DNA of 64,000 nucleotides from Pleomorphomonas sp. PLEO (GTDB lineage: Bacteria; Pseudomonadota; Alphaproteobacteria; Rhizobiales; Pleomorphomonadaceae): assembly GCF_041320595.1 (NCBI RefSeq), contig NZ_CP166625.1:2243501-2307500 (forward strand). The letters are read 5' to 3'. Positions 1 through 64,000 of this stretch are shown piece by piece. Positions within the stretch are counted from its first letter, which is position 1; every line of letters begins with the position of its first letter. The translations under genes were made by a program, and so were the position numbers. The notes under the pieces are model-generated. The model saw only the letters and a program-made list of their open reading frames with translations. It was not told where the DNA came from and made no database searches.

Positions 1-20
1 GCGCAGACCGCCAATAACGG

Positions 21-48
21 AAAAGGCCGCCCCCGACAGGGCGACCTT
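21..48 (-). terminator. Intrinsic terminator of first secreted-protein gene
   Basis: Read on the minus strand, an 8-bp stem (GGTCGCCC with GGGCGGCC, one G-T pair) is followed directly by TTTT. It lies about 50 bases after the stop of the gene at 96-461. The paralogue at 1012-1374 has a matching terminator at the same distance. Confidence 0.8.
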
Positions 49-95
49 CCCGACAAACGTCAGCTTGCGCTGACCGGTTGAGCTTGGGCTGACGA

Positions 96-461
96 TCAGT
101 TGCCGATCACATCGCTGTTGGCGGCATAGGGGATGTAGTGCTGCTGGGCACTCGCGGTGCTGGCACCCGGCAGAATGGTCTTGGTCACGAAGTCGGTGCC
201 GCTGGCCAGGCCCGGATCGTATTCGATGACGGTACTCGGCGAGACGCCGTGGGTACCGACAACAGCGCTGTCAGCGACGGTGGCGTAACGCTGGGCATCG
301 GCGGCGGCAGCGGCGGCGTTGGCCGAATTGACCTGGGCAGGCGCGGTGACGAACGTCGGGGAAGCGTTGTCGGCACCCGGGTCAAAGCTGGTGGAGGCAG
401 CGTTGGCAACGGCGGGAACGAGGACGAGCGCGAAAGCGGCGGCGGTGAGGAACTTGTTCAT
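96..461 (-). CDS. Small secreted protein of unknown family, paralogue 1 of 4
   Basis: This encodes a 121-residue exported protein of unknown function. Residues 1-21 form a Sec signal peptide (MNKF, hydrophobic core, cleavage expected after ANA). The mature part is Ala-rich and has no Cys. It carries the signature shared by all four copies in this window: an NxANAAAAAADAQRYA block, a GTHGV block, a YDPG motif, and a C-terminus ending in DVIGN. GGAG lies about eight bases before the ATG. Its nearest relative is the gene at 1012-1374, and the two look like a tandem duplication with an offset near 916 bp that includes leader and terminator. I do not recognise a characterised family. A cell-surface or periplasmic location is inferred from the signal peptide only. 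Confidence 0.85.
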   Translation of the reverse strand: MNKFLTAAAFALVLVPAVANAASTSFDPGADNASPTFVTAPAQVNSANAAAAAADAQRYATVADSAVVGTHGVSPSTVIEYDPGLASGTDFVTKTILPGASTASAQQHYIPYAANSDVIGN

Positions 462-531
462 GATGTAACTCCGGTCTTCAATCTTGTTGTGTTGTCGGTT
501 TCTGTCGGGGGGCAGCGGGGAGGAGGTCTTG

Positions 532-655
532 TTCGCTGCCGATGACCCTTATGTGCCCCTTGCTCGATCACGGCGAAACCGGCCCTCGCTGACGAGTGCG
601 AGGGCGAAAGTTGAACGGTGGATCGCAAATCCGTGTTCGGAGAGTTGAACGGTTT
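532..655 (-). promoter_or_regulatory. Conserved leader/promoter block upstream of secreted paralogue 1
   Basis: About 120 bp is nearly identical to blocks at 1464-1585 and, less so, 5639-5757. All three sit at the same place upstream of a secreted-protein gene. It holds a direct repeat AGTTGAAC at 609-616 and 643-650 (34-bp offset, plus-strand reading). The block does not keep one reading frame into all genes, so conservation looks regulatory. I cannot place a -10/-35 pair with confidence. Confidence 0.55.
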
Positions 656-936
656 TTGCACCCGCCGAAAAAACCCCGGCCTGCTCCGGGAAACTGTTCG
701 GCGAGCGATCACGGATTGTCGGTTCTGAACCCCAGGGGCGATCACGAAAGGCCGTCGCCTCGGGGTGAGATTTTCCCGACGAATGCCGGAGAATGCGCGT
801 TAGTCGGCTTTGAAAATACGCCGAAGGGGAGGCGTTTGCGCCGGGCAATGCCTTCAGCTCTGTCTTCGAGCGCGCGCGGCTATAAGTGCTTCGTCATCGT
901 TGCTTTGGCCGTCGATCATGCAGGCCGCAATAACGG

Positions 937-966
937 AAAAGGCCGCTCCCGGTGGAGCGGCCTTCC
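937..966 (-). terminator. Intrinsic terminator of second secreted-protein gene
   Basis: A perfect 9-bp stem (GGCCGCTCC at 941-949, GGAGCGGCC at 954-962) is followed on the minus strand by TTTT. It ends the transcript of the gene at 1012-1374. Confidence 0.88.
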
Positions 967-1011
967 CGACAAACGTCAGCTTTCGCTGACCAGTTGAGCT
1001 TGGTCTGGCGA

Positions 1012-1374
1012 TCAGTTGCCGATCACATCGCTGTTGGCGGCATAGGGGATGTAGTGCGGCTGAGCGATCGGCGCGCTGGCACCCGGCAGGATGGTCGTGG
1101 TCACCAGATCGGTGCCGCTGGCCAGGCCCGGATCATATTCAGTGACGGTGCTCGGCGAAACGCCGTGGGTACCGACCACTGCGCTGTCAGCGACGGTGGC
1201 ATAACGCTGAGCATCGGCGGCCGCGGCGGCGGCATTGGCCGGATTGACCTGGGCCGGTGCGGTGACGAACGTCGGGGAAGCGTTGTCAGCACCCGGATCG
1301 AACGAAGTGGCAGCGCTGGCAACGGCGGGAACCAGGGCAAGGGCGAAAGCGGCGGCGGTGAGGAACTTGTTCAT
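1012..1374 (-). CDS. Small secreted protein of unknown family, paralogue 2 of 4
   Basis: This is a 120-residue exported protein and a very close paralogue of the gene at 96-461. It has the same signal peptide type (cleavage near ASA) and the same blocks NPANAAAAAADAQRYATVADSAV, GTHGVSPST and EYDPGLASGTD, with the same DVIGN end. A longer in-frame ORF extends upstream to 1641, but the ATG at 1374 is preceded by GGAG and begins the MNKFL signal peptide found in every copy, so the longer frame is rejected. The mature proteins 1 and 2 differ mainly near the C-terminus. Function is unknown. Confidence 0.86.
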   Translation of the reverse strand: MNKFLTAAAFALALVPAVASAATSFDPGADNASPTFVTAPAQVNPANAAAAAADAQRYATVADSAVVGTHGVSPSTVTEYDPGLASGTDLVTTTILPGASAPIAQPHYIPYAANSDVIGN

Positions 1375-1463
1375 GATGTAACTCCGGTCTTGAATTGGGA
1401 TGTCGGTTTCTGTCGGGGTGGTCTTTGTCGGGGGGCAGCGGTGAAGAGGAGGAGTTCTTGTTC

Positions 1464-1585
1464 GCTGCCGATGACCTTTATTTGCCCCTTGCTCGATCAC
1501 GGCGAAACCGGCCCTCGCTGACGAGTGCGAGTGCGGAAGTTGAACGGCGGATCGCGAAATCGTGTGCGGCGAGTTGAACGGTCGC
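1464..1585 (-). promoter_or_regulatory. Conserved leader/promoter block upstream of secreted paralogue 2
   Basis: This is the second copy of the block at 532-655. The AGTTGAAC direct repeat is at 1538-1545 and 1572-1579, again offset by exactly 34 bp, about three helical turns. That geometry suits paired binding sites for a regulator, which is inference. Confidence 0.55.
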
Positions 1586-1789
1586 GAGGAGGCTAAGGAA
1601 AATCCCGGTATGCCGCCGGAAACCGGCGCAAAATTGCTCACGCAAGGCTGCGACGCGCGTGAACGGAGCCTTGCCCGCGATCACGAAATGCGCGGTGCCC
1701 CTGGCTCAATTTTCCCGAAATTTCTCGATCAACGCTGGAAAAAGCGCGTTAGCCGCCTTTGAAAGGCCGATCGGCGCGCTTGCCCTGGC

Positions 1790-2092
1790 TCAATAGAAGC
1801 GCGGAATCGGTCCGTCGTGGGGCGTCTGGTCCTCCAGCTCGACCTCGACGTCATCCACATAGCACCATCCCCAGCCCTCCGGCGGATCGTAGCCTTCAAT
1901 GATCGGGTGGGCCGTTTGGCGGAAATGGGCGCGGGCGTGGCGGTGCGGGGATTGGTCGCAGCAGCCGACGTGCCCGCACTGGCGGCAAATCCGGAGGTGC
2001 AGCCATTGACTGCCGATCTTCAGGCACTCCTCGCATCCACGGGTGCTGGGCGTCACCTTGCGGATCGTGCTGGTGTGAGCGCAGGCCATCAT
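1790..2092 (-). CDS. UBP-type zinc-finger protein
   Basis: This is a 100-residue stand-alone UBP-type zinc finger (ZnF-UBP, PF02148 type). It has the expected ordered Cys/His ligands: C4, H6, a CEEC pair at 20-23, a CRQC pair at 36-39, GHVGC 40-44, then HRHARAHF and the HP motif at 62-63. The usual C-terminal GWGWCYVDD strand follows. In eukaryotes this fold binds ubiquitin tails. Bacterial copies commonly accompany or fuse to thioredoxin-reductase-like flavoproteins, and here the ATG overlaps the stop of that gene by four bases (ATGA), with AAGGAG upstream. Translational coupling implies joint function, and the finger may bind a C-terminus or the flavoprotein itself. There are no membrane segments. 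Confidence 0.9.
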   Translation of the reverse strand: MMACAHTSTIRKVTPSTRGCEECLKIGSQWLHLRICRQCGHVGCCDQSPHRHARAHFRQTAHPIIEGYDPPEGWGWCYVDDVEVELEDQTPHDGPIPRFY

Positions 2093-3744
2093 GCAGTCTC
2101 CTTCACGGGCTGTCCCATGGCTCGCGCGGCGATCGTGGCATGGATCTGCGAGACGACGGCGGCGCCTTCTCCCACGGCCGCCGCCACGCGCTTGGTGGAG
2201 CCGGCGCGGACGTCGCCGATCGCGAACACACCGGGTATGGTGGTCTCGAAGGGAAGCGAACCATCGCCCGTGACCACAAAGCCACGTGTATCGGTTTGAA
2301 CGCAATCGCGCGCCCAGTCGGAATTGGGATCGGCGCCGACGAACAGGAACAGGTGCCGCACCGCCAGGCGACGATGGCCACCGTCACGCTTGTCCTTAAA
2401 GGTTGCCGCCGCAAGACCGTTCGTTCGATCACCTTCCAGGGCGACGAGCTCCTCTCCGACATGAATCTCGACGTTCGGGAGGGCGGCGATGCGGTCGATC
2501 AGATACTGCGACATCGTCTCTTTGAGGTCGCGGCGGACCATCAGATGCAGCTTCTTTACCTGCGGCGCCAGGAACACGATCGCTTGCCCGGCGGAATTGC
2601 CGCCGCCAATCAGGGCGACCTCCTCGCCGGCGCACAAGCGGGCCTCGATCGCCGACACCCAGTAGGAAACGCCCGCCCCCTCGAGCTCTTTGAGGTTCGG
2701 CACATTGGGCCGCCGGTAGCGCGCGCCCGACGCGATCACCACGAAGCGCGCCGTCACCTGGCGATCACCGGCGCATATCAGCACGGGATGCGGCCCGTCG
2801 CATGCCATCCGCTCGACTTCCAGGGGGATCGCGATCTCCGCGCCGAACTTCAGCGCCTGGTTGAACGCCCGCCCGGCCAGCGCCTGGCCGGAAATGCCGG
2901 TGGGAAAGCCCAGATAGTTCTCGATCCGGGCGGATGCCCCGGCCTGTCCGCCCATCGCGCGGGCATCGAGGACGATCACCGACAAGCCTTCGGAGGCGGC
3001 GTAGACGGCGGTTGCCAGACCGGCCGGTCCGGCGCCGACCACGGCGAGATCGAATAGCTTGTCGGGGTCGATGTCCGGGACGACGCCGAGGCAGGCCGCG
3101 AGCTCCTCGTCGGTGGGGCAGCGCAGCACGGGGCCGCTGGGGCAGACGACCAGCGGCAGGTCCTCGGCCGAAACGCCGGTCCGTTCGATAAGTTCGCGGC
3201 CTTCTTCATCCGAGCTGGCGTCGAGCACGAGGTTCGGTAGTCCGCTTCGGTTGAGGAAGTTCTGCAGCCGCACGACGTCGGGGCTGTTCGGCCGGCCGAT
3301 CAGGATGGTGCCGGCACCGCCTTCTTCGATCAGGCTGACCCGGCGCAGGATGAGGGCGCGCATGATGATCTCGCCCAGATCGGCCGAACCGATCATCAGC
3401 GCCCTGAGGTGGGCGGCGTCGAAGGGCAAGGCGAGGCAGCCATCCGGGCCGGCCCGACCGGCGGCGATCGAGGGGCGACCGGCGAGCTGGTTCACTTCGC
3501 CGGAGAACTGGCCTACGCCGTGCGTGGTGATCGGCGCCTCCGCGCTGAGCCCATCGCGACGGACGACGTCGATCGTGCCGGCGAGCACGAGCCATGCTGG
3601 CGCGCCGTGGCCGCCGATCTCGTAGATCATTGCGTTGGGATCGAAGCGCGTCGCCGGGCCGCTGGCGAACCGGCGCGCCGCATCCATTTGCGAGGCGGTC
3701 AGCACCGGGAACATCTGGCTCGCACGGGTCTCGATGATGCTCAT
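2089..3744 (-). CDS. cNMP-binding, thioredoxin-reductase-like FAD oxidoreductase
   Basis: This is a 551-residue cytosolic flavoprotein. Residues about 1-140 form a cyclic-nucleotide-binding (CRP-like) domain. About 150-230 resembles a glutaredoxin/thioredoxin fold, starting LIGRPNSPDVVRLQNFL. From about 238 comes a thioredoxin-reductase-type two-dinucleotide domain, with FAD motif GAGPAGLATAVYAAS, NAD(P)H motif GGGNSAGQA and the C-terminal GDVRAG flavin motif. The redox cysteines are missing: where TrxR has CATC the sequence reads YWVSAIEA, and the Grx-like domain has NSPD in place of CPYC. It may therefore act as an NAD(P)H oxidase or diaphorase-like enzyme gated by a ligand, not as a classical TrxR. 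The start is chosen at an ATG with AGGAGG upstream; a longer frame to 3897 lacks this. It is coupled to the UBP zinc-finger gene. Confidence 0.88.
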   Translation of the reverse strand: MSIIETRASQMFPVLTASQMDAARRFASGPATRFDPNAMIYEIGGHGAPAWLVLAGTIDVVRRDGLSAEAPITTHGVGQFSGEVNQLAGRPSIAAGRAGPDGCLALPFDAAHLRALMIGSADLGEIIMRALILRRVSLIEEGGAGTILIGRPNSPDVVRLQNFLNRSGLPNLVLDASSDEEGRELIERTGVSAEDLPLVVCPSGPVLRCPTDEELAACLGVVPDIDPDKLFDLAVVGAGPAGLATAVYAASEGLSVIVLDARAMGGQAGASARIENYLGFPTGISGQALAGRAFNQALKFGAEIAIPLEVERMACDGPHPVLICAGDRQVTARFVVIASGARYRRPNVPNLKELEGAGVSYWVSAIEARLCAGEEVALIGGGNSAGQAIVFLAPQVKKLHLMVRRDLKETMSQYLIDRIAALPNVEIHVGEELVALEGDRTNGLAAATFKDKRDGGHRRLAVRHLFLFVGADPNSDWARDCVQTDTRGFVVTGDGSLPFETTIPGVFAIGDVRAGSTKRVAAAVGEGAAVVSQIHATIAARAMGQPVKETA

Positions 3745-4012
3745 CTGATCCTCCTGTCCGCCGAGCCGGTCGCCTGGGTGGCGAGGCAGGGGTGCCTGTC
3801 GGTTGATCTTGCGCGCCGTGATCGGCTGCCTACCATACGCGAGGTGTCGGTCGCCCTGATGCCAGGATAACCTTAGTATGAGGGTCACCTTATCCAATGG
3901 TCAAGCGCGCGTCGGTCTTGGCTCCACACGGTATGGGTGTGAAGCTCCCCGGTTTCGGGGCGGGCAAGGCGCGGGCGCTTGTGAGGTCGTTTCAACCAAG
4001 GGAGCGTAGGCC

Positions 4013-4663
4013 GTGATACCAGCAGCCCGTGACATCTTCACCGAGCCGAGCGACGTCGATCCCGACACCCTCGCCAATCTTGGGCCCTTGCGTCGGCTTG
4101 CCGGCCGTTGGCGCGCGCGCAAGGGGGTGGACGTCAACCCGAAAGCCGACGGGCCGGAACAGCGCGCGTTCATCGAGACCATCGATTTTCAGGCCATCGA
4201 TCCACAGGCCAATGGCCCGCAGCTTCTCTACGGCCTGCGCTACCATATTCACATCACCACCGAGGAAGAGGATATCACCTTCCACGATCAGGTCGGCTAC
4301 TGGCTGTGGGAACCGGCGACCGGGATGGTGCTCCAGACGGTCGCCATTCCACGTGGTCAGGTTGCGCTGGCATCGGGCCAGGCGGCGCCGGACGCGGACG
4401 AGATCGTGGTCTCATCCAAGCGTGGCGAAACCGAAAACGGCATCTGCTCGACGGCGTTTCTCAATGAGGCCTTCCGCACCGACAGCTACCGCATCACCAT
4501 CAGCTTCCACGCCGACGGCTCATGGAGCTACCTCACGGATACCGAGCTGATGGTGGAGGGACGCGACAGCCCGTTCGCCCATCAGGATAAAAACACGCTG
4601 CATCGGGTGGGTGAGGCGCGGCCTAACCCCTTGGCGGCCATCTTGGCGAAGCGGAACGGCTGA
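4013..4663 (+). CDS. Nitrobindin-like heme-binding beta-barrel protein (DUF1794/THAP4-like)
   Basis: This 216-residue soluble protein resembles the nitrobindin/THAP4 heme-binding beta-barrel family. It opens the barrel with LRRLAGRWRARKGVD, has a long run of alternating strands (LLYGLRYHIHIT, ITFHDQVGYWLWEPATGMVLQTVAIPRG), and ends with a TLHRV segment that could supply the proximal His. Related proteins bind ferric heme and isomerise peroxynitrite; that role here is inference. The start is GTG, with GGAG about 11 bases upstream and no better ATG in frame. It is convergent with the secreted protein gene at 4753 and shares a bidirectional terminator with it. Confidence 0.72.
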   Translation: MIPAARDIFTEPSDVDPDTLANLGPLRRLAGRWRARKGVDVNPKADGPEQRAFIETIDFQAIDPQANGPQLLYGLRYHIHITTEEEDITFHDQVGYWLWEPATGMVLQTVAIPRGQVALASGQAAPDADEIVVSSKRGETENGICSTAFLNEAFRTDSYRITISFHADGSWSYLTDTELMVEGRDSPFAHQDKNTLHRVGEARPNPLAAILAKRNG

Positions 4664-4686
4664 TAATAGCCGGTGCTTGCCATGGC

Positions 4687-4716
4687 AAAAGGCCGCCCGG
4701 TTGGGGGCGGCCTTTC
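4687..4716. terminator. Bidirectional intrinsic terminator
   Basis: The 8-bp stem GGCCGCCC (4691-4698) / GGGCGGCC (4705-4712) has AAAA before it and TTT after it, so it can end both the plus-strand gene at 4013-4663 and the minus-strand gene at 4753-5121. Confidence 0.85.
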
Positions 4717-4752
4717 TGGTGGTGGCTCGCTTGTGGCGACTAAGGGACGCCA

Positions 4753-5121
4753 TCAATAACCGATGAGGTCGCTGTTGTCGGCGTAGGGCACGTAGTGCGG
4801 GTGGGCGATGGGAGCCGTGGCGCCGGGGATGATCAGCGTGGTCGAGAAGGCCGACTGACCATCGGAGGCACCTGGATCATATTCGGTGACCGGCTGGGCG
4901 GCGACGCCGTGGGTACCAATCACCGCGTTGCCATCAACGCTGGCGTAACGCTGGGCATCGGCGGCGGCAGCGGCGGCGTTGGCCGGGTTGACCTGGGTCG
5001 GCACGGCGACGAACGGCGAGGTGCCGCTATCAACCGAGGGGTCGTAGAAGACCTGGCCGGCATTGGCGATGGCGGGAACGAGGGCGACGGCAAAAGCGGC
5101 GGCGGCGAGGAACTTGTTCAT
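4753..5121 (-). CDS. Small secreted protein of unknown family, paralogue 3 of 4
   Basis: This 122-residue exported protein starts MNKFLAAAAFAVALVPAIANA (signal peptide). It shares the NPANAAAAAADAQRYA, GTHGV and EYDPG blocks with the pair at 96-1374 but belongs to a second subgroup: its mature N-terminus reads GQVFYDPSVDSGTSPF, giving a second YDP motif. It pairs with the gene at 5203-5586, 81 bp upstream on the same strand, so the two may be co-transcribed. A GGAG motif precedes the ATG. Unlike the other three copies it lacks its own conserved leader block. Function is unknown. Confidence 0.85.
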   Translation of the reverse strand: MNKFLAAAAFAVALVPAIANAGQVFYDPSVDSGTSPFVAVPTQVNPANAAAAAADAQRYASVDGNAVIGTHGVAAQPVTEYDPGASDGQSAFSTTLIIPGATAPIAHPHYVPYADNSDLIGY

Positions 5122-5202
5122 TTCGATAACTCCAATCGGAAGGTGTTCAGGGAGCTTTGTTGGGGAATGGCAGCGGGGGAGGTCTCTCCACTGCCGAGCT
5201 TG

Positions 5203-5586
5203 TTACTTGGAACCGGCGCGGTTGCCGATCAGGTCGGCACTGTCGGCATAGGCGACGGTCGAGGAATGAACGACCGGAGCGGTGGCGCCGGGAATGACCT
5301 GCTTGGTGACGAAGGCCGACTGGCCGTCGGAGGCACCCGGGTCATATTCGGTGACCGTCTGAGCGGCGACGCCGTGGGTACCGATCACCGCGCTGTCGGC
5401 CACGGTGGCGTAACGCTGAGCATCGGCGGCGGCGGCAGCTGCGTTGGCGGGATTGACCTGAGCGGGCAGGGCGATGAAGGGCGAGGTGCCGCTATCGACC
5501 GACGGGTCGTAGAAGACCTGGCCGGCATTGGCGATGGCGGGGACGAGGGCGACGGCGAAAGCGGCGGCGGCGAGGAACTTGTTCAT
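5203..5586 (-). CDS. Small secreted protein of unknown family, paralogue 4 of 4
   Basis: This 127-residue exported protein has the same signal peptide as paralogue 3 and an almost identical first half (GQVFYDPSVDSGTSPF). The C-terminus is longer, ending DLIGNRAGSK. The in-frame ORF runs up to 5676, but the ATG at 5586 has CCGGAG upstream and begins the conserved MNKFL sequence. A hairpin-forming stretch near 5167-5195 separates it from the downstream paralogue without a T-run, so read-through into 4753-5121 is plausible. The leader at 5639-5757 matches those of paralogues 1 and 2. Confidence 0.85.
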   Translation of the reverse strand: MNKFLAAAAFAVALVPAIANAGQVFYDPSVDSGTSPFIALPAQVNPANAAAAAADAQRYATVADSAVIGTHGVAAQTVTEYDPGASDGQSAFVTKQVIPGATAPVVHSSTVAYADSADLIGNRAGSK

Positions 5587-5638
5587 GATCAAAACTCCGG
5601 TCTTCATGTTTGGTTTGTTTGAAGGGGCAGCGCTTGTT

Positions 5639-5757
5639 GGCTGCCGATGACCGTTATTTGCCCCTTGCTCGATCACGGCGAAACCGGCCCTCGCTGACGA
5701 GTGCGCGCCAGGGAAGTGAAGAGCGGATCGCGAAAGCGTGTGCGGTCAGTTGAACGA
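5639..5757 (-). promoter_or_regulatory. Conserved leader/promoter block upstream of secreted paralogue 4
   Basis: This is the third copy of the leader. The segment from GCTGCCGATGACC through the CCCTCGCTGACGAGTGCG region matches the other two almost base for base. The AGTTGAAC element is intact at 5748-5755, while its partner near 5714 is degenerate. Confidence 0.5.
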
Positions 5758-5948
5758 TGGCGGGCGGGATGAGGAAAAGCGCGGTGTGCCGCGACAAACC
5801 GAGACGGAGCCGCTCACGAGCGGACCGCGCCGAACCGGTCCGTCGATCACGAAACCAATGCGACTTTCGTCTAAAAAATCTTCAGGAATGCCGGAAAACC
5901 CGCCGCTGAGGCCCTTGAAGCCCGGTTCAGGCCCGCCAAAGCAGGCCC

Positions 5949-5982
5949 TAAAAACAAAACCCCGCCGGAAACCGACGGGGTT
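5949..5982 (-). terminator. Intrinsic terminator of chemoreceptor gene
   Basis: On the minus strand a stem AACCCCG / CGGGGTT with further inner pairing is followed by a T-rich tract (TTTTGTTTTT), about 50 bases after the chemoreceptor stop codon. Confidence 0.8.
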
Positions 5983-6030
5983 CGTTCGATATCTTGAGAG
6001 GTGCCGATGGGCCGTGCCTGCCCCTTCCTA

Positions 6031-7740
6031 TTACGCGGCGTTCAGGCTGTGCACGAACTCGGAGACCTCTTTCTGCAGCGCCGTCGATTGCTCGTTCAGT
6101 CGGTCCGACAGGGTCATCAGTTGCGTCGAGGCGGCGCCCGTCATCTCGGCGGCCGTGCTGACGCCGGTGATGTTGGCGGTAACGTCTGTGGTGCCGGCCG
6201 CCGCCCGCTGGGTATTGCGGGCGATCTCGGTGGAGGCCGCTCCCTGCTCTTCAACCGCGCCGGCAATCGCCGCCGAGGACTCCTGGATGTTGCTCACCGT
6301 TTTGACGATGCGGGAGATCGCATCGACGGTGCTGCCGGTGGCCGATTGGATTTCGCTGATCTTGCGGCCGATCTGGTCGGTGGCCTTGGCCGTCTGGTCG
6401 GCGAGCTGTTTGACCTCGGCAGCGACGACGGCAAAGCCCTTGCCGGCTTCGCCGGCCCGCGCCGCTTCGATGGTGGCGTTGAGGGCGAGAAGGTTGGTCT
6501 GGGCGGCGATGTTGGAGATCAGCGTCACCACCTCGTCGATCTGCTGGGCGGCCAGCGACAGCGTCTGAACGTTCTGCGAGCTGGTTTCCGCTTCCTTTGC
6601 CGCCTCTTGGGCGATGGTGGAGGAGTGGGTGATCTGCGAGGAGATCTCGCGGATGGAGGCCGACAATTCCTCGGCGCCGGCGGCGACCGTCTGCACGTTG
6701 GTGGCCGCTTCCTCGGCCGCGCCGGTGACGGCCTGCGCCTGCCGGGCGGTTTCCTCGGCCGTGGCCGACAGGTTGCGGGCGGCGTCGGCCACTTCGGTGG
6801 ACGAGGCGCCGAAGCCGGTGGCCAGGTCCTGCATGTGCGACACGAAGCGGTCGGCCATGGCAGAGCGCTTGCGCATCGCCGCGTCCTCGGCGGCCTTGGC
6901 GGCTTCCTGCGCCTTGCGCGCCGCCTCGGCGTCGATCAGGCTGACGCGGAAGGATTCAAGGCCCGCGGCGATTTCGCCGACTTCGTCTTTGCGACCGAGG
7001 CCAAGAATGCTGAGGTCGTAATGGCCCGATTGCATGGCCCTCATGGCCTCCAGCAGTTTGGCGATTGGCCGCGTCACCCCATTGGACAGGACCCAGATCG
7101 CCAGCCCGATCACCGCGACGACCGTCAGGCCGATGACGCTGAGAGTCATCCACACCGCGCCCCAGGAGGTTTCCGTGTTGGCGTCGCTTATCGCGTTCGT
7201 TTCGGCAACCAGGGCGTTGTTCAGCTCCGTCGACTTCTTTTGCAAGGCGAGGATTTGCGGGTAGCAATCGCTCTGAAGCAGGCCGAGAGCCTTGGCGTTG
7301 GCAGCGGGATCAGTCGTTTGCGACAGCTTTACGACGTCGCCGCAGACGCCGGCCATGAGCTGATGAAGGCTGGACGCTATGTCTTCAATCCCGGCCTTCT
7401 TGTCCGAGGCGGCCGTCTTGGCCAGATCCATGTTCTTGTCGAACGAGGTCAGCGCGTCATTACGGGCGGCCGTGGCGGCCTGGTTGCCTTCATCCGTTGT
7501 CGAGGCAGCGTTCCAGTAGAGAGAGGTGCTCAAATCGGACACCGCCCTGTTGGCGCGGGCAAAGCTGAGACTGCCTGCCGACGGCCCCGTGAGGAGATCG
7601 CTGTAGCTGGTGTCGATGGCGATCATCTGGTTGACGGCATAGCCGCCACCTGCCAATGCGCCAAAGCCAAGCAGCACGAGGAGCGAAGAGACCTTCGCCA
7701 ATATTGACAAATTTGCGTAAGACAAAATACCTGCCCTCAC
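6031..7740 (-). CDS. Methyl-accepting chemotaxis protein, copy 1
   Basis: This 569-residue transmembrane chemoreceptor has a TM helix at about 12-35 and a periplasmic helical-bundle sensor to about 195. TM2 is at about 197-216, HAMP to about 270, and then a long cytoplasmic coiled-coil signalling domain whose tip reads [16 protein letters not shown]. The protein ends in HSLNAA without a CheR-docking pentapeptide. Two Cys in the periplasmic bundle (GVCGD and SDCYP) are conserved in the paralogue at 47865-49580. The GTG at 7740 gives the listed length. A TTG at 7725, placed after GAGGGCAGG and aligned in both paralogues (LSYANLS), is an equally good start. No other chemotaxis genes are adjacent. 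Confidence 0.93.
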
Positions 7741-8259
7741 AGTTGAGACTACACCTTTTGGTGGTGTCTCGTTCTGGTTGGCTAATTCTGGAAAATTATA
7801 GTTAATAAAACTATAACTACGCAGATCATTGTATTGTAAAAAGTGCCAATAATGCGCTATTTGTTGATTATCTGGAAATGAACGATCACGTATTTCACGT
7901 CATTATTGTCATTATTATTGGGTCCGTATGGTTTGGCGGAGAAGCCTCTGCGCGGAGCTGATTAAGCGGGCTCGCTGACAACTTGGGGCGCGCTTCCGGT
8001 CGGATCGGGGGCTTCCGGCTACAGGGGCGCCGCCGCTTATGGAAATCGATGCTCGCGGCCAGTTCGGAGCGGCCACTCGCCAGTGAAAACCCGCGCTTGC
8101 ACCAAACAGCGAGCCAATGGTCAAAAGTCGCAAGCCTTGTAGAATCAAACAAATAGGCATCAGGTTCTGAACAAGCCGAAATGATAGCTTCGTTCGCGTA
8201 ACGGAATATTGGTATCTTCAAGTCAGGCTTTCAGGCGCAGCGGGGGCACTGTCTGAAAC
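7741..8259. other. Intergenic region between divergent chemoreceptor and GGDEF-EAL genes
   Basis: About 520 bp without a supported gene. The first 180 bp is AT-rich (TTAATAAAACTATAACTA and several TTATTG repeats) and is the likely promoter zone of the chemoreceptor. The ORFs here have no ribosome binding site and no recognisable protein features. Confidence 0.5.
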
Positions 8260-10365
8260 ATGAAACAAGGACTTGACCGCGATCCAGATCGGCTGATGCG
8301 GGCGATCCTCAGCCGGGCACCGGTCGGTATCGCCGTGATCGATTATGACGGTCACTATATTTCGGTCAATCCAGCCTATGCCGACCTTTATGGCTATACC
8401 ATCGCCGATATGCTCGGCGAAAGCTTTCTGATGGTGTTTCCCGAGGAAGCGCGTGCCTCGGTACTGGTGCGCCACCAGGATTTTCTCGACAACGGTACTT
8501 ATCTTGGCGGGGAGTGGACCGTCGTCCGGCGCGATGGCAGCAAGCGCATCATCTGGTCGAACTCGGCATCGTTTCCCTCCGGGTCCGGGCGACTCGACCG
8601 GCTGGTCTATGTTCTCGACATCACTGAGCACAAGAAAGCGCAGGAACAGGAGCGGATCGCCAGCACGGTCTACCAGACGACGTCGGAAGCCATCATGGTC
8701 AGTGATGCCGACAACAAAATCGCAGCCATCAACCCGGCCTTCACGCGCCTTACCGGCTGGTCGCAGGCCGAGGTCGAGGGGCGCGATCTCCGCATGTTCC
8801 GGTCCGACCGGCACGACGAGGCATTTTACGCCGAGATCTGGCGGACGCTGGAGGCGGAAGGATACTGGGCCGGCGAACTGTGGGACCAGCGCAAGGACGG
8901 TGAATATTACCTCAGGGAAACGACCCTCACGGTGGTCAAGGACGCCCTCGGCAAAGTGAAAAGCTGCGTCAGCGTGTTTTCCGACATCACCGAGCGCAAG
9001 GCGGCCGAAAACCTCATCCGCTGGCAAGCCAACTACGACAGCGTCACCGGTTTGCCCAACCGCCACATGTTCGGCGACCGGTTGGCGCAAGGGGCGCGGC
9101 AGGCGGCCGACAGCGGCAAGATGATGGCGCTGTTGATGATCGATCTCGATCGCTTCAAGGAGGTCAACGATACGCTCGGCCACACCACCGGCGACCGGCT
9201 GCTCGGCGAAGTGGCGGATCGCCTCAGGGAGTGCGAGCGGTCCGGCGATACCATCGCGCGCATCGGCGGCGACGAGTTCGCGCTGATCCTCAACGGCATC
9301 TCGGATGCCGGCGAGGTCGAGGCGATCGCCAAGGATGTGCTGCGGCGGTTCGAGACGTCCATCCCCGTCGATTTCGAACAGGTGTTCATCACCGCCAGCA
9401 TCGGCATTTCTCTCTTCCCAAAGGATACGCAATCGCTGGAAGAGCTGCTCAGAAACGCCGATCAGGCGCTTTATGCCGCCAAGGGGGCCGGCCGCAATTG
9501 CCTGTATTTCTTCACGTCGGCGCTGCAGCGGGCAGCTAGCGTTCGCATGCGACTTGCCAGCGATCTGCGGCAGGCGATCGCCGACGAACAATTTATCGTC
9601 CACTACCAGCCGGTCATCGATCTCAAGAGCGGACTGATCACCAAGGCCGAAGCGCTGGTCCGCTGGCAACACCCGACGCGGGGTCTGGTCAGTCCGGGCA
9701 CGTTCATTCCGCTGGCCGAGGAGACCGGGCTGATCGTGCCGCTGGGCGACTGGGTGACGCGGCAGGCGATCGCCGAGGTTGCCCGCTGCCGCAACCTGTT
9801 CATTCCCGACTTGCAGATCGCGGTAAATCAGTCGCCGGTGCAGTTCCGCAGCAACGACTTCTCGGGGTTCGGCTGGATGGCCGAGCTGGCGCGGCACGGA
9901 TTGACCGGCCAGGCCATCAGCATCGAGATCACCGAGGGCCTGCTGCTCCATGCCGAGCCACAGGTGATGCAGAAGCTGATCGCCTTCCGCGACGCCGGCA
10001 TCGAGATCGCCATCGACGACTTCGGCACCGGCTATTCCTCGCTCGCCTATCTCAGGAAGTTCGACATCGATACGCTGAAGGTCGACCGCTCCTTCGTGTC
10101 CGACCTTGAGGGCGCTGGCCTCGATATCTGCGAGGCGATCATCGGCATGGCTCACCGCCTGGGCCTCTCCGTGGTGGCCGAGGGCGTCGAGACCGAGCGG
10201 CAGCGCGATATCCTGAAGGCGATCGGCTGCGATTATGCCCAGGGCTTCCTGTACGCCCCAGGGCTGCCGGCCGAGGCGTTCGAGGCGATGCTCCGCAAAC
10301 AGGTGGATGGCTCCACCGGGGGCGGGGTGGCGGCCCACGGCCCTCAGGCAATGTCGGCGGGGTAG
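8260..10365 (+). CDS. PAS-PAS-GGDEF-EAL bifunctional c-di-GMP protein
   Basis: This 701-residue cytosolic protein has PAS domains at about 12-125 and 135-250, a diguanylate cyclase domain (about 260-420), and an EAL phosphodiesterase domain (about 440-690). The cyclase motif GGDEF is at 336-340, with an intact inhibitory site RSGD at 327-330, five residues upstream. The EAL motif is at 464-466, with downstream catalytic motifs ITEG and DDFGTGYSS. Both halves therefore look active, and the PAS domains probably set the balance in response to a small ligand or redox cue. There are no membrane segments, and the gene appears to be a single transcription unit. A 719-codon antisense ORF over it is a GC shadow. 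Confidence 0.94.
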   Translation: MKQGLDRDPDRLMRAILSRAPVGIAVIDYDGHYISVNPAYADLYGYTIADMLGESFLMVFPEEARASVLVRHQDFLDNGTYLGGEWTVVRRDGSKRIIWSNSASFPSGSGRLDRLVYVLDITEHKKAQEQERIASTVYQTTSEAIMVSDADNKIAAINPAFTRLTGWSQAEVEGRDLRMFRSDRHDEAFYAEIWRTLEAEGYWAGELWDQRKDGEYYLRETTLTVVKDALGKVKSCVSVFSDITERKAAENLIRWQANYDSVTGLPNRHMFGDRLAQGARQAADSGKMMALLMIDLDRFKEVNDTLGHTTGDRLLGEVADRLRECERSGDTIARIGGDEFALILNGISDAGEVEAIAKDVLRRFETSIPVDFEQVFITASIGISLFPKDTQSLEELLRNADQALYAAKGAGRNCLYFFTSALQRAASVRMRLASDLRQAIADEQFIVHYQPVIDLKSGLITKAEALVRWQHPTRGLVSPGTFIPLAEETGLIVPLGDWVTRQAIAEVARCRNLFIPDLQIAVNQSPVQFRSNDFSGFGWMAELARHGLTGQAISIEITEGLLLHAEPQVMQKLIAFRDAGIEIAIDDFGTGYSSLAYLRKFDIDTLKVDRSFVSDLEGAGLDICEAIIGMAHRLGLSVVAEGVETERQRDILKAIGCDYAQGFLYAPGLPAEAFEAMLRKQVDGSTGGGVAAHGPQAMSAG

Positions 10366-10389
10366 GAGCGACATCACCGGCCGGACGTT

Positions 10390-10731
10390 TCAGCGGGATG
10401 CGCCGGTCGGCAAGTCTGCGATCCGCCTTTCATAGGTATCGACGACGCAGGCCCGAGGGCTGGCTACGCCGCCGCATTTGCGCAACTGGGCGCGCCAGAC
10501 CCGTTGGTCGCTTTTTAGACCGGCGACTTCGTCGGCGTTTGCCCGGGCCATGGCGCGGGCAAAGCTCCGGGCAAGTTGCATGTCGAGGCTGGCGAGCGCG
10601 TCGTCGCCGCAAATCATCGCATCGATCTGGGAATGGCTACCGTCACAGTCGAAGCTAGGGGGCGCGGCATGAGCCAATGATGTCATCGCCATGAGGCAAA
10701 GGGCGAGTGTCGCTCCGGCGCGTTTTGTCAT
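10390..10731 (-). CDS. LprI-like periplasmic protein (DUF1311)
   Basis: This 113-residue exported protein has a signal peptide at residues 1-22 (cleavage near AHA). It is followed by the Cys-containing helical repeat typical of the lysozyme-inhibitor LprI/DUF1311 family: FDCDGSHSQIDAMICGD, LDMQLARSFARAMA and DQRVWRAQLRKCG, with a C-terminal Cys before DTYERRI. The four Cys probably make two disulfides. Members bind or protect against lysozyme in some bacteria, but that function is not assured here. The start is the ATG beginning MTKRAG, with GGGGAC upstream. It is convergent with the GGDEF-EAL gene. Confidence 0.8.
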   Translation of the reverse strand: MTKRAGATLALCLMAMTSLAHAAPPSFDCDGSHSQIDAMICGDDALASLDMQLARSFARAMARANADEVAGLKSDQRVWRAQLRKCGGVASPRACVVDTYERRIADLPTGASR

Positions 10732-10795
10732 CGCATGTCCCCATGCCGGTCTTGTGGTCGAGGCGTTGGTATAATCGCCCGAGCGGTCCGAGCCT

Positions 10796-11482
10796 TCACC
10801 GCAACCGTTCCACCAAGTGTTCGGCGCCCTTTTCGATGCCGACCTTGGCGGCCGACAGCGCGCCGAAGCTGGCGGAGATGTTGTAGGGGTTGGGGTATTG
10901 CTTCTCGATATAGGCGGCGAGCAGGGTGTTGGTCGAAGCGTCGTAGATTTCGACGGCAAAGACGACGGCGCCGGTCATCGCGCCTTCGCCGCCGCGCGCC
11001 GCCTGGACGCCGTTGTAGACCCCACCGGCCAGGTCGAAGCGGGACAGCGTGCCGAGCACCGGCGTGCTGGTGCTGGCGCCGGTCAGCGTCAGGCGAATGC
11101 GCAGGGTATTGGGGGTCGGCTCACCGACAAAGGCGAAGCGCCGGCTGAGCGCGGCCGTGAAGGCGTCGCGCATGGTGCTGGCGAGGGTTTGCTTGTCTTC
11201 GTCGGAGACGCCATCGAATTGCTGGTCGGGACCGCGATAGATGACCACCGGGTCGAGGATGACGCTGTTGTAGGACCGCCAGTCGACGGGAGCGGCATAG
11301 CGATAGGGCATGCGGCCATCATCATCACTGGGGTTGGGCGCAAGATAGGACGACGACTGAAGGCCCGAATAGGCAACCGGGGTGATGCCGGCGCAAGCAG
11401 GCAGGATCACGAAAAGCAGGGCTAGTGGAGCGAATTTGACATTTGAGTCCCGCCTGACATAAAGTTTGCGATCAAATGTCAA
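10796..11482 (-). CDS. DUF3313-like outer-membrane lipoprotein with a start inside a repeat element
   Basis: This is a lipoprotein of roughly 210-228 residues. The segment ALLFVILPAC ends in a lipobox with the lipidated Cys, and the rest (YNSVILDPVVIYRGPDQQF, ADAFTAAL-like helix, RIRLTLTGAS, AVVFAVEIYDASTNTLLA) fits the DUF3313 family. The start is unclear: everything upstream of CCCTGCTTTTCGTG belongs to a 169-bp palindromic element. No ATG precedes the lipobox in frame. I list a TTG at 11482, which would yield a basic n-region (TFDRKLYVRRDSN); an open frame continues to 11707. The native start was probably replaced by the insertion, so the gene may be poorly expressed or a pseudogene. Confidence 0.65.
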   Translation of the reverse strand: MTFDRKLYVRRDSNVKFAPLALLFVILPACAGITPVAYSGLQSSSYLAPNPSDDDGRMPYRYAAPVDWRSYNSVILDPVVIYRGPDQQFDGVSDEDKQTLASTMRDAFTAALSRRFAFVGEPTPNTLRIRLTLTGASTSTPVLGTLSRFDLAGGVYNGVQAARGGEGAMTGAVVFAVEIYDASTNTLLAAYIEKQYPNPYNISASFGALSAAKVGIEKGAEHLVERLR

Positions 11483-11590
11483 ATTCAAAAGATCCAGTAG
11501 AACCAATAACTTGCTAGTGGTTCTTATGACTCCGACATTTGCTCCGAGGCCGATATCAGGCGTATGCAAATGTCGGAGTCGAACCACTAG
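11422..11590 (-). repeat. 169-bp double-hairpin palindromic element, copy 1
   Basis: The element has two long hairpins, 11422-11500 and 11514-11590, joined by a 13-base spacer. Each hairpin begins CTAGTGG and ends CCACTAG (the inner end of the first is mutated to CCAGTAG). The inner arms contain GACATTTG in both hairpins, so the two halves look related. A second copy of equal length lies at 24080-24248 in the opposite orientation. There is no transposase gene. It resembles a BIME/MITE-like element with a CTAG target, which is inference. Confidence 0.85.
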
Positions 11591-11947
11591 AGCGAGTTTG
11601 GGGCCGGTGTTCGCGGTCTTCACGAAGTGTCTCCATGCAAGGTCGAGAGGCGGGCGCACCGATCCTGGTGGGAAAGCGTGTGGCGCGTGCCAGACACGGC
11701 AACGCAAGTGCCCGGTCCGTCAGTTGGAATGACTACGGCCGACGATTGTTTTTCAGTGTTTTGAAATGTTTAGATTTATTGTGGTGCTGGCATGGTTCTT
11801 TCGTCGCTGAACCATGTAACAAAAAATAACAGAACGAGGCGCCGGTTGGTCATAGACTGAAGGGCCTGCGGTTTAGTCTGTCCTGATCGGCAAATGCTGT
11901 GAGACTGACGACGATCTGCGACATGACCCTTGAAACAGAGACCAAAC

Positions 11948-12694
11948 ATGGCGGCCATGCCTGCCAACACAGTGACCGATCTCTCCGATACGCCGCGCAT
12001 CGTCATCGTCGAGGACGATCCCGACATCGCACAGATGCTGGTGGAGCTGATGGCCGAGAGCGGCTTTCAGGCATCCGTCGCCATTTCGGGCGGCGAGATG
12101 AACCGCCTGCTCGGCCAGCGCGGCGCCGACCTCATCGTGCTGGACGCCATGCTGCCGGGTGAGGATGGTTTCAGCATCTGCCGGCGGCTGCGCGCGACCG
12201 GCAAGACGCCGATCCTGATGCTGACCGCGCTCAGCGAGGACATCGACCGCATCCTCGGACTGGAGCTGGGGGCGGACGACTATGTCACCAAGCCCTTCAA
12301 TTCGCGGGAACTTCTGGCCCGGATCAAGGGTCTGCTGCGGCGGGCATCCTACGGCAGCGAGACCGACGAGGCGGTTACCAGCCTGACCTTTGCCGGCTGG
12401 CGGCTCGATCCCGTCACGCGCCAGCTCTACGATCCGGATGGCGTGGAGATCTCCACGACGACGGCCGAGTTCGATCTGCTCTTGGCGTTCTGCCAGCATC
12501 CCGGACGGGTGATGACGCGCCAGCAGCTCCTGGGGTTGACGCACGCCGGGGCGGCGGGGCCGATCCTGCGTAGCATCGACGTTCACGTCAGCCGATTGCG
12601 GCAGAAGATCGAGCCCGATGTGAAAGAGCCGCTTCTGATCAAGACGGTGCGCCTCGGCGGCTACCTGTTCACACCGGCCGTCGAAAGGGCATGA
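11948..12694 (+). CDS. OmpR-family response regulator
   Basis: This is a 248-residue transcription factor. The N-terminal receiver domain starts RIVIVEDDPDIAQML, its phosphoacceptor is D66 in VLDAMLPGEDG, and the switch Lys lies in DDYVTKPFNSREL. The C-terminal winged helix (about 140-240) has the recognition-helix region SIDVHVSRLRQKIEPD and ends LIKTVRLGGYLF. The ATG at 11948 is chosen; a TTG six codons upstream is possible. Its end overlaps the kinase gene by four bases (ATGA), so the pair is translationally coupled. The layout is like OmpR/EnvZ, with unknown stimulus. Confidence 0.92.
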   Translation: MAAMPANTVTDLSDTPRIVIVEDDPDIAQMLVELMAESGFQASVAISGGEMNRLLGQRGADLIVLDAMLPGEDGFSICRRLRATGKTPILMLTALSEDIDRILGLELGADDYVTKPFNSRELLARIKGLLRRASYGSETDEAVTSLTFAGWRLDPVTRQLYDPDGVEISTTTAEFDLLLAFCQHPGRVMTRQQLLGLTHAGAAGPILRSIDVHVSRLRQKIEPDVKEPLLIKTVRLGGYLFTPAVERA

Positions 12695-14040
12695 TGTTCA
12701 CGCGCCTTGGCCTCGCCTCCATGCGGACGCAGATTTTCCTGCTGGCCGTGGTGCCGATTTTCCTGCTGGGCGCGTTCGCGTCCGTGCATGGCACGTTCCG
12801 GGAGACCGCATCCAGGCAACGGGCCTGGGTGGAAGCCGAGGCGGGCAAGATCCTGCTGGTCGCCGAGCAGACTCTTGTTTCCGGTTCTCCCGTCGAGGCG
12901 ACGCGGGTGATCGAGACGGCGAAGCGCCTCGGCCTCACCGTGGAGCTGACGGATCGGCGGTTTTCTCGGGAGATCGATCCGCGCCCGCCGCGCGGTATCG
13001 ATGCCGCTCTTTTCGACCGCATCGTTGGGGACCTTGTGCAGCTTGCCGACCAGCGGCTGGACGGCGATGCGCGGGGCGCGCAAGTGGTCCTTCGTATCGA
13101 CGATAGCCACGCCATCGTCTTTCATCCCGATTTTCCAGCCGCTTCGTCGGATTTTCTCGGGATCGTCTACGTCCTGGGGCTGACGTTGCTGGTCGTCCTG
13201 CCGGTGCTTCTTCTGTCCTATTACCTCAGTCATCGCTTGACCCGGCCGCTGATCGAATTCGCCGAGGACGCCCAGCGGATCAGCGGGCACGAGAACTCGC
13301 AGGAGCTGTTCAAGGCCGATGGCGCCTCGGAGGTGCGCAGCCTGCGCGACTCCCTCAACACCATGCAATTGCGCATCCGGGACATGGCCCAAAGGCGGAC
13401 GACCATGCTTCGCTCGCTCGGCCACGATCTCCGGACGCCGCTGACGCGGCTGCGCATGCGTGTCGAGCGCTCGCATGAGCCGGAGCTGCGGCAGCTGCTG
13501 CTGCGCGACATCTCGATGCTGGCGACGATGATCGACGAGACGATGGCCTATCTGAAGACCACGTCTCCCGGCGAAGGCGCCCCGCCGAAAAAGGTCGACC
13601 TCAGCAGCCTGTTGCAGACGATCGCATCCGATTATGCCGACGTCGGCGTGCCCGTTGTCTTTTCAGGGCCGTCACGGCTCGTCTGCATGTGCGAGCCGCG
13701 TAACCTGACCCGGGCGATCTCCAACCTGATCGACAATGCCTCGCGGGTTTCCGGCAAAATCGAGCTGTTGCTCGGCGAGGCCGAGGGCTCGATTGTCATC
13801 GACGTGTGTGACGACGGACCCGGACTGTCCGACGATCTCAAGAAGCAGGTCTTCGAGCCGTTCTTCAAGGCGGATACGGCGCGAGCCGCCAGCACCGGCA
13901 GTCTCGGGCTCGGCCTGTCGATCGCCCGTAGCATTGCCTACGCCCACGGTGGCCGGCTGGATCTCATCGACCGCGCGCCGAGGGGGCTCATCGCACGGAT
14001 CACCTTGCTCAAAGAGCCCACGCCCTGCCGCGCAGGCTGA
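12691..14040 (+). CDS. EnvZ-like sensor histidine kinase
   Basis: This 449-residue membrane kinase has TM1 at about 11-32, a periplasmic sensor of about 120 residues, TM2 at about 155-177, and HAMP at about 178-232. The dimerisation/phosphoacceptor domain follows, with H245 in LGHDLRTPLTRL. The catalytic ATPase domain carries the N-box NLIDNAS, G1 DDGPGL and G2 GSLGLGLSI. The HDLRTP phosphoacceptor context is typical of EnvZ-like kinases. It is the partner of the regulator at 11948-12694, whose stop it overlaps. The downstream neighbour is convergent, so this ends the operon. Confidence 0.92.
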   Translation: MMFTRLGLASMRTQIFLLAVVPIFLLGAFASVHGTFRETASRQRAWVEAEAGKILLVAEQTLVSGSPVEATRVIETAKRLGLTVELTDRRFSREIDPRPPRGIDAALFDRIVGDLVQLADQRLDGDARGAQVVLRIDDSHAIVFHPDFPAASSDFLGIVYVLGLTLLVVLPVLLLSYYLSHRLTRPLIEFAEDAQRISGHENSQELFKADGASEVRSLRDSLNTMQLRIRDMAQRRTTMLRSLGHDLRTPLTRLRMRVERSHEPELRQLLLRDISMLATMIDETMAYLKTTSPGEGAPPKKVDLSSLLQTIASDYADVGVPVVFSGPSRLVCMCEPRNLTRAISNLIDNASRVSGKIELLLGEAEGSIVIDVCDDGPGLSDDLKKQVFEPFFKADTARAASTGSLGLGLSIARSIAYAHGGRLDLIDRAPRGLIARITLLKEPTPCRAG

Positions 14041-14055
14041 CGCCGGTGGCCATCG

Positions 14056-14757
14056 TCACCACACCAGATCGACCGCCACGTCGAGCGCCCGCTTGGTGCC
14101 GGCTACGACGGCGTCGGAGGTTCTCTCCACCCGATTGATGAGGTGCTTGCCGCCATCGATGGCGGCGCCGACGACGTCCTTCGGCGGTGGCAGAGGCGCC
14201 ACGTCAAAGGGCTCCAGCACCGGCGGGGCGGGCGGTGGCATGACGGCGGCAACCGGCGGGATGAGAGCCGGCGGCACGGGGCCAACAGGGACGGGCGGCA
14301 TGTCGGCGGCGGAGGGGGCCGGCTCCGGCGCAAGGTCTGCCTGTTCCTGGCCCACCACCTGAGGATCCCGCGTTTCGCAAGACGGCAGGCAGGTGTCGAA
14401 ATGAGCGACCCCGGTCGGCGTCGTCTCGCGCACCCGGAAGATCTTGCTGACGGCGCTCTTGGGCTTTTCGGGGGGAAGCAACGTCGCCGCCGGCGACGGC
14501 GTTTCGATGCCCGTCGCCACGTCGACCGAGGCGGTCGTCAGCGGGGTGCCGCCTATGCTTACCGTGCCGGTCGCCTCAATCGGCGGCGACAGCTCGGCGA
14601 TCGGGGGCGGCGATACGACCACGGGCGGCGGGACCGAGGGGCCGCGTTCGATCACGACGACCGCGCCGGCGCAGGCGGCGCCGACGCCAATGCCGAAGGC
14701 CCATTTCCAGAAGATCATTTTGGAGGCGGAATACCGCATCTGAGCTGCGTCGACCAT
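14056..14757 (-). CDS. Proline-rich membrane-anchored protein of unknown function
   Basis: The protein has 233 residues. A single hydrophobic segment at about 14-38 (IFWKWAFGIGVGAACAGAVVVI) anchors it or serves as an uncleaved signal. The rest is a Pro/Val/Ala-rich periplasmic stretch with PPP runs at about 45-60 and again at 150-195, and two Cys in CLPSCET that could form a disulfide. The C-terminal 35 residues (AAIDGGKHLINRVERTSDAVV) are predicted helical. TonB-like or cell-wall-spanning spacer proteins look like this, but there is no TonB C-terminal domain. A good AAGGAA site lies upstream of the ATG. I do not recognise the family. Confidence 0.65.
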   Translation of the reverse strand: MVDAAQMRYSASKMIFWKWAFGIGVGAACAGAVVVIERGPSVPPPVVVSPPPIAELSPPIEATGTVSIGGTPLTTASVDVATGIETPSPAATLLPPEKPKSAVSKIFRVRETTPTGVAHFDTCLPSCETRDPQVVGQEQADLAPEPAPSAADMPPVPVGPVPPALIPPVAAVMPPPAPPVLEPFDVAPLPPPKDVVGAAIDGGKHLINRVERTSDAVVAGTKRALDVAVDLVW

Positions 14758-15073
14758 TTTGTTTTCCTTAGAAAACCTCGGAGGATCGACAGGTCACACA
14801 GCTTCATGGCTTTTTCATTCGGCGACATTGGCGAAAGTGCGACATTGTATAAAGTTACGTGTCCGCCGCGATTTGCCATTGCCGACCCGCCACCAAGCCA
14901 AGGTCGCTTGGCGGAGGCTCGCGTAGGTTTTCGCAGCCCGGTCGTAAAAAATTACGAGTCAAATTGAAAATAAAGCTCGACTTCAGGGGCGACGTGGGCG
15001 ATCTAGCGATCTAGTGCATTCGTAAAATAACTTATTTCAGCTTTTCCGTCGTCGACGATTCCTTTCCGAGTAC
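14758..15073. other. Intergenic region upstream of autotransporter
   Basis: 316 bp between divergent genes. It holds a 54-codon ORF at 14806-14967 without a ribosome binding site, which I do not accept, and AT-rich stretches around 14945-15045 that probably contain the autotransporter promoter. No clear -10/-35 pair was found. Confidence 0.45.
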
Positions 15074-18000
15074 ATGGTCATGCGGCTTCATTTGTCGACG
15101 GCGCGGCGCGCTGGTTCGCGTCTATACGGCTGTGTCTTATCGGCTGGCTTTGGGTGGCTCGGGCGCGGTTTTAGGCGCGTCTGCCTGCTCTTGGCGGCGC
15201 TTTTGTTGGTGACTGTCTCCTCCGCCGAGGCAGCTGATATCTCGATGATCAACTCAGTATCGCCGAATGTCGCATCGACGCTGGGCGGGACCACGGTCAT
15301 CATTACCGGTACGAACTTGACGGGTACCTACGACGTCCGCTTCGACTACGGTTATCCAGCGACCTCCTTCACTGTCGATTCCGACACCCAGATCACCGCG
15401 GTCACGCCGGCTCATCCCGCCGGTACCCCCAATGTCATGATTTGGACGCCGCTTTCACAAACATCGGTTTACAACATCTTCAAATATGCGTCCGCGCCAG
15501 ATGCCCCGACGATCGGCACGGCGACGGCCGGCACCGGCTCTGCGAGCGTGACCTTCACCGCGCCGTCGAGCGATGGCGGATCGGCCATCACCGGCTATAC
15601 CGTCACCTCAAGCCCCGGCGGCAAGACGGCGACGGGTACGGCGAGCCCGATCACCGTCACTGGCCTCACCAACGGCACCAGCTACACCTTCTCCGTCAGC
15701 GCCACCAACGAGGTCGGCACGAGCAATGCCTCCGCCGACTCCAACGCGGTGACGCCCACCGTGGCGACACCCACCGTCAGGCTGTCCGGTCCCACTGTGC
15801 TGACGTACGGCGACACCGTAACCTACACGGCGACGCTGTCCGACGGGGCGTCGCCGAGCGGAACGGTCACCTTCCGCGATAGCAGCGGGACACTCGGCAC
15901 GGGAACGATTTCGGGCGGTTCCGCGAGCTATTCAACCAGCTCTCTGAGCTACGGCACGCATGCGATAAGCGCGGTCTACGGTGGCGACGCGGACAACGAC
16001 ACGGCCACGTCCAACACATTGACGGTCCGCGTTGACGCGCCGACGATCAGTGTGTCGCCGGGACTTCTGCCGGCCCTTGTCGTCGGCAGTGCCTACAGCC
16101 AGACGATCACGGCCTCCGGTGGCACGGGGCCCTACAGCTATGGCGTCACAGCCGGAACTTTACCGGCTGGTCTGAGCCTCACGTCATCGGGCACGCTTTC
16201 CGGTATGCCGACGGCGGTCGGCGCCTTTTACTTCAACATAACCGCGACGGACGCCAACGCCTTTGACGGCACGAGGGCCTATAGCGGCAGCGTCGGCCTG
16301 GCGACGCCGGCCATCGGGCTATCCGCCTCGTCCGCGTCGATTGTCGTCGGCACGCCCGTAACGCTCACGGCCACGCTGTCCGGCGGGGTGTCACCAAGCG
16401 GCACGGTCACCTTCAAGGACGGCGGCACGACGCTCGGCTCGGATACGGTATCCGGCGGCTCTGCGAGCTATTCGACGAACTCGCTTGCCACCGGGTCGCA
16501 CACGATCACCGCCGTCTATGGCGGCGATACGAACAACGACACGGTGACATCGAGCGCGGTGACCGTCGCCGTCAATGCCCCGACCATCAGCCTGACGCCG
16601 TCGAGTCTGCCCAATGCCACCGTCGGCACTGCCTATAGCCAGACGCTGACAGCCTCCGGTGGCACCGCCCCCTATAGTTACATGGTTACAACGGGCGTTT
16701 TCCCTACCGGTATGTCATTCGTTGTCGCGACCGGAGTTATGTCAGGCACGCCGGCCGCCGCCGGTTCCTTCAATTTCACCGTGACCGCGACGGATGCCGG
16801 CGGCTACACCGGAAGCGCGGCCTATGCCATCACGGTTGACGGTGTCACGCCGGCCATCGCGCTATCTGCCTCGCCCAGTTCGGTGATGGCCGGCACGTCG
16901 GTAACCCTCACGGCCACGCTGTCCGGCGGGGTATCACCAGGCGGCACGGTCACCTTCAAGGACGGCGGTACGACGCTCGGCTCGGATACGATATCCGGCG
17001 GCGCCGCGAGCTATTCGACGAGCTCTCTTGCCGCCGGCTCGCATGCGATCACCGCCGTCTACGGCGGCGATACCAACAACATCGCGGCCACTTCGAGCGC
17101 GGTGACCGTCACTGTCAGCGCGCCGACCATCAGCCTGACGCCAGCGAGCCTGCCGAACGCCACCGTCGGCACTGCCTATAGCCAGACACTGACGGCCTCC
17201 GGCGGCACTGCCCCCTACAGCTACGTGGTTACAGCGGGCACTTTGCCGGCTGGGCTGTCATTCGATGCAACGTCGGGCGTTCTGTCGGGCACGCCGGCCA
17301 CCGCCGGTTCCTTCAATTTCACCGTGACCGCGACGGATGCCGGCGGCTATACCGGAAGCGCGGCCTATGTCGTCACGGTTGCCAGCGTCACGCCGGCCAT
17401 CGTGCTGTCCGCCTCGCCCACCACAGTTGTTTCGGGGGGATCGGTGACGTTGACGGCCACGCTGAGCGGCGGCGCGTCGCCGAGCGGCACAGTCACTTTC
17501 AAGGATGGTGGCACGACGCTCGGCACGGATACGATATCCGGCGGTTCGGCGTCCTTTGCCACCTCGGCCCTTGCCAGCGGCAGCCATTCGATCACCGCCG
17601 CCTACGCGGGCGATACCAACAACGCGGCGGTCACCTCGTCGGTGGTGACGATCACCGTCAGCGCCGCCGTCCGACCCGACCCCAGCCAGGATCAGACGGT
17701 GACGGCGATGGTCACCGCGCAGGCGACCAGTTCGGCCCGCTTCGGCCAGACTCAGATCACCAACACCGTCCAGCGTCTGGAACAACTGCACGACGAGCCG
17801 GCATCCAGCGCGGCGGACGGTGGCGGCGGCCAGACCGCCCGCTCCAGCTATGCCGCTTCGGCGCTGGCCTATGGCAGCGGCGCGTCATCGGAAAATACCG
17901 GCACGGACTCCTCTGCCAGCCAGGCGGTCAGCCAGCTGTCGAGAGGCATCGAGGTGGCCGAGCGCAAGGCCGGCCTGCCGTTCCATCTGTGGTCCGGCGG

Positions 18001-18787
18001 CTCGGTCGACTGGGGCCGGGCGGACTCGAACGGCAACGACCGCTTCACCTCGTCCGGCTTCACCGTCGGCCTCGATCGCCGGATGACCGACGCCCTGACC
18101 GTGGGGCTCGCCGGTGGCTTCGCCGTCGATCACACCACCTTGGGCTCGAACAGTTCGTCCGACGGCACGGCCTATACCGCCCAGATCTACGCCAGTCTCA
18201 AGCTGGCTGAGCGGACCTGGCTCGATGTCGTCGGCGGCTACGGAGCGTTGAGGTTCGACAGCGAGCGATGGTCGAGCGGCAACCAATTCGACGGCACGCG
18301 CGATGGCCACGACCTGTTCGGGTCGGTCGGTCTATCGACGGCGCAGGATTTCTCCAGCCTCAGGCTGACCGGCTACAGCCGCCTCGACATCGTCAAGGTG
18401 GCGCTCGATGGTTATGCCGAGAGCGGACCCAGCGGCTTGGCGCTCGCTTATGACGAGATGGATACGACGACGGTGGCCGGCGTCGCTGGCCTCAAGGCCG
18501 CCTATGCGGTGCCGATGAGCTGGGGCACGCTGACGCCCGGCGCCCGGTTGGAATATCGCCATGCTCTTGACGGCGGTTTCACGCAGGGCCTCGGCTACGC
18601 TGACGTCGGCGGCTTCGGCTATACGATCTCGGGAGAGTCTTCGGCCAAGGACAGCGCCACCATCGGCCTCAGCCTTGGCGCGACGACGCTCGATGGCCTC
18701 AACCTCGAGCTCGAATACCAGCTGTCGGCCGACGGCGGCGGCGTCGCCAGCCAACAGGTGAGGGCGGGTATCAGGCTGGCCTTTTGA
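15074..18787 (+). CDS. Autotransporter adhesin with Ig-like repeats
   Basis: This is a 1237-residue type V secreted surface protein. A long signal peptide (about 1-54, cleavage near AEA) is followed by an IPT/TIG domain (about 56-140) and a fibronectin type III domain (about 142-235). Ig-like domains follow in alternation: a Big_3-like type ending AVYGGD and a He_PIG-like type containing YSQTLTASGG. From residue 413 these form 181-residue units. A linker at about 866-960 leads to a 12-strand autotransporter beta-barrel (about 965-1237) that starts LPFHLWSGGSVDWGR and ends GIRLAF, with the terminal Phe needed for BAM insertion. No protease or lipase domain is visible, so adhesion or aggregation is the likely role. 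An alternative start ATG lies two codons downstream. Confidence 0.9.
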   Translation: MVMRLHLSTARRAGSRLYGCVLSAGFGWLGRGFRRVCLLLAALLLVTVSSAEAADISMINSVSPNVASTLGGTTVIITGTNLTGTYDVRFDYGYPATSFTVDSDTQITAVTPAHPAGTPNVMIWTPLSQTSVYNIFKYASAPDAPTIGTATAGTGSASVTFTAPSSDGGSAITGYTVTSSPGGKTATGTASPITVTGLTNGTSYTFSVSATNEVGTSNASADSNAVTPTVATPTVRLSGPTVLTYGDTVTYTATLSDGASPSGTVTFRDSSGTLGTGTISGGSASYSTSSLSYGTHAISAVYGGDADNDTATSNTLTVRVDAPTISVSPGLLPALVVGSAYSQTITASGGTGPYSYGVTAGTLPAGLSLTSSGTLSGMPTAVGAFYFNITATDANAFDGTRAYSGSVGLATPAIGLSASSASIVVGTPVTLTATLSGGVSPSGTVTFKDGGTTLGSDTVSGGSASYSTNSLATGSHTITAVYGGDTNNDTVTSSAVTVAVNAPTISLTPSSLPNATVGTAYSQTLTASGGTAPYSYMVTTGVFPTGMSFVVATGVMSGTPAAAGSFNFTVTATDAGGYTGSAAYAITVDGVTPAIALSASPSSVMAGTSVTLTATLSGGVSPGGTVTFKDGGTTLGSDTISGGAASYSTSSLAAGSHAITAVYGGDTNNIAATSSAVTVTVSAPTISLTPASLPNATVGTAYSQTLTASGGTAPYSYVVTAGTLPAGLSFDATSGVLSGTPATAGSFNFTVTATDAGGYTGSAAYVVTVASVTPAIVLSASPTTVVSGGSVTLTATLSGGASPSGTVTFKDGGTTLGTDTISGGSASFATSALASGSHSITAAYAGDTNNAAVTSSVVTITVSAAVRPDPSQDQTVTAMVTAQATSSARFGQTQITNTVQRLEQLHDEPASSAADGGGGQTARSSYAASALAYGSGASSENTGTDSSASQAVSQLSRGIEVAERKAGLPFHLWSGGSVDWGRADSNGNDRFTSSGFTVGLDRRMTDALTVGLAGGFAVDHTTLGSNSSSDGTAYTAQIYASLKLAERTWLDVVGGYGALRFDSERWSSGNQFDGTRDGHDLFGSVGLSTAQDFSSLRLTGYSRLDIVKVALDGYAESGPSGLALAYDEMDTTTVAGVAGLKAAYAVPMSWGTLTPGARLEYRHALDGGFTQGLGYADVGGFGYTISGESSAKDSATIGLSLGATTLDGLNLELEYQLSADGGGVASQQVRAGIRLAF
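16311..17670 (+). repeat. Tandem 543-bp coding repeats in autotransporter
   Basis: The landmark CCATCGNGCT recurs at 16311, 16854 and 17397, exactly 543 bp apart (181 codons). The first two units are complete, and the third stops after its first Ig-like domain near 17670. Long stretches are nearly identical between units, so unequal recombination could change repeat number. Confidence 0.9.
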
Positions 18788-18811
18788 AAATCGCGGGCCG
18801 GTGAAGAGGGG

Positions 18812-19447
18812 TCACATCGGCGGGACGACGCCATTGGTGCCGACGACGACGCGTTGCGCGGTGATGGCGCCATCGATCGCCTTCTCGGCAATGACGAAGA
18901 CCACCGCCCCCGGCTTCATGTCGGCCTTGGTGGCCGGCGCGAAGGTCACGATGGGCGTGCCCTCGGTAATGGTGATCTTCTTCTCCTGGCCGTGATAGGT
19001 GACGGTCACGGTCTGGCCGTTGACGCTCTTGACCGCGTCGGCCACCGTGGCGTTGGTCATGGTGCTGTTGGGCTTCAGGTCCCATCCGCGGCTGCCTTCG
19101 CCGGTGCCTTTCATGGCTGGCGGAAAGATCACCACCTCAAGCGCATCGTCGCCGCCATCCTTGGCCGGCGCCGATGCGATGCCGACAAAATCGCCGGGCT
19201 TGATGTCGGTGACGGCGGCGCGGGCAACGCTGGAGAGCTGCCATTTCGGGGCCAGCGCGATATCGACCGTCTCGCCCTCGCGCGTCTTCACCGTCAGCGC
19301 CGGATCGTTGAAGCTGACGATATCGCCGCGGATGCGAACAGGATCGGTCTTGCCGCCCTCGGCGAAAGCGGGCGAGCCAAGGCCCACGGCGATCGGCAGG
19401 CTGACGATGGCGGCGGCGAGAAGGGCCGGCATACGGTTGTGAAGCAT
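18812..19447 (-). CDS. Periplasmic protein of unknown function, possibly DUF5666-like
   Basis: This 211-residue exported protein has a signal peptide at about 1-29 (cleavage near AFA-EGG). The mature part looks like repeated small beta-barrels: VRIRGDIVSFNDPALTVKTREGETVDIALAP followed by DIKPGDFVGIAS, and later VNGQTVTVTYHGQEKKITIT with MKPGAVVFVIA. That OB-like pattern recalls DUF5666 proteins, but I am not certain. AGGGAG precedes the ATG. It is convergent with the autotransporter, only 24 bp away, and is followed by no clear terminator. Confidence 0.7.
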   Translation of the reverse strand: MLHNRMPALLAAAIVSLPIAVGLGSPAFAEGGKTDPVRIRGDIVSFNDPALTVKTREGETVDIALAPKWQLSSVARAAVTDIKPGDFVGIASAPAKDGGDDALEVVIFPPAMKGTGEGSRGWDLKPNSTMTNATVADAVKSVNGQTVTVTYHGQEKKITITEGTPIVTFAPATKADMKPGAVVFVIAEKAIDGAITAQRVVVGTNGVVPPM

Positions 19448-19902
19448 GGTCTCTCCCTCATACCTAACGCGTAGGTGGTTCTTGGCGTAGTCGTGTTAGC
19501 CTGAGCTTGGGACTCCACAAAAGCCAATCAAAAGTCCGACATGTCGGCGACATCCGGTAATTCCAGCAGAAGTGGATCGGCTTTGCGTCAGGACGCGCTT
19601 GCCGGCCATGGTCTAGCTGTGACGAGGAAGACGCGCGATCCTCAGCCGCCGGGCAATGCCGCGCCACGAGGCGGGCTCGCCCGAGGTTGCAAATTCTGGA
19701 ATGTGGGAATAAGAAATTAAAGGTTTTTCCTGTAATTTATAACTATAGTGCGGCCTGTTCTTACCATAGGCGGCAGCTCTCGCTGGAGCGCAAGCGATCC
19801 GTCCAGACGGACTTGCCGCTCCAAGTGGCGGTGTTCAAGCGTCTTTGCCCTTCGCCTTCGCGATCCCCGGGCGGATGCTCCACGTGAAGGAAGAGGCGGC
19901 GG
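19448..19902. other. Intergenic region upstream of hybrid kinase
   Basis: 455 bp without a supported gene. The palindromic motif GTCCGACATGTCGGC lies near 19532-19546, and an AT-rich stretch at 19700-19750 is the likely promoter zone of the kinase operon. No RNA gene was recognised. Confidence 0.4.
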
Positions 19903-22900
19903 ATGACCATCGACTTGGCAGCCTTCGTCATGGGAGCCGGGCTGGGGGTGGCTGTCGGCGGCGGCGCCGCGGCCGCGTATTTGCTGGGTTCGGTCCGCCG
20001 GCTCAGGCGGGACGGTGAAGCTGCCCAGCGGACGGTCGGCGAGGCGCTGGCCATGCTCGACCGCGCCCAGGTCAGCATCTGCCTGGTCAAGGACCGGACC
20101 ATCGTCGCCTGCAATCGCGGCTTCGAACGGTTGTTCGGGTATGGCCCTGGCGAGCCGGTCGGCCAGTCGACGCGCATCCTCTACGACAGCGACGCCGCCC
20201 ATGAAGCCGGCGGCGACGACTACCGGCAGATTGCCGAGGGGCTGTTCGTCGGCGACGCCAGGCTGGTGCGCAAGGATGGCACGCCGATCTGGGTCGCCGA
20301 TCATGGCGAGGCGCTCGACCGAGGCGATCCCTCCAAGGGCACGGTGTGGACCGCCTTCGACATCACCGAGCGCAAGCACATCGAGACCGAGATCCGCCTT
20401 GCCAATGCGCGCCTCGAGTTGGCGCAGAATGCCGGCGGCATCGGCATCTACGACAAGGATTATCTTTCCGACGTCTTCTACCGGTCGCCGCAGACCGAGC
20501 GGCTGTTCGGCCTGCCGCCGGGCGGCTTTGGTCAGGGCGACGATGTCTGGCTGCCCCACGTTCATCCCGAGGATCGGCAAGCGGCGGCCGAGGCCGTGAG
20601 GCGGGCGATCGAGGCCAAGCGCACCGATTACAGCGTCACCTATCGCGTTCTTCTGCCGGATGGCGATATCCGCTGGATTTCCTCGGTCGGCCAAATCATT
20701 CTGACATCCGAAGGCCGGTTGGCACGTGATATCGGCGTCAACGTCGATCTTACCGAACAGAAGCGGGCCGAGCAGGCGATCGCCGCCGCCAAGGAAGTTG
20801 CCGAGGACGCGGCGCGCGCCAAGGCGACCTTCCTCGCCAACATGAGCCACGAGATCCGGACGCCGATGAACGCCGTCATCGGCATGACCCGGCTCGCCCT
20901 CAAGACCGAACTCAGCCCCCGCCAGCACGGCTATCTCACCAAGATCTTCTCGGCCGCCGAGAACCTGTTGGGCATCGTCAACGATGTCCTCGATTTCTCC
21001 AAGATCGAGGCCGGGCGGATGACGCTGGAACACGTGCCGTTCCGCCTCAGCGACATTCTCGACAATCTCGCCAGCCTGATCGCCTTCAAGACGGAAGCCA
21101 AGGGCGTCGAGGTGGTGTTCCGCGTCGCGCCTGACCTGCCCAACCTGATCGGCGACCCGCTGCGCCTCGGGCAGGTGCTGCTCAACCTGACCGGCAACGC
21201 CGCCAAGTTCACCGATCGCGGCACGATCGTCATCAGCGTCGATATCTTCGAGAGCCATGTCGAGACCCAGGACGCCGGCCGTGTCGAGCTGATCTTCGCT
21301 GTCGAGGATACCGGCATCGGCATGACCGCCGAGCAGCAGGCGCGCCTGTTCAAGTCGTTCTCGCAGGCCGACAGCTCGGTGACGCGCAAATATGGCGGTA
21401 CCGGCCTGGGCCTGGCGATCTCCAAGGAACTGGTCGAGCTGATGGGCGGGGCGATCCGCGTCGAAAGCACGCTCGGCGTTGGCAGCCGTTTCAGCTTCAC
21501 CGCCCGTTTCGAGGTCGCCGACGACGAGGTCGTCGTCCACCGGGCCGACCAAGTGTCGCTCAACGGCCGCCGCGTTCTGGTGGTCGACGACAACGACGTC
21601 GCCGTCGAGGTGCTGTCGGAGACGCTGCGCGGCTTCGGGCTCGACGTTTTCACGGCAACCTCCGGCCTCCGGGCACTGGAAACCCTGGTGGAGGCGTCGG
21701 AATCGGGCAATTCCATCGAGCTGGTGCTGATGGATTGGCGCATGCCCGGCTGGGACGGCATCGAGACCACCCGCCACATCCGCAGCGATGCCCGGATCTC
21801 GGCGACGCCGGCCATTTTGATGGTATCCGCCTATGGCCGCGAGGACATGACCCGGCAGGCAAGTGGCGTCGCCATCGACGGCTTTCTGTCCAAGCCGGTC
21901 AACCCGGCGCTGCTGTTCAATGGTCTGTTGAAGATCCTGCGTCCCGAGCGGGACGGCGATGGATTGGAGCGCATCGCCGGCTTCGTCGACGATTTCCCCG
22001 ACCTGTCGGCTTTGGCTGGCGCCCGCGTGCTGCTGGTCGAGGACAATGCCCTCAATCGCGAGGTGGCCATCGAGTTTCTGGCCGAGGCGCCGGTGACCGT
22101 CGATCTCGCCGGAGACGGCCAGGAGGCGATCGACGCCGTCCGCGCCCAACATTACGACCTCGTGCTGATGGACGTGCAGATGCCGGTGATGGACGGCCTG
22201 ACGGCGACGCGGCGTATTCGCGAGCAGCCGGAGTTCCAGAAGCTGCCGATCATCGCCATGACGGCCCACGCCATGGCCGGCGACCGCGAGGCGAGCCTTG
22301 CCGCCGGTATGAACGACCACCTGACCAAGCCGATCGATCAGGCCCATTTGCTGCGGACCCTGGTGCACTGGATCGACGTCGAGGGCGTCGAAAAGCCGGC
22401 CGATGGCACCGCGCCGGCGAAGGCGGCTGCCGAACCCGCCGCTCCGGCGCTGCCGGTTGGCGGACTGCCGATGATCGCCGATGTCGACTGGCAGACGGCG
22501 CTCCGCCGCACCAACTACAATCCCGCCCTGCTGGTCAAGCTGGTGCACAACTATCGGCGCGACTTCGTCAATACCGTCGAGGCGCTGCGCGAGGCCAACG
22601 CGGCGGGCGATCTCGACCGCATCCGCCTGTTGGCGCACGGCCTCAAGTCGGCGAGCGCCTATCTCGGCGCCGGCAAGATGGCCTGGCTCGCCAAGGAAGT
22701 GGAGCAGGGCCTCAGGCGAGGCGCCGTCGATGAAGCGCTCGCCCTGATCCCCGATCTGACGACGACGCTGGCGAACCTGCTGGAGGGGCTTGCCGGCTTC
22801 GATGCCGAGCCGCGCACAGCCGATCCCGCCGCCGTCGATCTTGCCAAGCTGGCGCGGCGCTTCCAGCGGCTGGCCGCCCTTCTGAGGGCCGACGACAGCC

Positions 22901-23100
22901 TGGCCGAAGAGGCCGCCGCCGAACTGTCGGCCATGCTGAGCGGCACCGCGCATGCGGACCGCATGGAAGCCGTTCGCATCGAGATCGGCGAAGTCGAATA
23001 TGACAAGGCATTGATCTTGCTAGAGGCCCTGGCAGCGAGCCTTGGCATGGACATTGAGGCCGGAGCGACTGCGACGCTGGTCGCCGGAGACAAGCCGTGA
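19903..23100 (+). CDS. Hybrid histidine kinase PAS-PAS-HK-REC-REC-Hpt
   Basis: This is a 1065-residue phosphorelay kinase. One TM helix at about 8-28 is followed by PAS domains (about 45-160 and 165-290). HisKA has H316 in [11 protein letters not shown]. The HATPase domain spans about 410-530 ([15 protein letters not shown]). Receiver 1 has D611 (LMDWRMPG), receiver 2 has D757 ([11 protein letters not shown]), and an Hpt domain carries H912 in [14 protein letters not shown]. About 110 C-terminal residues are unassigned helical sequence. The chain H316-D-H912 can pass phosphate to the receiver of the next gene, whose GTG overlaps this stop by four bases. GAAGGAAGAGG lies upstream of the ATG. 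Confidence 0.94.
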
Positions 23101-24083
23101 ACTGGAAAAACCCGCAGAAAATCCTGATCGTCGACGACGCGGCGGTCAATCGTCAGGTGCTCGGAGATCTGTTCCGGGCCGAGCATACGGTCATCCTGGC
23201 CAAGAGCGGCGAACAGGCGCTCGAACGGGCCGGGCAGCACCAGCCGGACGTCATCCTGCTCGACGTGGTGATGCCGGAGATGGATGGCTACGAGGTGCTG
23301 CGGCGCCTGCGCGCCGACTCGCGCACGGCGGCTATCGCCGTGATCTTCATCACCGGCCTCGACACACCGGAAGACGAGGCGCATGGCCTGACGGTGGGCG
23401 CCTCCGACTATATCGCCAAGCCGTTCAACATCCAGGTGGTCAAGGCGCGCGTCAACGTGCACCTGAGGCTTGCCCGCCAGCAGCGCCTCTTGGAAACGCT
23501 GGCCAATGTCGACGGCCTGACCGAGATTCCCAACCGCCGCTATTTCGACGAGCGCTTCGCCGAAGAGTTCGAACGCGCCGGGCGGGACGGCAAGCCGCTG
23601 TCGCTGGCGCTGTGCGATATCGACTTTTTCAAGCAATTCAACGATCGCGTCGGCCATGCCGGCGGCGACCGCATGCTGCGCGACGTGGCGAGCGCGCTGG
23701 TTGCCGTGTGCCGGCCGGACGATTTCGTCGCCCGCTATGGCGGCGAGGAGTTCGCGCTGTTGATGCCGGATACAGTTGCCGACGAGGCCTGGCGGGTCGC
23801 CGACGAAGTGCGGCGGGCGATTGCCGCGCTGCTCGGCGAAAACGACGGCGAGGCCGGGTCGGGCGTGACCATCAGCATCGGCGGCGCCACCAAGGGGCGC
23901 CTGGAGCGTCTCGACGTTCTCCTGGCCGCCGCCGACCACGAACTCTACCGGGCGAAGGACGCCGGGCGCGACCGCGTCAGCTGGCGTGGCATCGACCGAA
24001 CGTCGACCGTCAGCCGCGATGAGGCTTCGAGGGAGCCGCATTCTGAGAGCCTGCCCGGAAACTCACCTGGGGCGGGCATCTAG
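23097..24083 (+). CDS. Response regulator with REC-GGDEF output (diguanylate cyclase)
   Basis: This is a 328-residue WspR/PleD-like regulator. The receiver (about 8-125) has phosphoacceptor D56 in [12 protein letters not shown] and ends with the switch Lys in YIAKPFN. The cyclase domain (about 150-315) has the active motif GGEEF at 215-219 and an inhibitory I-site RPDD at 206-209. The GTG start overlaps the hybrid kinase stop, so phosphate from the upstream Hpt domain probably activates c-di-GMP synthesis. The stop codon TAG comes from the first bases of the palindromic element at 24080-24248, so the last residues (NSPGAGI) may be a truncated or altered tail. The catalytic domain itself is complete. 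Confidence 0.92.
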
Positions 24084-24248
24084 TGGTTCGACTCCGACAT
24101 TTGCATCCGCCTGATATCGGCCTCGGAGCAAATGTCGGAGTCATAAGAACCACTAGCAAGTTATTGTTTCTAGTGGAGCTTTTGAATTTGACATTTGACC
24201 GCGAGCTTCATGTCAGGCGGGACTCAAATGTCAAATTCGCTCCACTAG
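24080..24248 (+). repeat. 169-bp double-hairpin palindromic element, copy 2
   Basis: Hairpins at 24080-24156 and 24170-24248 each run from CTAGTGG to CCACTAG, with arms of about 25 bp and a 13-base spacer. The element is the better preserved copy of that at 11422-11590 and lies in inverted orientation to it. It begins exactly at the stop codon of the REC-GGDEF gene. Confidence 0.88.
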
Positions 24249-24287
24249 AGCCTGTGAGGCCGCTGCCGCCATGCGGGGCGGCTCAGA

Positions 24288-24433
24288 ATAGCAAAAAGGC
24301 CGGGTGAACCCGGCCTTTTCTCCAACGCCTCGATGATCAGTGCCAGTACATCCGTGGTCAAAGATCAGAAGCGTCAGATGAGTGTTAAACTCACGTTGTT
24401 ACAGATGGGTGACATTCTCGGAAATTCAAGGGG
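24288..24433 (-). repeat. Dispersed about 147-bp repeat ending in a terminator hairpin, copy 1
   Basis: This shares about 110 well conserved bases with 30816-30963 in the same orientation. One end is an intrinsic terminator: GGCCGGG (24298-24304) / CCCGGCC (24309-24315), with AAAAA on one side and TTTT on the other. Downstream come the shared GTGCCAGTACATCCGTGGTC block and a GTTACAGATGGGTGAC block. Read on the minus strand, it could be a small RNA ending at the terminator. Alternatively it is a remnant of an insertion-sequence end. The hairpin can also terminate the REC-GGDEF transcript. Confidence 0.6.
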
Positions 24434-24492
24434 CGAATGTGTTCGCCCCCGTTGTTTGCCTGGGAAGTCTTTCCCTGCCGCTCGAAAGCAGC

Positions 24493-24702
24493 TCAGGCAG
24501 CGCTGAGGTTCTCGGCCGCGTTGCGACCGGTCCGGCTGTCCTGCACGATGTCGAAGGTGACCTTCTGGCCATCGGAGAGCGTGGTCATGCCAGAGCGCTC
24601 GACGGCGGAGATGTGAACGAACACATCAGGCTGGCCATTGCCGATCTCGATGAAGCCAAAACCCTTGACGGTGTTGAAGAATTTGACGGTTCCGTTAGCC
24701 AT
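24493..24702 (-). CDS. cspA: Cold-shock protein, CspA family
   Basis: This 69-residue single-domain OB-fold RNA chaperone has RNP1 at residues 13-20 (KGFGFIEI) and RNP2 at 27-33 (VFVHISA), with the family start GTVKFFN. It binds single-stranded RNA and DNA and melts structure at low temperature or in stationary phase. AAGGAA precedes the ATG. About 150 bp of AT-rich sequence upstream is compatible with the long structured leader typical of cold-inducible copies. Alphaproteobacteria usually have several paralogues, so the exact symbol is tentative. Confidence 0.96.
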   Translation of the reverse strand: MANGTVKFFNTVKGFGFIEIGNGQPDVFVHISAVERSGMTTLSDGQKVTFDIVQDSRTGRNAAENLSAA

Positions 24703-24972
24703 GATGATATTCCTTTCAATTGAGATAGATTTTCGCCGCCCGGCAATGTGCCGTGCGCCGTAGTTCTCGAAATTGATAAGGAAGATCGTAAGTGCCGGTC
24801 GGCGCTAAAACAACGTTCGTCAACAAGATCGACCCGATAATAGATATACCGGTTGGGGCTATTTTACAAGGATCGCTTGGAAATATTGCCCGACCGCTGA
24901 GCTGACCCCTTCAATTCGCCGACAAATTCAACGAAGTTTTCGGGGTTGCTCAGGGGGGCAAAACTCCAAGAC
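24703..24972. other. Leader region of the cold-shock gene and spacer to rpsU
   Basis: 270 bp, no ORF supported. The part next to the cold-shock gene is likely its long 5' leader; no individual cold-box element could be identified by eye. Confidence 0.4.
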
Positions 24973-25248
24973 TTATTCCGTCGCCGTCAGAGACAGCGAG
25001 ACTGGACGCGGCCGCGCCGGACGCTCTTTCGGCTTCGGCATCGGCAGCAGGCCGTCGCGCTGGGCTTTCTTGCGGGCGAGCTTGCGAGAGCGCCGGACGG
25101 CGTCGGCGGCTTCGCGCTTGCGCTTTTCCGACGGCTTTTCATAGGCGCGGTGCTGCTTCAACTCACGGAAAATGCCTTCCCGCTGCATCTTTTTCTTAAG
25201 AACGCGAAGAGCCTGATCGACGTTATTGTCTCGAACGAGAACCTGCAC
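24973..25248 (-). CDS. rpsU: 30S ribosomal protein S21
   Basis: This 91-residue ribosomal protein starts [25 protein letters not shown] and continues with the [25 protein letters not shown] basic helix typical of S21 in alphaproteobacteria. The C-terminal Pro/Arg extension ([11 protein letters not shown]) is common in this class. The GTG at 25248 is chosen because the family begins [11 protein letters not shown]; the open frame nine codons further upstream has no support. S21 joins the small-subunit platform near the anti-Shine-Dalgarno region. Confidence 0.96.
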
Positions 25249-25464
25249 TGATTTTCCGATCCATTGGGAGAGCAAGACGCCACCGGCCTGTGGTGGCGAT
25301 CGACTGGTTCCGTTTCCAAGCGCCGGCAGGTCGCGAGGCGAACCAGAAGCGTTTCGAGAACAGACAGAGGGTTCCCAAATAGCGCCCCCTGTTCAGCGTC
25401 ACTCGTGCCTTTTATGATGTTTCACGTCAAAATACCACCCCTTGAAAATAAATCAGCTTCTTGC

Positions 25465-25552
25465 CTTGTCTTTATTTTAGCCGGGGAGCATATATAAAAG
25501 CTGTTGATTTACCGAGATTTGGCTTTTCGTTGCCCTATGGCAACTTTTTTTT
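25465..25552 (+). ncRNA. Candidate small RNA ending at a strong intrinsic terminator
   Basis: On the plus strand, GTTGCC (25529-25534), loop CTAT and GGCAAC (25539-25544) are followed by eight T residues, a textbook terminator. No plus-strand gene precedes it within more than 1 kb; the upstream genes (rpsU, cold-shock) are on the other strand. An AT-rich stretch with TTGTCT near 25466 and TATATA near 25491 could be a promoter, giving an RNA of about 50 nt. The start is uncertain and no family was recognised. Confidence 0.45.
25529..25552 (+). terminator. Strong Rho-independent terminator
   Basis: A perfect 6-bp stem with a 4-base loop is followed by TTTTTTTT. It works only in the plus direction. 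Confidence 0.9.
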
Positions 25553-25793
25553 CTCGGGTCGACGATAGCAAAATTTACGCAGTGAACTGGAGGTGCAAGT
25601 ATTTCCTCCCCATCGGACTGCGAAAGTCAACAAGAACACGTATATGTTGGTCGCCCGCAAGGTGTACCGGCAAGGGCGAGAGCCTTTACGGCGAGGCTTG
25701 CCGCGCCGGCGAAAGATCCGTGGCGATCTTCGCAAACAAACCCTTCGCCCATCCGCGGCCTGTCCGGCCATATTCCCAAGGGAGGCAGTCATC

Positions 25794-26096
25794 ATGACGA
25801 CTTTAGACGCGCGCCGCCATTCGAGCCCTCAGAGGGGAAGTGACGCCTCGACCCATGTCTTCAGGATCGGCGAATCGGTGCACTTGAAGCCCAGTTTCCA
25901 ATATGCCTCCCTGTCCGGCGTCTATCGCATCACGGCGACGCTGCCGACGGCCGATGGCCAGCCGCAATATCGCATCCGCAACGAAGAAGAGCGCCACGAG
26001 CGGGTCGCGCCGCAGGACAGCCTGGAGCGGGCGACCGCGTCGTCGACCGGTGGCACCAGGGCCATGCTGATCAAGAGGACATTCGGTCGTGGCTAA
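25794..26096 (+). CDS. Small conserved hypothetical protein
   Basis: This is a 100-residue soluble protein. The central part (VFRIGESVHLKPSFQYASLSGVYRITATLPTADGQPQYRIRNEEERHERVAPQDSLE) looks like an SH3-like beta-barrel. I recall proteins of this type as uncharacterised small proteins in other Rhizobiales. The ATG at 25794 has AAGGGAGG upstream; an in-frame extension to 25593 lacks such a site. The long leader contains a possible GGAGG/CCTCC hairpin at 25589-25609. It overlaps the next small gene by eight bases, so the two are co-expressed. Function is unknown. Confidence 0.75.
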   Translation: MTTLDARRHSSPQRGSDASTHVFRIGESVHLKPSFQYASLSGVYRITATLPTADGQPQYRIRNEEERHERVAPQDSLERATASSTGGTRAMLIKRTFGRG

Positions 26097-26214
26097 AGAG
26101 CAAAAGCGCGGTAATCGCGAAGCCAAGAAGCCCAAACAGGTCAAGGCCGCCGTCGCCGCGCCGGTAAACCCCTTTGCTAGCCCGACCAAGGCCCCGGCCG
26201 GCAAGAAGGGCTGA
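26089..26214 (+). CDS. Small basic Lys-rich protein
   Basis: This is a 41-residue basic protein (start VAKEQKRGNREAKKPK, then Ala/Pro and VNPFASPTKAPAGKKG). Short MAKGQxRSNRExKKPK-type proteins occur widely in Rhizobiales as uncharacterised conserved peptides, probably RNA- or DNA-binding by charge alone. The GTG start overlaps the preceding gene, with AGAGGAC 12 bases upstream. A 14-bp hairpin follows the stop. It is too short for most gene finders. Confidence 0.68.
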   Translation: MAKEQKRGNREAKKPKQVKAAVAAPVNPFASPTKAPAGKKG

Positions 26215-26240
26215 TCGGCCTGCCTTATTGAACGCGGAAC

Positions 26241-26273
26241 GCGCCGGCTGGATGGAAATCATCCGGCCGGCGC
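26241..26273 (+). terminator. Hairpin after the small-protein pair
   Basis: The arms GCGCCGGCTGGATG (26241-26254) and CATCCGGCCGGCGC (26260-26273) pair over 14 bp with one G-T. There is no T-run, so it is a weak terminator or an RNA-stabilising hairpin. Confidence 0.5.
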
Positions 26274-26423
26274 TTGCATATCCCAAAGATGCCGAGAGGG
26301 CTTTGGCGCAACGCACTGTTTGTCAATGCTAACATGCTAGACAAGACTCCGGCACGTCACAGCTGAGTGCTCTGTCGCACCTCTCAAGGGGAGCTTTCGG
26401 CTGCCACCGCAAGGGTCCGCTTC

Positions 26424-28415
26424 ATGAATATCTACTCCCTTCGGGTGCGTATCGCGGGCCTTGCGGGCTTGTGCATTATCGGTGCGACGACGGCGATTAT
26501 CGCCGTCAACACGCAATTGGAAATGCGGACCGCCGACTTCGTTTCGAACCGAGTGAGCGAACTCCTCGATCAAACCGGACGTGAGTCGATCATGCGTCTG
26601 GCCGGCCAGCAGGCGAGCGTCGTCAGCGCCGAGCTCAATGTGGCTTGGGACGCGGCGCGCAACATGGCCAAGGCGTTTGAGACAACGATGGTGGCGCCGG
26701 ATAAGGGTGGGGCGCCGATCGAGGCGCGCCGGGCTCAGCTGAATGGCTTTCTCGAGCGGGTTCTGCGCGACACCCCCAGGCTCAACGGGACCTACAGCGC
26801 TTGGATGCCCAATGCCCTGGACGGCCGTGACAGCGCGTTCAAAGGCGACAGGGCGGTTGGCGCCGATGACACCGGGCGGGCGCTTCCCTATCTGACCCGC
26901 GATAGCGCCGGCCACATCGCGCTTCAGCCGCTCGTCGACTACGACAACAAGGATTTCCATACCAACGGCGTGATGAAGGGCGGCTGGTTCATTGGCCCCC
27001 ACGAAACCGGGCGAGAGAGCCTTGAGGCGCCGCTGCCCTACATCGTACAAGGCCGACCGGTTTTTCTCGCCACCATCTCCGTGCCGATCATCATTGGCGG
27101 CAAGTTCGCTGGCGTCGCCGGTACCGACTTCGACCTGGCCTTCTTCCAGCACCTGGTCGAGAGCGCCAAGGCCAAGGCCTATTCCGGCAAGGGCGAGGTG
27201 ACCATCGTCACCGACAAGGGCCTGATCGTGGCGTCCAGCCTCGATCCAACGGCCATCGGTGAATCGCTGTCCAAGATCGATGGCAACTGGCAGAGCGATA
27301 TCAAGATCGTGGCCGGCGGCCAGGAAGCAGCGATTCAGGAGGACAATTCCGACCAGATGCATGTGTTCGCGCCGATCGAGATCGGGCGTACGGGCGCGCA
27401 TTGGTCGATCATCATCGCCATCCCGCGCCAGGTGGTGATGGCCGAGGCGCTCAATCTGTCCAATGCCCTGAGCGAGCGCGCCAAGGCGGGGCTTTTCTGG
27501 CAGATCGTCGCGTCGATCTCCATCGCGGCGGCGGCGACGATCGGTATGATCCTCGTCGGCCAGACCATCGCCGCGCCGATCGTCTCGCTGGCCGGCGTGC
27601 TGCGACGGATCGCGTCCGGCGAAACCGTGGGGCGGATCGATGGCACCGATCGTCGCGACGAAGTGGGCGAAATCGCCGCCGCCTCGGAGATCCTGCGCCA
27701 AGGCCTTGCCGAGGCCGAGCGTCTGCGGGAAGCCGAGAAGCGGCTTTCCACCCTGGCCGAGCAACTGGATGCCGAGGTCGAGCAAAAGACATTCGACCTC
27801 GCCGATCGCGAGCGGGAAATCATCTGGCGACTGGCGCGCGCCACCGAGCGACGCGATAGCGAGACCGGCGATCACATCTCCAGAATGGCGCGCATCAGCG
27901 GGTTCATCGCCAAGGCGCTCGGTCTGTCGGAAGAGGAGTGTCTGCTGATGGAGCTCGCCGCGCCGATGCATGACATCGGCAAAGTCGGCGTTCCGGACGA
28001 GGTTCTGTTCAAGCCCGGTGCCTTCACGGCGCAAGAGCGCCGGATCATGGAAAAACACACGGTTCTGGGGTGGGAAATCCTCAAGGATTCCAAGTCGAAG
28101 CTGATCCAGATCGCAGCGGAAATAGCCTTGAGCCACCATGAACGCTGGGACGGCGAGGGCTATCCGCATCGTCTCAGTGGCAAGGACATCCCACTGGGCG
28201 GGCGTATCGCCGCCGTCGCCGATGTCTTCGATGCCTTGACGTCGGTGCGTCCCTACAAATCCGCCTGGACACTTGAAGACGCTCGCGCGCTCATCGAAAC
28301 CAACGCCGGCAAGCACTTCGACCCAGACTGCGTCGCAGCTTTTCTGGCTGCCTGGAAAGATGTCGTTGCCGTGGTCGGAACATCGCCAACACACGCCAAT
28401 GAGACTGTGGTTTAG
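26424..28415 (+). CDS. HD-GYP c-di-GMP phosphodiesterase with periplasmic dCache sensor
   Basis: This 663-residue membrane protein has TM1 at about 8-28 and a large periplasmic dCache-type sensor (about 30-330) with the GTYSAWMPNALDGRDSAF and VPIIIGGKFAGVAGTDFDLAFFQ segments. TM2 is at about 357-380, followed by HAMP and a coiled coil. The HD-GYP domain (about 470-650) has HD at 516-517 in MHDIGKVG, the HHERWDGEGYP motif with GYP at 579-581, and ADVFDALTSVRPYK. All metal-ligand motifs are present, so it should degrade c-di-GMP in response to an extracytoplasmic ligand. The ATG at 26424 is chosen (AGGG upstream; hydrophobic start MNIYSLRVRIAGLAGL). Confidence 0.94.
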   Translation: MNIYSLRVRIAGLAGLCIIGATTAIIAVNTQLEMRTADFVSNRVSELLDQTGRESIMRLAGQQASVVSAELNVAWDAARNMAKAFETTMVAPDKGGAPIEARRAQLNGFLERVLRDTPRLNGTYSAWMPNALDGRDSAFKGDRAVGADDTGRALPYLTRDSAGHIALQPLVDYDNKDFHTNGVMKGGWFIGPHETGRESLEAPLPYIVQGRPVFLATISVPIIIGGKFAGVAGTDFDLAFFQHLVESAKAKAYSGKGEVTIVTDKGLIVASSLDPTAIGESLSKIDGNWQSDIKIVAGGQEAAIQEDNSDQMHVFAPIEIGRTGAHWSIIIAIPRQVVMAEALNLSNALSERAKAGLFWQIVASISIAAAATIGMILVGQTIAAPIVSLAGVLRRIASGETVGRIDGTDRRDEVGEIAAASEILRQGLAEAERLREAEKRLSTLAEQLDAEVEQKTFDLADREREIIWRLARATERRDSETGDHISRMARISGFIAKALGLSEEECLLMELAAPMHDIGKVGVPDEVLFKPGAFTAQERRIMEKHTVLGWEILKDSKSKLIQIAAEIALSHHERWDGEGYPHRLSGKDIPLGGRIAAVADVFDALTSVRPYKSAWTLEDARALIETNAGKHFDPDCVAAFLAAWKDVVAVVGTSPTHANETVV

Positions 28416-28494
28416 TCGGCGAAAGATGGAGCTTTCGCCGACTGGGTGAGGAAGCCTGCCAGTCGGCGAAGGCGTCGGCGGTGCGAGGCGGAGC

Positions 28495-29232
28495 TTACAG
28501 CTCCTGCGCGGTGGGCCGGAACAGGATCTCGTTGATGTCGACGTCGTCGGGCTGGCTCATGGCGAAGACGACGCAGCGGGCGAAGGAGTCGGCGGGGATT
28601 GCCAACTTCTCGTAGAACTGCTTGACGCCGGCGGCGACGTCGGCCTCGCCGATGCTGTTCGGCAGCTCGGTGTCGACGGCGCCGGGAGAGATGATGGTCG
28701 TCCGGATGTTGTGGGGTTTTACTTCCTGCCGGAGGCCTTCGGAAATCGCCCGCACGGCGTGCTTGGTGGCGCAATAGACGACGCCGCCGGGGATCACCTT
28801 GTGACCGGCCACCGACGACACATTGATGATGTGGCCGCTTTTCTGCTTGGTCATGTGCGGCAGCACGGCGGCGATGCCGTAGAGCACGCCCTTGATGTTG
28901 ACGTCGATCATCTGGTCCCACTCGTCGATCCGCAGCCGTTCGAGCGGCGCCTGGGGCATGACGCCGGCGTTGTTGACGATGACATCGACGCGGCCATGCA
29001 GTTCGACGGCGCGATCCACCAGCGCCTTGACGTCAGCGGCCTTGGTAACGTCGGTCTTCACCACGGCCTTGGCATCGAGGCCGAGTTCTTTGGCGAGCTT
29101 TTCGAGGCGATCGAGCCGACGGGCGCCGAGGATGAGTTTGGCACCATCGCGGGCCAATTCCCGCGCCGTTGCTTCGCCGAGGCCACTGCTGGCGCCGGTG
29201 ATGACGACGACCTTGTTTTCAATATTCTGCAT
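28495..29232 (-). CDS. Short-chain dehydrogenase/reductase
   Basis: This 245-residue classical SDR has the cofactor motif TGASSGLGE at about 12-20, NNAGV in strand 4, catalytic Ser in NVSSVAG, and Tyr/Lys in YCATK. An Arg pair after strand 2 (GARRLDRLE) suggests NADP(H) preference. The sequence is close to the oxidoreductases annotated YdfG-like (serine/3-hydroxy acid dehydrogenase). The substrate cannot be read from sequence. CGGAG lies upstream of the ATG at 29232; the longer frame to 29265 is unsupported. The gene is monocistronic. Confidence 0.92.
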
Positions 29233-29517
29233 TGGATTGCTCCGTATCGCGGTTGCCGGACCCAACAGCCCGGCCGTCCCCTATGTAGGGTGTCGCTCAG
29301 GTCTTTGCCGACAATTGCTCGGCAAAGAGGAGCGTGGCGGTGCTCGGGCAAGAGGGGGGTATGAGGACGCGCGCCTTTCGGCACACCGCCAGTCACGTGG
29401 ATATTCCACGACCACTGACACATCCCTGTCAGCTGAGCATTTATACGGCCGGCTGCAAGGAATTGAAAAGTCGGCGGTCTTCCAACCGCTCGACAATCGC
29501 GGCGGCGGGCAACTGAC

Positions 29518-30153
29518 ATGACCTATATGGAAAATCTCTGGCTGTTCTTCCTGCTGCTCACCGGCATCATCGTGGTGCCGGGCATGGACATGATGTTCGT
29601 TCTGGCCAACGCCCTGACCAGGGGGCGGCGGGCCGGACTGGCGGCCACCTTTGGCCTGATGGTCGGCGGTGCCTGCCACACCGTGTTCGGCACCGTGGCG
29701 GTGGCGGGCCTCAGCAAGCTGATACCGGCGATTTACGGCCCGATGCTGATGATCGGATCGGCCTATATGGCTTGGATCGGCGTGAGTCTGGCGCGCAGTT
29801 CCATCGTCATCGACACGGTCGACGCCGGCGCCCTCCGCTCTTCGCGGGCAGTGTTCGCGCAGGGCATCGTCACCTGCCTTCTCAATCCCAAGGCCTGGCT
29901 GTTCATTCTGGCGGTCTACCCGCAGTTCATGACGCCGGTCTATGGCCCACTGGTACCGCAGGCCTTGGTAATGGGGGTGATGACGGTCGCCGTGCAGTTC
30001 GTCGTCTATGGCGGGCTGGCCTTGATGGCAGCGCGCGGCCGCGACGGCCTGATTACCAATCCCGCCCTGACGATCTGGGTCGGGCGGGTGGCAGGCCTGC
30101 TGCTGGTGGCGATCGCCGCCATTACGCTGCTGCGCGGCTGGAGCGAATTATAG
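29518..30153 (+). CDS. LysE-family amino-acid exporter
   Basis: This 211-residue inner-membrane protein has about six TM helices. The family signature follows helix 1: IIVVPGMDMMFVLANALTRGRRAGLAATFGLMVGG, where most members have PGP. It then has the loop NPKAWLFILAVYPQF, matching the NPK motif of RhtB/LysE transporters. Substrates in this family are amino acids, homoserine lactone or related small metabolites. Its 3' end overlaps the convergent yccF-like gene by six bases. The ribosome binding site is weak (GGCGGGC). Confidence 0.88.
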   Translation: MTYMENLWLFFLLLTGIIVVPGMDMMFVLANALTRGRRAGLAATFGLMVGGACHTVFGTVAVAGLSKLIPAIYGPMLMIGSAYMAWIGVSLARSSIVIDTVDAGALRSSRAVFAQGIVTCLLNPKAWLFILAVYPQFMTPVYGPLVPQALVMGVMTVAVQFVVYGGLALMAARGRDGLITNPALTIWVGRVAGLLLVAIAAITLLRGWSEL

Positions 30154-30648
30154 GCTCTGCCGATTGTCGCGCTCGAGCTTTCGGCCGCGATGGCGGGCGA
30201 ACCTTTCCACCGCTGCCTGCTGCCGGGCAACGGTTGCCAATTCGGTGCTGACGACGCGCCGGCCGATCGGCCACAGCGAAATGCCGGCTAGCTTGAAGCA
30301 CTGGATGCCGAAGGGGATGCCTATGATGGTGACGCAGTAGATCACCCCCAGCACCAGATAGGAGAGGCAGAGCGCCAGACCGAAGGTCACAAGCCACAGG
30401 ACATTGAACACGAAGCCGATGGTGCCGGTGACGGCCGTCGTCGCCGTGACGCCTTTGCCATCCAGCTCGCGGATATGGACGACATCCTTGCCGAAGGGGA
30501 AGGCGCTGAGCTTGGCCATTTCGATGGCCGCCCGCGTTAGTGGCAAGCCGACGATGGACACGGCAAACAGCGCCGCGCCGATCAGCCAAACAAGCGCCGT
30601 GAAAGCGCCGCCGAAAACAAACCAGATGGCATTCCCGGCAAACCGCAT
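30148..30648 (-). CDS. YccF-domain inner-membrane protein, copy 1
   Basis: This is a 166-residue YccF/DUF307 protein with two YccF segments. The first begins AIWFVFGGAFTALVWLIGAALFAVSIVGLPLTRAAIEMAKLSAFPFGK. The second begins IGFVFNVLWLVTFGLALCLSYLVLGVIYCVTIIGIPFGIQCFKLAGISLWPIG. There are about four TM helices. Function in the family is unknown. The start MRFAGN is chosen at an ATG with GGGGGC upstream. It is about 88% identical over the first 125 residues to the copy at 31012-31482. The C-terminal tail is charged and divergent. Confidence 0.9.
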   Translation of the reverse strand: MRFAGNAIWFVFGGAFTALVWLIGAALFAVSIVGLPLTRAAIEMAKLSAFPFGKDVVHIRELDGKGVTATTAVTGTIGFVFNVLWLVTFGLALCLSYLVLGVIYCVTIIGIPFGIQCFKLAGISLWPIGRRVVSTELATVARQQAAVERFARHRGRKLERDNRQSL

Positions 30649-30815
30649 GCGCCCCCGCTGAAAACCCAAGTTTTCTCGCCGGGAGCATAGGTGGTCCTGG
30701 TTGTCTGGCAATACGGGGGAAACGCGCGGGTGGTGCCGGTTGTGCGGCCTCGGTCATGACGCGGGAAAGGATAGGGGCCGGCCGACGGGCGTTCGTTCCG
30801 AACGGGGCGGGCCAG

Positions 30816-30963
30816 ATAGCAAAAAAGCCGGGACAAACCCGGCTTTCTCTCCAACGCCTCAACAACCAGTGCCAGTACATCCGTGGTCAAAGATCAGAAG
30901 CGTTAGTGGAGCTTGTAAGCTCACATTATTACAAATGGGTGACGAAAGCGAAAATTCAAGGGC
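30816..30963 (-). repeat. Dispersed about 147-bp repeat ending in a terminator hairpin, copy 2
   Basis: This is the second copy of the repeat at 24288-24433, same orientation, located between two yccF copies. It shares the CCAGTACATCCGTGGTCAAAG core, an AGAAGCGT block and a TTACAAATGGGTGAC block. The bases between them differ (a GTGGAGCTTGTAAGCTCAC palindrome here). Confidence 0.6.
30821..30847. terminator. Bidirectional intrinsic terminator
   Basis: AGCCGGG (30826-30832) / CCCGGCT (30838-30844) is preceded by AAAAAA and followed by TTCTCT. On the minus strand it gives a T6 tract and would end transcription from the yccF-like gene at 31012-31482. Confidence 0.8.
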
Positions 30964-31011
30964 AGGGGGTGTTATTTCCGGAAATAGGCTGGGTCAAACG
31001 CTGGTTGAGGA

Positions 31012-31482
31012 TCAGCCAGTCCGATGCCGAGCGTAGCTCCCCTCCGCCGCATGCCGTCGGGCGGCGTCCGCCAGTTCCACGCTGACGACGCGCCGGCCAA
31101 CCGGCCACAGCGAAATGCCGGCCAGCTTGAAGCACTGGATGCCGAAGGGAATGCCGATGATGGTGATGCAATAGATCACCCCGAGCACCAGGTAGGAGAG
31201 GCAGAGCGCCAGCCCGAAGGTGAGCAGCCACAGGACGTTGAACACGAAGCCGATGGTGCCGGTGACGGCGGTGGTCGGCGTAAGCCCCTTGCCGTCCAGT
31301 TCGCGGACGTGGACCACATCCTTGCCGAAGGGGAAGGCGCTGAGCTTGGCCATTTCGATGGCGGCTCGCGTCAGCGGCAAGCCGACGATCGACAGCGCGA
31401 ACACCGCCGCGCCAAGCAACCACAACAGGGCGGTATAGGCACCCCCGAAGACGAACCAGATGACGTTGCCGGCAAAGCGCAT
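31012..31482 (-). CDS. YccF-domain inner-membrane protein, copy 2
   Basis: This 156-residue protein is nearly identical to copy 1 through the two YccF segments; a few conservative changes (V/I, L/M) separate them. Divergence begins at the cytosolic tail (VELADAARRHAAEGSYARHRTG). AGGGG precedes the ATG. The strong conservation of two neighbouring paralogues implies a recent local duplication of an ancestral gene, with the small dispersed repeat now lying between them. Confidence 0.9.
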   Translation of the reverse strand: MRFAGNVIWFVFGGAYTALLWLLGAAVFALSIVGLPLTRAAIEMAKLSAFPFGKDVVHVRELDGKGLTPTTAVTGTIGFVFNVLWLLTFGLALCLSYLVLGVIYCITIIGIPFGIQCFKLAGISLWPVGRRVVSVELADAARRHAAEGSYARHRTG

Positions 31483-31598
31483 GACTGACCCCTGGGGTGA
31501 GGGCGGGACATCCCGTCAGGCGGTAGGTGGGGATCGCGAGGGGAGACGGCAAGCGCGGAGAAGGGCGGCGGCGAGGGGCTTGCGCGCGGGTAGGGACG

Positions 31599-32483
31599 TC
31601 ACCCGGTTGCGCCCCACGATTTCACCAGCTCGAAAAACGGCGCAACGGCCGGGTTTTTCGAGGTGGTCGGCGCACACAGCACGACATCGAATTCGGGAGT
31701 ATCGACCAATGCCTTGGCGATCACGGCGGGTCCCAGGCCGGTGCAGAGCGACTGGGGGATCAGCGCCACGCCGAGCCCTTCTTCGACCAGCCGGATGATG
31801 GTGTGTTGCAGCCGGGGCTCGAAGGCAAAATGCGGCACCACGCCGCCGGCGGCGCAATAGATGCCGATCGCCGCGCGCAGCACCGGCACCACCGAGGCGG
31901 GGGCGGCGATCAGCTTTTCACCCTGGAGGTCGCGAGGACCGACGATATCGGCGGCGGCCAGGGGATGGTCCGCCGGCACGATCAGGCAGAGCCGATCGCG
32001 CGCCAGAAGCTGCGTTCTGAGGTGCGGCGCGTAGGGGCTGCCGAAGGTAACGGCGATGTCGAGCTTGCCCTCGATCAGCATGGCGTCGATGTCGGTCGGG
32101 ATGCTCTCTTCCAGGATCAGGTGGATGTCCGGCTTGGCTTCGGAATAGCGCCGCACCAGGGCGGGAATGATGCTGTGGGCGGCGTGCATCATGAAGCCGA
32201 GCCGCAATTCGCCCTTCACGCCATCGGCGACCAGTTGCACGTCGCGGCAGGCGGTGTCGAAGTCGGCGAGGATACGGCGGCAATCGGTGAGAAAGTGCCG
32301 GCCGGCCAGCGTCAGGCTGACGTTGCGGGAATTGCGGTCGAACAGCCGGACGCCCAGCGTCTTCTCGATCGATGAAATCTGCCGGCTGAACGGCGGCTGG
32401 CTCATGTTCATGCGCGCCGCCGCCTGTCCGAAATGCAGCGTCTCGGCGAGGGCCACGAACAGGCGCATGTGGCGGGTATCCAT
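31599..32483 (-). CDS. LysR-family transcriptional regulator
   Basis: This 294-residue regulator has an N-terminal winged HTH (MRLFVALAETLHFGQAAARMNMSQPPFSRQISSIEKTLGVRLFDR) and a periplasmic-binding-like effector domain from about residue 90. The start at 32483 has TTGAGG upstream; an ATG four codons earlier is less well placed. It is divergent from the AEC transporter gene with a 96-bp intergenic region, the typical layout in which a LysR protein controls its neighbour and itself. The effector is probably the transported organic acid (inference). Confidence 0.92.
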   Translation of the reverse strand: MDTRHMRLFVALAETLHFGQAAARMNMSQPPFSRQISSIEKTLGVRLFDRNSRNVSLTLAGRHFLTDCRRILADFDTACRDVQLVADGVKGELRLGFMMHAAHSIIPALVRRYSEAKPDIHLILEESIPTDIDAMLIEGKLDIAVTFGSPYAPHLRTQLLARDRLCLIVPADHPLAAADIVGPRDLQGEKLIAAPASVVPVLRAAIGIYCAAGGVVPHFAFEPRLQHTIIRLVEEGLGVALIPQSLCTGLGPAVIAKALVDTPEFDVVLCAPTTSKNPAVAPFFELVKSWGATG

Positions 32484-32486
32484 TCG

Positions 32487-32501
32487 ATACCTCAAAGGTA
32501 T
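32487..32501. promoter_or_regulatory. Candidate LysR operator
   Basis: The perfect inverted repeat ATACCT-CAA-AGGTAT lies four bases upstream of the LysR start codon and 80 bp from the divergent transporter start. LysR regulators bind dyads of this size. Its position could give autorepression. Confidence 0.5.
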
Positions 32502-32579
32502 TAATCAAGCATCAAAGTGACATTGGATTATATCGATCTGGTGAGCTAGACAACCTCGCCCTCACCGAAAGTCCTAGCC

Positions 32580-33533
32580 ATGCTGAATAACCTGCTCATC
32601 GTTCTGCCGATCTTCGCCCTGATCCTCGCCGGCTGGATCGCCCGCAAAACCGGCGCGCTGGGCGGGCATGCGACGCGGGAGGTCAATCGGCTCGTCGTCT
32701 ACCTCGCGCTGCCGGCGCTCTTGTTCGACATCATGGCCAATGCCAAGCTCTCGGACATCTGGCAGCCGGGCTTCATCGCCGCCTTCATAGCGGGCTGCGC
32801 GGTGATCTTCGGGGTGACGCTGTGGTGGCGCATGGCGGGAGGACGTCCCCTGTCGGACGCCGCCATCGACGCGCTCAACGCCAGCTATGCCAACACCGGC
32901 TTCATCGGCTTTCCGCTGGTGCTATCGCTGGTGGGCGATGCCGGCATGGGCGCGACGCTGATTGCCACCATCCTGACGGTGTGCATCCTGTTCGCCTTCG
33001 CCATCATCTTAGTCGAGGGCGGGCTGCAATCGGAAACCCGCAAGCGCGACATCGCCTATAAGACGCTGATCTCGCTGGCGAAGAACCCACTGCTGGTCGC
33101 CCCGGCGCTGGGGGCGCTGGTGATGCTGTCCGGCTTCCCGCTGCCGGCGCCGGTCCACGCCTTCACCAAGCTCCTGGGCGGGGCGGCCTCGCCCTGCGCG
33201 CTGATCGCGCTGGGCCTGTTCCTGGCCGGCACCAAGACCGGCAAGTTCGGCGAGCGGCTGTCCACCACCGGCGTGCTGGTGGGGCTGAAGCTGGTGGCCC
33301 AACCGGCCATCACCTGGCTGATCGCCGTGCCGCTGCTGCAACTGCCGACGCTCGCCGCGCACACCGTGGTGCTGCTCGCCGCGCTGCCGACCGGCACCGG
33401 CCCGTTCATGCTGGCGGAGTTCTACCGCCGGGAAGCGGGGCTCACGGGGCGGGTGGTGCTTGCCTCGACGTTGCTGTCGGTGGTGACGATCTCGGCCTAT
33501 CTGGCGGTGGCCGGTGGTCCGGCGGTGGGGTGA
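32580..33533 (+). CDS. AEC-family transporter (auxin efflux carrier/malonate-type permease)
   Basis: This 317-residue inner-membrane carrier has ten predicted TM helices in two five-helix halves. Family features include the N-terminal LPIFALILAGWIARKTGAL, the SYANTGFIGFPLVLSL motif in the middle of the first half and the LPTGTGPFMLAEFY segment in the second. Bacterial members carry malonate, malate or related acids. It has no energy-coupling domain. Divergent from the LysR gene and probably controlled by it. The gene stands alone. Confidence 0.88.
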   Translation: MLNNLLIVLPIFALILAGWIARKTGALGGHATREVNRLVVYLALPALLFDIMANAKLSDIWQPGFIAAFIAGCAVIFGVTLWWRMAGGRPLSDAAIDALNASYANTGFIGFPLVLSLVGDAGMGATLIATILTVCILFAFAIILVEGGLQSETRKRDIAYKTLISLAKNPLLVAPALGALVMLSGFPLPAPVHAFTKLLGGAASPCALIALGLFLAGTKTGKFGERLSTTGVLVGLKLVAQPAITWLIAVPLLQLPTLAAHTVVLLAALPTGTGPFMLAEFYRREAGLTGRVVLASTLLSVVTISAYLAVAGGPAVG

Positions 33534-33580
33534 GGTTGGCTGGCTCCCCCTCATCAGATGCCTGACGGTTGCGCCTGCAC

Positions 33581-34915
33581 TCAGGCTATCGCCCGGCGGG
33601 CCTCGGTGATGAACTGGCGTATGTTTTGGGCATTGAGGGAAGGGCTGAAGTAGAAGCCCTGGTAGACGGTGCAGCCGTTGGCTTGCAGCCAGTCGATCTG
33701 TTCCCTGGTTTCCGTGCCCTCGGCGATGGTCGTGATGCCCAACTCGGCGCTGAGGGAAATGATGGCCTTGACGATCGCCTGCCCCTTGGCGCTGTGCGAA
33801 ATGTCGCGGACGAAGGATTTGTCGATCTTGAGCTGGTCGAGCGGCAGCTTCTTCAATACCGACAGCGAAGAAAAGCCGGTTCCAAAATCATCGAGCGCCC
33901 AGCTGAATCCGAGATGAAGCAGCTCGGTCATCTTGGCGGCAGCCTGGTCGGCATCATCCACAAATATGCTTTCGGTCAGCTCCAGCTTGAGCTTTTTCGG
34001 ATCGGCGGCGCTGGCGCGGATCGTGGTCTCTATACTCTGAACGAAGTCGGCTCGGCGAAACTGTTCGCAGCTGATGTTGATCGAGACGGTCAAATGCTGG
34101 GTGAGTGGATCCTCTGCCCATCTGGCCTGCTGGGCACAGGCCTCGCGCAGAACCCAATCGCTGATGGGGAAGATCAGCCCAGTTTCTTCGGCAAGCGGGA
34201 TGAAATCGTCCGGCGAAATGGCGCCGCGCGTCGGGTGCGTCCAGCGCAGCAGAGCTTCCACTCCGACGACGTGGCCCGATTGTTCCACCTGTGGCTGGTA
34301 CTGAAGGAAGAATGCGCCCTGCGCCAGGGCACGGTGAAGATCCCTTTCGAGCGCTTTTCGGCTGGTCAGGTCGATTTGCATCACGGCGAACATGCCGACC
34401 AGACACGCCATGGCCGCGATATGATTGGCCCACACGCCATAGAGTCTGAGCTCAGGGGGCGGCAATATGTTCGGGTCGGTGATCCCGATGTCCGTCGATC
34501 CGAAGAGGATGTACGCGGCGATGCAAAGAATCGGGATCAGACATCTCCGAACCATGCCGCGATCTTGCGAGATGAAAAATATCCCTACGGCGAGCGGGAT
34601 GAAATAGACGTGGACCGACCTCGACGTTCCTGCAAATGGCGTGTCGAACAGGCACAAGACCGCCGCGAACACGGGGAGGGTGCCCGATATGAATTTCCCC
34701 TCCAAATACAGATCTCTAGTCTTGAATATGAGAAGCTGCGCGGCGACGACGAAAGGTAGGGCGAGGTGAATGAAAGCGAGGTATGTTTTGCCTATCGCGA
34801 AGTAGTATATCCCCCAGGTTGTGCCAAGAAATGCCGTAGACAGCGCGCCGATATTAAATACAGCTCGAACTCTCCATTTCGAACTCGCATTTAATCTATT
34901 CGGGCTGGAGGGCAT
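33581..34915 (-). CDS. Membrane-bound EAL-domain c-di-GMP phosphodiesterase
   Basis: This is a 444-residue protein. The N-terminal half (about 1-190) has five or six TM helices, a MASE-like membrane sensor, followed by an EAL domain (about 195-440). Catalytic motifs are intact: GVEALLRW, LELTES, DDFGTGFSS, KIDKSFV, AEGTET and QGFYFSPS. There is no GGDEF domain, so it should only degrade c-di-GMP. No strong ribosome binding site precedes the ATG at 34915; a later start would cut the first TM. The gene is monocistronic and convergent with the AEC transporter gene. Confidence 0.9.
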   Translation of the reverse strand: MPSSPNRLNASSKWRVRAVFNIGALSTAFLGTTWGIYYFAIGKTYLAFIHLALPFVVAAQLLIFKTRDLYLEGKFISGTLPVFAAVLCLFDTPFAGTSRSVHVYFIPLAVGIFFISQDRGMVRRCLIPILCIAAYILFGSTDIGITDPNILPPPELRLYGVWANHIAAMACLVGMFAVMQIDLTSRKALERDLHRALAQGAFFLQYQPQVEQSGHVVGVEALLRWTHPTRGAISPDDFIPLAEETGLIFPISDWVLREACAQQARWAEDPLTQHLTVSINISCEQFRRADFVQSIETTIRASAADPKKLKLELTESIFVDDADQAAAKMTELLHLGFSWALDDFGTGFSSLSVLKKLPLDQLKIDKSFVRDISHSAKGQAIVKAIISLSAELGITTIAEGTETREQIDWLQANGCTVYQGFYFSPSLNAQNIRQFITEARRAIA

Positions 34916-35180
34916 GTTTGGTTCGCTAGGATGACTTGGTTTCGTTGCTGGGTGTGCTGAGCACTCGAAGATCAGTGGGAAGGTAGGTTGTTACACCTAC
35001 GTGCTCGGCTGGGCTGCGTATAGCTTTGCGCTCGAACCGTGTCCATCAAGGCCAATATCAGAATTGGATTATGGCTAACGGGCGCGGAACTGACGCCCCT
35101 CACGTCGCGCGTATCTGCGTGCCGCTCAACCCGCTGGTCGTTTGTGAGCGGCAATGCGCCACTTTGCAGGCCGGTTCGGC

Positions 35181-35711
35181 CTATCTCGCGCTGGTCGACG
35201 GCGCGCTTGTCGGCCGGTCGGTCCGTTCGTTCTGGCTCGCCTTGCGCAGTTGGACGCGGGCGAAGCGCTCCACCGCCGCCTGCTGGCAAGGGACGGTGGC
35301 GAGGTCGGTGCTGATGACGCGCCGGCCGACCGGCCAGAGCGACAGGTAGGCCATCCTGAAGCATTGAAGGCCCAGAGAGCGGCCACGCACCGTCAGGTAG
35401 CAGAAAATGCCGATGACGAGATAGGCGGCGCACAGCGGAAGCCCGAAGGTCAGCATCCACAAGGGATTGAGGAAGAAGCCGAGTACGCTTGCGATGGCTG
35501 TTGTGGGCACCGGATCCTGCCCGCCGAGATCGCGGATGTGCACGGCATCCCTGCCGAAGGGAGAGAGGCTGAGCCCAGCCATCTCGATGGCTGCCCGTGC
35601 CAGCGGCCGGCCAAAGGTGGTCAGCGAGAAGACAGCGGCGCCGATCAGCCAGAACAGTGCCGTCCAGCCCCCACCCAACGCACACCAAAGCAAACAGCCG
35701 GCGAAATGCAC
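35181..35711 (-). CDS. YccF-domain inner-membrane protein, divergent copy 3
   Basis: This is a 176-residue protein. Alignment with the two copies at 30-31.5 kb starts at HFAGCLLWCALGGGWTALFWLIGAAVFSLTTFG, so I take the GTG at 35711, preceded by GGGGGC just as copy 1 is. The second segment (LGFFLNPLWMLTFGLPLCAAYLVIGIFCYLTVRGRSLGLQCFRMAYLSLWPVGRRVIS) is clearly homologous but diverged. The C-terminal tail shares QQAAVERFAR with copy 1. Function is unknown. The open frame up to 35774 has no support. Confidence 0.85.
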   Translation of the reverse strand: MHFAGCLLWCALGGGWTALFWLIGAAVFSLTTFGRPLARAAIEMAGLSLSPFGRDAVHIRDLGGQDPVPTTAIASVLGFFLNPLWMLTFGLPLCAAYLVIGIFCYLTVRGRSLGLQCFRMAYLSLWPVGRRVISTDLATVPCQQAAVERFARVQLRKASQNERTDRPTSAPSTSAR

Positions 35712-35878
35712 GCACGCCCCCACACAGACACCACGCGTCCGCCGCGTAAAATACGTTCTGAACGTTTCCGGCAATAGAGTGAAAACTCTAGGGTGCTAAT
35801 CCTCGATCGGCGGAGTTTGCGGTTGCGGCTTGGCGACGCCGGTTGACGCCGCTGCCATCGCCGTCTGAAGCTGTTGCG

Positions 35879-36832
35879 ATGAGCGACACTCTATATCCCC
35901 CGATCGAACCTTACGAAACCGGGCTTTTGCCGGTTTCCGATGACAATTCCATCTATTGGGAAGTATCCGGCAATCCCGTCGGAAAGCCCGCGCTCTATCT
36001 GCACGGCGGGCCGGGCAGCGGCCTTGGCCGGGGCGAGTATCGCCGCCGTTTCGATCCACAGAAATATCGCGTCGTCGGCATCGAACAGAGAGGGTGCGGG
36101 CGCAGCCGCCCGCTGGCCAGCGAGGCGGTCAGCGATCTCGCCAGCCATACGACGCAAGCTTTGATCGAAGATATCGAAGCGGTGCGGTGCCATCTTGGTA
36201 TCGCCGTCTGGCTGGTTGCCGGTGTTTCCTGGGGCGCGACGCTGTCGCTCGCCTATGCCGAGGCGCATCCGGACAAGGTGACCGAACTGGTGCTTGCGGC
36301 GGTGACCACCACCAGCCGAGCTGAGGTCGACTGGATCACCGAGGGCGTCGGCCGGTTCTTTCCGGAGGCGTGGCAGCGGTTCGAGCGTGCTTCCGGCCGT
36401 CGCCCCGGCGAGCGGGTGGTGGACGCCTATGCGCGCCGCCTGGCGTCGCCCGACATGGAGGATCGCCTGCGGGCGGCCCATGCCTGGAACGACTGGGAAG
36501 CCACCCACATTTCCCTCGATCCCAATTGGGTACCGACCGATCAGCGGTTCGACGAGGAGCGAGGATTGGTCTTCGCGACCCTGGTGACCCACTACTGGGC
36601 CAACGACGGCTTCCTCAGGAATGGCGCGGAAATCCTGAACCGCCTGCCGTCGATCGAACACATCCCGGCCGTTCTGATCCACGGCCGCCGCGACATCAGC
36701 TCACCGGTGATCACGGCCTGGGAACTGCACCGCCGCTGGTCGGCCAGCTGTCTAGTGATCGTGGAGTCCGAGGGGCACGGCGGCCCGCAGTGCTATGGTG
36801 AGATGCGATTGGCGCTGGATGGGTTTGCTTGA
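35879..36832 (+). CDS. pip: Prolyl aminopeptidase (proline iminopeptidase)
   Basis: This 317-residue alpha/beta-hydrolase of peptidase family S33 removes N-terminal proline from peptides. The oxyanion motif HGGPGSG is near residues 41-47, nucleophile S117 lies in GVSWGAT, the acid is in HGRRDISSP, and the catalytic His is in SEGHGG. The motif GIEQRGCGRS replaces the usual DQRGxGRS. Length matches the family. The ATG at 35879 begins the typical YPPIEPYETG-LPV start. The downstream neighbour is convergent. Confidence 0.9.
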   Translation: MSDTLYPPIEPYETGLLPVSDDNSIYWEVSGNPVGKPALYLHGGPGSGLGRGEYRRRFDPQKYRVVGIEQRGCGRSRPLASEAVSDLASHTTQALIEDIEAVRCHLGIAVWLVAGVSWGATLSLAYAEAHPDKVTELVLAAVTTTSRAEVDWITEGVGRFFPEAWQRFERASGRRPGERVVDAYARRLASPDMEDRLRAAHAWNDWEATHISLDPNWVPTDQRFDEERGLVFATLVTHYWANDGFLRNGAEILNRLPSIEHIPAVLIHGRRDISSPVITAWELHRRWSASCLVIVESEGHGGPQCYGEMRLALDGFA

Positions 36833-36873
36833 GGAGCCGCCCATGTGGACGCGGGCGACCCCATGCCAGTGGA

Positions 36874-37608
36874 TCAGGCCTTGTGGACCGAGATCAGGAG
36901 CATCATCGGGCGTTCCACCTCCTCCTCGGACAGATCAGGCGCCTCACGCACCTGTTCGGGCGTCGGGCCGAACTCCTCGATCCGGCGGAGCGTAAAGCCT
37001 TCTTCGATCAGGGTGTTGAGCGTGGTTGCCATGGTCCGGTGGTACTTGAGCACGTCCTTCACGAACCACTCGGTGTGGCGCTCGCCCTCGATCGAATAGC
37101 TGTTGACGGGCCAGGTCTTGCGGCCGTCTTCGTCCGTTATCCAGCGGGGGTGGGCCGGCGCCATGTAGATCGGATGCTCGGTGGTGAACACCAGGTCGCC
37201 ACCCGCCGCCAGCGCATCATGAATGGTGCGCACCAGGCGCCTGAGGTCCCTGACGTAGTGGAACGCCAGCGAACTGTAGACCAGATCGAACGCCGCCTTA
37301 GGCAACTCCAGCGTTTCGAGATCGGCCACGCGATAGTCGATAGCCGGATCGGCGGTGTCCAGGCGGGCGCGGGCGAGCATCTTCTCCGAAATGTCGAAGC
37401 CAAGCACCGACACTGCACCTTGCTCGCGCATCCAGCGCGAAGCCCAGCCGAAGCCGCAGCCGAGATCGGCGACGCGTTTGCCGGCCAGCGGCGGCAGCAT
37501 GGCGCGGACCAGCGGCCACTCGGTGGCGCCTTCCAGGCCGATCACCTGCCGGGGATACTGGGTGTAGCCGGAAAAGAACTCGGGATTGTCGTAGATATTC
37601 TGTGCCAT
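36874..37608 (-). CDS. Class I SAM-dependent methyltransferase
   Basis: This 244-residue methyltransferase has SAM-binding motif I VADLGCGFGWASRW near residues 47-60. The acidic GFDIS after strand 2 and DLVYSSLAFHYV (motif IV region) follow. The N-terminal MAQNIYDNPEFFSGYTQYPRQVIGLEGATEW is typical of a small-molecule methyltransferase subgroup of the Methyltransf_11 type. The ATG at 37608 follows GGAGATGAAA; an ATG two codons earlier overlaps the ribosome site. The substrate is unknown. Confidence 0.88.
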   Translation of the reverse strand: MAQNIYDNPEFFSGYTQYPRQVIGLEGATEWPLVRAMLPPLAGKRVADLGCGFGWASRWMREQGAVSVLGFDISEKMLARARLDTADPAIDYRVADLETLELPKAAFDLVYSSLAFHYVRDLRRLVRTIHDALAAGGDLVFTTEHPIYMAPAHPRWITDEDGRKTWPVNSYSIEGERHTEWFVKDVLKYHRTMATTLNTLIEEGFTLRRIEEFGPTPEQVREAPDLSEEEVERPMMLLISVHKA

Positions 37609-37860
37609 TTTCATCTCCTTGGAAAAAGGTGTGACGAGGCACGTGCCCAACGCCAAAAACCTCGTCCGCGAGGGCGAGGCCAGGGTTGGCGATCCACTGG
37701 TTCAGCTTGCGTGGTCGACGTCCCGGCAGCCCGCCATGGGGATGCCGGCCAACCGGGAGACAATGTGGGTGTCCTGTTCGACCATGCTCAATTTCTGAGA
37801 GAGGCCGGAGGCGAAGTCAAGCGGGTGCCTGGGGCGCAGACGACAAAACGAAGGCGACTC

Positions 37861-37900
37861 TTGATTGCCTTCTCCCGTCACCATATAATAACTACTATGG
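37861..37900 (+). promoter_or_regulatory. Sigma-70-type promoter and operator of the toxin-antitoxin operon
   Basis: TTGATT (37861-37866) and TATAAT (37884-37889) are separated by 17 bp, unusually close to the consensus for this genome. The -10 box lies inside the imperfect palindrome CCATA-N10-TATGG (37881-37900), suiting autorepression by the antitoxin. Confidence 0.72.
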
Positions 37901-37917
37901 TCATATGAGGTTTCAAG

Positions 37918-38157
37918 ATGCGCGAAATTCAGTTGAAAGACGCGAAAGCGAGCTTGTCGGCCGTCGTCGACCAGGCCGTCGCGGGGGAGCCGGCGATCAT
38001 CACCCGGCATGGCCGCAAAGAGGCTGTTCTCCTGTCATTTGCCGATTATGAGCGGCTGTCGAATGTGCCCTCGTTCGGCCTGCTTCTGGCGTCCTCAGGC
38101 CTTGTCTCCGGGGATCTGGAGCGCGACGACACGCCCATGCGGGATTTCGGCGCCTGA
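37918..38157 (+). CDS. Antitoxin of Phd/YefM type
   Basis: This 79-residue protein has the Phd/YefM N-terminal fold: MREIQLKDAKASLSAVVDQAVAGEPAIITRHGRKEAVLLSFADYERL. The C-terminal 30 residues (LLASSGLVSGDLERDDTPMRDFGA) are the likely disordered toxin-neutralising tail. It binds the operon promoter and the toxin. GAGG precedes the ATG. Its stop overlaps the toxin ATG by one base (TGATG), so synthesis is coupled. The pairing of a Phd-like antitoxin with a PIN toxin is common in Rhizobiales. Confidence 0.92.
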   Translation: MREIQLKDAKASLSAVVDQAVAGEPAIITRHGRKEAVLLSFADYERLSNVPSFGLLLASSGLVSGDLERDDTPMRDFGA

Positions 38158-38588
38158 TGTATCTCGTCGACACCAATGTACTGTCGGATCTCTCCGTTCC
38201 GATTCCGCGCCCAGCCCTCGTCGAGTGGCTCGACCGCCACTCGTCGGAGCTTTACCTGTCCGCCATAACAGCGGCCGAAGTCGCGGCGGGAATTGCCAAG
38301 CTCCGGCGGCTAGGTTCCACCAGCAAGGCTAGCGGGCTTTCCGCATGGTGGAACGGGGTGGAGCATCTTTACGGCTCTCGAATTCTGCCATTCGGGCTTC
38401 GGGAGGCCCGTAAAGCAGGGGAATTCATGGATATGGCGAGGGCGGCGGGGCAGGCACCGGGATTTCCCGATACCGCCATTGCCGCCACGGCGGCGGCAAA
38501 CAATTTGATCGTGCTCACGCGAAACACGAAGCATTTTTTGGTGTTTCCGGTGAAGCTCATCGACCCGTTTCTGGAGCTGCCGGAGTAG
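38157..38588 (+). CDS. PIN-domain toxin, VapC family
   Basis: This is a 143-residue ribonuclease toxin. Conserved acidic residues are visible: D5 in LVDTNVLSD, E in SAITAAEVAAGI, and D in FPDTAIAATA followed by NNLIVLTRNTKHF. VapC enzymes need Mg and usually cut initiator tRNA or rRNA. It is directly coupled to the antitoxin. No truncation is seen, so the module appears intact. Confidence 0.92.
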   Translation: MYLVDTNVLSDLSVPIPRPALVEWLDRHSSELYLSAITAAEVAAGIAKLRRLGSTSKASGLSAWWNGVEHLYGSRILPFGLREARKAGEFMDMARAAGQAPGFPDTAIAATAAANNLIVLTRNTKHFLVFPVKLIDPFLELPE

Positions 38589-38677
38589 TGTGAGCCGCGG
38601 TCTGGCGCCTGACGGGGCTGCCTGCCGGCGTTTGACCTACCAGTGACGCAAGTAGACGTTTGGAAGACAGTACGGGA

Positions 38678-39168
38678 ATGACCGCCAAACCGAAGGCCTT
38701 TCTGCTCCACGGTTTCATGGGGACAGGAAAGACAACACTCGCGAAAAAGTTGGAGAGCGAGCACGATGCTGTTCGCTTTACGCACGATGAATGGATGAAT
38801 GAGCTCTTCGGCGATGATCCTCCCGAGGAGCTTTTCCAGGAATACGCTCGGCGTATATCCACGGTGATGCAAAAGACATGGACACGCTGCCTCGATCTTG
38901 GTGTTAATGTTGTCTTGGATTTTGGGTTATGGTCCCGAGCAGAACGAGACAGTATCCGTGCACTTGTGGCTCGCCATGGTGGTGAGCCTATGCTTTGTCA
39001 TTTGAACTGTACAGATGATGTTGCGTGGCAGCGTATCGACGAACGGAACCGCGCACTAGGTCGCAGCCTATTCATTGCCCAAACACCTTTCGAGTGCTGA
39101 AAGCCCGCTTTGAGCCACTCGCCGATGATGAGCCTCGTGTTGAGATAATATCTTCATCGGATACCTGA
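38678..39168 (+). pseudogene. P-loop kinase-like ATPase broken by a one-base frameshift
   Basis: This is an AAA_33/zeta-toxin-like small kinase: P-loop GFMGTGKT at residues 12-19, then DEWMNELFG, and the RNRALGRS motif near the end. The reading frame ends early at 39100 (…IAQTPFEC). One base earlier in phase, the sequence from 39082 continues NTFRVLKARFEPLADDEPRVEIISSSDT to a stop at 39166-39168. That is the expected tail of this family (usually ENTF-VLxxRFEPL). A single missing A in the CAAAC run near 39080-39084 explains it. Either a true pseudogene, or a sequencing error in a 163-residue intact protein that would phosphorylate a small molecule such as a nucleoside or antibiotic. Confidence 0.8.
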
Positions 39169-39177
39169 GTATCCGAA

Positions 39178-39200
39178 GATCAGGTTTGATCAACCTGATC
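39178..39200. repeat. 23-bp palindrome after the kinase gene
   Basis: GATCAGGTT-TGATC-AACCTGATC is a perfect inverted repeat with 9-bp arms. No T-run follows. It may be a weak terminator between this gene and the convergent LacI gene. Confidence 0.45.
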
Positions 39201-39225
39201 GAAATGCGGCTCTGCCTCGAATACC

Positions 39226-40278
39226 CTACCTCCCCACGCCCACCTTCTCCCCTTCCTCCCTCCTCTTCTTCGCCTTCAGGGCCATCGTCGACTCCCTGAC
39301 GATCAGCTGCGTCGGCAGCACGATCTGTTCGGACGGGGCTTCGAGGCCGGCGATGAGGGCTAGGAGCAGGTTCACCGAGGCGCGGGCCATCTGTTGGAGC
39401 GGCTGGCGGATGGTGGTGAGCTGGGGGTGGAGCTGCGCGGCGATGGGGATGTCGTCGAAGCCGATGACGGAGATGTCGCCGGGCACGCTGAGGCCGGCCT
39501 CGCGGATGGCGGCGATGGCGCCGTAGGCGGAGGCGTCGTTGGCGGCGAAGATGGCGGTGGGCCGGTCGGTCAGCGCCAGCAGCTTTTGCGCTGCCTCAAA
39601 ACCGCTCTTGCGCAGGAAGTCGCCGTCCACTTCGAGGTCCGGGTCGTGGGGCAGGCGAGCCTGGGCGAGCACGTCGCGATAGGCGCGGCGGCGATCGCGC
39701 GCCGAGGTCAGGCGGTCGTTGCCGGAGATGAAGGCGATGCGGCGATGGCCGAGCTCGATGAGGTGCCGGAGCGCCGAACAGCCGCCCTGGTAGTTGTCGG
39801 CGGTGACCGAAGGGAAGGCCGACTCGACGCCCTGTTCGATGGTCACCACGGGAATGTGGGCGGTGGTCATCGATTCCAGATAGTCGGACTCATAGGGCAG
39901 GATGACGATGACGCCATCGGCGATCTGGCGCAGCATATCGATGATGGAGCCCGGCGGCCGGCGGTCGCAGACCGGCAGCGAATAGACCAGCATTTCATAG
40001 TCGGCGGCGCGCGCTACCGCGCCCATGCCGAGCAACAGGTCGGAGGTGAACGGCGTGTGCAGCTCGGCCACCACGCCGATGATGCGCGTGCGGGCGCCCG
40101 TCAGCTTCTGGGCGGCGCGGTTGGCGACGTAGCCCATCTCGTCGGCGATGCGCAGGATGTCCTCGCGCTTTTCGGGCGAGACGCCGGGGCGGTTGTTGAT
40201 CGCCCGCGAGGCCGTCATCAGGGAGACACCGGCAACCTTGGCGACCTCGGCTAACGTGGGGTACTGTCGCTTCATCAT
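39226..40278 (-). CDS. LacI-family transcriptional regulator of the glycoside operon
   Basis: This is a 350-residue repressor. The N-terminal HTH (TLAEVAKVAGVSLMTASRAINNRPGVSPEKREDIL) and hinge helix are followed by a sugar-binding periplasmic-binding-like domain (GVVAELHTPFTSDLLLGMG, IAFISGNDRLTSARDRRRAYRD, TAIFAANDASAYGAIAA, SVIGFDDIPIAAQLHPQLTTIRQP). It is divergent from the ABC-GH3 operon, and a 16-bp perfect palindrome of the LacI-operator type lies between. The C-terminal RREEGEKVG tail is not conserved in the family. It probably represses the operon until a glycoside or its product binds. Confidence 0.94.
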   Translation of the reverse strand: MMKRQYPTLAEVAKVAGVSLMTASRAINNRPGVSPEKREDILRIADEMGYVANRAAQKLTGARTRIIGVVAELHTPFTSDLLLGMGAVARAADYEMLVYSLPVCDRRPPGSIIDMLRQIADGVIVILPYESDYLESMTTAHIPVVTIEQGVESAFPSVTADNYQGGCSALRHLIELGHRRIAFISGNDRLTSARDRRRAYRDVLAQARLPHDPDLEVDGDFLRKSGFEAAQKLLALTDRPTAIFAANDASAYGAIAAIREAGLSVPGDISVIGFDDIPIAAQLHPQLTTIRQPLQQMARASVNLLLALIAGLEAPSEQIVLPTQLIVRESTMALKAKKRREEGEKVGVGR

Positions 40279-40461
40279 TTGGTCGAATGGTTTCCAGGGC
40301 TACAAACTGTTTGTCCGATGCCCCACGGACTGTCAACTGCGCTGGCGGCCATCGTGCCTTGAAAAGGCGCGGAAAACTGCCTGCTGCTGGTAGTACGCGA
40401 CGAGATGCACAGCCCTAGCAAGAGCCTTGGGGACGGCACCGTCAACAGCCAACAGGTCGTG

Positions 40462-40490
40462 TTGACGTCGCGTAACGTTAGCGCTAACGT
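40462..40490 (+). promoter_or_regulatory. Promoter and LacI operator of the glycoside operon
   Basis: The perfect palindrome ACGTTAGCGCTAACGT (40475-40490) has the central CG-containing symmetric form typical of LacI-family operators. TTGACG at 40462-40467 and TAACGT at 40485-40490, 17 bp apart, form a plausible promoter, so the operator would overlap it. It lies about 107 bp before the binding-protein ATG and 184 bp from the LacI start. Confidence 0.75.
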
Positions 40491-40596
40491 CCGGCTGTCA
40501 CCCGTTGAGAGCATCGGCTGAAAAGTGGATTCCGGTTTTCGGGGGATCCGATGCGACCATCTGGCTCAACGTGATCCTTGGGAGGAGAAGGTGTCT

Positions 40597-41877
40597 ATGA
40601 ATTTCGTTTCCAAACTCTCGGCGCTCGCTTGCGGCGTCGCCATGGTCGCAGCCGTGCCGTTTGCGGCGCACGCGGCCGACAAGACCATCACCGAGTGGGA
40701 TCTTCAGACGACGGCCGGTGCCGTCAAGGTCATCCGCGACGCGGCCGACCGCTTCGAGAAGGCCAATCCCGGCTACAAGGTTGAGGATACCCATATCCTC
40801 AACGATGCCTACAAGACCAAGATCAAGATCGCCTTTGGCGCCAACGAGCCGCCGTGCGTGTTCAGCTCCTGGGGCGGCGGGCCGCTGCGCGAGTATGTGA
40901 AGTCCGACCAGGTGGTCGATCTCACGCCCTATCTCGACAAGGATCCGGCCTTCAAGGACCGCTTCCTGCCGGCGAGCTTCGGCGCCTCCACCATCGACGG
41001 CAAGATCTACGCCCTGCCGGCCGAGAATACCGCCATCGCCGTGGTGTTCTACAACAAGGAACTGTTCGCCAAGTACAACGTGACGCCGCCCAAGACCTGG
41101 GACGAGCTGCTCAACGTCATCGAGGTGTTCAAGAAACACGACATCGCCCCCTTCGCGCTCGCCAACAAGAACAAGTGGACGGGCTCGATGTTCTACGGCT
41201 ACCTCGTCGACCGCATCGGCGGTCCCGAGGCCTTCGCCAAGGCGTCGCAGCGCAAGGACGGCGGTTCGTTCGCCGATCCGGTGTTCGTGGAAGCCGGCAA
41301 GCGTCTGCAGGAGCTGGTCAAGGCCGGCGCCTTCCAGAAGGGCTACAACGGCCTCGACTATGACGTCGGTGGCTCGCGTCGTCTGCTGTACACCGACAAG
41401 GCGGCCATGGAGCTGATGGGCACCTGGGAAGCCTCGACCATCGGCAACGAGAACCCGGATTTTGCCAAGAAGCTCGGCTTCTTCCAGTTCCCGTCGGTGC
41501 CCGGTGGCAAGGGCGACCCGAACGCGCTGCTCGGCACGCTCGGCGACAACTACATCTCCGTGTCCAAGGCTTGCCCGGAGCCGGAGAAGGCTGTCGAGCT
41601 GATCAAGACGCTGACCGACGACACGGCCGCTGCCGGCCGCATCGCCGACAATCGCGTCATGCCGCTCAAGAACGTCAAGACCGACAACGCCTTCCTCACC
41701 GAAGTCTACTCGCTGGCCGCCAAGGCGCCGAGCGTGCAGCTGTGGTGGGACCAGGAGCTGACGCCGAAGCTGGGCGAGCTGCATAAGGACACCTCTCAGG
41801 CGCTGTTCGGCCTCTCCAAGACGCCGGAACAGGTTGCCGAAGAGTTCGAGGCTGCCGCCAAGGCGGAGCTGAAGTAA
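40597..41877 (+). CDS. Sugar ABC transporter substrate-binding protein
   Basis: This 426-residue periplasmic protein belongs to the MalE/UgpB-like class (SBP_bac_8). Residues 1-26 are a signal peptide (cleavage after AHA-ADK). Inside are the [29 protein letters not shown] start strand and ligand-cleft motifs such as [36 protein letters not shown] and [18 protein letters not shown] two codons upstream (VSMNFV) is an alternative start, with GGAGGAG nearby. It is first gene of a five-gene operon under LacI control; expected ligand is an oligosaccharide or aryl/alkyl glycoside, given the GH3 gene. Confidence 0.93.
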
Positions 41878-41893
41878 CCTCCTCCCGCGAACA

Positions 41894-41919
41894 GCCCCGC
41901 CGACATTAGCCGGCGGGGC
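41894..41919 (+). terminator. Intercistronic hairpin after the binding-protein gene
   Basis: GCCCCGCCG (41894-41902) / CGGCGGGGC (41911-41919) is a perfect 9-bp stem with no T-run. Such hairpins after malE-type genes protect the abundant upstream mRNA and reduce read-through to the permeases. Confidence 0.6.
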
Positions 41920-42040
41920 GCTTGAGCTGAGCGCCTGATCTGAAACTCGCTGGGGTGAGGCAGATGGCGATGAATTCGAGACCTGGAGCGGAGCGAACTT
42001 GGGGTTCGTGAGCACCGGAAGCGCAGAACTCGAAGTTCAG

Positions 42041-42084
42041 GCATCCGCCCGAAAAGTTGCAGACTTTTCGAGCCAAGCGGATGC
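42041..42084. repeat. Nested inverted-repeat element in the operon
   Basis: Two perfect 8-bp dyads are nested: GCATCCGC (42041-42048) with GCGGATGC (42077-42084), and CGAAAAGT (42050-42057) with ACTTTTCG (42063-42070). The whole 41940-42110 stretch is non-coding and unusual inside an operon, so it may be an inserted interspersed repeat. Confidence 0.55.
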
Positions 42085-42141
42085 CCAGGATGCCCGCCCC
42101 AGTAGAGTTTCTGTTCAGGCGCTGAGGACCGGAGATTTCCC

Positions 42142-43068
42142 GTGACCGATATATCGACGCGTTCCGCTGGCGGCGGAGCGGGAGGGACGGCTTTGTCTTT
42201 AAGAAAACTGGCCCCGGCCATCTTCCTGGCCCCGGCCATTTTGATGCTGGCCGTCTATCTGCTCTATCCGCTGGTCGAAACCTTCCGCCTGTCGTTGCTC
42301 GACTGGAACGGCCTCGGCGCCAATGCCAAGTTCGTCGGGCTCGACAACTGGAAGAAGCTCGCCACCGATACGCTGTTCTGGGAAGCCGCCTGGAACAACA
42401 TCCTGCTCGCCGTGTTCTCGGTGGTGATTCAGATGCCGATCGCCGTGGTGCTGGCGGTGGTGCTGGACAATGCCGGCAAGGGCTCGCGTATCCTCAAGAT
42501 CCTGTATTTCCTGCCGCTTCTGATGTCGTCGGTCGCCTTGGGCGTGCTGTTCAAATACTTCTACGACGTCAACTTCGGCCCGCTCAACGCGCTGCTCGAC
42601 TATGTCGGCCTCGGCGCCCTGGCCCAGGACTGGCTCGGCGATACGCGGTTTTCGCTCGGCGCGGTGATCGCTGTGGTCTGCTGGCAGTACATCCCCTTCT
42701 ACATGGTGCTGTTCATGGCCGGTCTCGCCTCCTTCCCGGCCGAGATCTCGGAAGCCGCCAAGCTCGACGGTGCCACGGAGGCGACCATCTTCTGGAAGAT
42801 GAAGCTGCCGCACCTCAAGGGCACCATGCGGACCGCCGCGGTGCTCTCGGTCATCGGCGCGCTGCGCTACTTCGACCTGATCTACGTGATGACCGGCGGC
42901 GGACCGGAAGGCTCGTCGGAACTGATGGCCACCTACATGTATCGCAACGTCTTTTCCTCGTTCCAGCTCGGCTATGGCAGCACGGTGGCCTCGGGGATGT
43001 TCATCGTCGTCATCCTCATCGCGTCGGTGCTGCTGCGCTTTTCCAAACGCTACGAGACGGAGGTCTGA
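42142..43068 (+). CDS. Sugar ABC transporter permease (MalF-like)
   Basis: This is a 308-residue inner-membrane subunit with six TM helices. The EAA loop ([23 protein letters not shown]) near residue 210 is where it docks onto the ATPase. The cytosolic N-terminal 25 residues are Gly/Ser-rich. The GTG start follows GGAG. It pairs with the permease beginning two bases after its stop. There is no long periplasmic insert as in E. coli MalF. Confidence 0.93.
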
Positions 43069-43070
43069 CA

Positions 43071-43910
43071 ATGGCATCGTCCCCCGTCACCCGCGCCGCC
43101 GGCCGCGTCGCCGTCCCGGTCCTTGGCCTGTTCTGGCTGGCCGTCACCACCGTGCCCTTCCTGTTCATGGTGATGACCACCTTCAAGACGCAGGAAGAGT
43201 CCTATTCCAGCTCCGTCTGGGCGCTGCCGGAAAGCTTGAACTTCGTCAACTATCGCGATGTGCTCGCCGGCCCCTTCCTCGCCTACCTCAAGAACTCGGT
43301 GATGGTGGTGGTGATCTCGGTCATCCTGATCGTCGTCATCTCGGCCATGGCCGCCTATGCCTTCGCCCGCATCCGCTTCCGCTTCAACGAGGCGCTGTTC
43401 GGGCTGATCGTCGCCGGCATGATCGTGCCGATCCACATCACCCTGGTGCCGATCTACCTGATGACGCGCGACATGGGCCTTTACGACAGCCCCTTCGCGC
43501 TGGTCGGCCCCTATGTGGCGACGTCGCTGCCGATCTCGGTGTTCATCCTCACCGAGTTCATGCGGCAGATCCCCAAAGAGCTGGAAGAGGCGGCGCGGCT
43601 CGACGGCTGCGGTCCCTTCACCATCTTCTTCAAGATCTTCTTCCCGCTGTCGGGGCCGGGGCTTTCGACGATCGCCATCTACAACGCGATCATGCTGTGG
43701 AACGAGTTCATCTTCGCCTATGTGCTGACCTCTTCCACCAGCACCCGCACGCTGCCGCTCGCCATCTGGGACTTCCAGGGCCAGTATTCCTCCAACATCC
43801 CGGCGATCCTCGCCGTCGTCACCCTCACATCGCTGCCGCTCGTCGTCGCCTATGCCTTCGGGCAGGAGAAGATCGTCAAGGGCATGATGGCCGGCTCCGT
43901 CAAGGGCTGA
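43071..43910 (+). CDS. Sugar ABC transporter permease (MalG-like)
   Basis: This 279-residue inner-membrane subunit has six TM helices and the EAA loop [23 protein letters not shown]. The C-terminus ends [16 protein letters not shown], typical of the MalG side where the tail reaches the ATPase dimer interface. It starts two bases after the previous stop codon and is followed by the ATPase after 19 bp. Confidence 0.93.
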
Positions 43911-43929
43911 GGCTTCGGAGATCCTTTTC

Positions 43930-45057
43930 ATGACCAGCATCACTCTCTCCGGCGTCAACAAGTCTTTCGGCGCCAACTTCCCCGTCATCAATGGCGTCGA
44001 TCTCAAGATCGACGAAGGCGAGTTCTGCGTCTTTCTCGGACCATCGGGCTGTGGCAAGTCGACGCTGCTGCGCATGGTGGCCGGCCTTGAGATGGCCTAC
44101 ACCGGTCAGATCCGCATCGGCGACCGGGTGGTCGACAAGGTGGAACCGGCCGACCGGCAGGTCGCCATGGTGTTCCAGAACTACGCGCTCTACCCGCACA
44201 TGACCGTCTACGAGAACATGGCCTTCGGCCTCCGTCAGGCGAAGACGCCCAAGGACGAGATCGAGCGCCGCGTCCAGGAGGCGGCACGCATCCTGCAGAT
44301 CGAACCGCTTCTTCAGCGCATGCCCAAGGCGCTGTCCGGCGGCCAGCGCCAACGCGTCGCCATCGGCCGGGCCATCGTCCGCCAGCCCAAAGTGTTCCTG
44401 TTCGACGAGCCGCTTTCCAACCTCGACGCCGCCTTGCGCGTCCACATGCGCTCGGAAATTGCCACGCTGCACCGCAACTTCCCGGCGGCGTCGATGATCT
44501 ACGTGACGCACGACCAGACGGAAGCCATGGCGCTGGCCGACAAGATCGTGCTGCTGCATGCCGGAAAAGACATGCTGAAGCACGGCTCGATCGCCCAGGT
44601 CGGCAAGCCGCTCGACCTTTATCACCGGCCGCGCAACCTGTTCGTCGCCGGCTTCCTGGGGTCGCCGACCATGAACTTCCTGCCGGCGACCTTCGTTGCC
44701 CAGGAGCAGGGCGGCGCTCGCGTGGCGCTTAAGGGCGGCGAGGAAATCCTGGTGCCGGTCGATGGCTCCAAGCTCGCCGCCGGCGCGCCGGTCACCCTTG
44801 GCGTCCGGCCGGAACATCTTGCCCCGGTGCCGGCGCCGGCCGCTCAGACGCTGACGCGCAAGGTGTCGGCGGTGGAGCATTTCGGCGAATACAGCTTCGT
44901 CTACCTCGACAGCGGCACCCCGGCGCCGATGATCGCCAAGGTGCCGGGCGATGGCGGCGTCAAGGCGGGCGATAGCGCCAGCTATCTGGCGCCCATCGAT
45001 TGCTGCCACCTGTTCGATGCCGACGGCATCGCGCTCACCCATCTCACCAGCCTTTGA
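43930..45057 (+). CDS. Sugar ABC transporter ATPase (MalK/UgpC-like)
   Basis: This 375-residue ATPase has Walker A GPSGCGKST, signature LSGGQRQRVAIGRA, Walker B VFLFDEPLSNLD and H-loop YVTHDQ, then a C-terminal TOBE-type regulatory domain from about residue 240. It powers the two permeases encoded upstream. It lacks the roughly 20-residue insertion seen in the two ATPases of the 50-63 kb clusters, indicating a different subfamily. The gap to the GH3 gene is 49 bp. Confidence 0.94.
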   Translation: MTSITLSGVNKSFGANFPVINGVDLKIDEGEFCVFLGPSGCGKSTLLRMVAGLEMAYTGQIRIGDRVVDKVEPADRQVAMVFQNYALYPHMTVYENMAFGLRQAKTPKDEIERRVQEAARILQIEPLLQRMPKALSGGQRQRVAIGRAIVRQPKVFLFDEPLSNLDAALRVHMRSEIATLHRNFPAASMIYVTHDQTEAMALADKIVLLHAGKDMLKHGSIAQVGKPLDLYHRPRNLFVAGFLGSPTMNFLPATFVAQEQGGARVALKGGEEILVPVDGSKLAAGAPVTLGVRPEHLAPVPAPAAQTLTRKVSAVEHFGEYSFVYLDSGTPAPMIAKVPGDGGVKAGDSASYLAPIDCCHLFDADGIALTHLTSL

Positions 45058-45106
45058 TCCTTCCCGATCTTCAGCAGGACGGCCGAACGGCCGCAAAGAG
45101 CCCATC

Positions 45107-47479
45107 ATGACCTTTGTCTACAAAGACCCCAGCAAGCCGATCGCCGATCGCGTCGCCGACCTCCTGGCGCGCATGACCATCGAAGAGAAGATCGCCCAGA
45201 TGCACGCGATGTGGCTGGTGCTCGACGAGCACGGCAAGCATCGCCCGCGCACCGAGGACGCCTTCATCGGTCAGTCCGACGAGACGACGCTGAACGACAT
45301 GCTCAAGAAGGGCCTCGGGCAGATCACCCGGCCGCTCGGCACCCGCTCGATCGATCCGGCCGAAGGCGTTCGGGCCTTGAACAGCCTGCAGAAATTCCTG
45401 GTCGAGGAGACCCGCCTCGGCATTCCGGCGATCAGCCATGAAGAATGCCTCTCCGGCATGATGGCGCGCGGCGCCACGCTGTTTCCGTCCTCGCTCGCCT
45501 ATGGCGCCACCTGGAACCCCGAGCTGATCGAACAGGTCGGCAAGGTCATCGGCGAGGAAGTACGCTCGCTCGGCGGCCATCAGGGCCTCGCGCCGGTGCT
45601 CGACGTCGCCCGCGACGCCCGCTGGGGTCGCACCGAGGAAACCTTCGGCGAAGATCCCTATCTGGTTGGCGTCATGGCCACTCGCTATGTGCGCGGCATG
45701 CAGGGACCGAAGCGCGATTTCCTGGCCACCCTCAAGCATTACGCCGGCCATTCCTTCTCGGAAGGTGGCCGCAACCACGCGCCGATCCATCTTGGCTGGC
45801 GCGAACTCAACGACATTTTCCTGCTGCCGTTCGAAATGGCGGTGAAAGAGGCCAACGCGGGGTCGGTGATGCCGGCCTATCATGACATCGACAACGAGCC
45901 GAGCCATGCCAGCAAGCACCTTCTGACCAAGGTGCTGCGCGAGGACTGGGGCTTTGATGGCCTGATCGTCGCCGACTATATCGGCGTCAGCCTGCTCTAT
46001 CAGCACCATGGCATTGCCTCCAACCAAGCCGAGGCGGCGGCGCTGTCGTTCAACGCCGGCCTCGATCAGGAGCTGCCGGGCGAGGATTGCGCCACCCATC
46101 TGCGCGAAGCGCTCGACCGTGGTCTGATCACGGTGGAGAAGATCGACGAGATCGTGGCCCGCGTGCTGACCGAGAAGTTCCGTCTCGGCCTGTTCGAAAA
46201 GCCCTATACGGATGACAAGGCGATCCGGCTGAAGAGCCCGGAGGCGATCGCTCTCGCCCGCAAGGTGGCCGAGCAGTCGGTGACCATTGTCGACAACAAC
46301 GGCATCCTGCCGCTCGATCCCAAGAAGAAGATCGCGCTGATCGGCCCGTCGGCCGACGATCCGCTGGCGCTGCTCGGCGACTATTCCTTCCCGGTGCACC
46401 TGATCCTGTCGGACTCCAACGAGAGCGCCGCCACGGTGGTAACGCCGCGCGCCGCCTTCCAGGCCGCCGCCGGCAACGCCAACCTGATCTATGCCCGTGG
46501 CTGCAACATCCTCGACGAGCGCAAGTCCGGCGCGCCGGTGTTCCCCGGCGATGTCGATGACTCCTCGGTGGTCACCCAGGTGTCTAACGTCTCCACGCGC
46601 ACCGACATGATCGCCGACGCCGTCGCTGCGGCCAAGGCGGCCGATGTCGCCATCGTCTGCGTCGGTGACCTCTCGGGCATCTTCCAGACCGGTACCGTCG
46701 GCGAGGGCTCGGACGCCGATACGCTGGAGCTGCCGGGCGTGCAGCAGCAGCTGCTCGCGGCGGTGGTTGCCACCGGTACGCCGGTGGTGGTGGTGCTGTC
46801 GGCCGGTCGCCAGTACAATCTCGGCGGCTTGGAAGACAAGCTGGCCGCCCAGGTGTGGACCTTCTTCGCCGGCCAGGAAGGCGGCAACGCGCTGTTCGAT
46901 GTGCTCAACGGCAAGGTGGAGCCGTCGGGTCGCCTGACGCTGTCGGTGCCGCGCAACGTCGGCGCCTCGCCTTACTTCTACAATCACAAGCTCAAGAGCT
47001 CGGGCACGCCGATCGCTCGCCACTTCGGCAGCCAGTATCCGTTCGGCCACGGCCTCAGCTACACCACCTTCGCCTTCGAGGATATCAAGCTGGCATCCGA
47101 CAAGGTGGACGTGGAGACGGGCGAGATCGCCGTCAGCTTCAAGGTGAAGAACACCGGAGGCCGCAAGGGCGTCGCCGTGCCGCAGCTCTACATCCGCGAC
47201 GTGCTCGCCTCGGTGGTGCGGCCGGTCAAGGAGCTGAAGGCGTTCGGCCGCGTCGAGCTTCAGCCGGGCGAGACCAAGACCGTCACCTTCACCGTGCCGG
47301 TCGACATGCTCTGCTTCACCGGCCCCGAGGGCTACCGCATCGTCGAGCCGGGCGAACACGAGTTGCAGCTCGGCGCCTCCAGCGCCGACATCCGCCTGAA
47401 AACCAAGGTGGAAGTCACCGGCAAGACGCGCAAGCTGCCGAAGAAGTGGCGCATGGAGAGCACCTGCGCCGTCGCGTAA
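45107..47479 (+). CDS. Glycoside hydrolase family 3 beta-glycosidase
   Basis: This 790-residue GH3 enzyme has an N-terminal TIM-barrel domain (about 5-320) with GRTEETFGEDPYLVG and KHYAGHS motifs and the catalytic nucleophile D290 in GLIVADYIGVS. The alpha/beta sandwich C-domain (about 370-640) carries GEGSDADTLELPGVQQQLL. A C-terminal FnIII-like domain (about 680-770) follows. There is no signal peptide, so it is cytosolic and acts on imported glycosides. It is most likely a beta-glucosidase or beta-xylosidase; the exact sugar cannot be told. It is the last gene of the LacI-controlled operon. The ribosome binding site is weak (AAAGAG). Confidence 0.93.
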   Translation: MTFVYKDPSKPIADRVADLLARMTIEEKIAQMHAMWLVLDEHGKHRPRTEDAFIGQSDETTLNDMLKKGLGQITRPLGTRSIDPAEGVRALNSLQKFLVEETRLGIPAISHEECLSGMMARGATLFPSSLAYGATWNPELIEQVGKVIGEEVRSLGGHQGLAPVLDVARDARWGRTEETFGEDPYLVGVMATRYVRGMQGPKRDFLATLKHYAGHSFSEGGRNHAPIHLGWRELNDIFLLPFEMAVKEANAGSVMPAYHDIDNEPSHASKHLLTKVLREDWGFDGLIVADYIGVSLLYQHHGIASNQAEAAALSFNAGLDQELPGEDCATHLREALDRGLITVEKIDEIVARVLTEKFRLGLFEKPYTDDKAIRLKSPEAIALARKVAEQSVTIVDNNGILPLDPKKKIALIGPSADDPLALLGDYSFPVHLILSDSNESAATVVTPRAAFQAAAGNANLIYARGCNILDERKSGAPVFPGDVDDSSVVTQVSNVSTRTDMIADAVAAAKAADVAIVCVGDLSGIFQTGTVGEGSDADTLELPGVQQQLLAAVVATGTPVVVVLSAGRQYNLGGLEDKLAAQVWTFFAGQEGGNALFDVLNGKVEPSGRLTLSVPRNVGASPYFYNHKLKSSGTPIARHFGSQYPFGHGLSYTTFAFEDIKLASDKVDVETGEIAVSFKVKNTGGRKGVAVPQLYIRDVLASVVRPVKELKAFGRVELQPGETKTVTFTVPVDMLCFTGPEGYRIVEPGEHELQLGASSADIRLKTKVEVTGKTRKLPKKWRMESTCAVA

Positions 47480-47501
47480 TAGTACGACAAAAAAGCCACG
47501 T

Positions 47502-47526
47502 AGCCGGGGGAACCATCTCCCCGGCT
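47502..47526 (+). terminator. Hairpin at end of the glycoside operon
   Basis: AGCCGGGG (47502-47509) / CCCCGGCT (47519-47526) forms a perfect 8-bp stem 22 bp after the GH3 stop. AAAAAA lies upstream but only TGAC follows, so it is a moderate terminator. Confidence 0.6.
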
Positions 47527-47864
47527 TGACTTCCGCCTTGTCAATGAATCGTTTCGAGGAAATAAAAGAGGCAGAGGATTTCAGAATTCGAAGGGGTTGA
47601 GCGCGAGGCCGCGCCTGATCCTTTCCCAGTTTCCGGCGGTGATAACTCCCGCGCCGCCGGAGAACGCGCGGACGCTTCCCACCCGCGCCTTACGCCCCCC
47701 GGCGTCGAATGCGAGGCGGACCTCCTTCCCGAGGCCGCCTCGCTGGCGTTTTAGGCCCCTTCGCCGCGCGGCTATTGTCAGGCGCCTGAAACGCCAACGG
47801 GCGCCGAGAAGGGCGCCCGCCGATTTACGTGAAGGGTGACTGTCTCTGGGCGGCGCGCCGGCCG
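47527..47864. other. Intergenic region between convergent GH3 and chemoreceptor genes
   Basis: About 340 bp. The minus strand holds a possible 33-residue ORF at 47581-47682 (GTG after TAAGG, ending NPFEF) whose composition is protein-like and whose frame is open further upstream without a start. It may be the remnant of a lost gene. A GGGCGCC/GGCGCCC hairpin at about 47797-47818 may end the chemoreceptor transcript. Confidence 0.4.
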
Positions 47865-49580
47865 TCAGGCGGCGCGCAGGTTCGAGACGAAGGCGTTCAC
47901 TTCCTTCTGCAGCGTGCTCGACTGTTCGTTCAGCCGATCCGACAGCGTCATCAGCTGGGTCGAGGCAGCGCCGGTCATTTCGGCGGCGGTGCTGACGCCG
48001 GAGATGTTGTTGGTGACATCGGTGGTGCCGGTCGCGGCGAGTTGGGTGTTGCGTGCGATTTCGCTGGTCGCCGCCCCCTGTTCCTCGACCGCGCTGGCGA
48101 TGGCCGCCGACGAGTTCTGGATGTTGGTGACGGTGCGCACGATGCGCGAGATGGCATCGACGGTGCTGCCGGTCGCCGCCTGGATCTCGCCGATCTTGCG
48201 GCCGATCTGGTCGGTGGCCTTGGCGGTCTGGTCGGCCAGCTGCTTGACCTCGGCCGCGACGACGGCAAAGCCCTTGCCGGCATCGCCTGCGCGGGCCGCC
48301 TCGATGGTGGCGTTGAGTGCCAACAGATTGGTCTGCGCGGCGATGTTGGAGATCAGCACCACCACTTCGCCGATCTGCTGGGCGGCTTGCGATAGCGTCT
48401 GAACGTTTTGCGCACTGGTTTCGGCTTCGCTGGCGGCATCGCGGGCGATCGACGACGACTGGCTGACCTGCTTGGAAATCTCCTGGATGGAGGCGGAGAG
48501 TTCCTCGGCACCGGCGGCGACGGTTTGCACGTTGGTGGCCGCTTCCTCGGCAGCGCCGGCCACGGCCTGCGCCTGACGCGCCGTCTCCTCGGCGGTGGCG
48601 GAGAGGTTCTTGGCGGCATCGGAGACTTCGCCCGATGATTTGCCAAAGCCGCTGGCAAGATCTTCCATGCGAGAGACGAAGCTCTCCGCAAGTGCCGCGC
48701 GCTTGCGTATCGCCGCGTCCTCGGCTGCCTTGGCGGCTTCCTGCGCCTTGCGCGCCGCTTCAGCCTCGATCAGGCTGTTGCGGAAGGATTCGAGGCCGCC
48801 GGCGATGGCGCCGACCTCGTCCTTGCGGTCGATGCCGACGATAGTCAGGCTATAATGACCCGATTGCATCGACTTCATGGCCTCGATCAGCTTGGCGATC
48901 GGTGCCGTCACGCCACCGCGCAACAGCCAGACGGCAAGGCCGATCACCGCGACGACGATGGAGCCGATGACGATGAGGGTTGTCCAGACCGACGACCAGG
49001 AAACGGCGGTGTTCTGGTCGCTGCGCGACGCCACGTCCGCCAGGATGGCATTGTTCAGCTTGGTGGCTTTGTCCTGGATCGAATCGAGAAGCGGCCGGCA
49101 TTCGGCATTGAGCTTGACGAGCGCCTTGGCATTCTCGGCCGGGTCGGAAGAGCTCGACATCTTCGCGACGTCGCCGCAAATCCCGCTCATCGCCGACTGG
49201 ATAGAATTGCGGTAGTCCTCGATCCCGCTCTTGAAGTCGGCGGGGATGTTGGCCAACGCCTCGTCGATGTATTTGCCGTAACTGGTCAGCGCCTCGTCCC
49301 TGGTTTTGGCGGCGGTGGCGTTTTCCTCATCCGAGGTGGCCGACGCGTTCCAGTACAGGCTCGCTTTGATTTCTGAGACCCTTCGGGAGGCCCGCACCAT
49401 GCTCACCGAGGCATCCATCGGACCGGCGATCAGATTACTGTAGTCCGTATCGATCTTGATCATGTTGTAGCCGGCGTAGCCAGCGCCGAACAAAGCGCCC
49501 ACGCCGAGCAGCATCAGCAGGCTGACCACCTTGGCCATGAGTGAAAGATTGGCGTATGACAATTTGGTCCACCGTTTCAC
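47865..49580 (-). CDS. Methyl-accepting chemotaxis protein, copy 2
   Basis: This 571-residue chemoreceptor is a clear paralogue of the one at 6031-7740. It shares the [19 protein letters not shown] start, the periplasmic helical bundle with two Cys ([10 protein letters not shown] and NAECRPLLD), TM2 near 195-215, HAMP, and a signalling domain with tip [16 protein letters not shown]. The last residues are VSNLRAA, again without a CheR pentapeptide. The GTG at 49580 is listed, while a TTG at 49562 aligned with the other copy is an alternative. No chemotaxis operon is nearby, so it must signal to a complex encoded elsewhere. Confidence 0.93.
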
Positions 49581-49817
49581 ACGAAGTTGATATTCGTGGT
49601 GAATAATTGCCTATGTTTGTTTATAGACCATGAAAGGTTTTTTAAATTCGCCGAGAAGCGAGAAATTATTAGTTAATAGAATATTAATACGCACAGAGAT
49701 CAGGTGATGGCTGAGGCGAACCGGATTTCTGTCAATAAATATGGGAGAATTACTTCCTTTCGTTCTTTGGAGTAGCATTCTCGGGGGAGGGTCTGGGGCG
49801 TTTCCCGCCGGTCAGAC
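49581..49817. other. AT-rich upstream region of chemoreceptor 2
   Basis: 237 bp with AT-rich tracts (for example TTAATAGAATATTAATA) that resemble the upstream region of the first chemoreceptor. Probably its promoter; no gene seen. Confidence 0.4.
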
Positions 49818-50027
49818 TTGATCGGCGCGCTGCCGGACGAGGTGCCATGCAGGTGGTGCGCGCCTCATTGTATCTGCTCTGTTTTTCGGCCGTGCGCCGT
49901 CAACGGCTTCTGTGACGAACCGCAGAAGGCGGGCAAGAAGGGCTGCCTGACCAAGCCCGGCATGGACAACCACGCCGGCAGCCATGCCGAATGGTACGAG
50001 GGTTTCCCGGCGGTGGTTGCCGGATAA
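49818..50027 (+). CDS. Small Cys-rich protein, uncertain
   Basis: This is a possible 69-residue protein with six Cys in CRWCAPHCICSVFRPCAVNGFC and a seventh in KKGCLTKPG, followed by MDNHAGSHAEWYEGFPAVVAG. The Cys/His spacing suggests a zinc- or iron-sulfur-binding finger. Its composition is unlike the Arg/Pro-rich shadows typical of this GC content, and a perfect 10-bp hairpin starts one base after the stop. Against it: the start would be TTG and no clear ribosome site is visible. I recognise no family. Confidence 0.4.
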   Translation: MIGALPDEVPCRWCAPHCICSVFRPCAVNGFCDEPQKAGKKGCLTKPGMDNHAGSHAEWYEGFPAVVAG

Positions 50028-50054
50028 CGCACGCCGGGATTTGTCCGGCGTGCG
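50028..50054. terminator. Hairpin between the Cys-rich ORF and the UgpB-like gene
   Basis: CGCACGCCGG (50028-50037) / CCGGCGTGCG (50045-50054) is a perfect 10-bp stem with a 7-base loop, 21 bp after the minus-strand binding-protein stop. It can act in both directions, though T-runs are poor. Confidence 0.65.
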
Positions 50055-50075
50055 TCTTGTCGGGCGCGGAACCTG

Positions 50076-51362
50076 TTACTCCGCCTTCAGCACGCGTTCG
50101 GCATCCGCCGCCATTTCGGCAAGCGCATCCTTGGGGGTGACCTGACCGCGCTGCAGTTTGTCGAGAAGCGCCGACTGCGTCTTCCAGATATCGGCGCCGG
50201 TGTCGCGCGGGTAGGAGAACCAGGGAGCGGCGTAGGACATCTGCTCGAACACCGTGCGGTAGTTGGGGTTGGCGGCGTAGAAGTCGGCAAGGGTGGCCGC
50301 CGAGTTCTTGTTGGTGGGCATGTAGCCGGTGGCCTTGGAGATGTCGGCCTGAGCTTCGGGGCCGGTCATGTATTTGACGAAGGTCCAGGCGGCCTGTTGC
50401 GTCGCCGGGTCCTGGGCGAGGATGGTCATGGCGTTGCCGCCGGTCGGTAGGCCGCCGTGCTCCTTGTCGGCCATGGGGAATTTAGCGGTGGCAAGGTGGA
50501 AGCGGCCGCCGATCGCCTTGGTAAAGTCGGAGAGATCGGACGGCGAGCCGACGACCATGCCGAGCTTGCCGGCAAAGAACTGCTGCTGCGACGGCTCGGG
50601 CGTGGTGTCGACCGTCATGTTCGACTTGACGGCCATGTTCTGGGTCATCTCAAGGGCCTTGAGGCCCTTGTCATCGTTATAGCCGATGGCGGTCTGTTCG
50701 GCGTTGAGCATCGGCGCGCCGACCGACATGACCATCATCTGCCAGTACCAGTCGTCGCTGAGGCCGCCGACCGAGAAGTTGAGGCCGGCGACCGACGGAT
50801 CGGCGGCGGTGATCTTGGCGGCAAGGTCGGCGACGCCGTCCCAGCTAACTGGGAAGGACTGCATCGAGCCGCCGGCCTTGGTCACCAGATCCTCGTTGAC
50901 GTAGAGGATGGGCGTCGAGGCGTTGAAGGGAATGCCATACTGCGTCCCCTCGGACTGGCCGAGCTTCAACAGCGCCTCGCCGTAGTTGGCGGACACCCAG
51001 CCCTCGCCTTCGCCCTTCATGAACGGGTCGAGAGCCACGGCCTTGCCGTTGTCCTTGAGGGCGCTGACCAGCGAACCCAGCGAGGAATAGGAGGCGAGGT
51101 AGACGTCGGGCAGCGTACCGGCGGCGATGTCGCGCAATACGGCCTGATGGGCTTCCGAATAGTTGGTGGCCGGCACCATCATGTTGATCTTGATGTCGGG
51201 GTTCGCCGCCATGAACTTCGCCACCACCGGACGAAGGAAGTTGGCCGTGCTGGCAGAAGCGTGAAAGAAATTGAGGGTGACAGGTTGTGCCGCCTCAGCT
51301 AGAACGGGAAACGTCATAGCAAGGGTGGCCGCCAAGGCTACCGAACGATATGATTTGCGCAT
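50076..51362 (-). CDS. UgpB-like ABC transporter substrate-binding protein (cluster B)
   Basis: This is a 428-residue periplasmic protein. The signal peptide is about 1-24 (cleavage near AEA-AQP). It resembles glycerol-3-phosphate binding protein UgpB in the segment GIPFNASTPILYVNEDLVTKAGG (UgpB has QPFNSSTPVLYYN) and in ATGYMPTNKNSAATLADFYAANPNYRT. It is also a paralogue of the binding protein at 58775-60052. Start: the ATG at 51362, eight bases after AGGA; the ATG two codons upstream is too near that site. It is the last gene of a four-gene minus-strand operon; the ligand is probably a phospho-polyol or phosphodiester (inference). Confidence 0.92.
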   Translation of the reverse strand: MRKSYRSVALAATLAMTFPVLAEAAQPVTLNFFHASASTANFLRPVVAKFMAANPDIKINMMVPATNYSEAHQAVLRDIAAGTLPDVYLASYSSLGSLVSALKDNGKAVALDPFMKGEGEGWVSANYGEALLKLGQSEGTQYGIPFNASTPILYVNEDLVTKAGGSMQSFPVSWDGVADLAAKITAADPSVAGLNFSVGGLSDDWYWQMMVMSVGAPMLNAEQTAIGYNDDKGLKALEMTQNMAVKSNMTVDTTPEPSQQQFFAGKLGMVVGSPSDLSDFTKAIGGRFHLATAKFPMADKEHGGLPTGGNAMTILAQDPATQQAAWTFVKYMTGPEAQADISKATGYMPTNKNSAATLADFYAANPNYRTVFEQMSYAAPWFSYPRDTGADIWKTQSALLDKLQRGQVTPKDALAEMAADAERVLKAE

Positions 51363-51429
51363 TGCCATTATCCTGTGCGTGTTGCGATCATTCTGAGGGT
51401 GTGGAAAGTTGCCGCTTTCCGCGCCCTCT

Positions 51430-52263
51430 TTATTTGACGCCACTCATGGTTACGCCGCGAACGAACTGTCTTTGCAGGGCAAGGAACAATGCGATCATCG
51501 GCAGGGTGACGAGCGTTGCGCTCGCCATGAGCGGGCCAAAATCGTTGCCGCCGTCCTGACTGCGGAAATAGAGAATTCCCAAGGTCGGCGGCGCGAAGTT
51601 GGTCGACTTGATGACGATCATCGGCCAGTAGAGATCGTTCCAGTGGAAGGTGACCGAGAAGATGGCGAAGGCGGCGATGGCCGGCTTCAACGCCGGCACC
51701 ACGATCCGCATGACGATGTCGGCCTCGTTCATGCCGTCCTGGCGGGCGGCGAGGATGATGTCGTCGGGGATGCCGACGATGAACTGACGGAACATGATGA
51801 TCGCGAAGGCCGACGTCATGTAGGGCAGGATCAGGGCGAAGTAGCTGTCGAGCATCCGCATCCTGGCCAGCGTCAGGAATAGCGGGAAGGCCGGCACCTG
51901 CGGCGGAATGGCCATGGCCAGCACGACCAGCGCCATCAGAAGTCCTGCGCCCCGGAAGCGCAGCTTGGCCAGCGCATAGGCTGTCATCACCGACGTGACG
52001 ACCTGCAACCCGAGAATGATCGTGGTGACCAGCAGCCCGTTGGCGATGAACTGTAGCACCGGGCTTTCGATCAGCGCCCGGCCGTAGTTCTCCGCGGCGC
52101 TCTGCCAGATCGGCGGCGCGTCGGGCACCGCGCCGAACACCTCGGCGCTGGTGCGCAGCGAGGCGCGCACCATCCAGAAAAAGGGATAGACCATCGCGAG
52201 CGCGGCCGGCAGCAGGATGGCATGCGGGGCGAGGCGCCGGATGAAGCGGAGGAGAGCGGTCAT
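51430..52263 (-). CDS. ABC transporter permease (UgpE-like, cluster B)
   Basis: This 277-residue inner-membrane subunit has six TM helices (YPFFWMVRASLRTS after helix 1). The EAA-type loop reads LAARQDGMNEADIVMRIVVPALKP, so the EAA triad has diverged to LAA. GGGAGGG lies six bases before the ATG. It starts two bases after the stop of the partner permease and ends RGVTMSGVK, the usual UgpE/MalG tail. A TTG two codons earlier is less likely. Confidence 0.92.
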   Translation of the reverse strand: MTALLRFIRRLAPHAILLPAALAMVYPFFWMVRASLRTSAEVFGAVPDAPPIWQSAAENYGRALIESPVLQFIANGLLVTTIILGLQVVTSVMTAYALAKLRFRGAGLLMALVVLAMAIPPQVPAFPLFLTLARMRMLDSYFALILPYMTSAFAIIMFRQFIVGIPDDIILAARQDGMNEADIVMRIVVPALKPAIAAFAIFSVTFHWNDLYWPMIVIKSTNFAPPTLGILYFRSQDGGNDFGPLMASATLVTLPMIALFLALQRQFVRGVTMSGVK

Positions 52264-52265
52264 GA

Positions 52266-53172
52266 TCAACCCTCCCGCTTGCGGCTGGCGAGACCCTGCG
52301 CGACGGCGAATAGCCCGAGCAGGATGAGAAAGACGACGGTCAGCGCGCTGCCGTAGCCGACCTTCAGCGAAACGAAGCTGTCGCGCTGGATCTTGTAGAG
52401 CAGCACGTCGGTGGCGCCGTTGGGGCCGCCGTTGGTCAGCACCGCGATGGTGTCGAACACCTGGAAGGTCTGGATGAGGCTCAACAGCAGGACGACGAAG
52501 GTGGTGGGCGCCAGCATCGGCAGGAAAACGTAGCGGGCGCGATCCCAGAAGCGGTCGATGCCGTCGAGCGCCGCCGCTTCCTCCACCTCCTTGGGAATAG
52601 TGGTGAAGCCGGCCAGGAACAGGATGAAGTTGAAGCCGAGCAACTGCCAGATGCCGATGATGGCCAAGCCGATAAGGGCCAGGCGCGGATCGGAGAAGAA
52701 GTCCGGACGGCCGAGACCGATCGCTTCGGTCAGGTCGGCGACGGGGCCGATCCGGCCATTGAGAATGTAGCTCCAGACGATCGACATCGCCGTCAGCGTG
52801 CTGGCGACCGGCAGGAAAAACACGATTTCGTAGAAGCGCTTGCTCCGCGTCCGGCTCTTGACCAGCGCCGCCAGCACGAAGGCCAGCAGCACCGACACGG
52901 GAACCACGATGGCCGAATAGGTGGCGCTGTTCCTGAGCGCGTTCCAGAAGTCGGGATCGGAGAACAGCTGGCCGTAGTTGTCGAGGCCGACGAATTTCAT
53001 CGTCGGGCGGCCGAACTTGTAGTTGGTCAGGCTGATGGCGGCGACGATGATCAGCGGCGCGACGATGGTCGCCACCGTCAGCAGAAAGGCCGGCGCCGAC
53101 AAGAGATAGGCCCAGGAGGCATAGGCGAGGGGCTTGCTTGCCGGCCTCACTCCTCGGCGGGTGGAGGCCGCG

Positions 53173-53189
<17 letters not shown>
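52266..53189 (-). CDS. ABC transporter permease (UgpA-like, cluster B)
   Basis: This 307-residue inner-membrane subunit has six TM helices, the first after a 25-residue cytosolic lead. EAA loop: VEEAAALDGIDRFWDRARYVFLPML. The ATG at 53189 has GGAGG seven bases upstream and lies inside the last codons of the ATPase gene (17-bp overlap), so expression is coupled. The open frame up to 53588 runs antiparallel through the ATPase and is not coding. Confidence 0.92.
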
Positions 53190-54375
<1,186 letters not shown>

Positions 54376-54625
54376 TTCAAATCCTATTTTCCGGCTGTTC
54401 ACCGACAAGGGGGCGGAGCGCTGGAAAAGCGGTTCCGTGAGAGGTGACTTGGCCAGGTAACATGGCCATGCCCTAACATCGGCCTTGTGAAGGGATGATG
54501 ACAAAAGCGAAACAAACATTTGAATTACAAAGAAAAAACAGCTTGATTATTAAATAACTAGTTGGTTACAAATACGAAATTGAACGAGCCGATTGACAAT
54601 GGCGGCCCAACAGGGAGTAAGGCTT
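54376..54625. promoter_or_regulatory. Divergent promoter region of cluster B
   Basis: 250 bp between the importer operon and the phosphoesterase operon. The right half is AT-rich and contains AACTAGTT (54556-54563) within TAACTAGTTGGTTA, a possible operator for the TetR regulator encoded downstream. I looked for a Pho box (paired CTGTCAT-like repeats) and did not find a convincing one. Confidence 0.45.
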
Positions 54626-55450
54626 TTGACCCGCATCGCCGTGATTGCCGATACCCATATCGGGGTGAGCAAACCGAACTTCGTCGACAACTGGCGGCGG
54701 GCCGCGCAGCGCGTCAACGACCGCCGGCCGGACCTCACCGTCATCCTCGGCGACCTTACTTTCGATGGCGCCAATTCCGACGCCGACTGCGCCTTTGCCA
54801 GGGAGGCGCTGGCCGATCTCAAGAGCCCCTGTCTCGTGCTGCCGGGCAACCATGACGTCGGCGATACCGACCGGGGGAGTCGTCAGCCGGCCAACGCGGA
54901 GCGGCTCGCCCGCTGGGTGCGCACCTTCGGCGCCGATCGCTGGGTGTCGGACGAGATCGACGGCTGGCGCCTGATCGGGCTCAATGCCCAAATCCTTGGA
55001 ACGGGGCTGCCCGAGGAAATCGAGCAGTGGCGCTTTCTGGAACAGGCCCTGGTCACGGATCGCCGCACCATCGTCTTCACCCACCAGCCGCTGTTCCTCG
55101 AACACCGGCGGGAAGGCGACCGTCCCTATTGGGCGAGCGTGGCCACGGCGCGCCATCGTCTTCTGGAGCTCACGACCCGCGCCGGCACGCTGGCCATCCT
55201 CAGCGCCCATATGCACCGGGCGCTTTCGGCCGTATCGTCGGACGGGCCGGCACTGTTTTGGGTGCCGGCCACCAGTTTCCTGACGCGCGATACGTCGATG
55301 CCGCCCCAGAACGGAGCCGAGATGCTTGGCGTGACCTATCTCGATCTGACGGACGACGGCTTCAGCGTCGCTTTCGATCCGGCACCCGGCCTCGAACCCT
55401 TCTATATCGAGGACTTCAACGGCACTCTTTATCCGGCACCGAGCAAATGA
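54626..55450 (+). CDS. Calcineurin-like metallophosphoesterase (class III phosphodiesterase type)
   Basis: This is a cytosolic binuclear-metal phosphoesterase of about 274 residues. The family motifs occur in order: IADTHIG, LGDLTFDG, PGNHDVGD, FTHQPLF and SAHMHRA. The last is a variant of the usual GHxH, with Ala for Gly. The layout resembles CpdA/GpdQ enzymes, which split phosphodiesters including glycerophosphodiesters and cyclic nucleotides. The TTG at 54626 (MTRIAVIADTH) is chosen because GGGAGTAAGG lies just upstream; an ATG at 54599 adds nine residues. Its stop overlaps the PHP gene by four bases. First gene of the operon MPE-PHP-TetR. Confidence 0.88.
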   Translation: MTRIAVIADTHIGVSKPNFVDNWRRAAQRVNDRRPDLTVILGDLTFDGANSDADCAFAREALADLKSPCLVLPGNHDVGDTDRGSRQPANAERLARWVRTFGADRWVSDEIDGWRLIGLNAQILGTGLPEEIEQWRFLEQALVTDRRTIVFTHQPLFLEHRREGDRPYWASVATARHRLLELTTRAGTLAILSAHMHRALSAVSSDGPALFWVPATSFLTRDTSMPPQNGAEMLGVTYLDLTDDGFSVAFDPAPGLEPFYIEDFNGTLYPAPSK

Positions 55451-56313
55451 CCTGGTTCAGCTTTCACGGCGGGCACAGCGGTTCGTTCTGCGCCCACGCC
55501 AAGGGCACCCTCGAAGAGGTGGTTGAAACCGCCATCGCCCGTGGCTTCACCCATTACGGCCTCAGCGAGCACGTGCCGCGCTATCGCGAGCAGGATCTTT
55601 TCCCCGGCGAAGAGCATCTGGGGACCGAAGGACTGATCCGCGCCTTTGAGGATTACGCCCGCGCGGCGTTCGAGCTTCAGGAGCGCTATGCCGACCGGAT
55701 CGAGCTGCTGGTCGGCTTCGAAACGGAGGCGCTGCCGCCCGACATCTGGCCCGAGAGAATGCGCGAACTCCGGCGGTCCTACCCGTTCGACTATTTCGTT
55801 GGCAGCATGCACGACATCGACGGCCGCTGGGTCGACTTCAAGCCGGCAATGACGGATGAGCTGAAGGCCGAATTCGGCGCGGAGGCTCTGCACGTAACCT
55901 GGTTCGAGCGGCTGGCCGACATGGTGCGGCTTCTCAAGCCCGACGTGGTCGGCCATATTGATCTCATCCGCAAATTCGAGCCGCCCGACTTCGCCTTCAG
56001 CCCCGCCGCGCTCAGGGCCGCCGAGGGGCTGCTGGACGCGGCGCGGGCGGCCGGGTCGGCGCTCGACGTCAACTGCGCGCCGGTCCGCAACGGCTATGGC
56101 GCGCCTTATCCGCAACTCCCCCTGCTGGAGATAGCCTGCCGCATGGGCATCGGCGTCACGCTCGGCGACGACAGCCACGGCCCCGACACGGTCGGCGTTG
56201 GGTTGACGGCCTCGCTGGAGGCGATCGCCAAGGCCGGCTTCCGGTCAGTTCGCCGCCTCAGCCGGGGTCGAGGCTGGGAAGACATTCCGCTTGATCAGGT
56301 AAGGCCAGGATGA
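55447..56313 (+). CDS. PHP-domain phosphatase (histidinol-phosphatase-like)
   Basis: This 288-residue PHP-fold metallophosphatase has motif 1 FHGGHSGSFCAHAKG (with the first pair spaced HxxH), then YGLSEHVP, GFETEAL, GSMHDIDG, VVGHIDLI and GDDSHGPDTVG. These are the trinuclear metal ligands of HisJ-type enzymes. HisJ removes phosphate from histidinol phosphate, but this gene is not in a histidine operon. Here it sits between a phosphodiesterase and a TetR regulator, so a phosphomonoester product of the upstream enzyme is a likely substrate. It overlaps both neighbours by four bases. Confidence 0.88.
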   Translation: MTWFSFHGGHSGSFCAHAKGTLEEVVETAIARGFTHYGLSEHVPRYREQDLFPGEEHLGTEGLIRAFEDYARAAFELQERYADRIELLVGFETEALPPDIWPERMRELRRSYPFDYFVGSMHDIDGRWVDFKPAMTDELKAEFGAEALHVTWFERLADMVRLLKPDVVGHIDLIRKFEPPDFAFSPAALRAAEGLLDAARAAGSALDVNCAPVRNGYGAPYPQLPLLEIACRMGIGVTLGDDSHGPDTVGVGLTASLEAIAKAGFRSVRRLSRGRGWEDIPLDQVRPG

Positions 56314-57068
56314 CCGGCGAGCGCGACGACCAGACAACCCTCACCGGCGAGGCTTCCGGGCGTGCTGCCAAGCCGCCGAGGCCCAAGATCCGGCGACGGC
56401 CCACCGAGGAGAAAAAGGCCGAACGCGCCAAGCCGGCCGGCAAGCCGCGCGACGCCGATGCCACGCGCGCCAAGGTGCTGCAGGCCGCCATTGTCGAGTT
56501 CGCCGAGAAGGGGCTGACGGGCGCGCGCGTCGACGAGATTGCCGCGCGGGCGGGCTTCAACAAGCGGATGCTCTACCACTATTTCGGCAGCAAGGAGGAG
56601 CTGTTCCAGGCGGTGCTCGAAACCGTCTACACCGATGTGTGGGAGGCCGAGGCGGCGCTCGATCTTGACGACCTGTCCCCCGACGCGGCGCTGGCCGGGC
56701 TCGTCACCTTCACCTGGGACTATTACCTCGCCCATCCCGAGTTCATGACACTGCTCAGCCACGAGAATCTGCTCGCGGCGCGGCATTTCCGGCAGACGGA
56801 AACCGTTGGTCCCAAGGCCCGACAGTCGCTCGATCTGGTGGCGCGCATCCTCGATCGCGGTGTCGCTGCCGGCCTGTTCCGCCCCGGCATCGATCCGGTG
56901 CAGCTCAACATCACCATCAGCGCCATCGGCTACTATTACCTGACCAACCGCTACACGGCGTCCATCGTCTACGAGCGCGACATGGCAACGGCGGAGGCCT
57001 TTGCCGCCCGCCTTCGCTTCAACATCGAGACGATCCTCGCCATGGTCTCGGCCAAGGCGAGGATCTAG
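56310..57068 (+). CDS. TetR-family regulator with a long basic N-terminus
   Basis: This is a 252-residue regulator. The HTH (ILQAAIVEFAEKG-type start: KVLQAAIVEFAEKGLTGARVDEIAARAGFNKRMLYHYFGSKEELFQAVLE) begins only at about residue 53. The first 50 residues are Lys/Arg/Pro-rich and disordered (KPPRPKIRRRPTEEKKAERAKPAGKPRDADATR), a feature unlike most TetR proteins. The C-domain is of the all-helical TetR_C type. Its ATG overlaps the PHP stop (ATGA). It probably controls the divergent importer and phosphoesterase operons. Confidence 0.92.
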   Translation: MTGERDDQTTLTGEASGRAAKPPRPKIRRRPTEEKKAERAKPAGKPRDADATRAKVLQAAIVEFAEKGLTGARVDEIAARAGFNKRMLYHYFGSKEELFQAVLETVYTDVWEAEAALDLDDLSPDAALAGLVTFTWDYYLAHPEFMTLLSHENLLAARHFRQTETVGPKARQSLDLVARILDRGVAAGLFRPGIDPVQLNITISAIGYYYLTNRYTASIVYERDMATAEAFAARLRFNIETILAMVSAKARI

Positions 57069-57090
57069 CTTGAGCCCCCTTGGGGCGGTG

Positions 57091-57792
57091 TCAGTGGGGC
57101 GTGACGCGACCCTGAACGAGGCGCAGCAGGTCGGACATTTTCGTCAGCACGGCGTCGGGTCGGCATCCCTCCAGGGCTGCGTACATCCGCTCGGATTGAT
57201 GGGCCGCGCCGACGAAGGCACAGCAGCGCATGCCGGCGCGGTGGGCGGCTTCAAGTCCGGTCGTGCTGTCCTCGATGACGACGCAGTCGGCCGGTGCGAC
57301 CCCCATGGCTTCCGCCGCCAGAAGGAAGACCGCCGGGTCGGGTTTATGCAGGCCGATGTCGTGGGATGAGAAGAACCGCGACCCGATCAGGTTGAAGATG
57401 CCGGCGGACTTCATGCGCAGGATCAGATCCTTTCGCGAGGAATTCGAGGCGACGCAGAACGGCACGGTCAGGCCCTCCAGCACCTCGACGGTGCCCGGTG
57501 TGGGAGAGACGCCCGAAAGCATCGCCTCGCGCCAAGCTTCATAGATATCGTCAAAGAAAGTGTCGTTCAGACTGAGGCCGGTGAGATCTTCCAGCAGCTC
57601 GCGTTCCCGCGCGCGTGATACGCCCGACAGCGTCGCGGCGATGTCCGCCGGCGACTGGTGGCTGCCGAGCGCCGCCAGCCTGTCAGAAATGAGGCGGGCG
57701 GCGACCACTTCGGTTTCGGCCAGCGTTCCGTCGAAGTCGAATATGACCAACTTGGGTGGATTGAGGGAAAAGGGTCCGCCATGTTCTTTCAT
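57091..57792 (-). CDS. HAD-family phosphatase (beta-phosphoglucomutase-like)
   Basis: This is a 233-residue HAD subfamily I phosphohydrolase. The four motifs are FDFDGTLAETE (nucleophile Asp plus acid/base Asp), SNSSRKDL, KPDP in GLHKPDPAVFLL, and VIEDSTTGLEAA. The cap is a four-helix type, as in YhcW/GpmB-like and beta-phosphoglucomutase members. Such enzymes remove phosphate from small sugar or polyol phosphates. It is 12 bp downstream of the EEP gene on the same strand and ends the cluster C operon. Convergent with the TetR gene. Confidence 0.9.
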   Translation of the reverse strand: MKEHGGPFSLNPPKLVIFDFDGTLAETEVVAARLISDRLAALGSHQSPADIAATLSGVSRARERELLEDLTGLSLNDTFFDDIYEAWREAMLSGVSPTPGTVEVLEGLTVPFCVASNSSRKDLILRMKSAGIFNLIGSRFFSSHDIGLHKPDPAVFLLAAEAMGVAPADCVVIEDSTTGLEAAHRAGMRCCAFVGAAHQSERMYAALEGCRPDAVLTKMSDLLRLVQGRVTPH

Positions 57793-57804
57793 TCCGGCGG
57801 CGCC

Positions 57805-58683
57805 TCAAGCTGCGAGGTCAAGCGTGACGAAAATCGGCTGGTGGTCCGAGCCGACCGCTTGCTCATCGATCCACATCGACTGCACGGACGACAGATAGTC
57901 CGACGTGACGAAGCAGTAGTCAAAGCGCATCGGCCTGCCTTTCTTGTCGAAGGTGCTGCCTTCGGTCTCCGCGTGGCCGGTCAGGGTCCATGCATCGAAC
58001 AGCCCCTCCAAGGGAAAGACGCGCCGGCCGAGGATCGGCGAAACGTCGCCTGCGAGTTGCTGATATTCCTGCGTGCCGGGGAGGAAGTTCAAGTCACCCA
58101 TCAGGATGCCGCCGCGCGGCCATACCGGTGCCGGGGTGGCAAAGCCCATCTGTTCGGCCGGGGCGCCGCCCCACGGTCCGCCGCGTCGGCCCGCATCGAG
58201 CATGAGCGTGCGTAGCGTTTCGACCTGCGGCAGGCGGTTGAGAGGCGAGACATGGTCGAGATGGGTACAGCAGACGCGCAGCGCGCCAGCCGGGGTGCCG
58301 ATCACCGCCTCGATCATGGTGCGCTGGAGATGCAAGGTGCCGTGAAGCCCGATCTTGGGCAGCGTGTGGTTGGTGACGCTGAGGATCGGCCACCGCGACA
58401 GGATCATGTTGCCGAACCCGAGCCGCAGCCCGCGCCGCCCGCCGGTCAGGCTTTCATCGAGGTAGAGATCGATGCCGCTGCCGTAGAAGCTGTGATCGAG
58501 GCCGCAGAGGCGTGCAATCTCGGCGGGCTGATCGAGCAACTCCCTGGCCGGGTTGTTGGCTTCGACTTCCTGCAGGGCGATGATGTCGGCGTCGCCGAGT
58601 TCGGCGACGATGCGGCCGAGATCGAGTTGCTCGTCCTTTCCAACGCCGTACTGGATATTATAGCTCGCAAGTTTGATCTGCAT
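57805..58683 (-). CDS. Endonuclease/exonuclease/phosphatase-fold phosphodiesterase
   Basis: This is a 292-residue EEP-fold enzyme. Catalytic motifs in order: ASYNIQYGVG, IIALQEVE, CCTHLDHVS, MGDLNFLPG, RFDYCFV and VGSDHQPIFVTL, the complete Mg-dependent set. The family includes sphingomyelinase-like and inositol-polyphosphate phosphatases as well as nucleases. Without a signal peptide this one is cytosolic. Position after the binding-protein gene and before the HAD gene indicates hydrolysis of an imported phosphodiester. The ATG at 58683 is chosen (MQIKLASYNIQYG). Confidence 0.88.
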   Translation of the reverse strand: MQIKLASYNIQYGVGKDEQLDLGRIVAELGDADIIALQEVEANNPARELLDQPAEIARLCGLDHSFYGSGIDLYLDESLTGGRRGLRLGFGNMILSRWPILSVTNHTLPKIGLHGTLHLQRTMIEAVIGTPAGALRVCCTHLDHVSPLNRLPQVETLRTLMLDAGRRGGPWGGAPAEQMGFATPAPVWPRGGILMGDLNFLPGTQEYQQLAGDVSPILGRRVFPLEGLFDAWTLTGHAETEGSTFDKKGRPMRFDYCFVTSDYLSSVQSMWIDEQAVGSDHQPIFVTLDLAA

Positions 58684-58739
58684 GGCACGTTCTCGTTTCT
58701 GCGCGGATTTCACCGACATCGGGGATATTGGCGGGCAAG

Positions 58740-58768
58740 GTCCGGCCCCCCTCGACGAGGGGCCGGAC
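58740..58768 (-). terminator. Intercistronic hairpin after the cluster C binding-protein gene
   Basis: GTCCGGCCCC (58740-58749) / GGGGCCGGAC (58759-58768) is a perfect 10-bp stem just after the stop of the binding-protein gene. There is no T-run, so it probably stabilises mRNA or attenuates, not stops, transcription into the EEP and HAD genes. Confidence 0.6.
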
Positions 58769-58774
58769 GATGGC

Positions 58775-60052
58775 TCATTTCAGGAGGTTTGCCGTCTCGC
58801 TGGCGATGCGCTTCAGGCCGTCCTCGGGCGACAGCTCGCCGCGCTGGACCAGATCGATCACCTTGCGCTGAGCGCGCCAGATCTCGACGCTGTTCGGGCC
58901 GGGATAGGCATACCAGGGCGCGGCGATGCCGGTCTGGCCGGCCGCGGTGCGGTAGTTGGGGTTTTCCGAGTAGAAGGAGGCGAGCACATCCGCCGCCTTC
59001 TTGTTGGTGGGCATATAGCCCGTTCCCTTGGCGACGGTGGCCTCCGATTCAGGCCCGGTCATGAACTTGACGAACTCCCAGGCGAGCTTCTGCTTTTCCG
59101 GGTCCTTGGCCAGGATGACGGCGGCATTGCCGCCGGAGGGCAGGCGGCCGTTCACCTTGTCGGCGAGCGGGTAGGGGGCGGTGCGCATCTGGAAGCGGCT
59201 GCCGATGGTCTCCATGAACGAGCGAACGGCCGACGGCGAGGTGATGTAGAAGCCGAGCTTGCCGGCAAAGAAGGCCTGCTTGTAGGAATCGGCCGAGCTG
59301 GCGACATCCATCTTGGTCGCCTCGGCGACATGGCGTAGCGCCTTCATCGCGTCGAGCCCGAGGGCGTTATCGTAGCCGACGGATTTGCCGTCGTCCGACA
59401 GCATCTTGCCGCCGCGCTCCTGGATGGCCGCTTGCCAGAGCCAGTCGCTTTCGATCGAGGCGACGGAATAGTCCATGCCCCGGACGTCGCCGCCGAGAGC
59501 GTTGATCTTGTTGGCGAGCGCGATCATGCCTTCCCAATCCCCAGGGAAATGCTCGGGATCGCCACCGGCCTGTTTCACGAGGTCGGCGTTGAAATAGACG
59601 ATGGGGGTCGAGGCATTGAACGGGATGCCGTATTGCACGCCGTCAACCTGACCGAGGGACAGGATGGCGGGCGAATAGTTCTCGTCGAGCCACTGTTTGC
59701 CCTCGGCCTCGATGAAGGGCGTTAGCGGCACGGCCTGTCCGCGCGGGCTCAGCGTCCCAATGAGCGGACGCAGGACCGAGAAGCCGGAGAAATAGACATC
59801 CGGCATGTTGCCGGTCATCGCGTTGCGCGTGACGACGAGATTGGCTTCGTTGTAGTCCGGCGGCGAAACGCGGAACTCGATCTTCACGCCGGGATGTGCT
59901 TTCATGAAGGCATCGGCGAGCGGCTGATAGTTGCCGTGGTCGCCGGGCCAGGCGTGCAGGACTTCCAGCGTTGTGTCCGCGAAAGCGGAGGCGAGGGGAG
60001 CCGAGGCGAGCGCGGCCGCCAAGCCGAGCTGCTTGAGTGTACGACTGAACAT
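58775..60052 (-). CDS. UgpB-like ABC transporter substrate-binding protein (cluster C)
   Basis: This is a 425-residue periplasmic protein. The signal peptide is about 1-27 (cleavage near AFA-DTT). UgpB-like cleft motifs: GIPFNASTPIVYFNADLVKQAGGDPEHFPGDW and KGTGYMPTNKKAADVLASFYSENPNYRT. The same motifs are in the protein at 50076-51362, so the two clusters are paralogous. Inside the operon it follows the permeases after 83 bp and precedes the EEP and HAD genes, the reverse of the usual binding-protein-first order. The ATG at 60052 is preceded by AGGAG eleven bases upstream; the ORF extending to 61132 is a shadow of the permease genes. Confidence 0.92.
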   Translation of the reverse strand: MFSRTLKQLGLAAALASAPLASAFADTTLEVLHAWPGDHGNYQPLADAFMKAHPGVKIEFRVSPPDYNEANLVVTRNAMTGNMPDVYFSGFSVLRPLIGTLSPRGQAVPLTPFIEAEGKQWLDENYSPAILSLGQVDGVQYGIPFNASTPIVYFNADLVKQAGGDPEHFPGDWEGMIALANKINALGGDVRGMDYSVASIESDWLWQAAIQERGGKMLSDDGKSVGYDNALGLDAMKALRHVAEATKMDVASSADSYKQAFFAGKLGFYITSPSAVRSFMETIGSRFQMRTAPYPLADKVNGRLPSGGNAAVILAKDPEKQKLAWEFVKFMTGPESEATVAKGTGYMPTNKKAADVLASFYSENPNYRTAAGQTGIAAPWYAYPGPNSVEIWRAQRKVIDLVQRGELSPEDGLKRIASETANLLK

Positions 60053-60135
60053 GGACTTCAGGTCTCCTGGTGAAAAGCGCCGCAAGGCGCAAGAGGTCCC
60101 GACCGGCCGTTGCAGCGGCAGGTCGGGACAAACCA

Positions 60136-60981
60136 TCATTTGACGGCGCCCATCGTGATCCCCTCGACGAAGCGCTTTTGGGCCAACATGAAGACGATCA
60201 CGAGCGGCAAGGTGATCAGCGTGGCGGCGGCCATCAGCGCGCCGTAGGAGTCGCCGCCGTCCGCGCCGCGAAAGAACAGGATGCCGAGCGTCGGAGGAGC
60301 AAGGTCCGTCGACGAGATGGCGATCATCGGCCAGTAGAGGTCGTTCCAGTGGAAGGTGACCGAGAACACGGCGAAGGCCGCGATGGCCGGCATCGCCGCC
60401 GGCAGGATGATGCGCAGGAGGATCGTGGCGTGCGAGCAGCGGTCGAGCCGCGCCGCCTCGATCACCTCGTTGGGAAAGGCGCGCAGGAACTGGCTGAACA
60501 ACAGGATGGCGAAGGGCGAGACGAGAAACGGCGCCACCAGCGCGAAGTAGCTGTCGAGTGCGTTCATCCAGGCGAGGCCGAGGAACATCGGCAGCGCCGT
60601 CGCCTGGAACGGCACAAGCAGGCCGAGGACCACCAGCGCCAGCAGCGACGACTTGTGGCGAAAGGGCAGCTTGGCAATGGCATAGGCGCAGGGCAGCGCC
60701 GTGACGATCTGGGCGAAGAGGATCAGACCGCAGACGATGGCGCCGTTCGCCATGAAGCGGATGAGCGGCGTTCCGCTGAGGGCCTGCCCGTAGTTGGCGG
60801 CGACCGCGAAATGCTGGGGCACGAACAGCCGGGAGGTATCGAAGATCTCGGACGGATCGCGCAGCGAGGTCAGCACCATCCAGGCGAAGGGCAGCGCGGC
60901 GAAGGCGACGGCGGCCCAGATCACCGCGTGGGCCAGAATGGCTTGAGCGCGGCTCGACAGCGAGTGGGACAGGGGATTCAT
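60136..60981 (-). CDS. ABC transporter permease (UgpE-like, cluster C)
   Basis: This 281-residue inner-membrane subunit has six TM helices. EAA loop IEAARLDRCSHATILLRIILPAAMP: the invariant Gly of LDG is Arg here, as in the partner permease. The C-terminus is EGITMGAVK. The ATG at 60981 follows GGGAG and overlaps the stop of the upstream permease by four bases. Clearly related to the permease at 51430-52263 (ALPFAWMVLTSLRDPSEIF start region, LYWPMI in helix 5 loop). Confidence 0.92.
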   Translation of the reverse strand: MNPLSHSLSSRAQAILAHAVIWAAVAFAALPFAWMVLTSLRDPSEIFDTSRLFVPQHFAVAANYGQALSGTPLIRFMANGAIVCGLILFAQIVTALPCAYAIAKLPFRHKSSLLALVVLGLLVPFQATALPMFLGLAWMNALDSYFALVAPFLVSPFAILLFSQFLRAFPNEVIEAARLDRCSHATILLRIILPAAMPAIAAFAVFSVTFHWNDLYWPMIAISSTDLAPPTLGILFFRGADGGDSYGALMAAATLITLPLVIVFMLAQKRFVEGITMGAVK

Positions 60982-61880
60982 CGGGCAATCTCCCGGCGAG
61001 CGGACCACATCTGAAGCGCGGAGACGGCGCCGACGAAGACGACGAACAGCATGGTGAGCGCGCTGCCGTAGCCGATGCGGAAATAGGAGAAGGCCTCCAG
61101 ATAAGTCTCGTAGAGCAAGACCAGGCTCGCATCCTGCGGGCCGCCCTGGGTCAACACCGCCACGAGGTCGAAGGCCTGGAAGGCTTTTATGGTGGTCAAG
61201 AGCACGACGACGAGCGTCGTCGGGGCGAGAAGCGGCCAGGTGATGCGGCGGAAACGCTCCCAGCCGCTACCGACGCGGTCGAGGGCGGCCGCCTCGTAGA
61301 GCTCGCCGGGGATGGCGGTGAGGCCGGCCAGGAAGAAGACGAAGCAGAAGCTTGCCTGCTGCCAGATGGCGATCAGGGCCAGGCTCGGCAGGACCGTCTC
61401 GACATCGGACAGGAAGGCGATCGGCGCCAGCCCCAGCGCTTTCAGGACCGCGTTGACCGGGCCGATCCGCTCATGCAGCAGCAGGCTCCACACGATGGCC
61501 ATCACGGTCATCGTCGCCGTCAGCGGCAGAAACAGCAGCAATTCGTAGAGACGGCGCGTTCGGTTGCGGCCTCGCACGAGCAGCGCCAGCAACAGCCCGA
61601 GGCCGACCGAGGCGGGGACCACCATCGCCGTGAAGATCAGCGTGTTGACGATCGCCCGGCTGGCGGTGTCGCTGGTCGCGATCCGCTCGAAGTTTGTGAG
61701 GCCGATCCAGTGAAGGCTGAGGCCGCCAAGCTGGTAATCGGAGAACGACAGCAACAGGACGGCCAGAAGCGGAAAGAGTGTCGTTGCAATCAGCAGCAGC
61801 AGGGCCGGAATGACGCAGATGGCCATCGGCAATCCGGCGCTCCGGAGCGGTGCCTGGAGAAAGGCGACGGTGGAGTTCAT
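60978..61880 (-). CDS. ABC transporter permease (UgpA-like, cluster C)
   Basis: This is a 300-residue inner-membrane subunit with six TM helices. EAA loop YEAAALDRVGSGWERFRRITWPLLAP, with Arg in place of the usual Gly. It shares IGPVNAVLKALGL and GGPQDASLVLLYETY type segments with the permease at 52266-53189. The ATG at 61880 follows GAGG and overlaps the ATPase stop by four bases. Confidence 0.92.
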   Translation of the reverse strand: MNSTVAFLQAPLRSAGLPMAICVIPALLLLIATTLFPLLAVLLLSFSDYQLGGLSLHWIGLTNFERIATSDTASRAIVNTLIFTAMVVPASVGLGLLLALLVRGRNRTRRLYELLLFLPLTATMTVMAIVWSLLLHERIGPVNAVLKALGLAPIAFLSDVETVLPSLALIAIWQQASFCFVFFLAGLTAIPGELYEAAALDRVGSGWERFRRITWPLLAPTTLVVVLLTTIKAFQAFDLVAVLTQGGPQDASLVLLYETYLEAFSYFRIGYGSALTMLFVVFVGAVSALQMWSARREIAR

Positions 61881-63067
61881 TGCGCCGCCTCGCATTCGAT
61901 CCGCATCAGCGGCTGAAGGGGCACCGCATTGCCGTCTTGGCCGAACAGATGCGCGCCGCGCCCGTGAGCGGCGAGGCTGAAGTCGCCTGCGAGCAATCCG
62001 CTCGCCTGCATGTCGGCGAGACGATCCTCGGTCAGGCGGCAGGTCGCGGCGCGGCCGGTTGTCGTGACGCGGCAGCGCAGAAGGCTTTCGTGGCCCATGC
62101 GCTCAATGCGATCGAGGCGTACGGGCAGGGCGAAGTCGCCCCCGGATACGCCGGAGGGGATCGGCTCGAACGCTTCGGCGCGGACGGCAAGCTGCCCGCT
62201 GCCGACGGCCGGTCCGTCGACGACGAAGGGGAAGCGCCCATCTTCTCCGTTGATCCGGCCGGCTTCGTCGATCTCGACCGGGAACAGGTTGATCGCCGGG
62301 TACCCGATGAAGGTCGCAACATCGATATGGCCAGGGGCGCCGTAGATTTCCCGTGGCGTTCCGATCTGGCGGATTTTTCCCTCGAACATCAGCGCGATGC
62401 GATCCGACATGGCGATCGCGTCGGCCTGGTCATGGGTCACGAAGAGAAATGTGGCGCCGAGGCGCTTGTTGAGGGCGATGATCTCGTCGCGCATGCTCAC
62501 GCGCAGCTTGGCGTCGAGATTGGAGAGCGGCTCGTCCATCAGGAAGACGCCGGGCTCGCGCGCCATGGCGCGGGCAAGCGCGACGCGCTGACGCTGCCCG
62601 CCGGAAAGCTGTGCCGGTCGACGCTTGAGAAGCTGGCCGATTTCCACGATGTCGGCCGTGCGAACCACCCGCTCGGCGATCGACCGGCGGACGGCGCGAG
62701 AGCCGGGCATGAGAGGGCCGATCAGTGGCAGACGTTGGTCCCAGGAAAGCTCGGTCATTTCGAGCGACAGGCCGATGTTCTCGGCCACGTTCATGTGCGG
62801 ATAGAGCGCGTAGGACTGAAAGACCATGGCGAGGTCGCGGCTTCCGGCCGGCGTCGCATCGACCGATTCGCCGCCCAGCTTGATGGAGCCCGATTGCGCC
62901 CGCTCCAGTCCGGCAATGATCCGCAGCAGGGTCGACTTGCCACAGCCCGACGGGCCGAGCAGGCAGACGAGTTCGCCCGCCTCGATCGTGAGATCGACGG
63001 ATTTCAGGACCGCTTCGCGGCCGAAAGACTTGATAATGCCATTGAGGGATATTGAGAGGCCCGCCAT
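61877..63067 (-). CDS. ABC transporter ATPase (UgpC/MalK-like, cluster C)
   Basis: This is a 396-residue ATPase: Walker A GPSGCGKST, Q-loop MVFQSYALYPH, signature LSGGQRQRVALARA, Walker B VFLMDEPLSNLD, H-loop FVTHDQ and a C-terminal TOBE-like domain. It has the extra segment (LSWDQRLPLIGPLMPGSRAVRR) between Q-loop and signature seen in the cluster B ATPase. First gene of the cluster C operon. Start: ATG at 63067 with AAGGTGG upstream; a GTG three codons earlier is possible. The RpiR-type regulator is encoded 104 bp upstream on the same strand. Confidence 0.93.
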   Translation of the reverse strand: MAGLSISLNGIIKSFGREAVLKSVDLTIEAGELVCLLGPSGCGKSTLLRIIAGLERAQSGSIKLGGESVDATPAGSRDLAMVFQSYALYPHMNVAENIGLSLEMTELSWDQRLPLIGPLMPGSRAVRRSIAERVVRTADIVEIGQLLKRRPAQLSGGQRQRVALARAMAREPGVFLMDEPLSNLDAKLRVSMRDEIIALNKRLGATFLFVTHDQADAIAMSDRIALMFEGKIRQIGTPREIYGAPGHIDVATFIGYPAINLFPVEIDEAGRINGEDGRFPFVVDGPAVGSGQLAVRAEAFEPIPSGVSGGDFALPVRLDRIERMGHESLLRCRVTTTGRAATCRLTEDRLADMQASGLLAGDFSLAAHGRGAHLFGQDGNAVPLQPLMRIECEAAQ

Positions 63068-63123
63068 CCGATCCACCTTTCGTTGGAACGGATGTATCGG
63101 AGCTAAATTTCAAATAGATGACA

Positions 63124-63142
63124 TTTGGAGCAAAACTCCAAA
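63124..63142. promoter_or_regulatory. Candidate operator upstream of cluster C
   Basis: TTTGGAG-CAAAA-CTCCAAA is a perfect 7-bp inverted repeat between the RpiR gene and the ATPase gene. It could be the site of that regulator. A second AT-rich dyad-like stretch (AAATTTCAAAT) lies beside it. Confidence 0.5.
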
Positions 63143-63171
63143 AGGAGCTGACCGCCCGTGGGCGCCGTGCT

Positions 63172-63987
63172 TCACTGCTCGATGAGTGTGGCGACGAACT
63201 CGGTCAGCAGCAGCATCGAAGGCAGCAGGCGCGACGAGCCCTCCTTGGGCCACGCTCCGAAAATGGAGAGTTCGATGACCGTTTGCGCGGCCTTTGCGAG
63301 CGGGCTCTCCTTTTGCGTCGTCACCGCGAAGGTGTGGCAGCGCTGATCATGGGCCCGTTTCAGGAAGGCGACGGTCTCCTCGCTGAGCCCGTTATAGGAG
63401 ATGCCGATGGCGACATCGCCTTCCACCAATGTGGCCGCCGCCGCATGGGCGAGGTCGCCCGAGCGGGGGACGTGCACAATGATCCCGCGATAGGCAAGGC
63501 GTGTGGCAAAGACTTCCGCGCAGATGCCCGAGATGGAGATGCCATAGGCAACGACCCGCTTTGCCCGCCGCAACAGCTCGGCCAGCTTTGCCATTTCGCC
63601 GGGATCGATGCGGCTGGCTGAACTCTGCACGGTGGAGATCAGCTCGGCCGCGATGTCGGCAAGCCGCGCGTCTCCGGCAGCTTTCATCCGCGCGCGCGGT
63701 TCCGGTGAGGGACCACGGGCGACATGCAGAACCCGCTCGCGTTCGATTTCTCCGGCCAGCGCCAGCTTGAACGCGCCGAAGCCATCGAAACCGAGCGTCT
63801 GACACAGACGGATGATGGTCGACTCGCCCGCCCCGCAGGCCCGGCTGATGTCGGCGATGGAGGAGCGCACCACTTGCTCGGCGTTCTGCGAGACAAAGGA
63901 CGCCGCCCGCGCCATGGCCGGCGAGCCCCGTTCGACCAACCGGGCCGCTTGGTCGACCAAGCCGAGCTTTGATGCGGGCGCTTTCAT
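63172..63987 (-). CDS. MurR/RpiR-family transcriptional regulator
   Basis: This is a 271-residue regulator. The N-terminal HTH_6 domain (about 10-85) includes ISRACGAGESTIIRLCQTLGFDGFGAFKLALA. A C-terminal SIS domain (about 120-260) binds phosphosugars: VVAYGISISGICAEVFATRL and DVAIGISYNGLSEETVAFLKRA. RpiR proteins usually answer to phosphorylated sugars, which fits the phosphoesterase-rich neighbourhood. It lies upstream of the cluster C importer in the same direction and may be co-transcribed or may repress from the dyad at 63124-63142. The ATG at 63987 is close to the window end; no better site is visible. Confidence 0.92.
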   Translation of the reverse strand: MKAPASKLGLVDQAARLVERGSPAMARAASFVSQNAEQVVRSSIADISRACGAGESTIIRLCQTLGFDGFGAFKLALAGEIERERVLHVARGPSPEPRARMKAAGDARLADIAAELISTVQSSASRIDPGEMAKLAELLRRAKRVVAYGISISGICAEVFATRLAYRGIIVHVPRSGDLAHAAAATLVEGDVAIGISYNGLSEETVAFLKRAHDQRCHTFAVTTQKESPLAKAAQTVIELSIFGAWPKEGSSRLLPSMLLLTEFVATLIEQ

Positions 63988-64000
63988 CCGGCTCGGGTCT

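What the first reader, a model, noticed from the sequence alone, without database searches (positions are those of the whole stretch)
50076..63987. Paired UgpB-like importers with four unrelated phosphoesterase folds
Two paralogous ABC importers (50076-54375 and 58775-63067) surround a calcineurin-like phosphodiesterase, a PHP phosphatase, a HAD phosphatase and an EEP-fold phosphodiesterase, with TetR and RpiR regulators. Seen: intact catalytic motifs in all four enzymes, overlapping reading frames, and UgpB-like cleft motifs in both binding proteins. Known: UgpB binds glycerol-3-phosphate and glycerophosphodiesters; class III phosphoesterases, EEP and PHP enzymes act on phosphodiesters and monoesters; RpiR SIS domains sense phosphosugars. 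Inferred: two related phosphodiesters are imported intact and then cut in two steps (diester to monoester to free polyol), with each cluster holding one diesterase (calcineurin-like or EEP) and one monoesterase (PHP or HAD). That symmetrical two-by-two arrangement seems not to be a described pathway.
Basis: partly seen in the sequence, partly recalled or inferred. Interest (0 to 1): 0.85.

Follow-up and report, generated by a model that had tools for sequence, protein, structure and literature searches.

The report
Phosphodiester importers with swappable phosphoesterases
Two neighbouring nutrient pumps that appear to grip a phosphate group each come with enzymes predicted to cut the imported molecule in two steps, and in related pumps three unrelated kinds of cutting enzyme stand in for one another, which points to an uncharacterised way for soil bacteria to use organic phosphorus.

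Summary
The genes are as reported. The window (genus Pleomorphomonas, by contig matching) holds two independent clusters: TetR/importer 1/calcineurin-like (MPE)/PHP, and RpiR/importer 2/EEP/HAD. Each travels alone: the first on Agrobacterium and Rhizobium plasmids, the second in the same gene order on a Phyllobacterium plasmid. Among 20 family genomes searched the second, and so the pair, occurs only here. Both binding proteins keep UgpB's four phosphate-gripping residues (22 of 22 family members against 1 of 40 other CUT1 proteins of this genome, that one UgpB-like throughout) but lack its glycerol-gripping Glu and Arg. Of 92 SBP-anchored relatives, 88 have a phosphoesterase within 7 kb. In RpiR/HAD loci the first-step slot holds EEP, MPE or a CehA-type PHP, under one shared operator. 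Two same-genus loci, 92.7% identical in DNA, part at that gene. In Bradyrhizobium a metallophosphoesterase is fused to an inositol-phosphatase domain. Pho-box-like sites are enriched upstream of relatives' importers. Best reading: import of intact phosphodiesters, then diester to monoester to alcohol. Substrates, step order and the PHP's activity are untested. This is a new variant of the Ugp/UgpQ and agrocinopine type, not one symmetrical pathway.

The parts
50076..51368 (-). SBP1, binding protein of importer 1, phosphate tetrad kept
   Evidence: Pfam SBP_bac_8 129 bits; start ATG at 51368; tetrad Y/S/S/Y
51430..52263 (-). permease of importer 1
   Evidence: ORF, start by codon score, matched in cluster-1 loci; not scanned against Pfam
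52266..53189 (-). permease of importer 1
   Evidence: ORF, start ATG 53189; matched in cluster-1 loci; not scanned against Pfam
53173..54375 (-). ATPase of importer 1, UgpC-like
   Evidence: ABC_tran; PRK11650 UgpC 330 bits, below the cut-off of 432
54376..54598 (.). intergenic region between importer 1 and MPE-PHP-TetR; contains imperfect palindrome TGGCCAGGTAACATGGCCA
   Evidence: no palindrome was common to the cluster-1 loci compared, so no operator is claimed
54599..55450 (+). MPE, calcineurin-like phosphoesterase, proposed first-step phosphodiesterase of cluster 1
   Evidence: Metallophos 59.2 bits; profile A2, which mixes two MPE subfamilies, finds 2dxl (GpdQ, name recalled) at 128 bits
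55447..56313 (+). PHP (HisJ-like), proposed second-step phosphatase of cluster 1; motif I changed (HGGH)
   Evidence: TIGR01856 169.8 bits over cut-off 90.2; motif check
56310..57068 (+). TetR-family regulator of cluster 1
   Evidence: TetR_N, TetR_C_29; beside cluster 1 in plasmid relatives
57091..57792 (-). HAD-IA phosphatase, proposed second-step monoesterase of cluster 2
   Evidence: HAD_2 84.7 bits; 6-phosphogluconate phosphatase model 88 bits, below the cut-off of 211
57805..58719 (-). EEP-fold phosphoesterase, proposed first-step phosphodiesterase of cluster 2 (start at 58683 also possible)
   Evidence: Exo_endo_phos 58.1 bits; same position in L298 and L299
58775..60052 (-). SBP2, binding protein of importer 2, phosphate tetrad kept
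   Evidence: SBP_bac_8 127.5 bits; tetrad; AF2 mean pLDDT 91.4
60136..61008 (-). permease of importer 2 (start at 60981 also possible)
   Evidence: ORF; 72% identical in Phyllobacterium L298; not scanned against Pfam
60978..61895 (-). permease of importer 2 (start at 61880 also possible)
   Evidence: ORF; 73% identical in L298; not scanned against Pfam
61877..63067 (-). ATPase of importer 2, UgpC-like (GTG start at 63076 also possible)
   Evidence: PRK11650 340 bits, below the cut-off of 432; start by codon score
63107..63123 (-). Pho-box-like element TGTCAT-N5-TGAAAT, 10 of 12 positions
   Evidence: regulation not tested
63124..63142 (.). proposed RpiR operator TTTGGAG-TTTTG-CTCCAAA; core TGGAG-N5-CTCCA at 63126-63140
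   Evidence: only hit of TGGAG-N3to6-CTCCA in 64 kb; core present at up to 2 mismatches in 16 of 16 RpiR-ATPase gaps, window included
63172..63987 (-). RpiR/SIS regulator of cluster 2
   Evidence: HTH_6 and SIS; first gene of the same operon in L298

Best explanation
The region holds two separate import-and-hydrolyse modules for organic phosphate esters, most likely phosphodiesters. A periplasmic protein grips the phosphate of the intact ester with two Tyr and two Ser (inferred from homology to UgpB) and the ABC importer brings it in. In the cytoplasm a first enzyme (MPE in cluster 1, EEP in cluster 2) cuts the diester to a monoester and an alcohol. A second enzyme (PHP in cluster 1, HAD in cluster 2) frees phosphate from the monoester. 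In cluster 2 the RpiR regulator binds a palindrome between its own gene and the ATPase gene and probably senses the phosphorylated product. In the wider family the first step is given to EEP, MPE or a CehA/McbA-type PHP, so the role is conserved and the enzyme fold is not. Shown by sequence: gene content, conservation of the units, the residue tetrad, the shared palindrome, the swaps and the fusion. Inferred: ligand class, order of steps, that RpiR binds the palindrome and what it senses.
For: Tetrad Y/S/(S or T)/Y in 22 of 22 family SBPs, both window proteins included, and in 1 of 40 other CUT1 SBPs of the genome, that one with UgpB's Gly, Glu, Arg and Trp188 too. SBP-anchored loci with a phosphoesterase within 7 kb: 88 of 92. 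Same operon order RpiR-ATP-perm-perm-SBP-EEP-HAD at 66-79% identity in Phyllobacterium; TetR/ABC-SBP-MPE-PHP in 8 of 9 opened PHP-bearing plasmid records. The enzyme label changes at least 6 times on the SBP tree; for MPE against the rest starred branches force 5. A single-gene swap between loci 92.7% identical over 4.6 kb. Metallophos-Inositol_P fusion. Operator core at up to 1 mismatch in 13 of 16 gaps (11 of 14 without the two loci in which it was found) against a mean of 0.12 of 16 in mononucleotide shuffles, in EEP-, MPE- and CehA-bearing loci alike. Pho-box-like sites (at least 10 of 12) upstream of 23 of 54 importer first-gene entries against 15 of 384 other genes. In Phaeobacter a predicted phosphodiesterase and a sugar ABC transporter with neighbouring locus tags rise under phosphate limitation (PMC10132767, passages); homology to this module not checked.
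Against: No ligand or activity is known for any member. Glu88 and Arg393 of UgpB are absent, so the organic part of the ligand is unknown. The PHP lacks a canonical motif I. Most distant EEP homologues are not beside such an importer: of the 20 loci L150-L169 only L164 clearly has one, and two plasmid EEPs sit among housekeeping genes. Four of 92 SBP-anchored loci have no detected phosphoesterase. 'MPE' lumps at least two subfamilies: the MPE of the RpiR/HAD loci is SpdA-like and only 18-24% identical to the window's MPE. The CehA genes of the RpiR/HAD loci follow the HAD gene instead of preceding it. The window's importer 1 has no Pho-like site of 10 of 12 (best 9). The importer tree was a quick one with long branches, and related loci inflate all counts. 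The swap rests on one 8.3-kb contig from a metagenome-assembled genome. The fold search does not separate UgpB from sugar-binding proteins.
Confidence: 0.62

Rival explanations
1. The imported ligand is a phosphomonoester or a phosphonate ester (for example a sugar phosphate), and the two enzymes are a phosphatase and a clean-up enzyme.
For: UgpB itself binds monoesters (PMC12718374). EEP and MPE lie with UgpB-like SBPs beside PhnF (L067, L148) and PhnM-like (L067) genes, and an EEP beside a C-P lyase operon in Sinorhizobium chiapasense.
Against: Two hydrolases of different type, and a diesterase-like/monophosphatase fusion, are more than a monoester needs. The mixed MPE profile is nearest to 2dxl/2zo9 (GpdQ, recalled as a glycerophosphodiesterase).
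Confidence: 0.16
2. The ligands are dinucleotides or other short oligonucleotides, a special case of diesters, cut by the nuclease-like EEP or by MPE.
For: A CUT1 protein of Thermus thermophilus binds U3G and shares the tetrad (PMC12718374); its structures (7c0f, 7c16 and others) are among the profile and fold hits. EEP and MPE folds include nucleases.
Against: No nucleoside or base catabolic gene was seen among the neighbours that I scanned, which is not all of them. RpiR regulators usually sense phosphosugars (recalled). Inositol-phosphatase-like and glycerol-1-phosphate-dehydrogenase-like partners occur.
Confidence: 0.1
3. Ordinary importers of unphosphorylated sugars with phosphatases nearby by chance.
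For: CUT1 family; 52 such binding proteins in the genome; the model also matches maltose-type proteins; over all 52, phosphoesterases are not nearer than by chance.
Against: Tetrad 22 of 22 against 1 of 40; 88 of 92 loci with a phosphoesterase; swaps beside a conserved importer.
Confidence: 0.06
4. One joint pathway using both importers and all four enzymes, as first proposed.
For: The two clusters are adjacent in the window, and their SBPs fall in one group of 14 in the tree (100*, midpoint-rooted).
Against: Each cluster occurs alone elsewhere, with a different regulator.
Confidence: 0.06

Closest known systems
E. coli Ugp system with UgpQ (ugpBAECQ; operon and UgpQ function recalled)
   Same: CUT1 importer of the UgpB type with UgpC-like ATPase; phosphate-binding Tyr/Ser/Ser/Tyr and Gly kept; importer genes accompanied by a gene for a phosphoester-cutting enzyme
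   Different: First-step enzyme is EEP, MPE or PHP instead of the TIM-barrel UgpQ; Glu88 and Arg393 for glycerol are absent; extra phosphatase; RpiR or TetR regulators
Agrocinopine catabolism (AccA-E, AccF, AccG; PMC4526662, passages seen)
   Same: A sugar phosphodiester is imported intact, cut by a phosphodiesterase, the phosphorylated product is sensed by the repressor, and a putative phosphatase is encoded too
   Different: The transporter is AccA/AccBCDE, not compared here with these genes; regulator AccR; enzyme families not compared here
UgpB and GpxB glycerol-phosphate importers of Phaeobacter (PMC12718374, text parts 1-4 of 6 read)
   Same: SBP1 and SBP2 share the phosphate-binding residues of that UgpB
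   Different: The glycerol-binding Glu and Arg are missing; the genome has a separate UgpB-like protein with all of them (L263)
GpdQ / Rv0805 class III metallophosphoesterases (GpdQ name recalled)
   Same: Nearest solved relatives of the mixed MPE profile (128 and 116 bits), metal motifs intact
   Different: Linked to a CUT1 importer; substrate unknown

Membership tests
UgpB (sn-glycerol-3-phosphate binding protein) | NCBIfam equivalog NF008211 score over 411 bits | tested here: not met
   72.2 and 75.6 bits
UgpB (sn-glycerol-3-phosphate binding protein) | phosphate ligands Tyr64, Ser143, Ser266, Tyr342 (Phaeobacter numbering) | tested here: met
   both window SBPs
UgpB (sn-glycerol-3-phosphate binding protein) | glycerol ligands Glu88 and Arg393, and the Trp188/Trp191 clamp | tested here: not met
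   window SBPs: Phe or Leu at 88, Trp at 393, Val at 188; a Trp near 191 is aligned uncertainly
Ugp-UgpQ type import-and-hydrolyse operon | a phosphodiesterase gene in the importer operon | tested here: inconclusive
   phosphoesterase gene directly downstream of the SBP gene in 82 of 92 distinct SBP-anchored loci; its activity is not shown
agrocinopine-type diester catabolism | diester import, diesterase, monoesterase and sensing of the phosphorylated product | not testable with these tools
   gene content fits; no biochemistry
HisJ histidinol phosphatase | TIGR01856 hisJ_fam over cut-off 90.2 | tested here: met
   169.8 bits
HisJ histidinol phosphatase | HxH metal motif I (recalled) | tested here: not met
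   HGGH with only H10 invariant in 10 rows
CehA/McbA metallohydrolase (enzyme of relatives) | NF038032 domain cut-off 80 | tested here: met
   three scanned: 99.0 bits (L134), 91.1 (L130), L132 67.7, below cut-off; the others are placed by similarity to these

The most novel reading that the evidence does not exclude
A widespread family of phosphate-gripping importers, distinct from UgpB and found mostly in Alphaproteobacteria, defines an uncharacterised phosphodiester-use pathway whose ligand is not recognised through glycerol, and in which the first hydrolytic step has been taken over repeatedly by three unrelated enzyme folds (calcineurin-like, EEP, CehA-type PHP), under one conserved RpiR operator in the RpiR/HAD branch.
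Probability: 0.5. Interest if true: 0.75.

Novelty: new variant of a known kind. Interest (0 to 1): 0.62.

Why it matters
If right, many soil, plant-associated and marine bacteria take up phosphodiesters whole by a route that annotation now calls 'sugar ABC transporter', 'metallophosphoesterase' and 'endonuclease'. It names the testable residues, the operator and a natural enzyme swap, and it would be a clean case of unrelated folds replacing each other in one pathway step.

Tried and rejected
Rejected: one joint two-by-two pathway (the clusters travel apart). Rejected: chance neighbourhood. Tried without result: a TetR operator in the cluster-1 intergenic region, where no palindrome was common to the loci compared; fold comparison of SBP2, which finds UgpB, GPC-, dinucleotide- and maltose-binding proteins about equally; the two other own-genome places with a metallophosphoesterase about 4 kb from an SBP (L252, L253), where only ATPase hits to the window genes were found.

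Limits of the counts. One search used 40 of the 50 other own-genome CUT1 SBPs (the ten lowest-scoring were left out). One search dropped 8 of 100 loci as duplicates and holds only near relatives chosen by similarity to the SBPs; the 20 unnamed loci were picked by hand from the hits, leaving out places already fetched, and one of them (L148) partly because it also held an EEP. One search pools SBP-anchored and enzyme-anchored loci; the window is not in it, and by its 7-kb rule the window's SBP2 would also count the MPE and PHP of cluster 1. Of its 17 RpiR+HAD loci, 14 have SBP, enzyme and HAD in line with RpiR; in L230 and L251 RpiR and HAD run the other way, and in L221 the HAD match lies apart. 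One search used the window and 15 of those 17 (L221 and L230 left out); the motif was found in the window and L298, so 14 loci are the test; shuffles were mononucleotide. In one search the two window labels were set by hand, EEP for SBP2 and MPE for SBP1. In one search the 54 entries are ATPase or MPE genes at the expected place with a gap over 120 bases, L238 counted twice. The control list was cut off, so one search used the own genome only.
Full report
WHAT IS THERE. Cluster 1 is an importer on the minus strand (SBP1 50076-51368, two permeases, ATPase to 54375) and, divergent from it, MPE-PHP-TetR on the plus strand with overlapping frames (54599-57068). Cluster 2 runs on the minus strand from RpiR (63987) through ATPase, two permeases, SBP2, EEP and HAD (57091). 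Neither SBP reaches the UgpB equivalog cut-off (72 and 76 bits against 411).

TWO CLUSTERS, NOT ONE. Cluster 2 in the same order (RpiR, ATPase, two permeases, SBP, EEP, HAD) lies on a Phyllobacterium zundukense plasmid at 66-79% identity, and its permease-SBP-EEP-HAD end, the HAD apparently shortened, on a conjugative plasmid of Rhizobium sp. 007. Of 14 plasmid records with the PHP I opened 9. Eight have TetR beside ATPase-permease-permease-SBP-MPE-PHP (Agrobacterium, Allorhizobium, Rhizobium; one is unannotated and was read by tblastn), and a GNAT gene follows in 7 of the 7 annotated ones, in one of them after an IS21 insertion. The ninth has only a PHP match in three pieces. Of 10 plasmid records with the EEP I opened 9: two as above; two Nitratireductor operons phosphodiesterase-SBP-permease-permease-UgpC-EEP, whose SBP is only 25-26% identical to SBP2; one Microvirga locus with UgpB-like SBPs on both sides; one C-P lyase operon with a peptide-type ABC transporter; and three without an importer of this kind found. 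Within the family the EEP occurs only in the window's genome (1 of 20 at E up to 1e-20). Cluster 1 is in G011 and G012, and beside neither did I find cluster 2. The side-by-side arrangement therefore looks like a local event.

THE BINDING PROTEINS. Wang et al. (PMC12718374; [quoted passage not shown] Glu88, Arg393 and Gly303 hold the glycerol hydroxyls, with a Trp clamp. I aligned 22 family members and two UgpB references. The tetrad is Y/S/(S or T)/Y in all 22. Glu88 is replaced by Phe, Leu, Tyr or His and Arg393 by Trp, Thr, Gly or Ala in all 22; the glycine is kept. As a control I took 40 of the 50 other CUT1 binding proteins of the same genome: 1 of 40 has the tetrad, and it also has Gly, Glu, Arg and Trp188, so it is probably the genome's own UgpB. 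The window proteins thus look built for a phosphate group on something other than a UgpB-held glycerol. An AlphaFold2 model of SBP2 is confident (mean pLDDT 91.4), but its fold neighbours do not separate phosphate from sugar ligands.

THE ENZYME STEP. I anchored 100 loci on the SBP (20 picked from the hits, 80 named records). After removing duplicates, 88 of 92 have MPE, EEP, CehA-PHP or PHP within 7 kb and 82 have one directly downstream on the same strand; four have none found. Of the 88, 72 have MPE, 15 CehA-type PHP and 1 EEP with MPE. 'MPE' here lumps at least two subfamilies, the window's type and an SpdA-like type 18-24% identical to it. In loci with RpiR and HAD within 7 kb, 17 of 17 have exactly one of MPE, CehA or EEP (14 of the 17 have the genes in line). 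EEP and MPE lie between SBP and HAD in most of these; CehA follows HAD in L130, L132, L173, L182, L190 and L198, and precedes it in L133, where RpiR was not found. The CehA type is a different PHP family from the window's HisJ-like PHP. On a tree of 107 SBPs the enzyme label needs at least 6 changes; for MPE against the rest starred branches force 5; the three EEP rows form one clade (99*; quick method, long branches warned of). In two same-genus loci (L037, L136) DNA is 92.7% identical over 4.6 kb through the ATPase, permeases and SBP. The match ends 22 and 19 bases before the next start codon, which opens an MPE gene in one and a CehA-type gene in the other. L037 is a short contig of a metagenome-assembled genome, so a chimera is not excluded. 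In two Bradyrhizobium loci tested (L232, L240) the gene after the SBP is one open frame with a Metallophos and an Inositol_P domain. In Bosea (L207 tested) MPE is followed by a separate Inositol_P gene, and in L210 and L235 a glycerol-1-phosphate-dehydrogenase-like gene lies next in line (below the NCBIfam cut-off, Fe-ADH_2 over the Pfam cut-off; in L235 cut by the contig end). A fused pair of this kind is what a diester-to-monoester-to-alcohol route would favour.

REGULATION. The gap between RpiR and ATPase holds TGGAG-N5-CTCCA. In the window it is the only such site in 64 kb (63126-63140). I found it by comparing the window with L298 and then looked in 14 other loci: it is present at up to one mismatch in 11 of 14 and at up to two in 14 of 14 (with the first two, 13 and 16 of 16, against means of 0.12 and 1.3 of 16 in mononucleotide shuffles), and it is shared by EEP-, MPE- and CehA-bearing loci. 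The same regulator type and site therefore seem to control importers that differ in the first-step fold. A Pho-box-like direct repeat (TGTCAT-N5-TGTCAT, consensus recalled) reaches at least 10 of 12 upstream of 23 of 54 importer first-gene entries against 15 of 384 other genes of the same loci; relatedness inflates this. In the window itself importer 2 has a 10-of-12 site, importer 1 only 9 and MPE 8. In Phaeobacter, a predicted phosphodiesterase (MED193_11288), a sugar ABC binding protein (11293) and an ATPase (11308) rise under phosphate limitation; two of the three were not detected in the phoB mutant, while the binding protein still rose (PMC10132767, passages only). I could not check that these are homologues.

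RESULTS AGAINST. Over all 52 CUT1 proteins of the genome, nearness to a phosphoesterase is not above chance. Of the 35 MPE-anchored loci L034-L068, 17 have a match to SBP1 or SBP2 by tblastn, one of them at 26% identity; of the 20 EEP-anchored loci L150-L169 one clearly does (L164), besides L067 and L148, so neither enzyme family as a whole is tied to importers. The window's PHP lacks the usual first metal motif. A PHP match at E up to 1e-30 was found in only 2 of 297 genomes of the order, the window's own included.

CONCLUSION. The symmetrical joint pathway is not supported. What recurs is a module: phosphate-gripping CUT1 importer plus an exchangeable first-step phosphoesterase, often plus a phosphatase. 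No description of it was recognised in the listings of the keyword searches of the held library, which lacks most subscription papers.

Noticed in passing
L067:7311-13890; L148:3696-10815; L314:7157-15849: EEP (with MPE in L067 and L148) beside UgpB-like binding proteins or a peptide-type ABC transporter and PhnF, PhnM-like or C-P lyase genes: a possible link to phosphonate use.
   Followed up: partly
L301:9887-10399 and other cluster-1 plasmid loci: A GNAT acetyltransferase gene follows the PHP gene in 7 of 7 annotated plasmid copies of cluster 1; the window's cluster 1 has TetR in that place.
   Followed up: no
L300:4638-10858, L310:2098-8358 (Nitratireductor plasmids): Operon phosphodiesterase-SBP-permease-permease-UgpC-EEP: two phosphoesterases with one importer.
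   Followed up: partly
L232:11354-12976, L240:11356-12975 (Bradyrhizobium): Metallophosphoesterase fused to an inositol-monophosphatase-family domain.
   Followed up: partly
just beyond the window, L069:2484-6565: A second RpiR gene overlaps the first, followed by an EmrB/EmrA-like efflux pair.
   Followed up: no
window 39226-47479: LacI-type regulator, CUT1 importer genes and a beta-glucosidase-like gene (families read from the sequence, except the SBP, which matched PF13416): an ordinary sugar-use cluster.
   Followed up: no
L131:69-1448: A protein with a weak ZorA (anti-phage) match (51.8 bits, cut-off 190) lies near a relative of importer 2.
   Followed up: no
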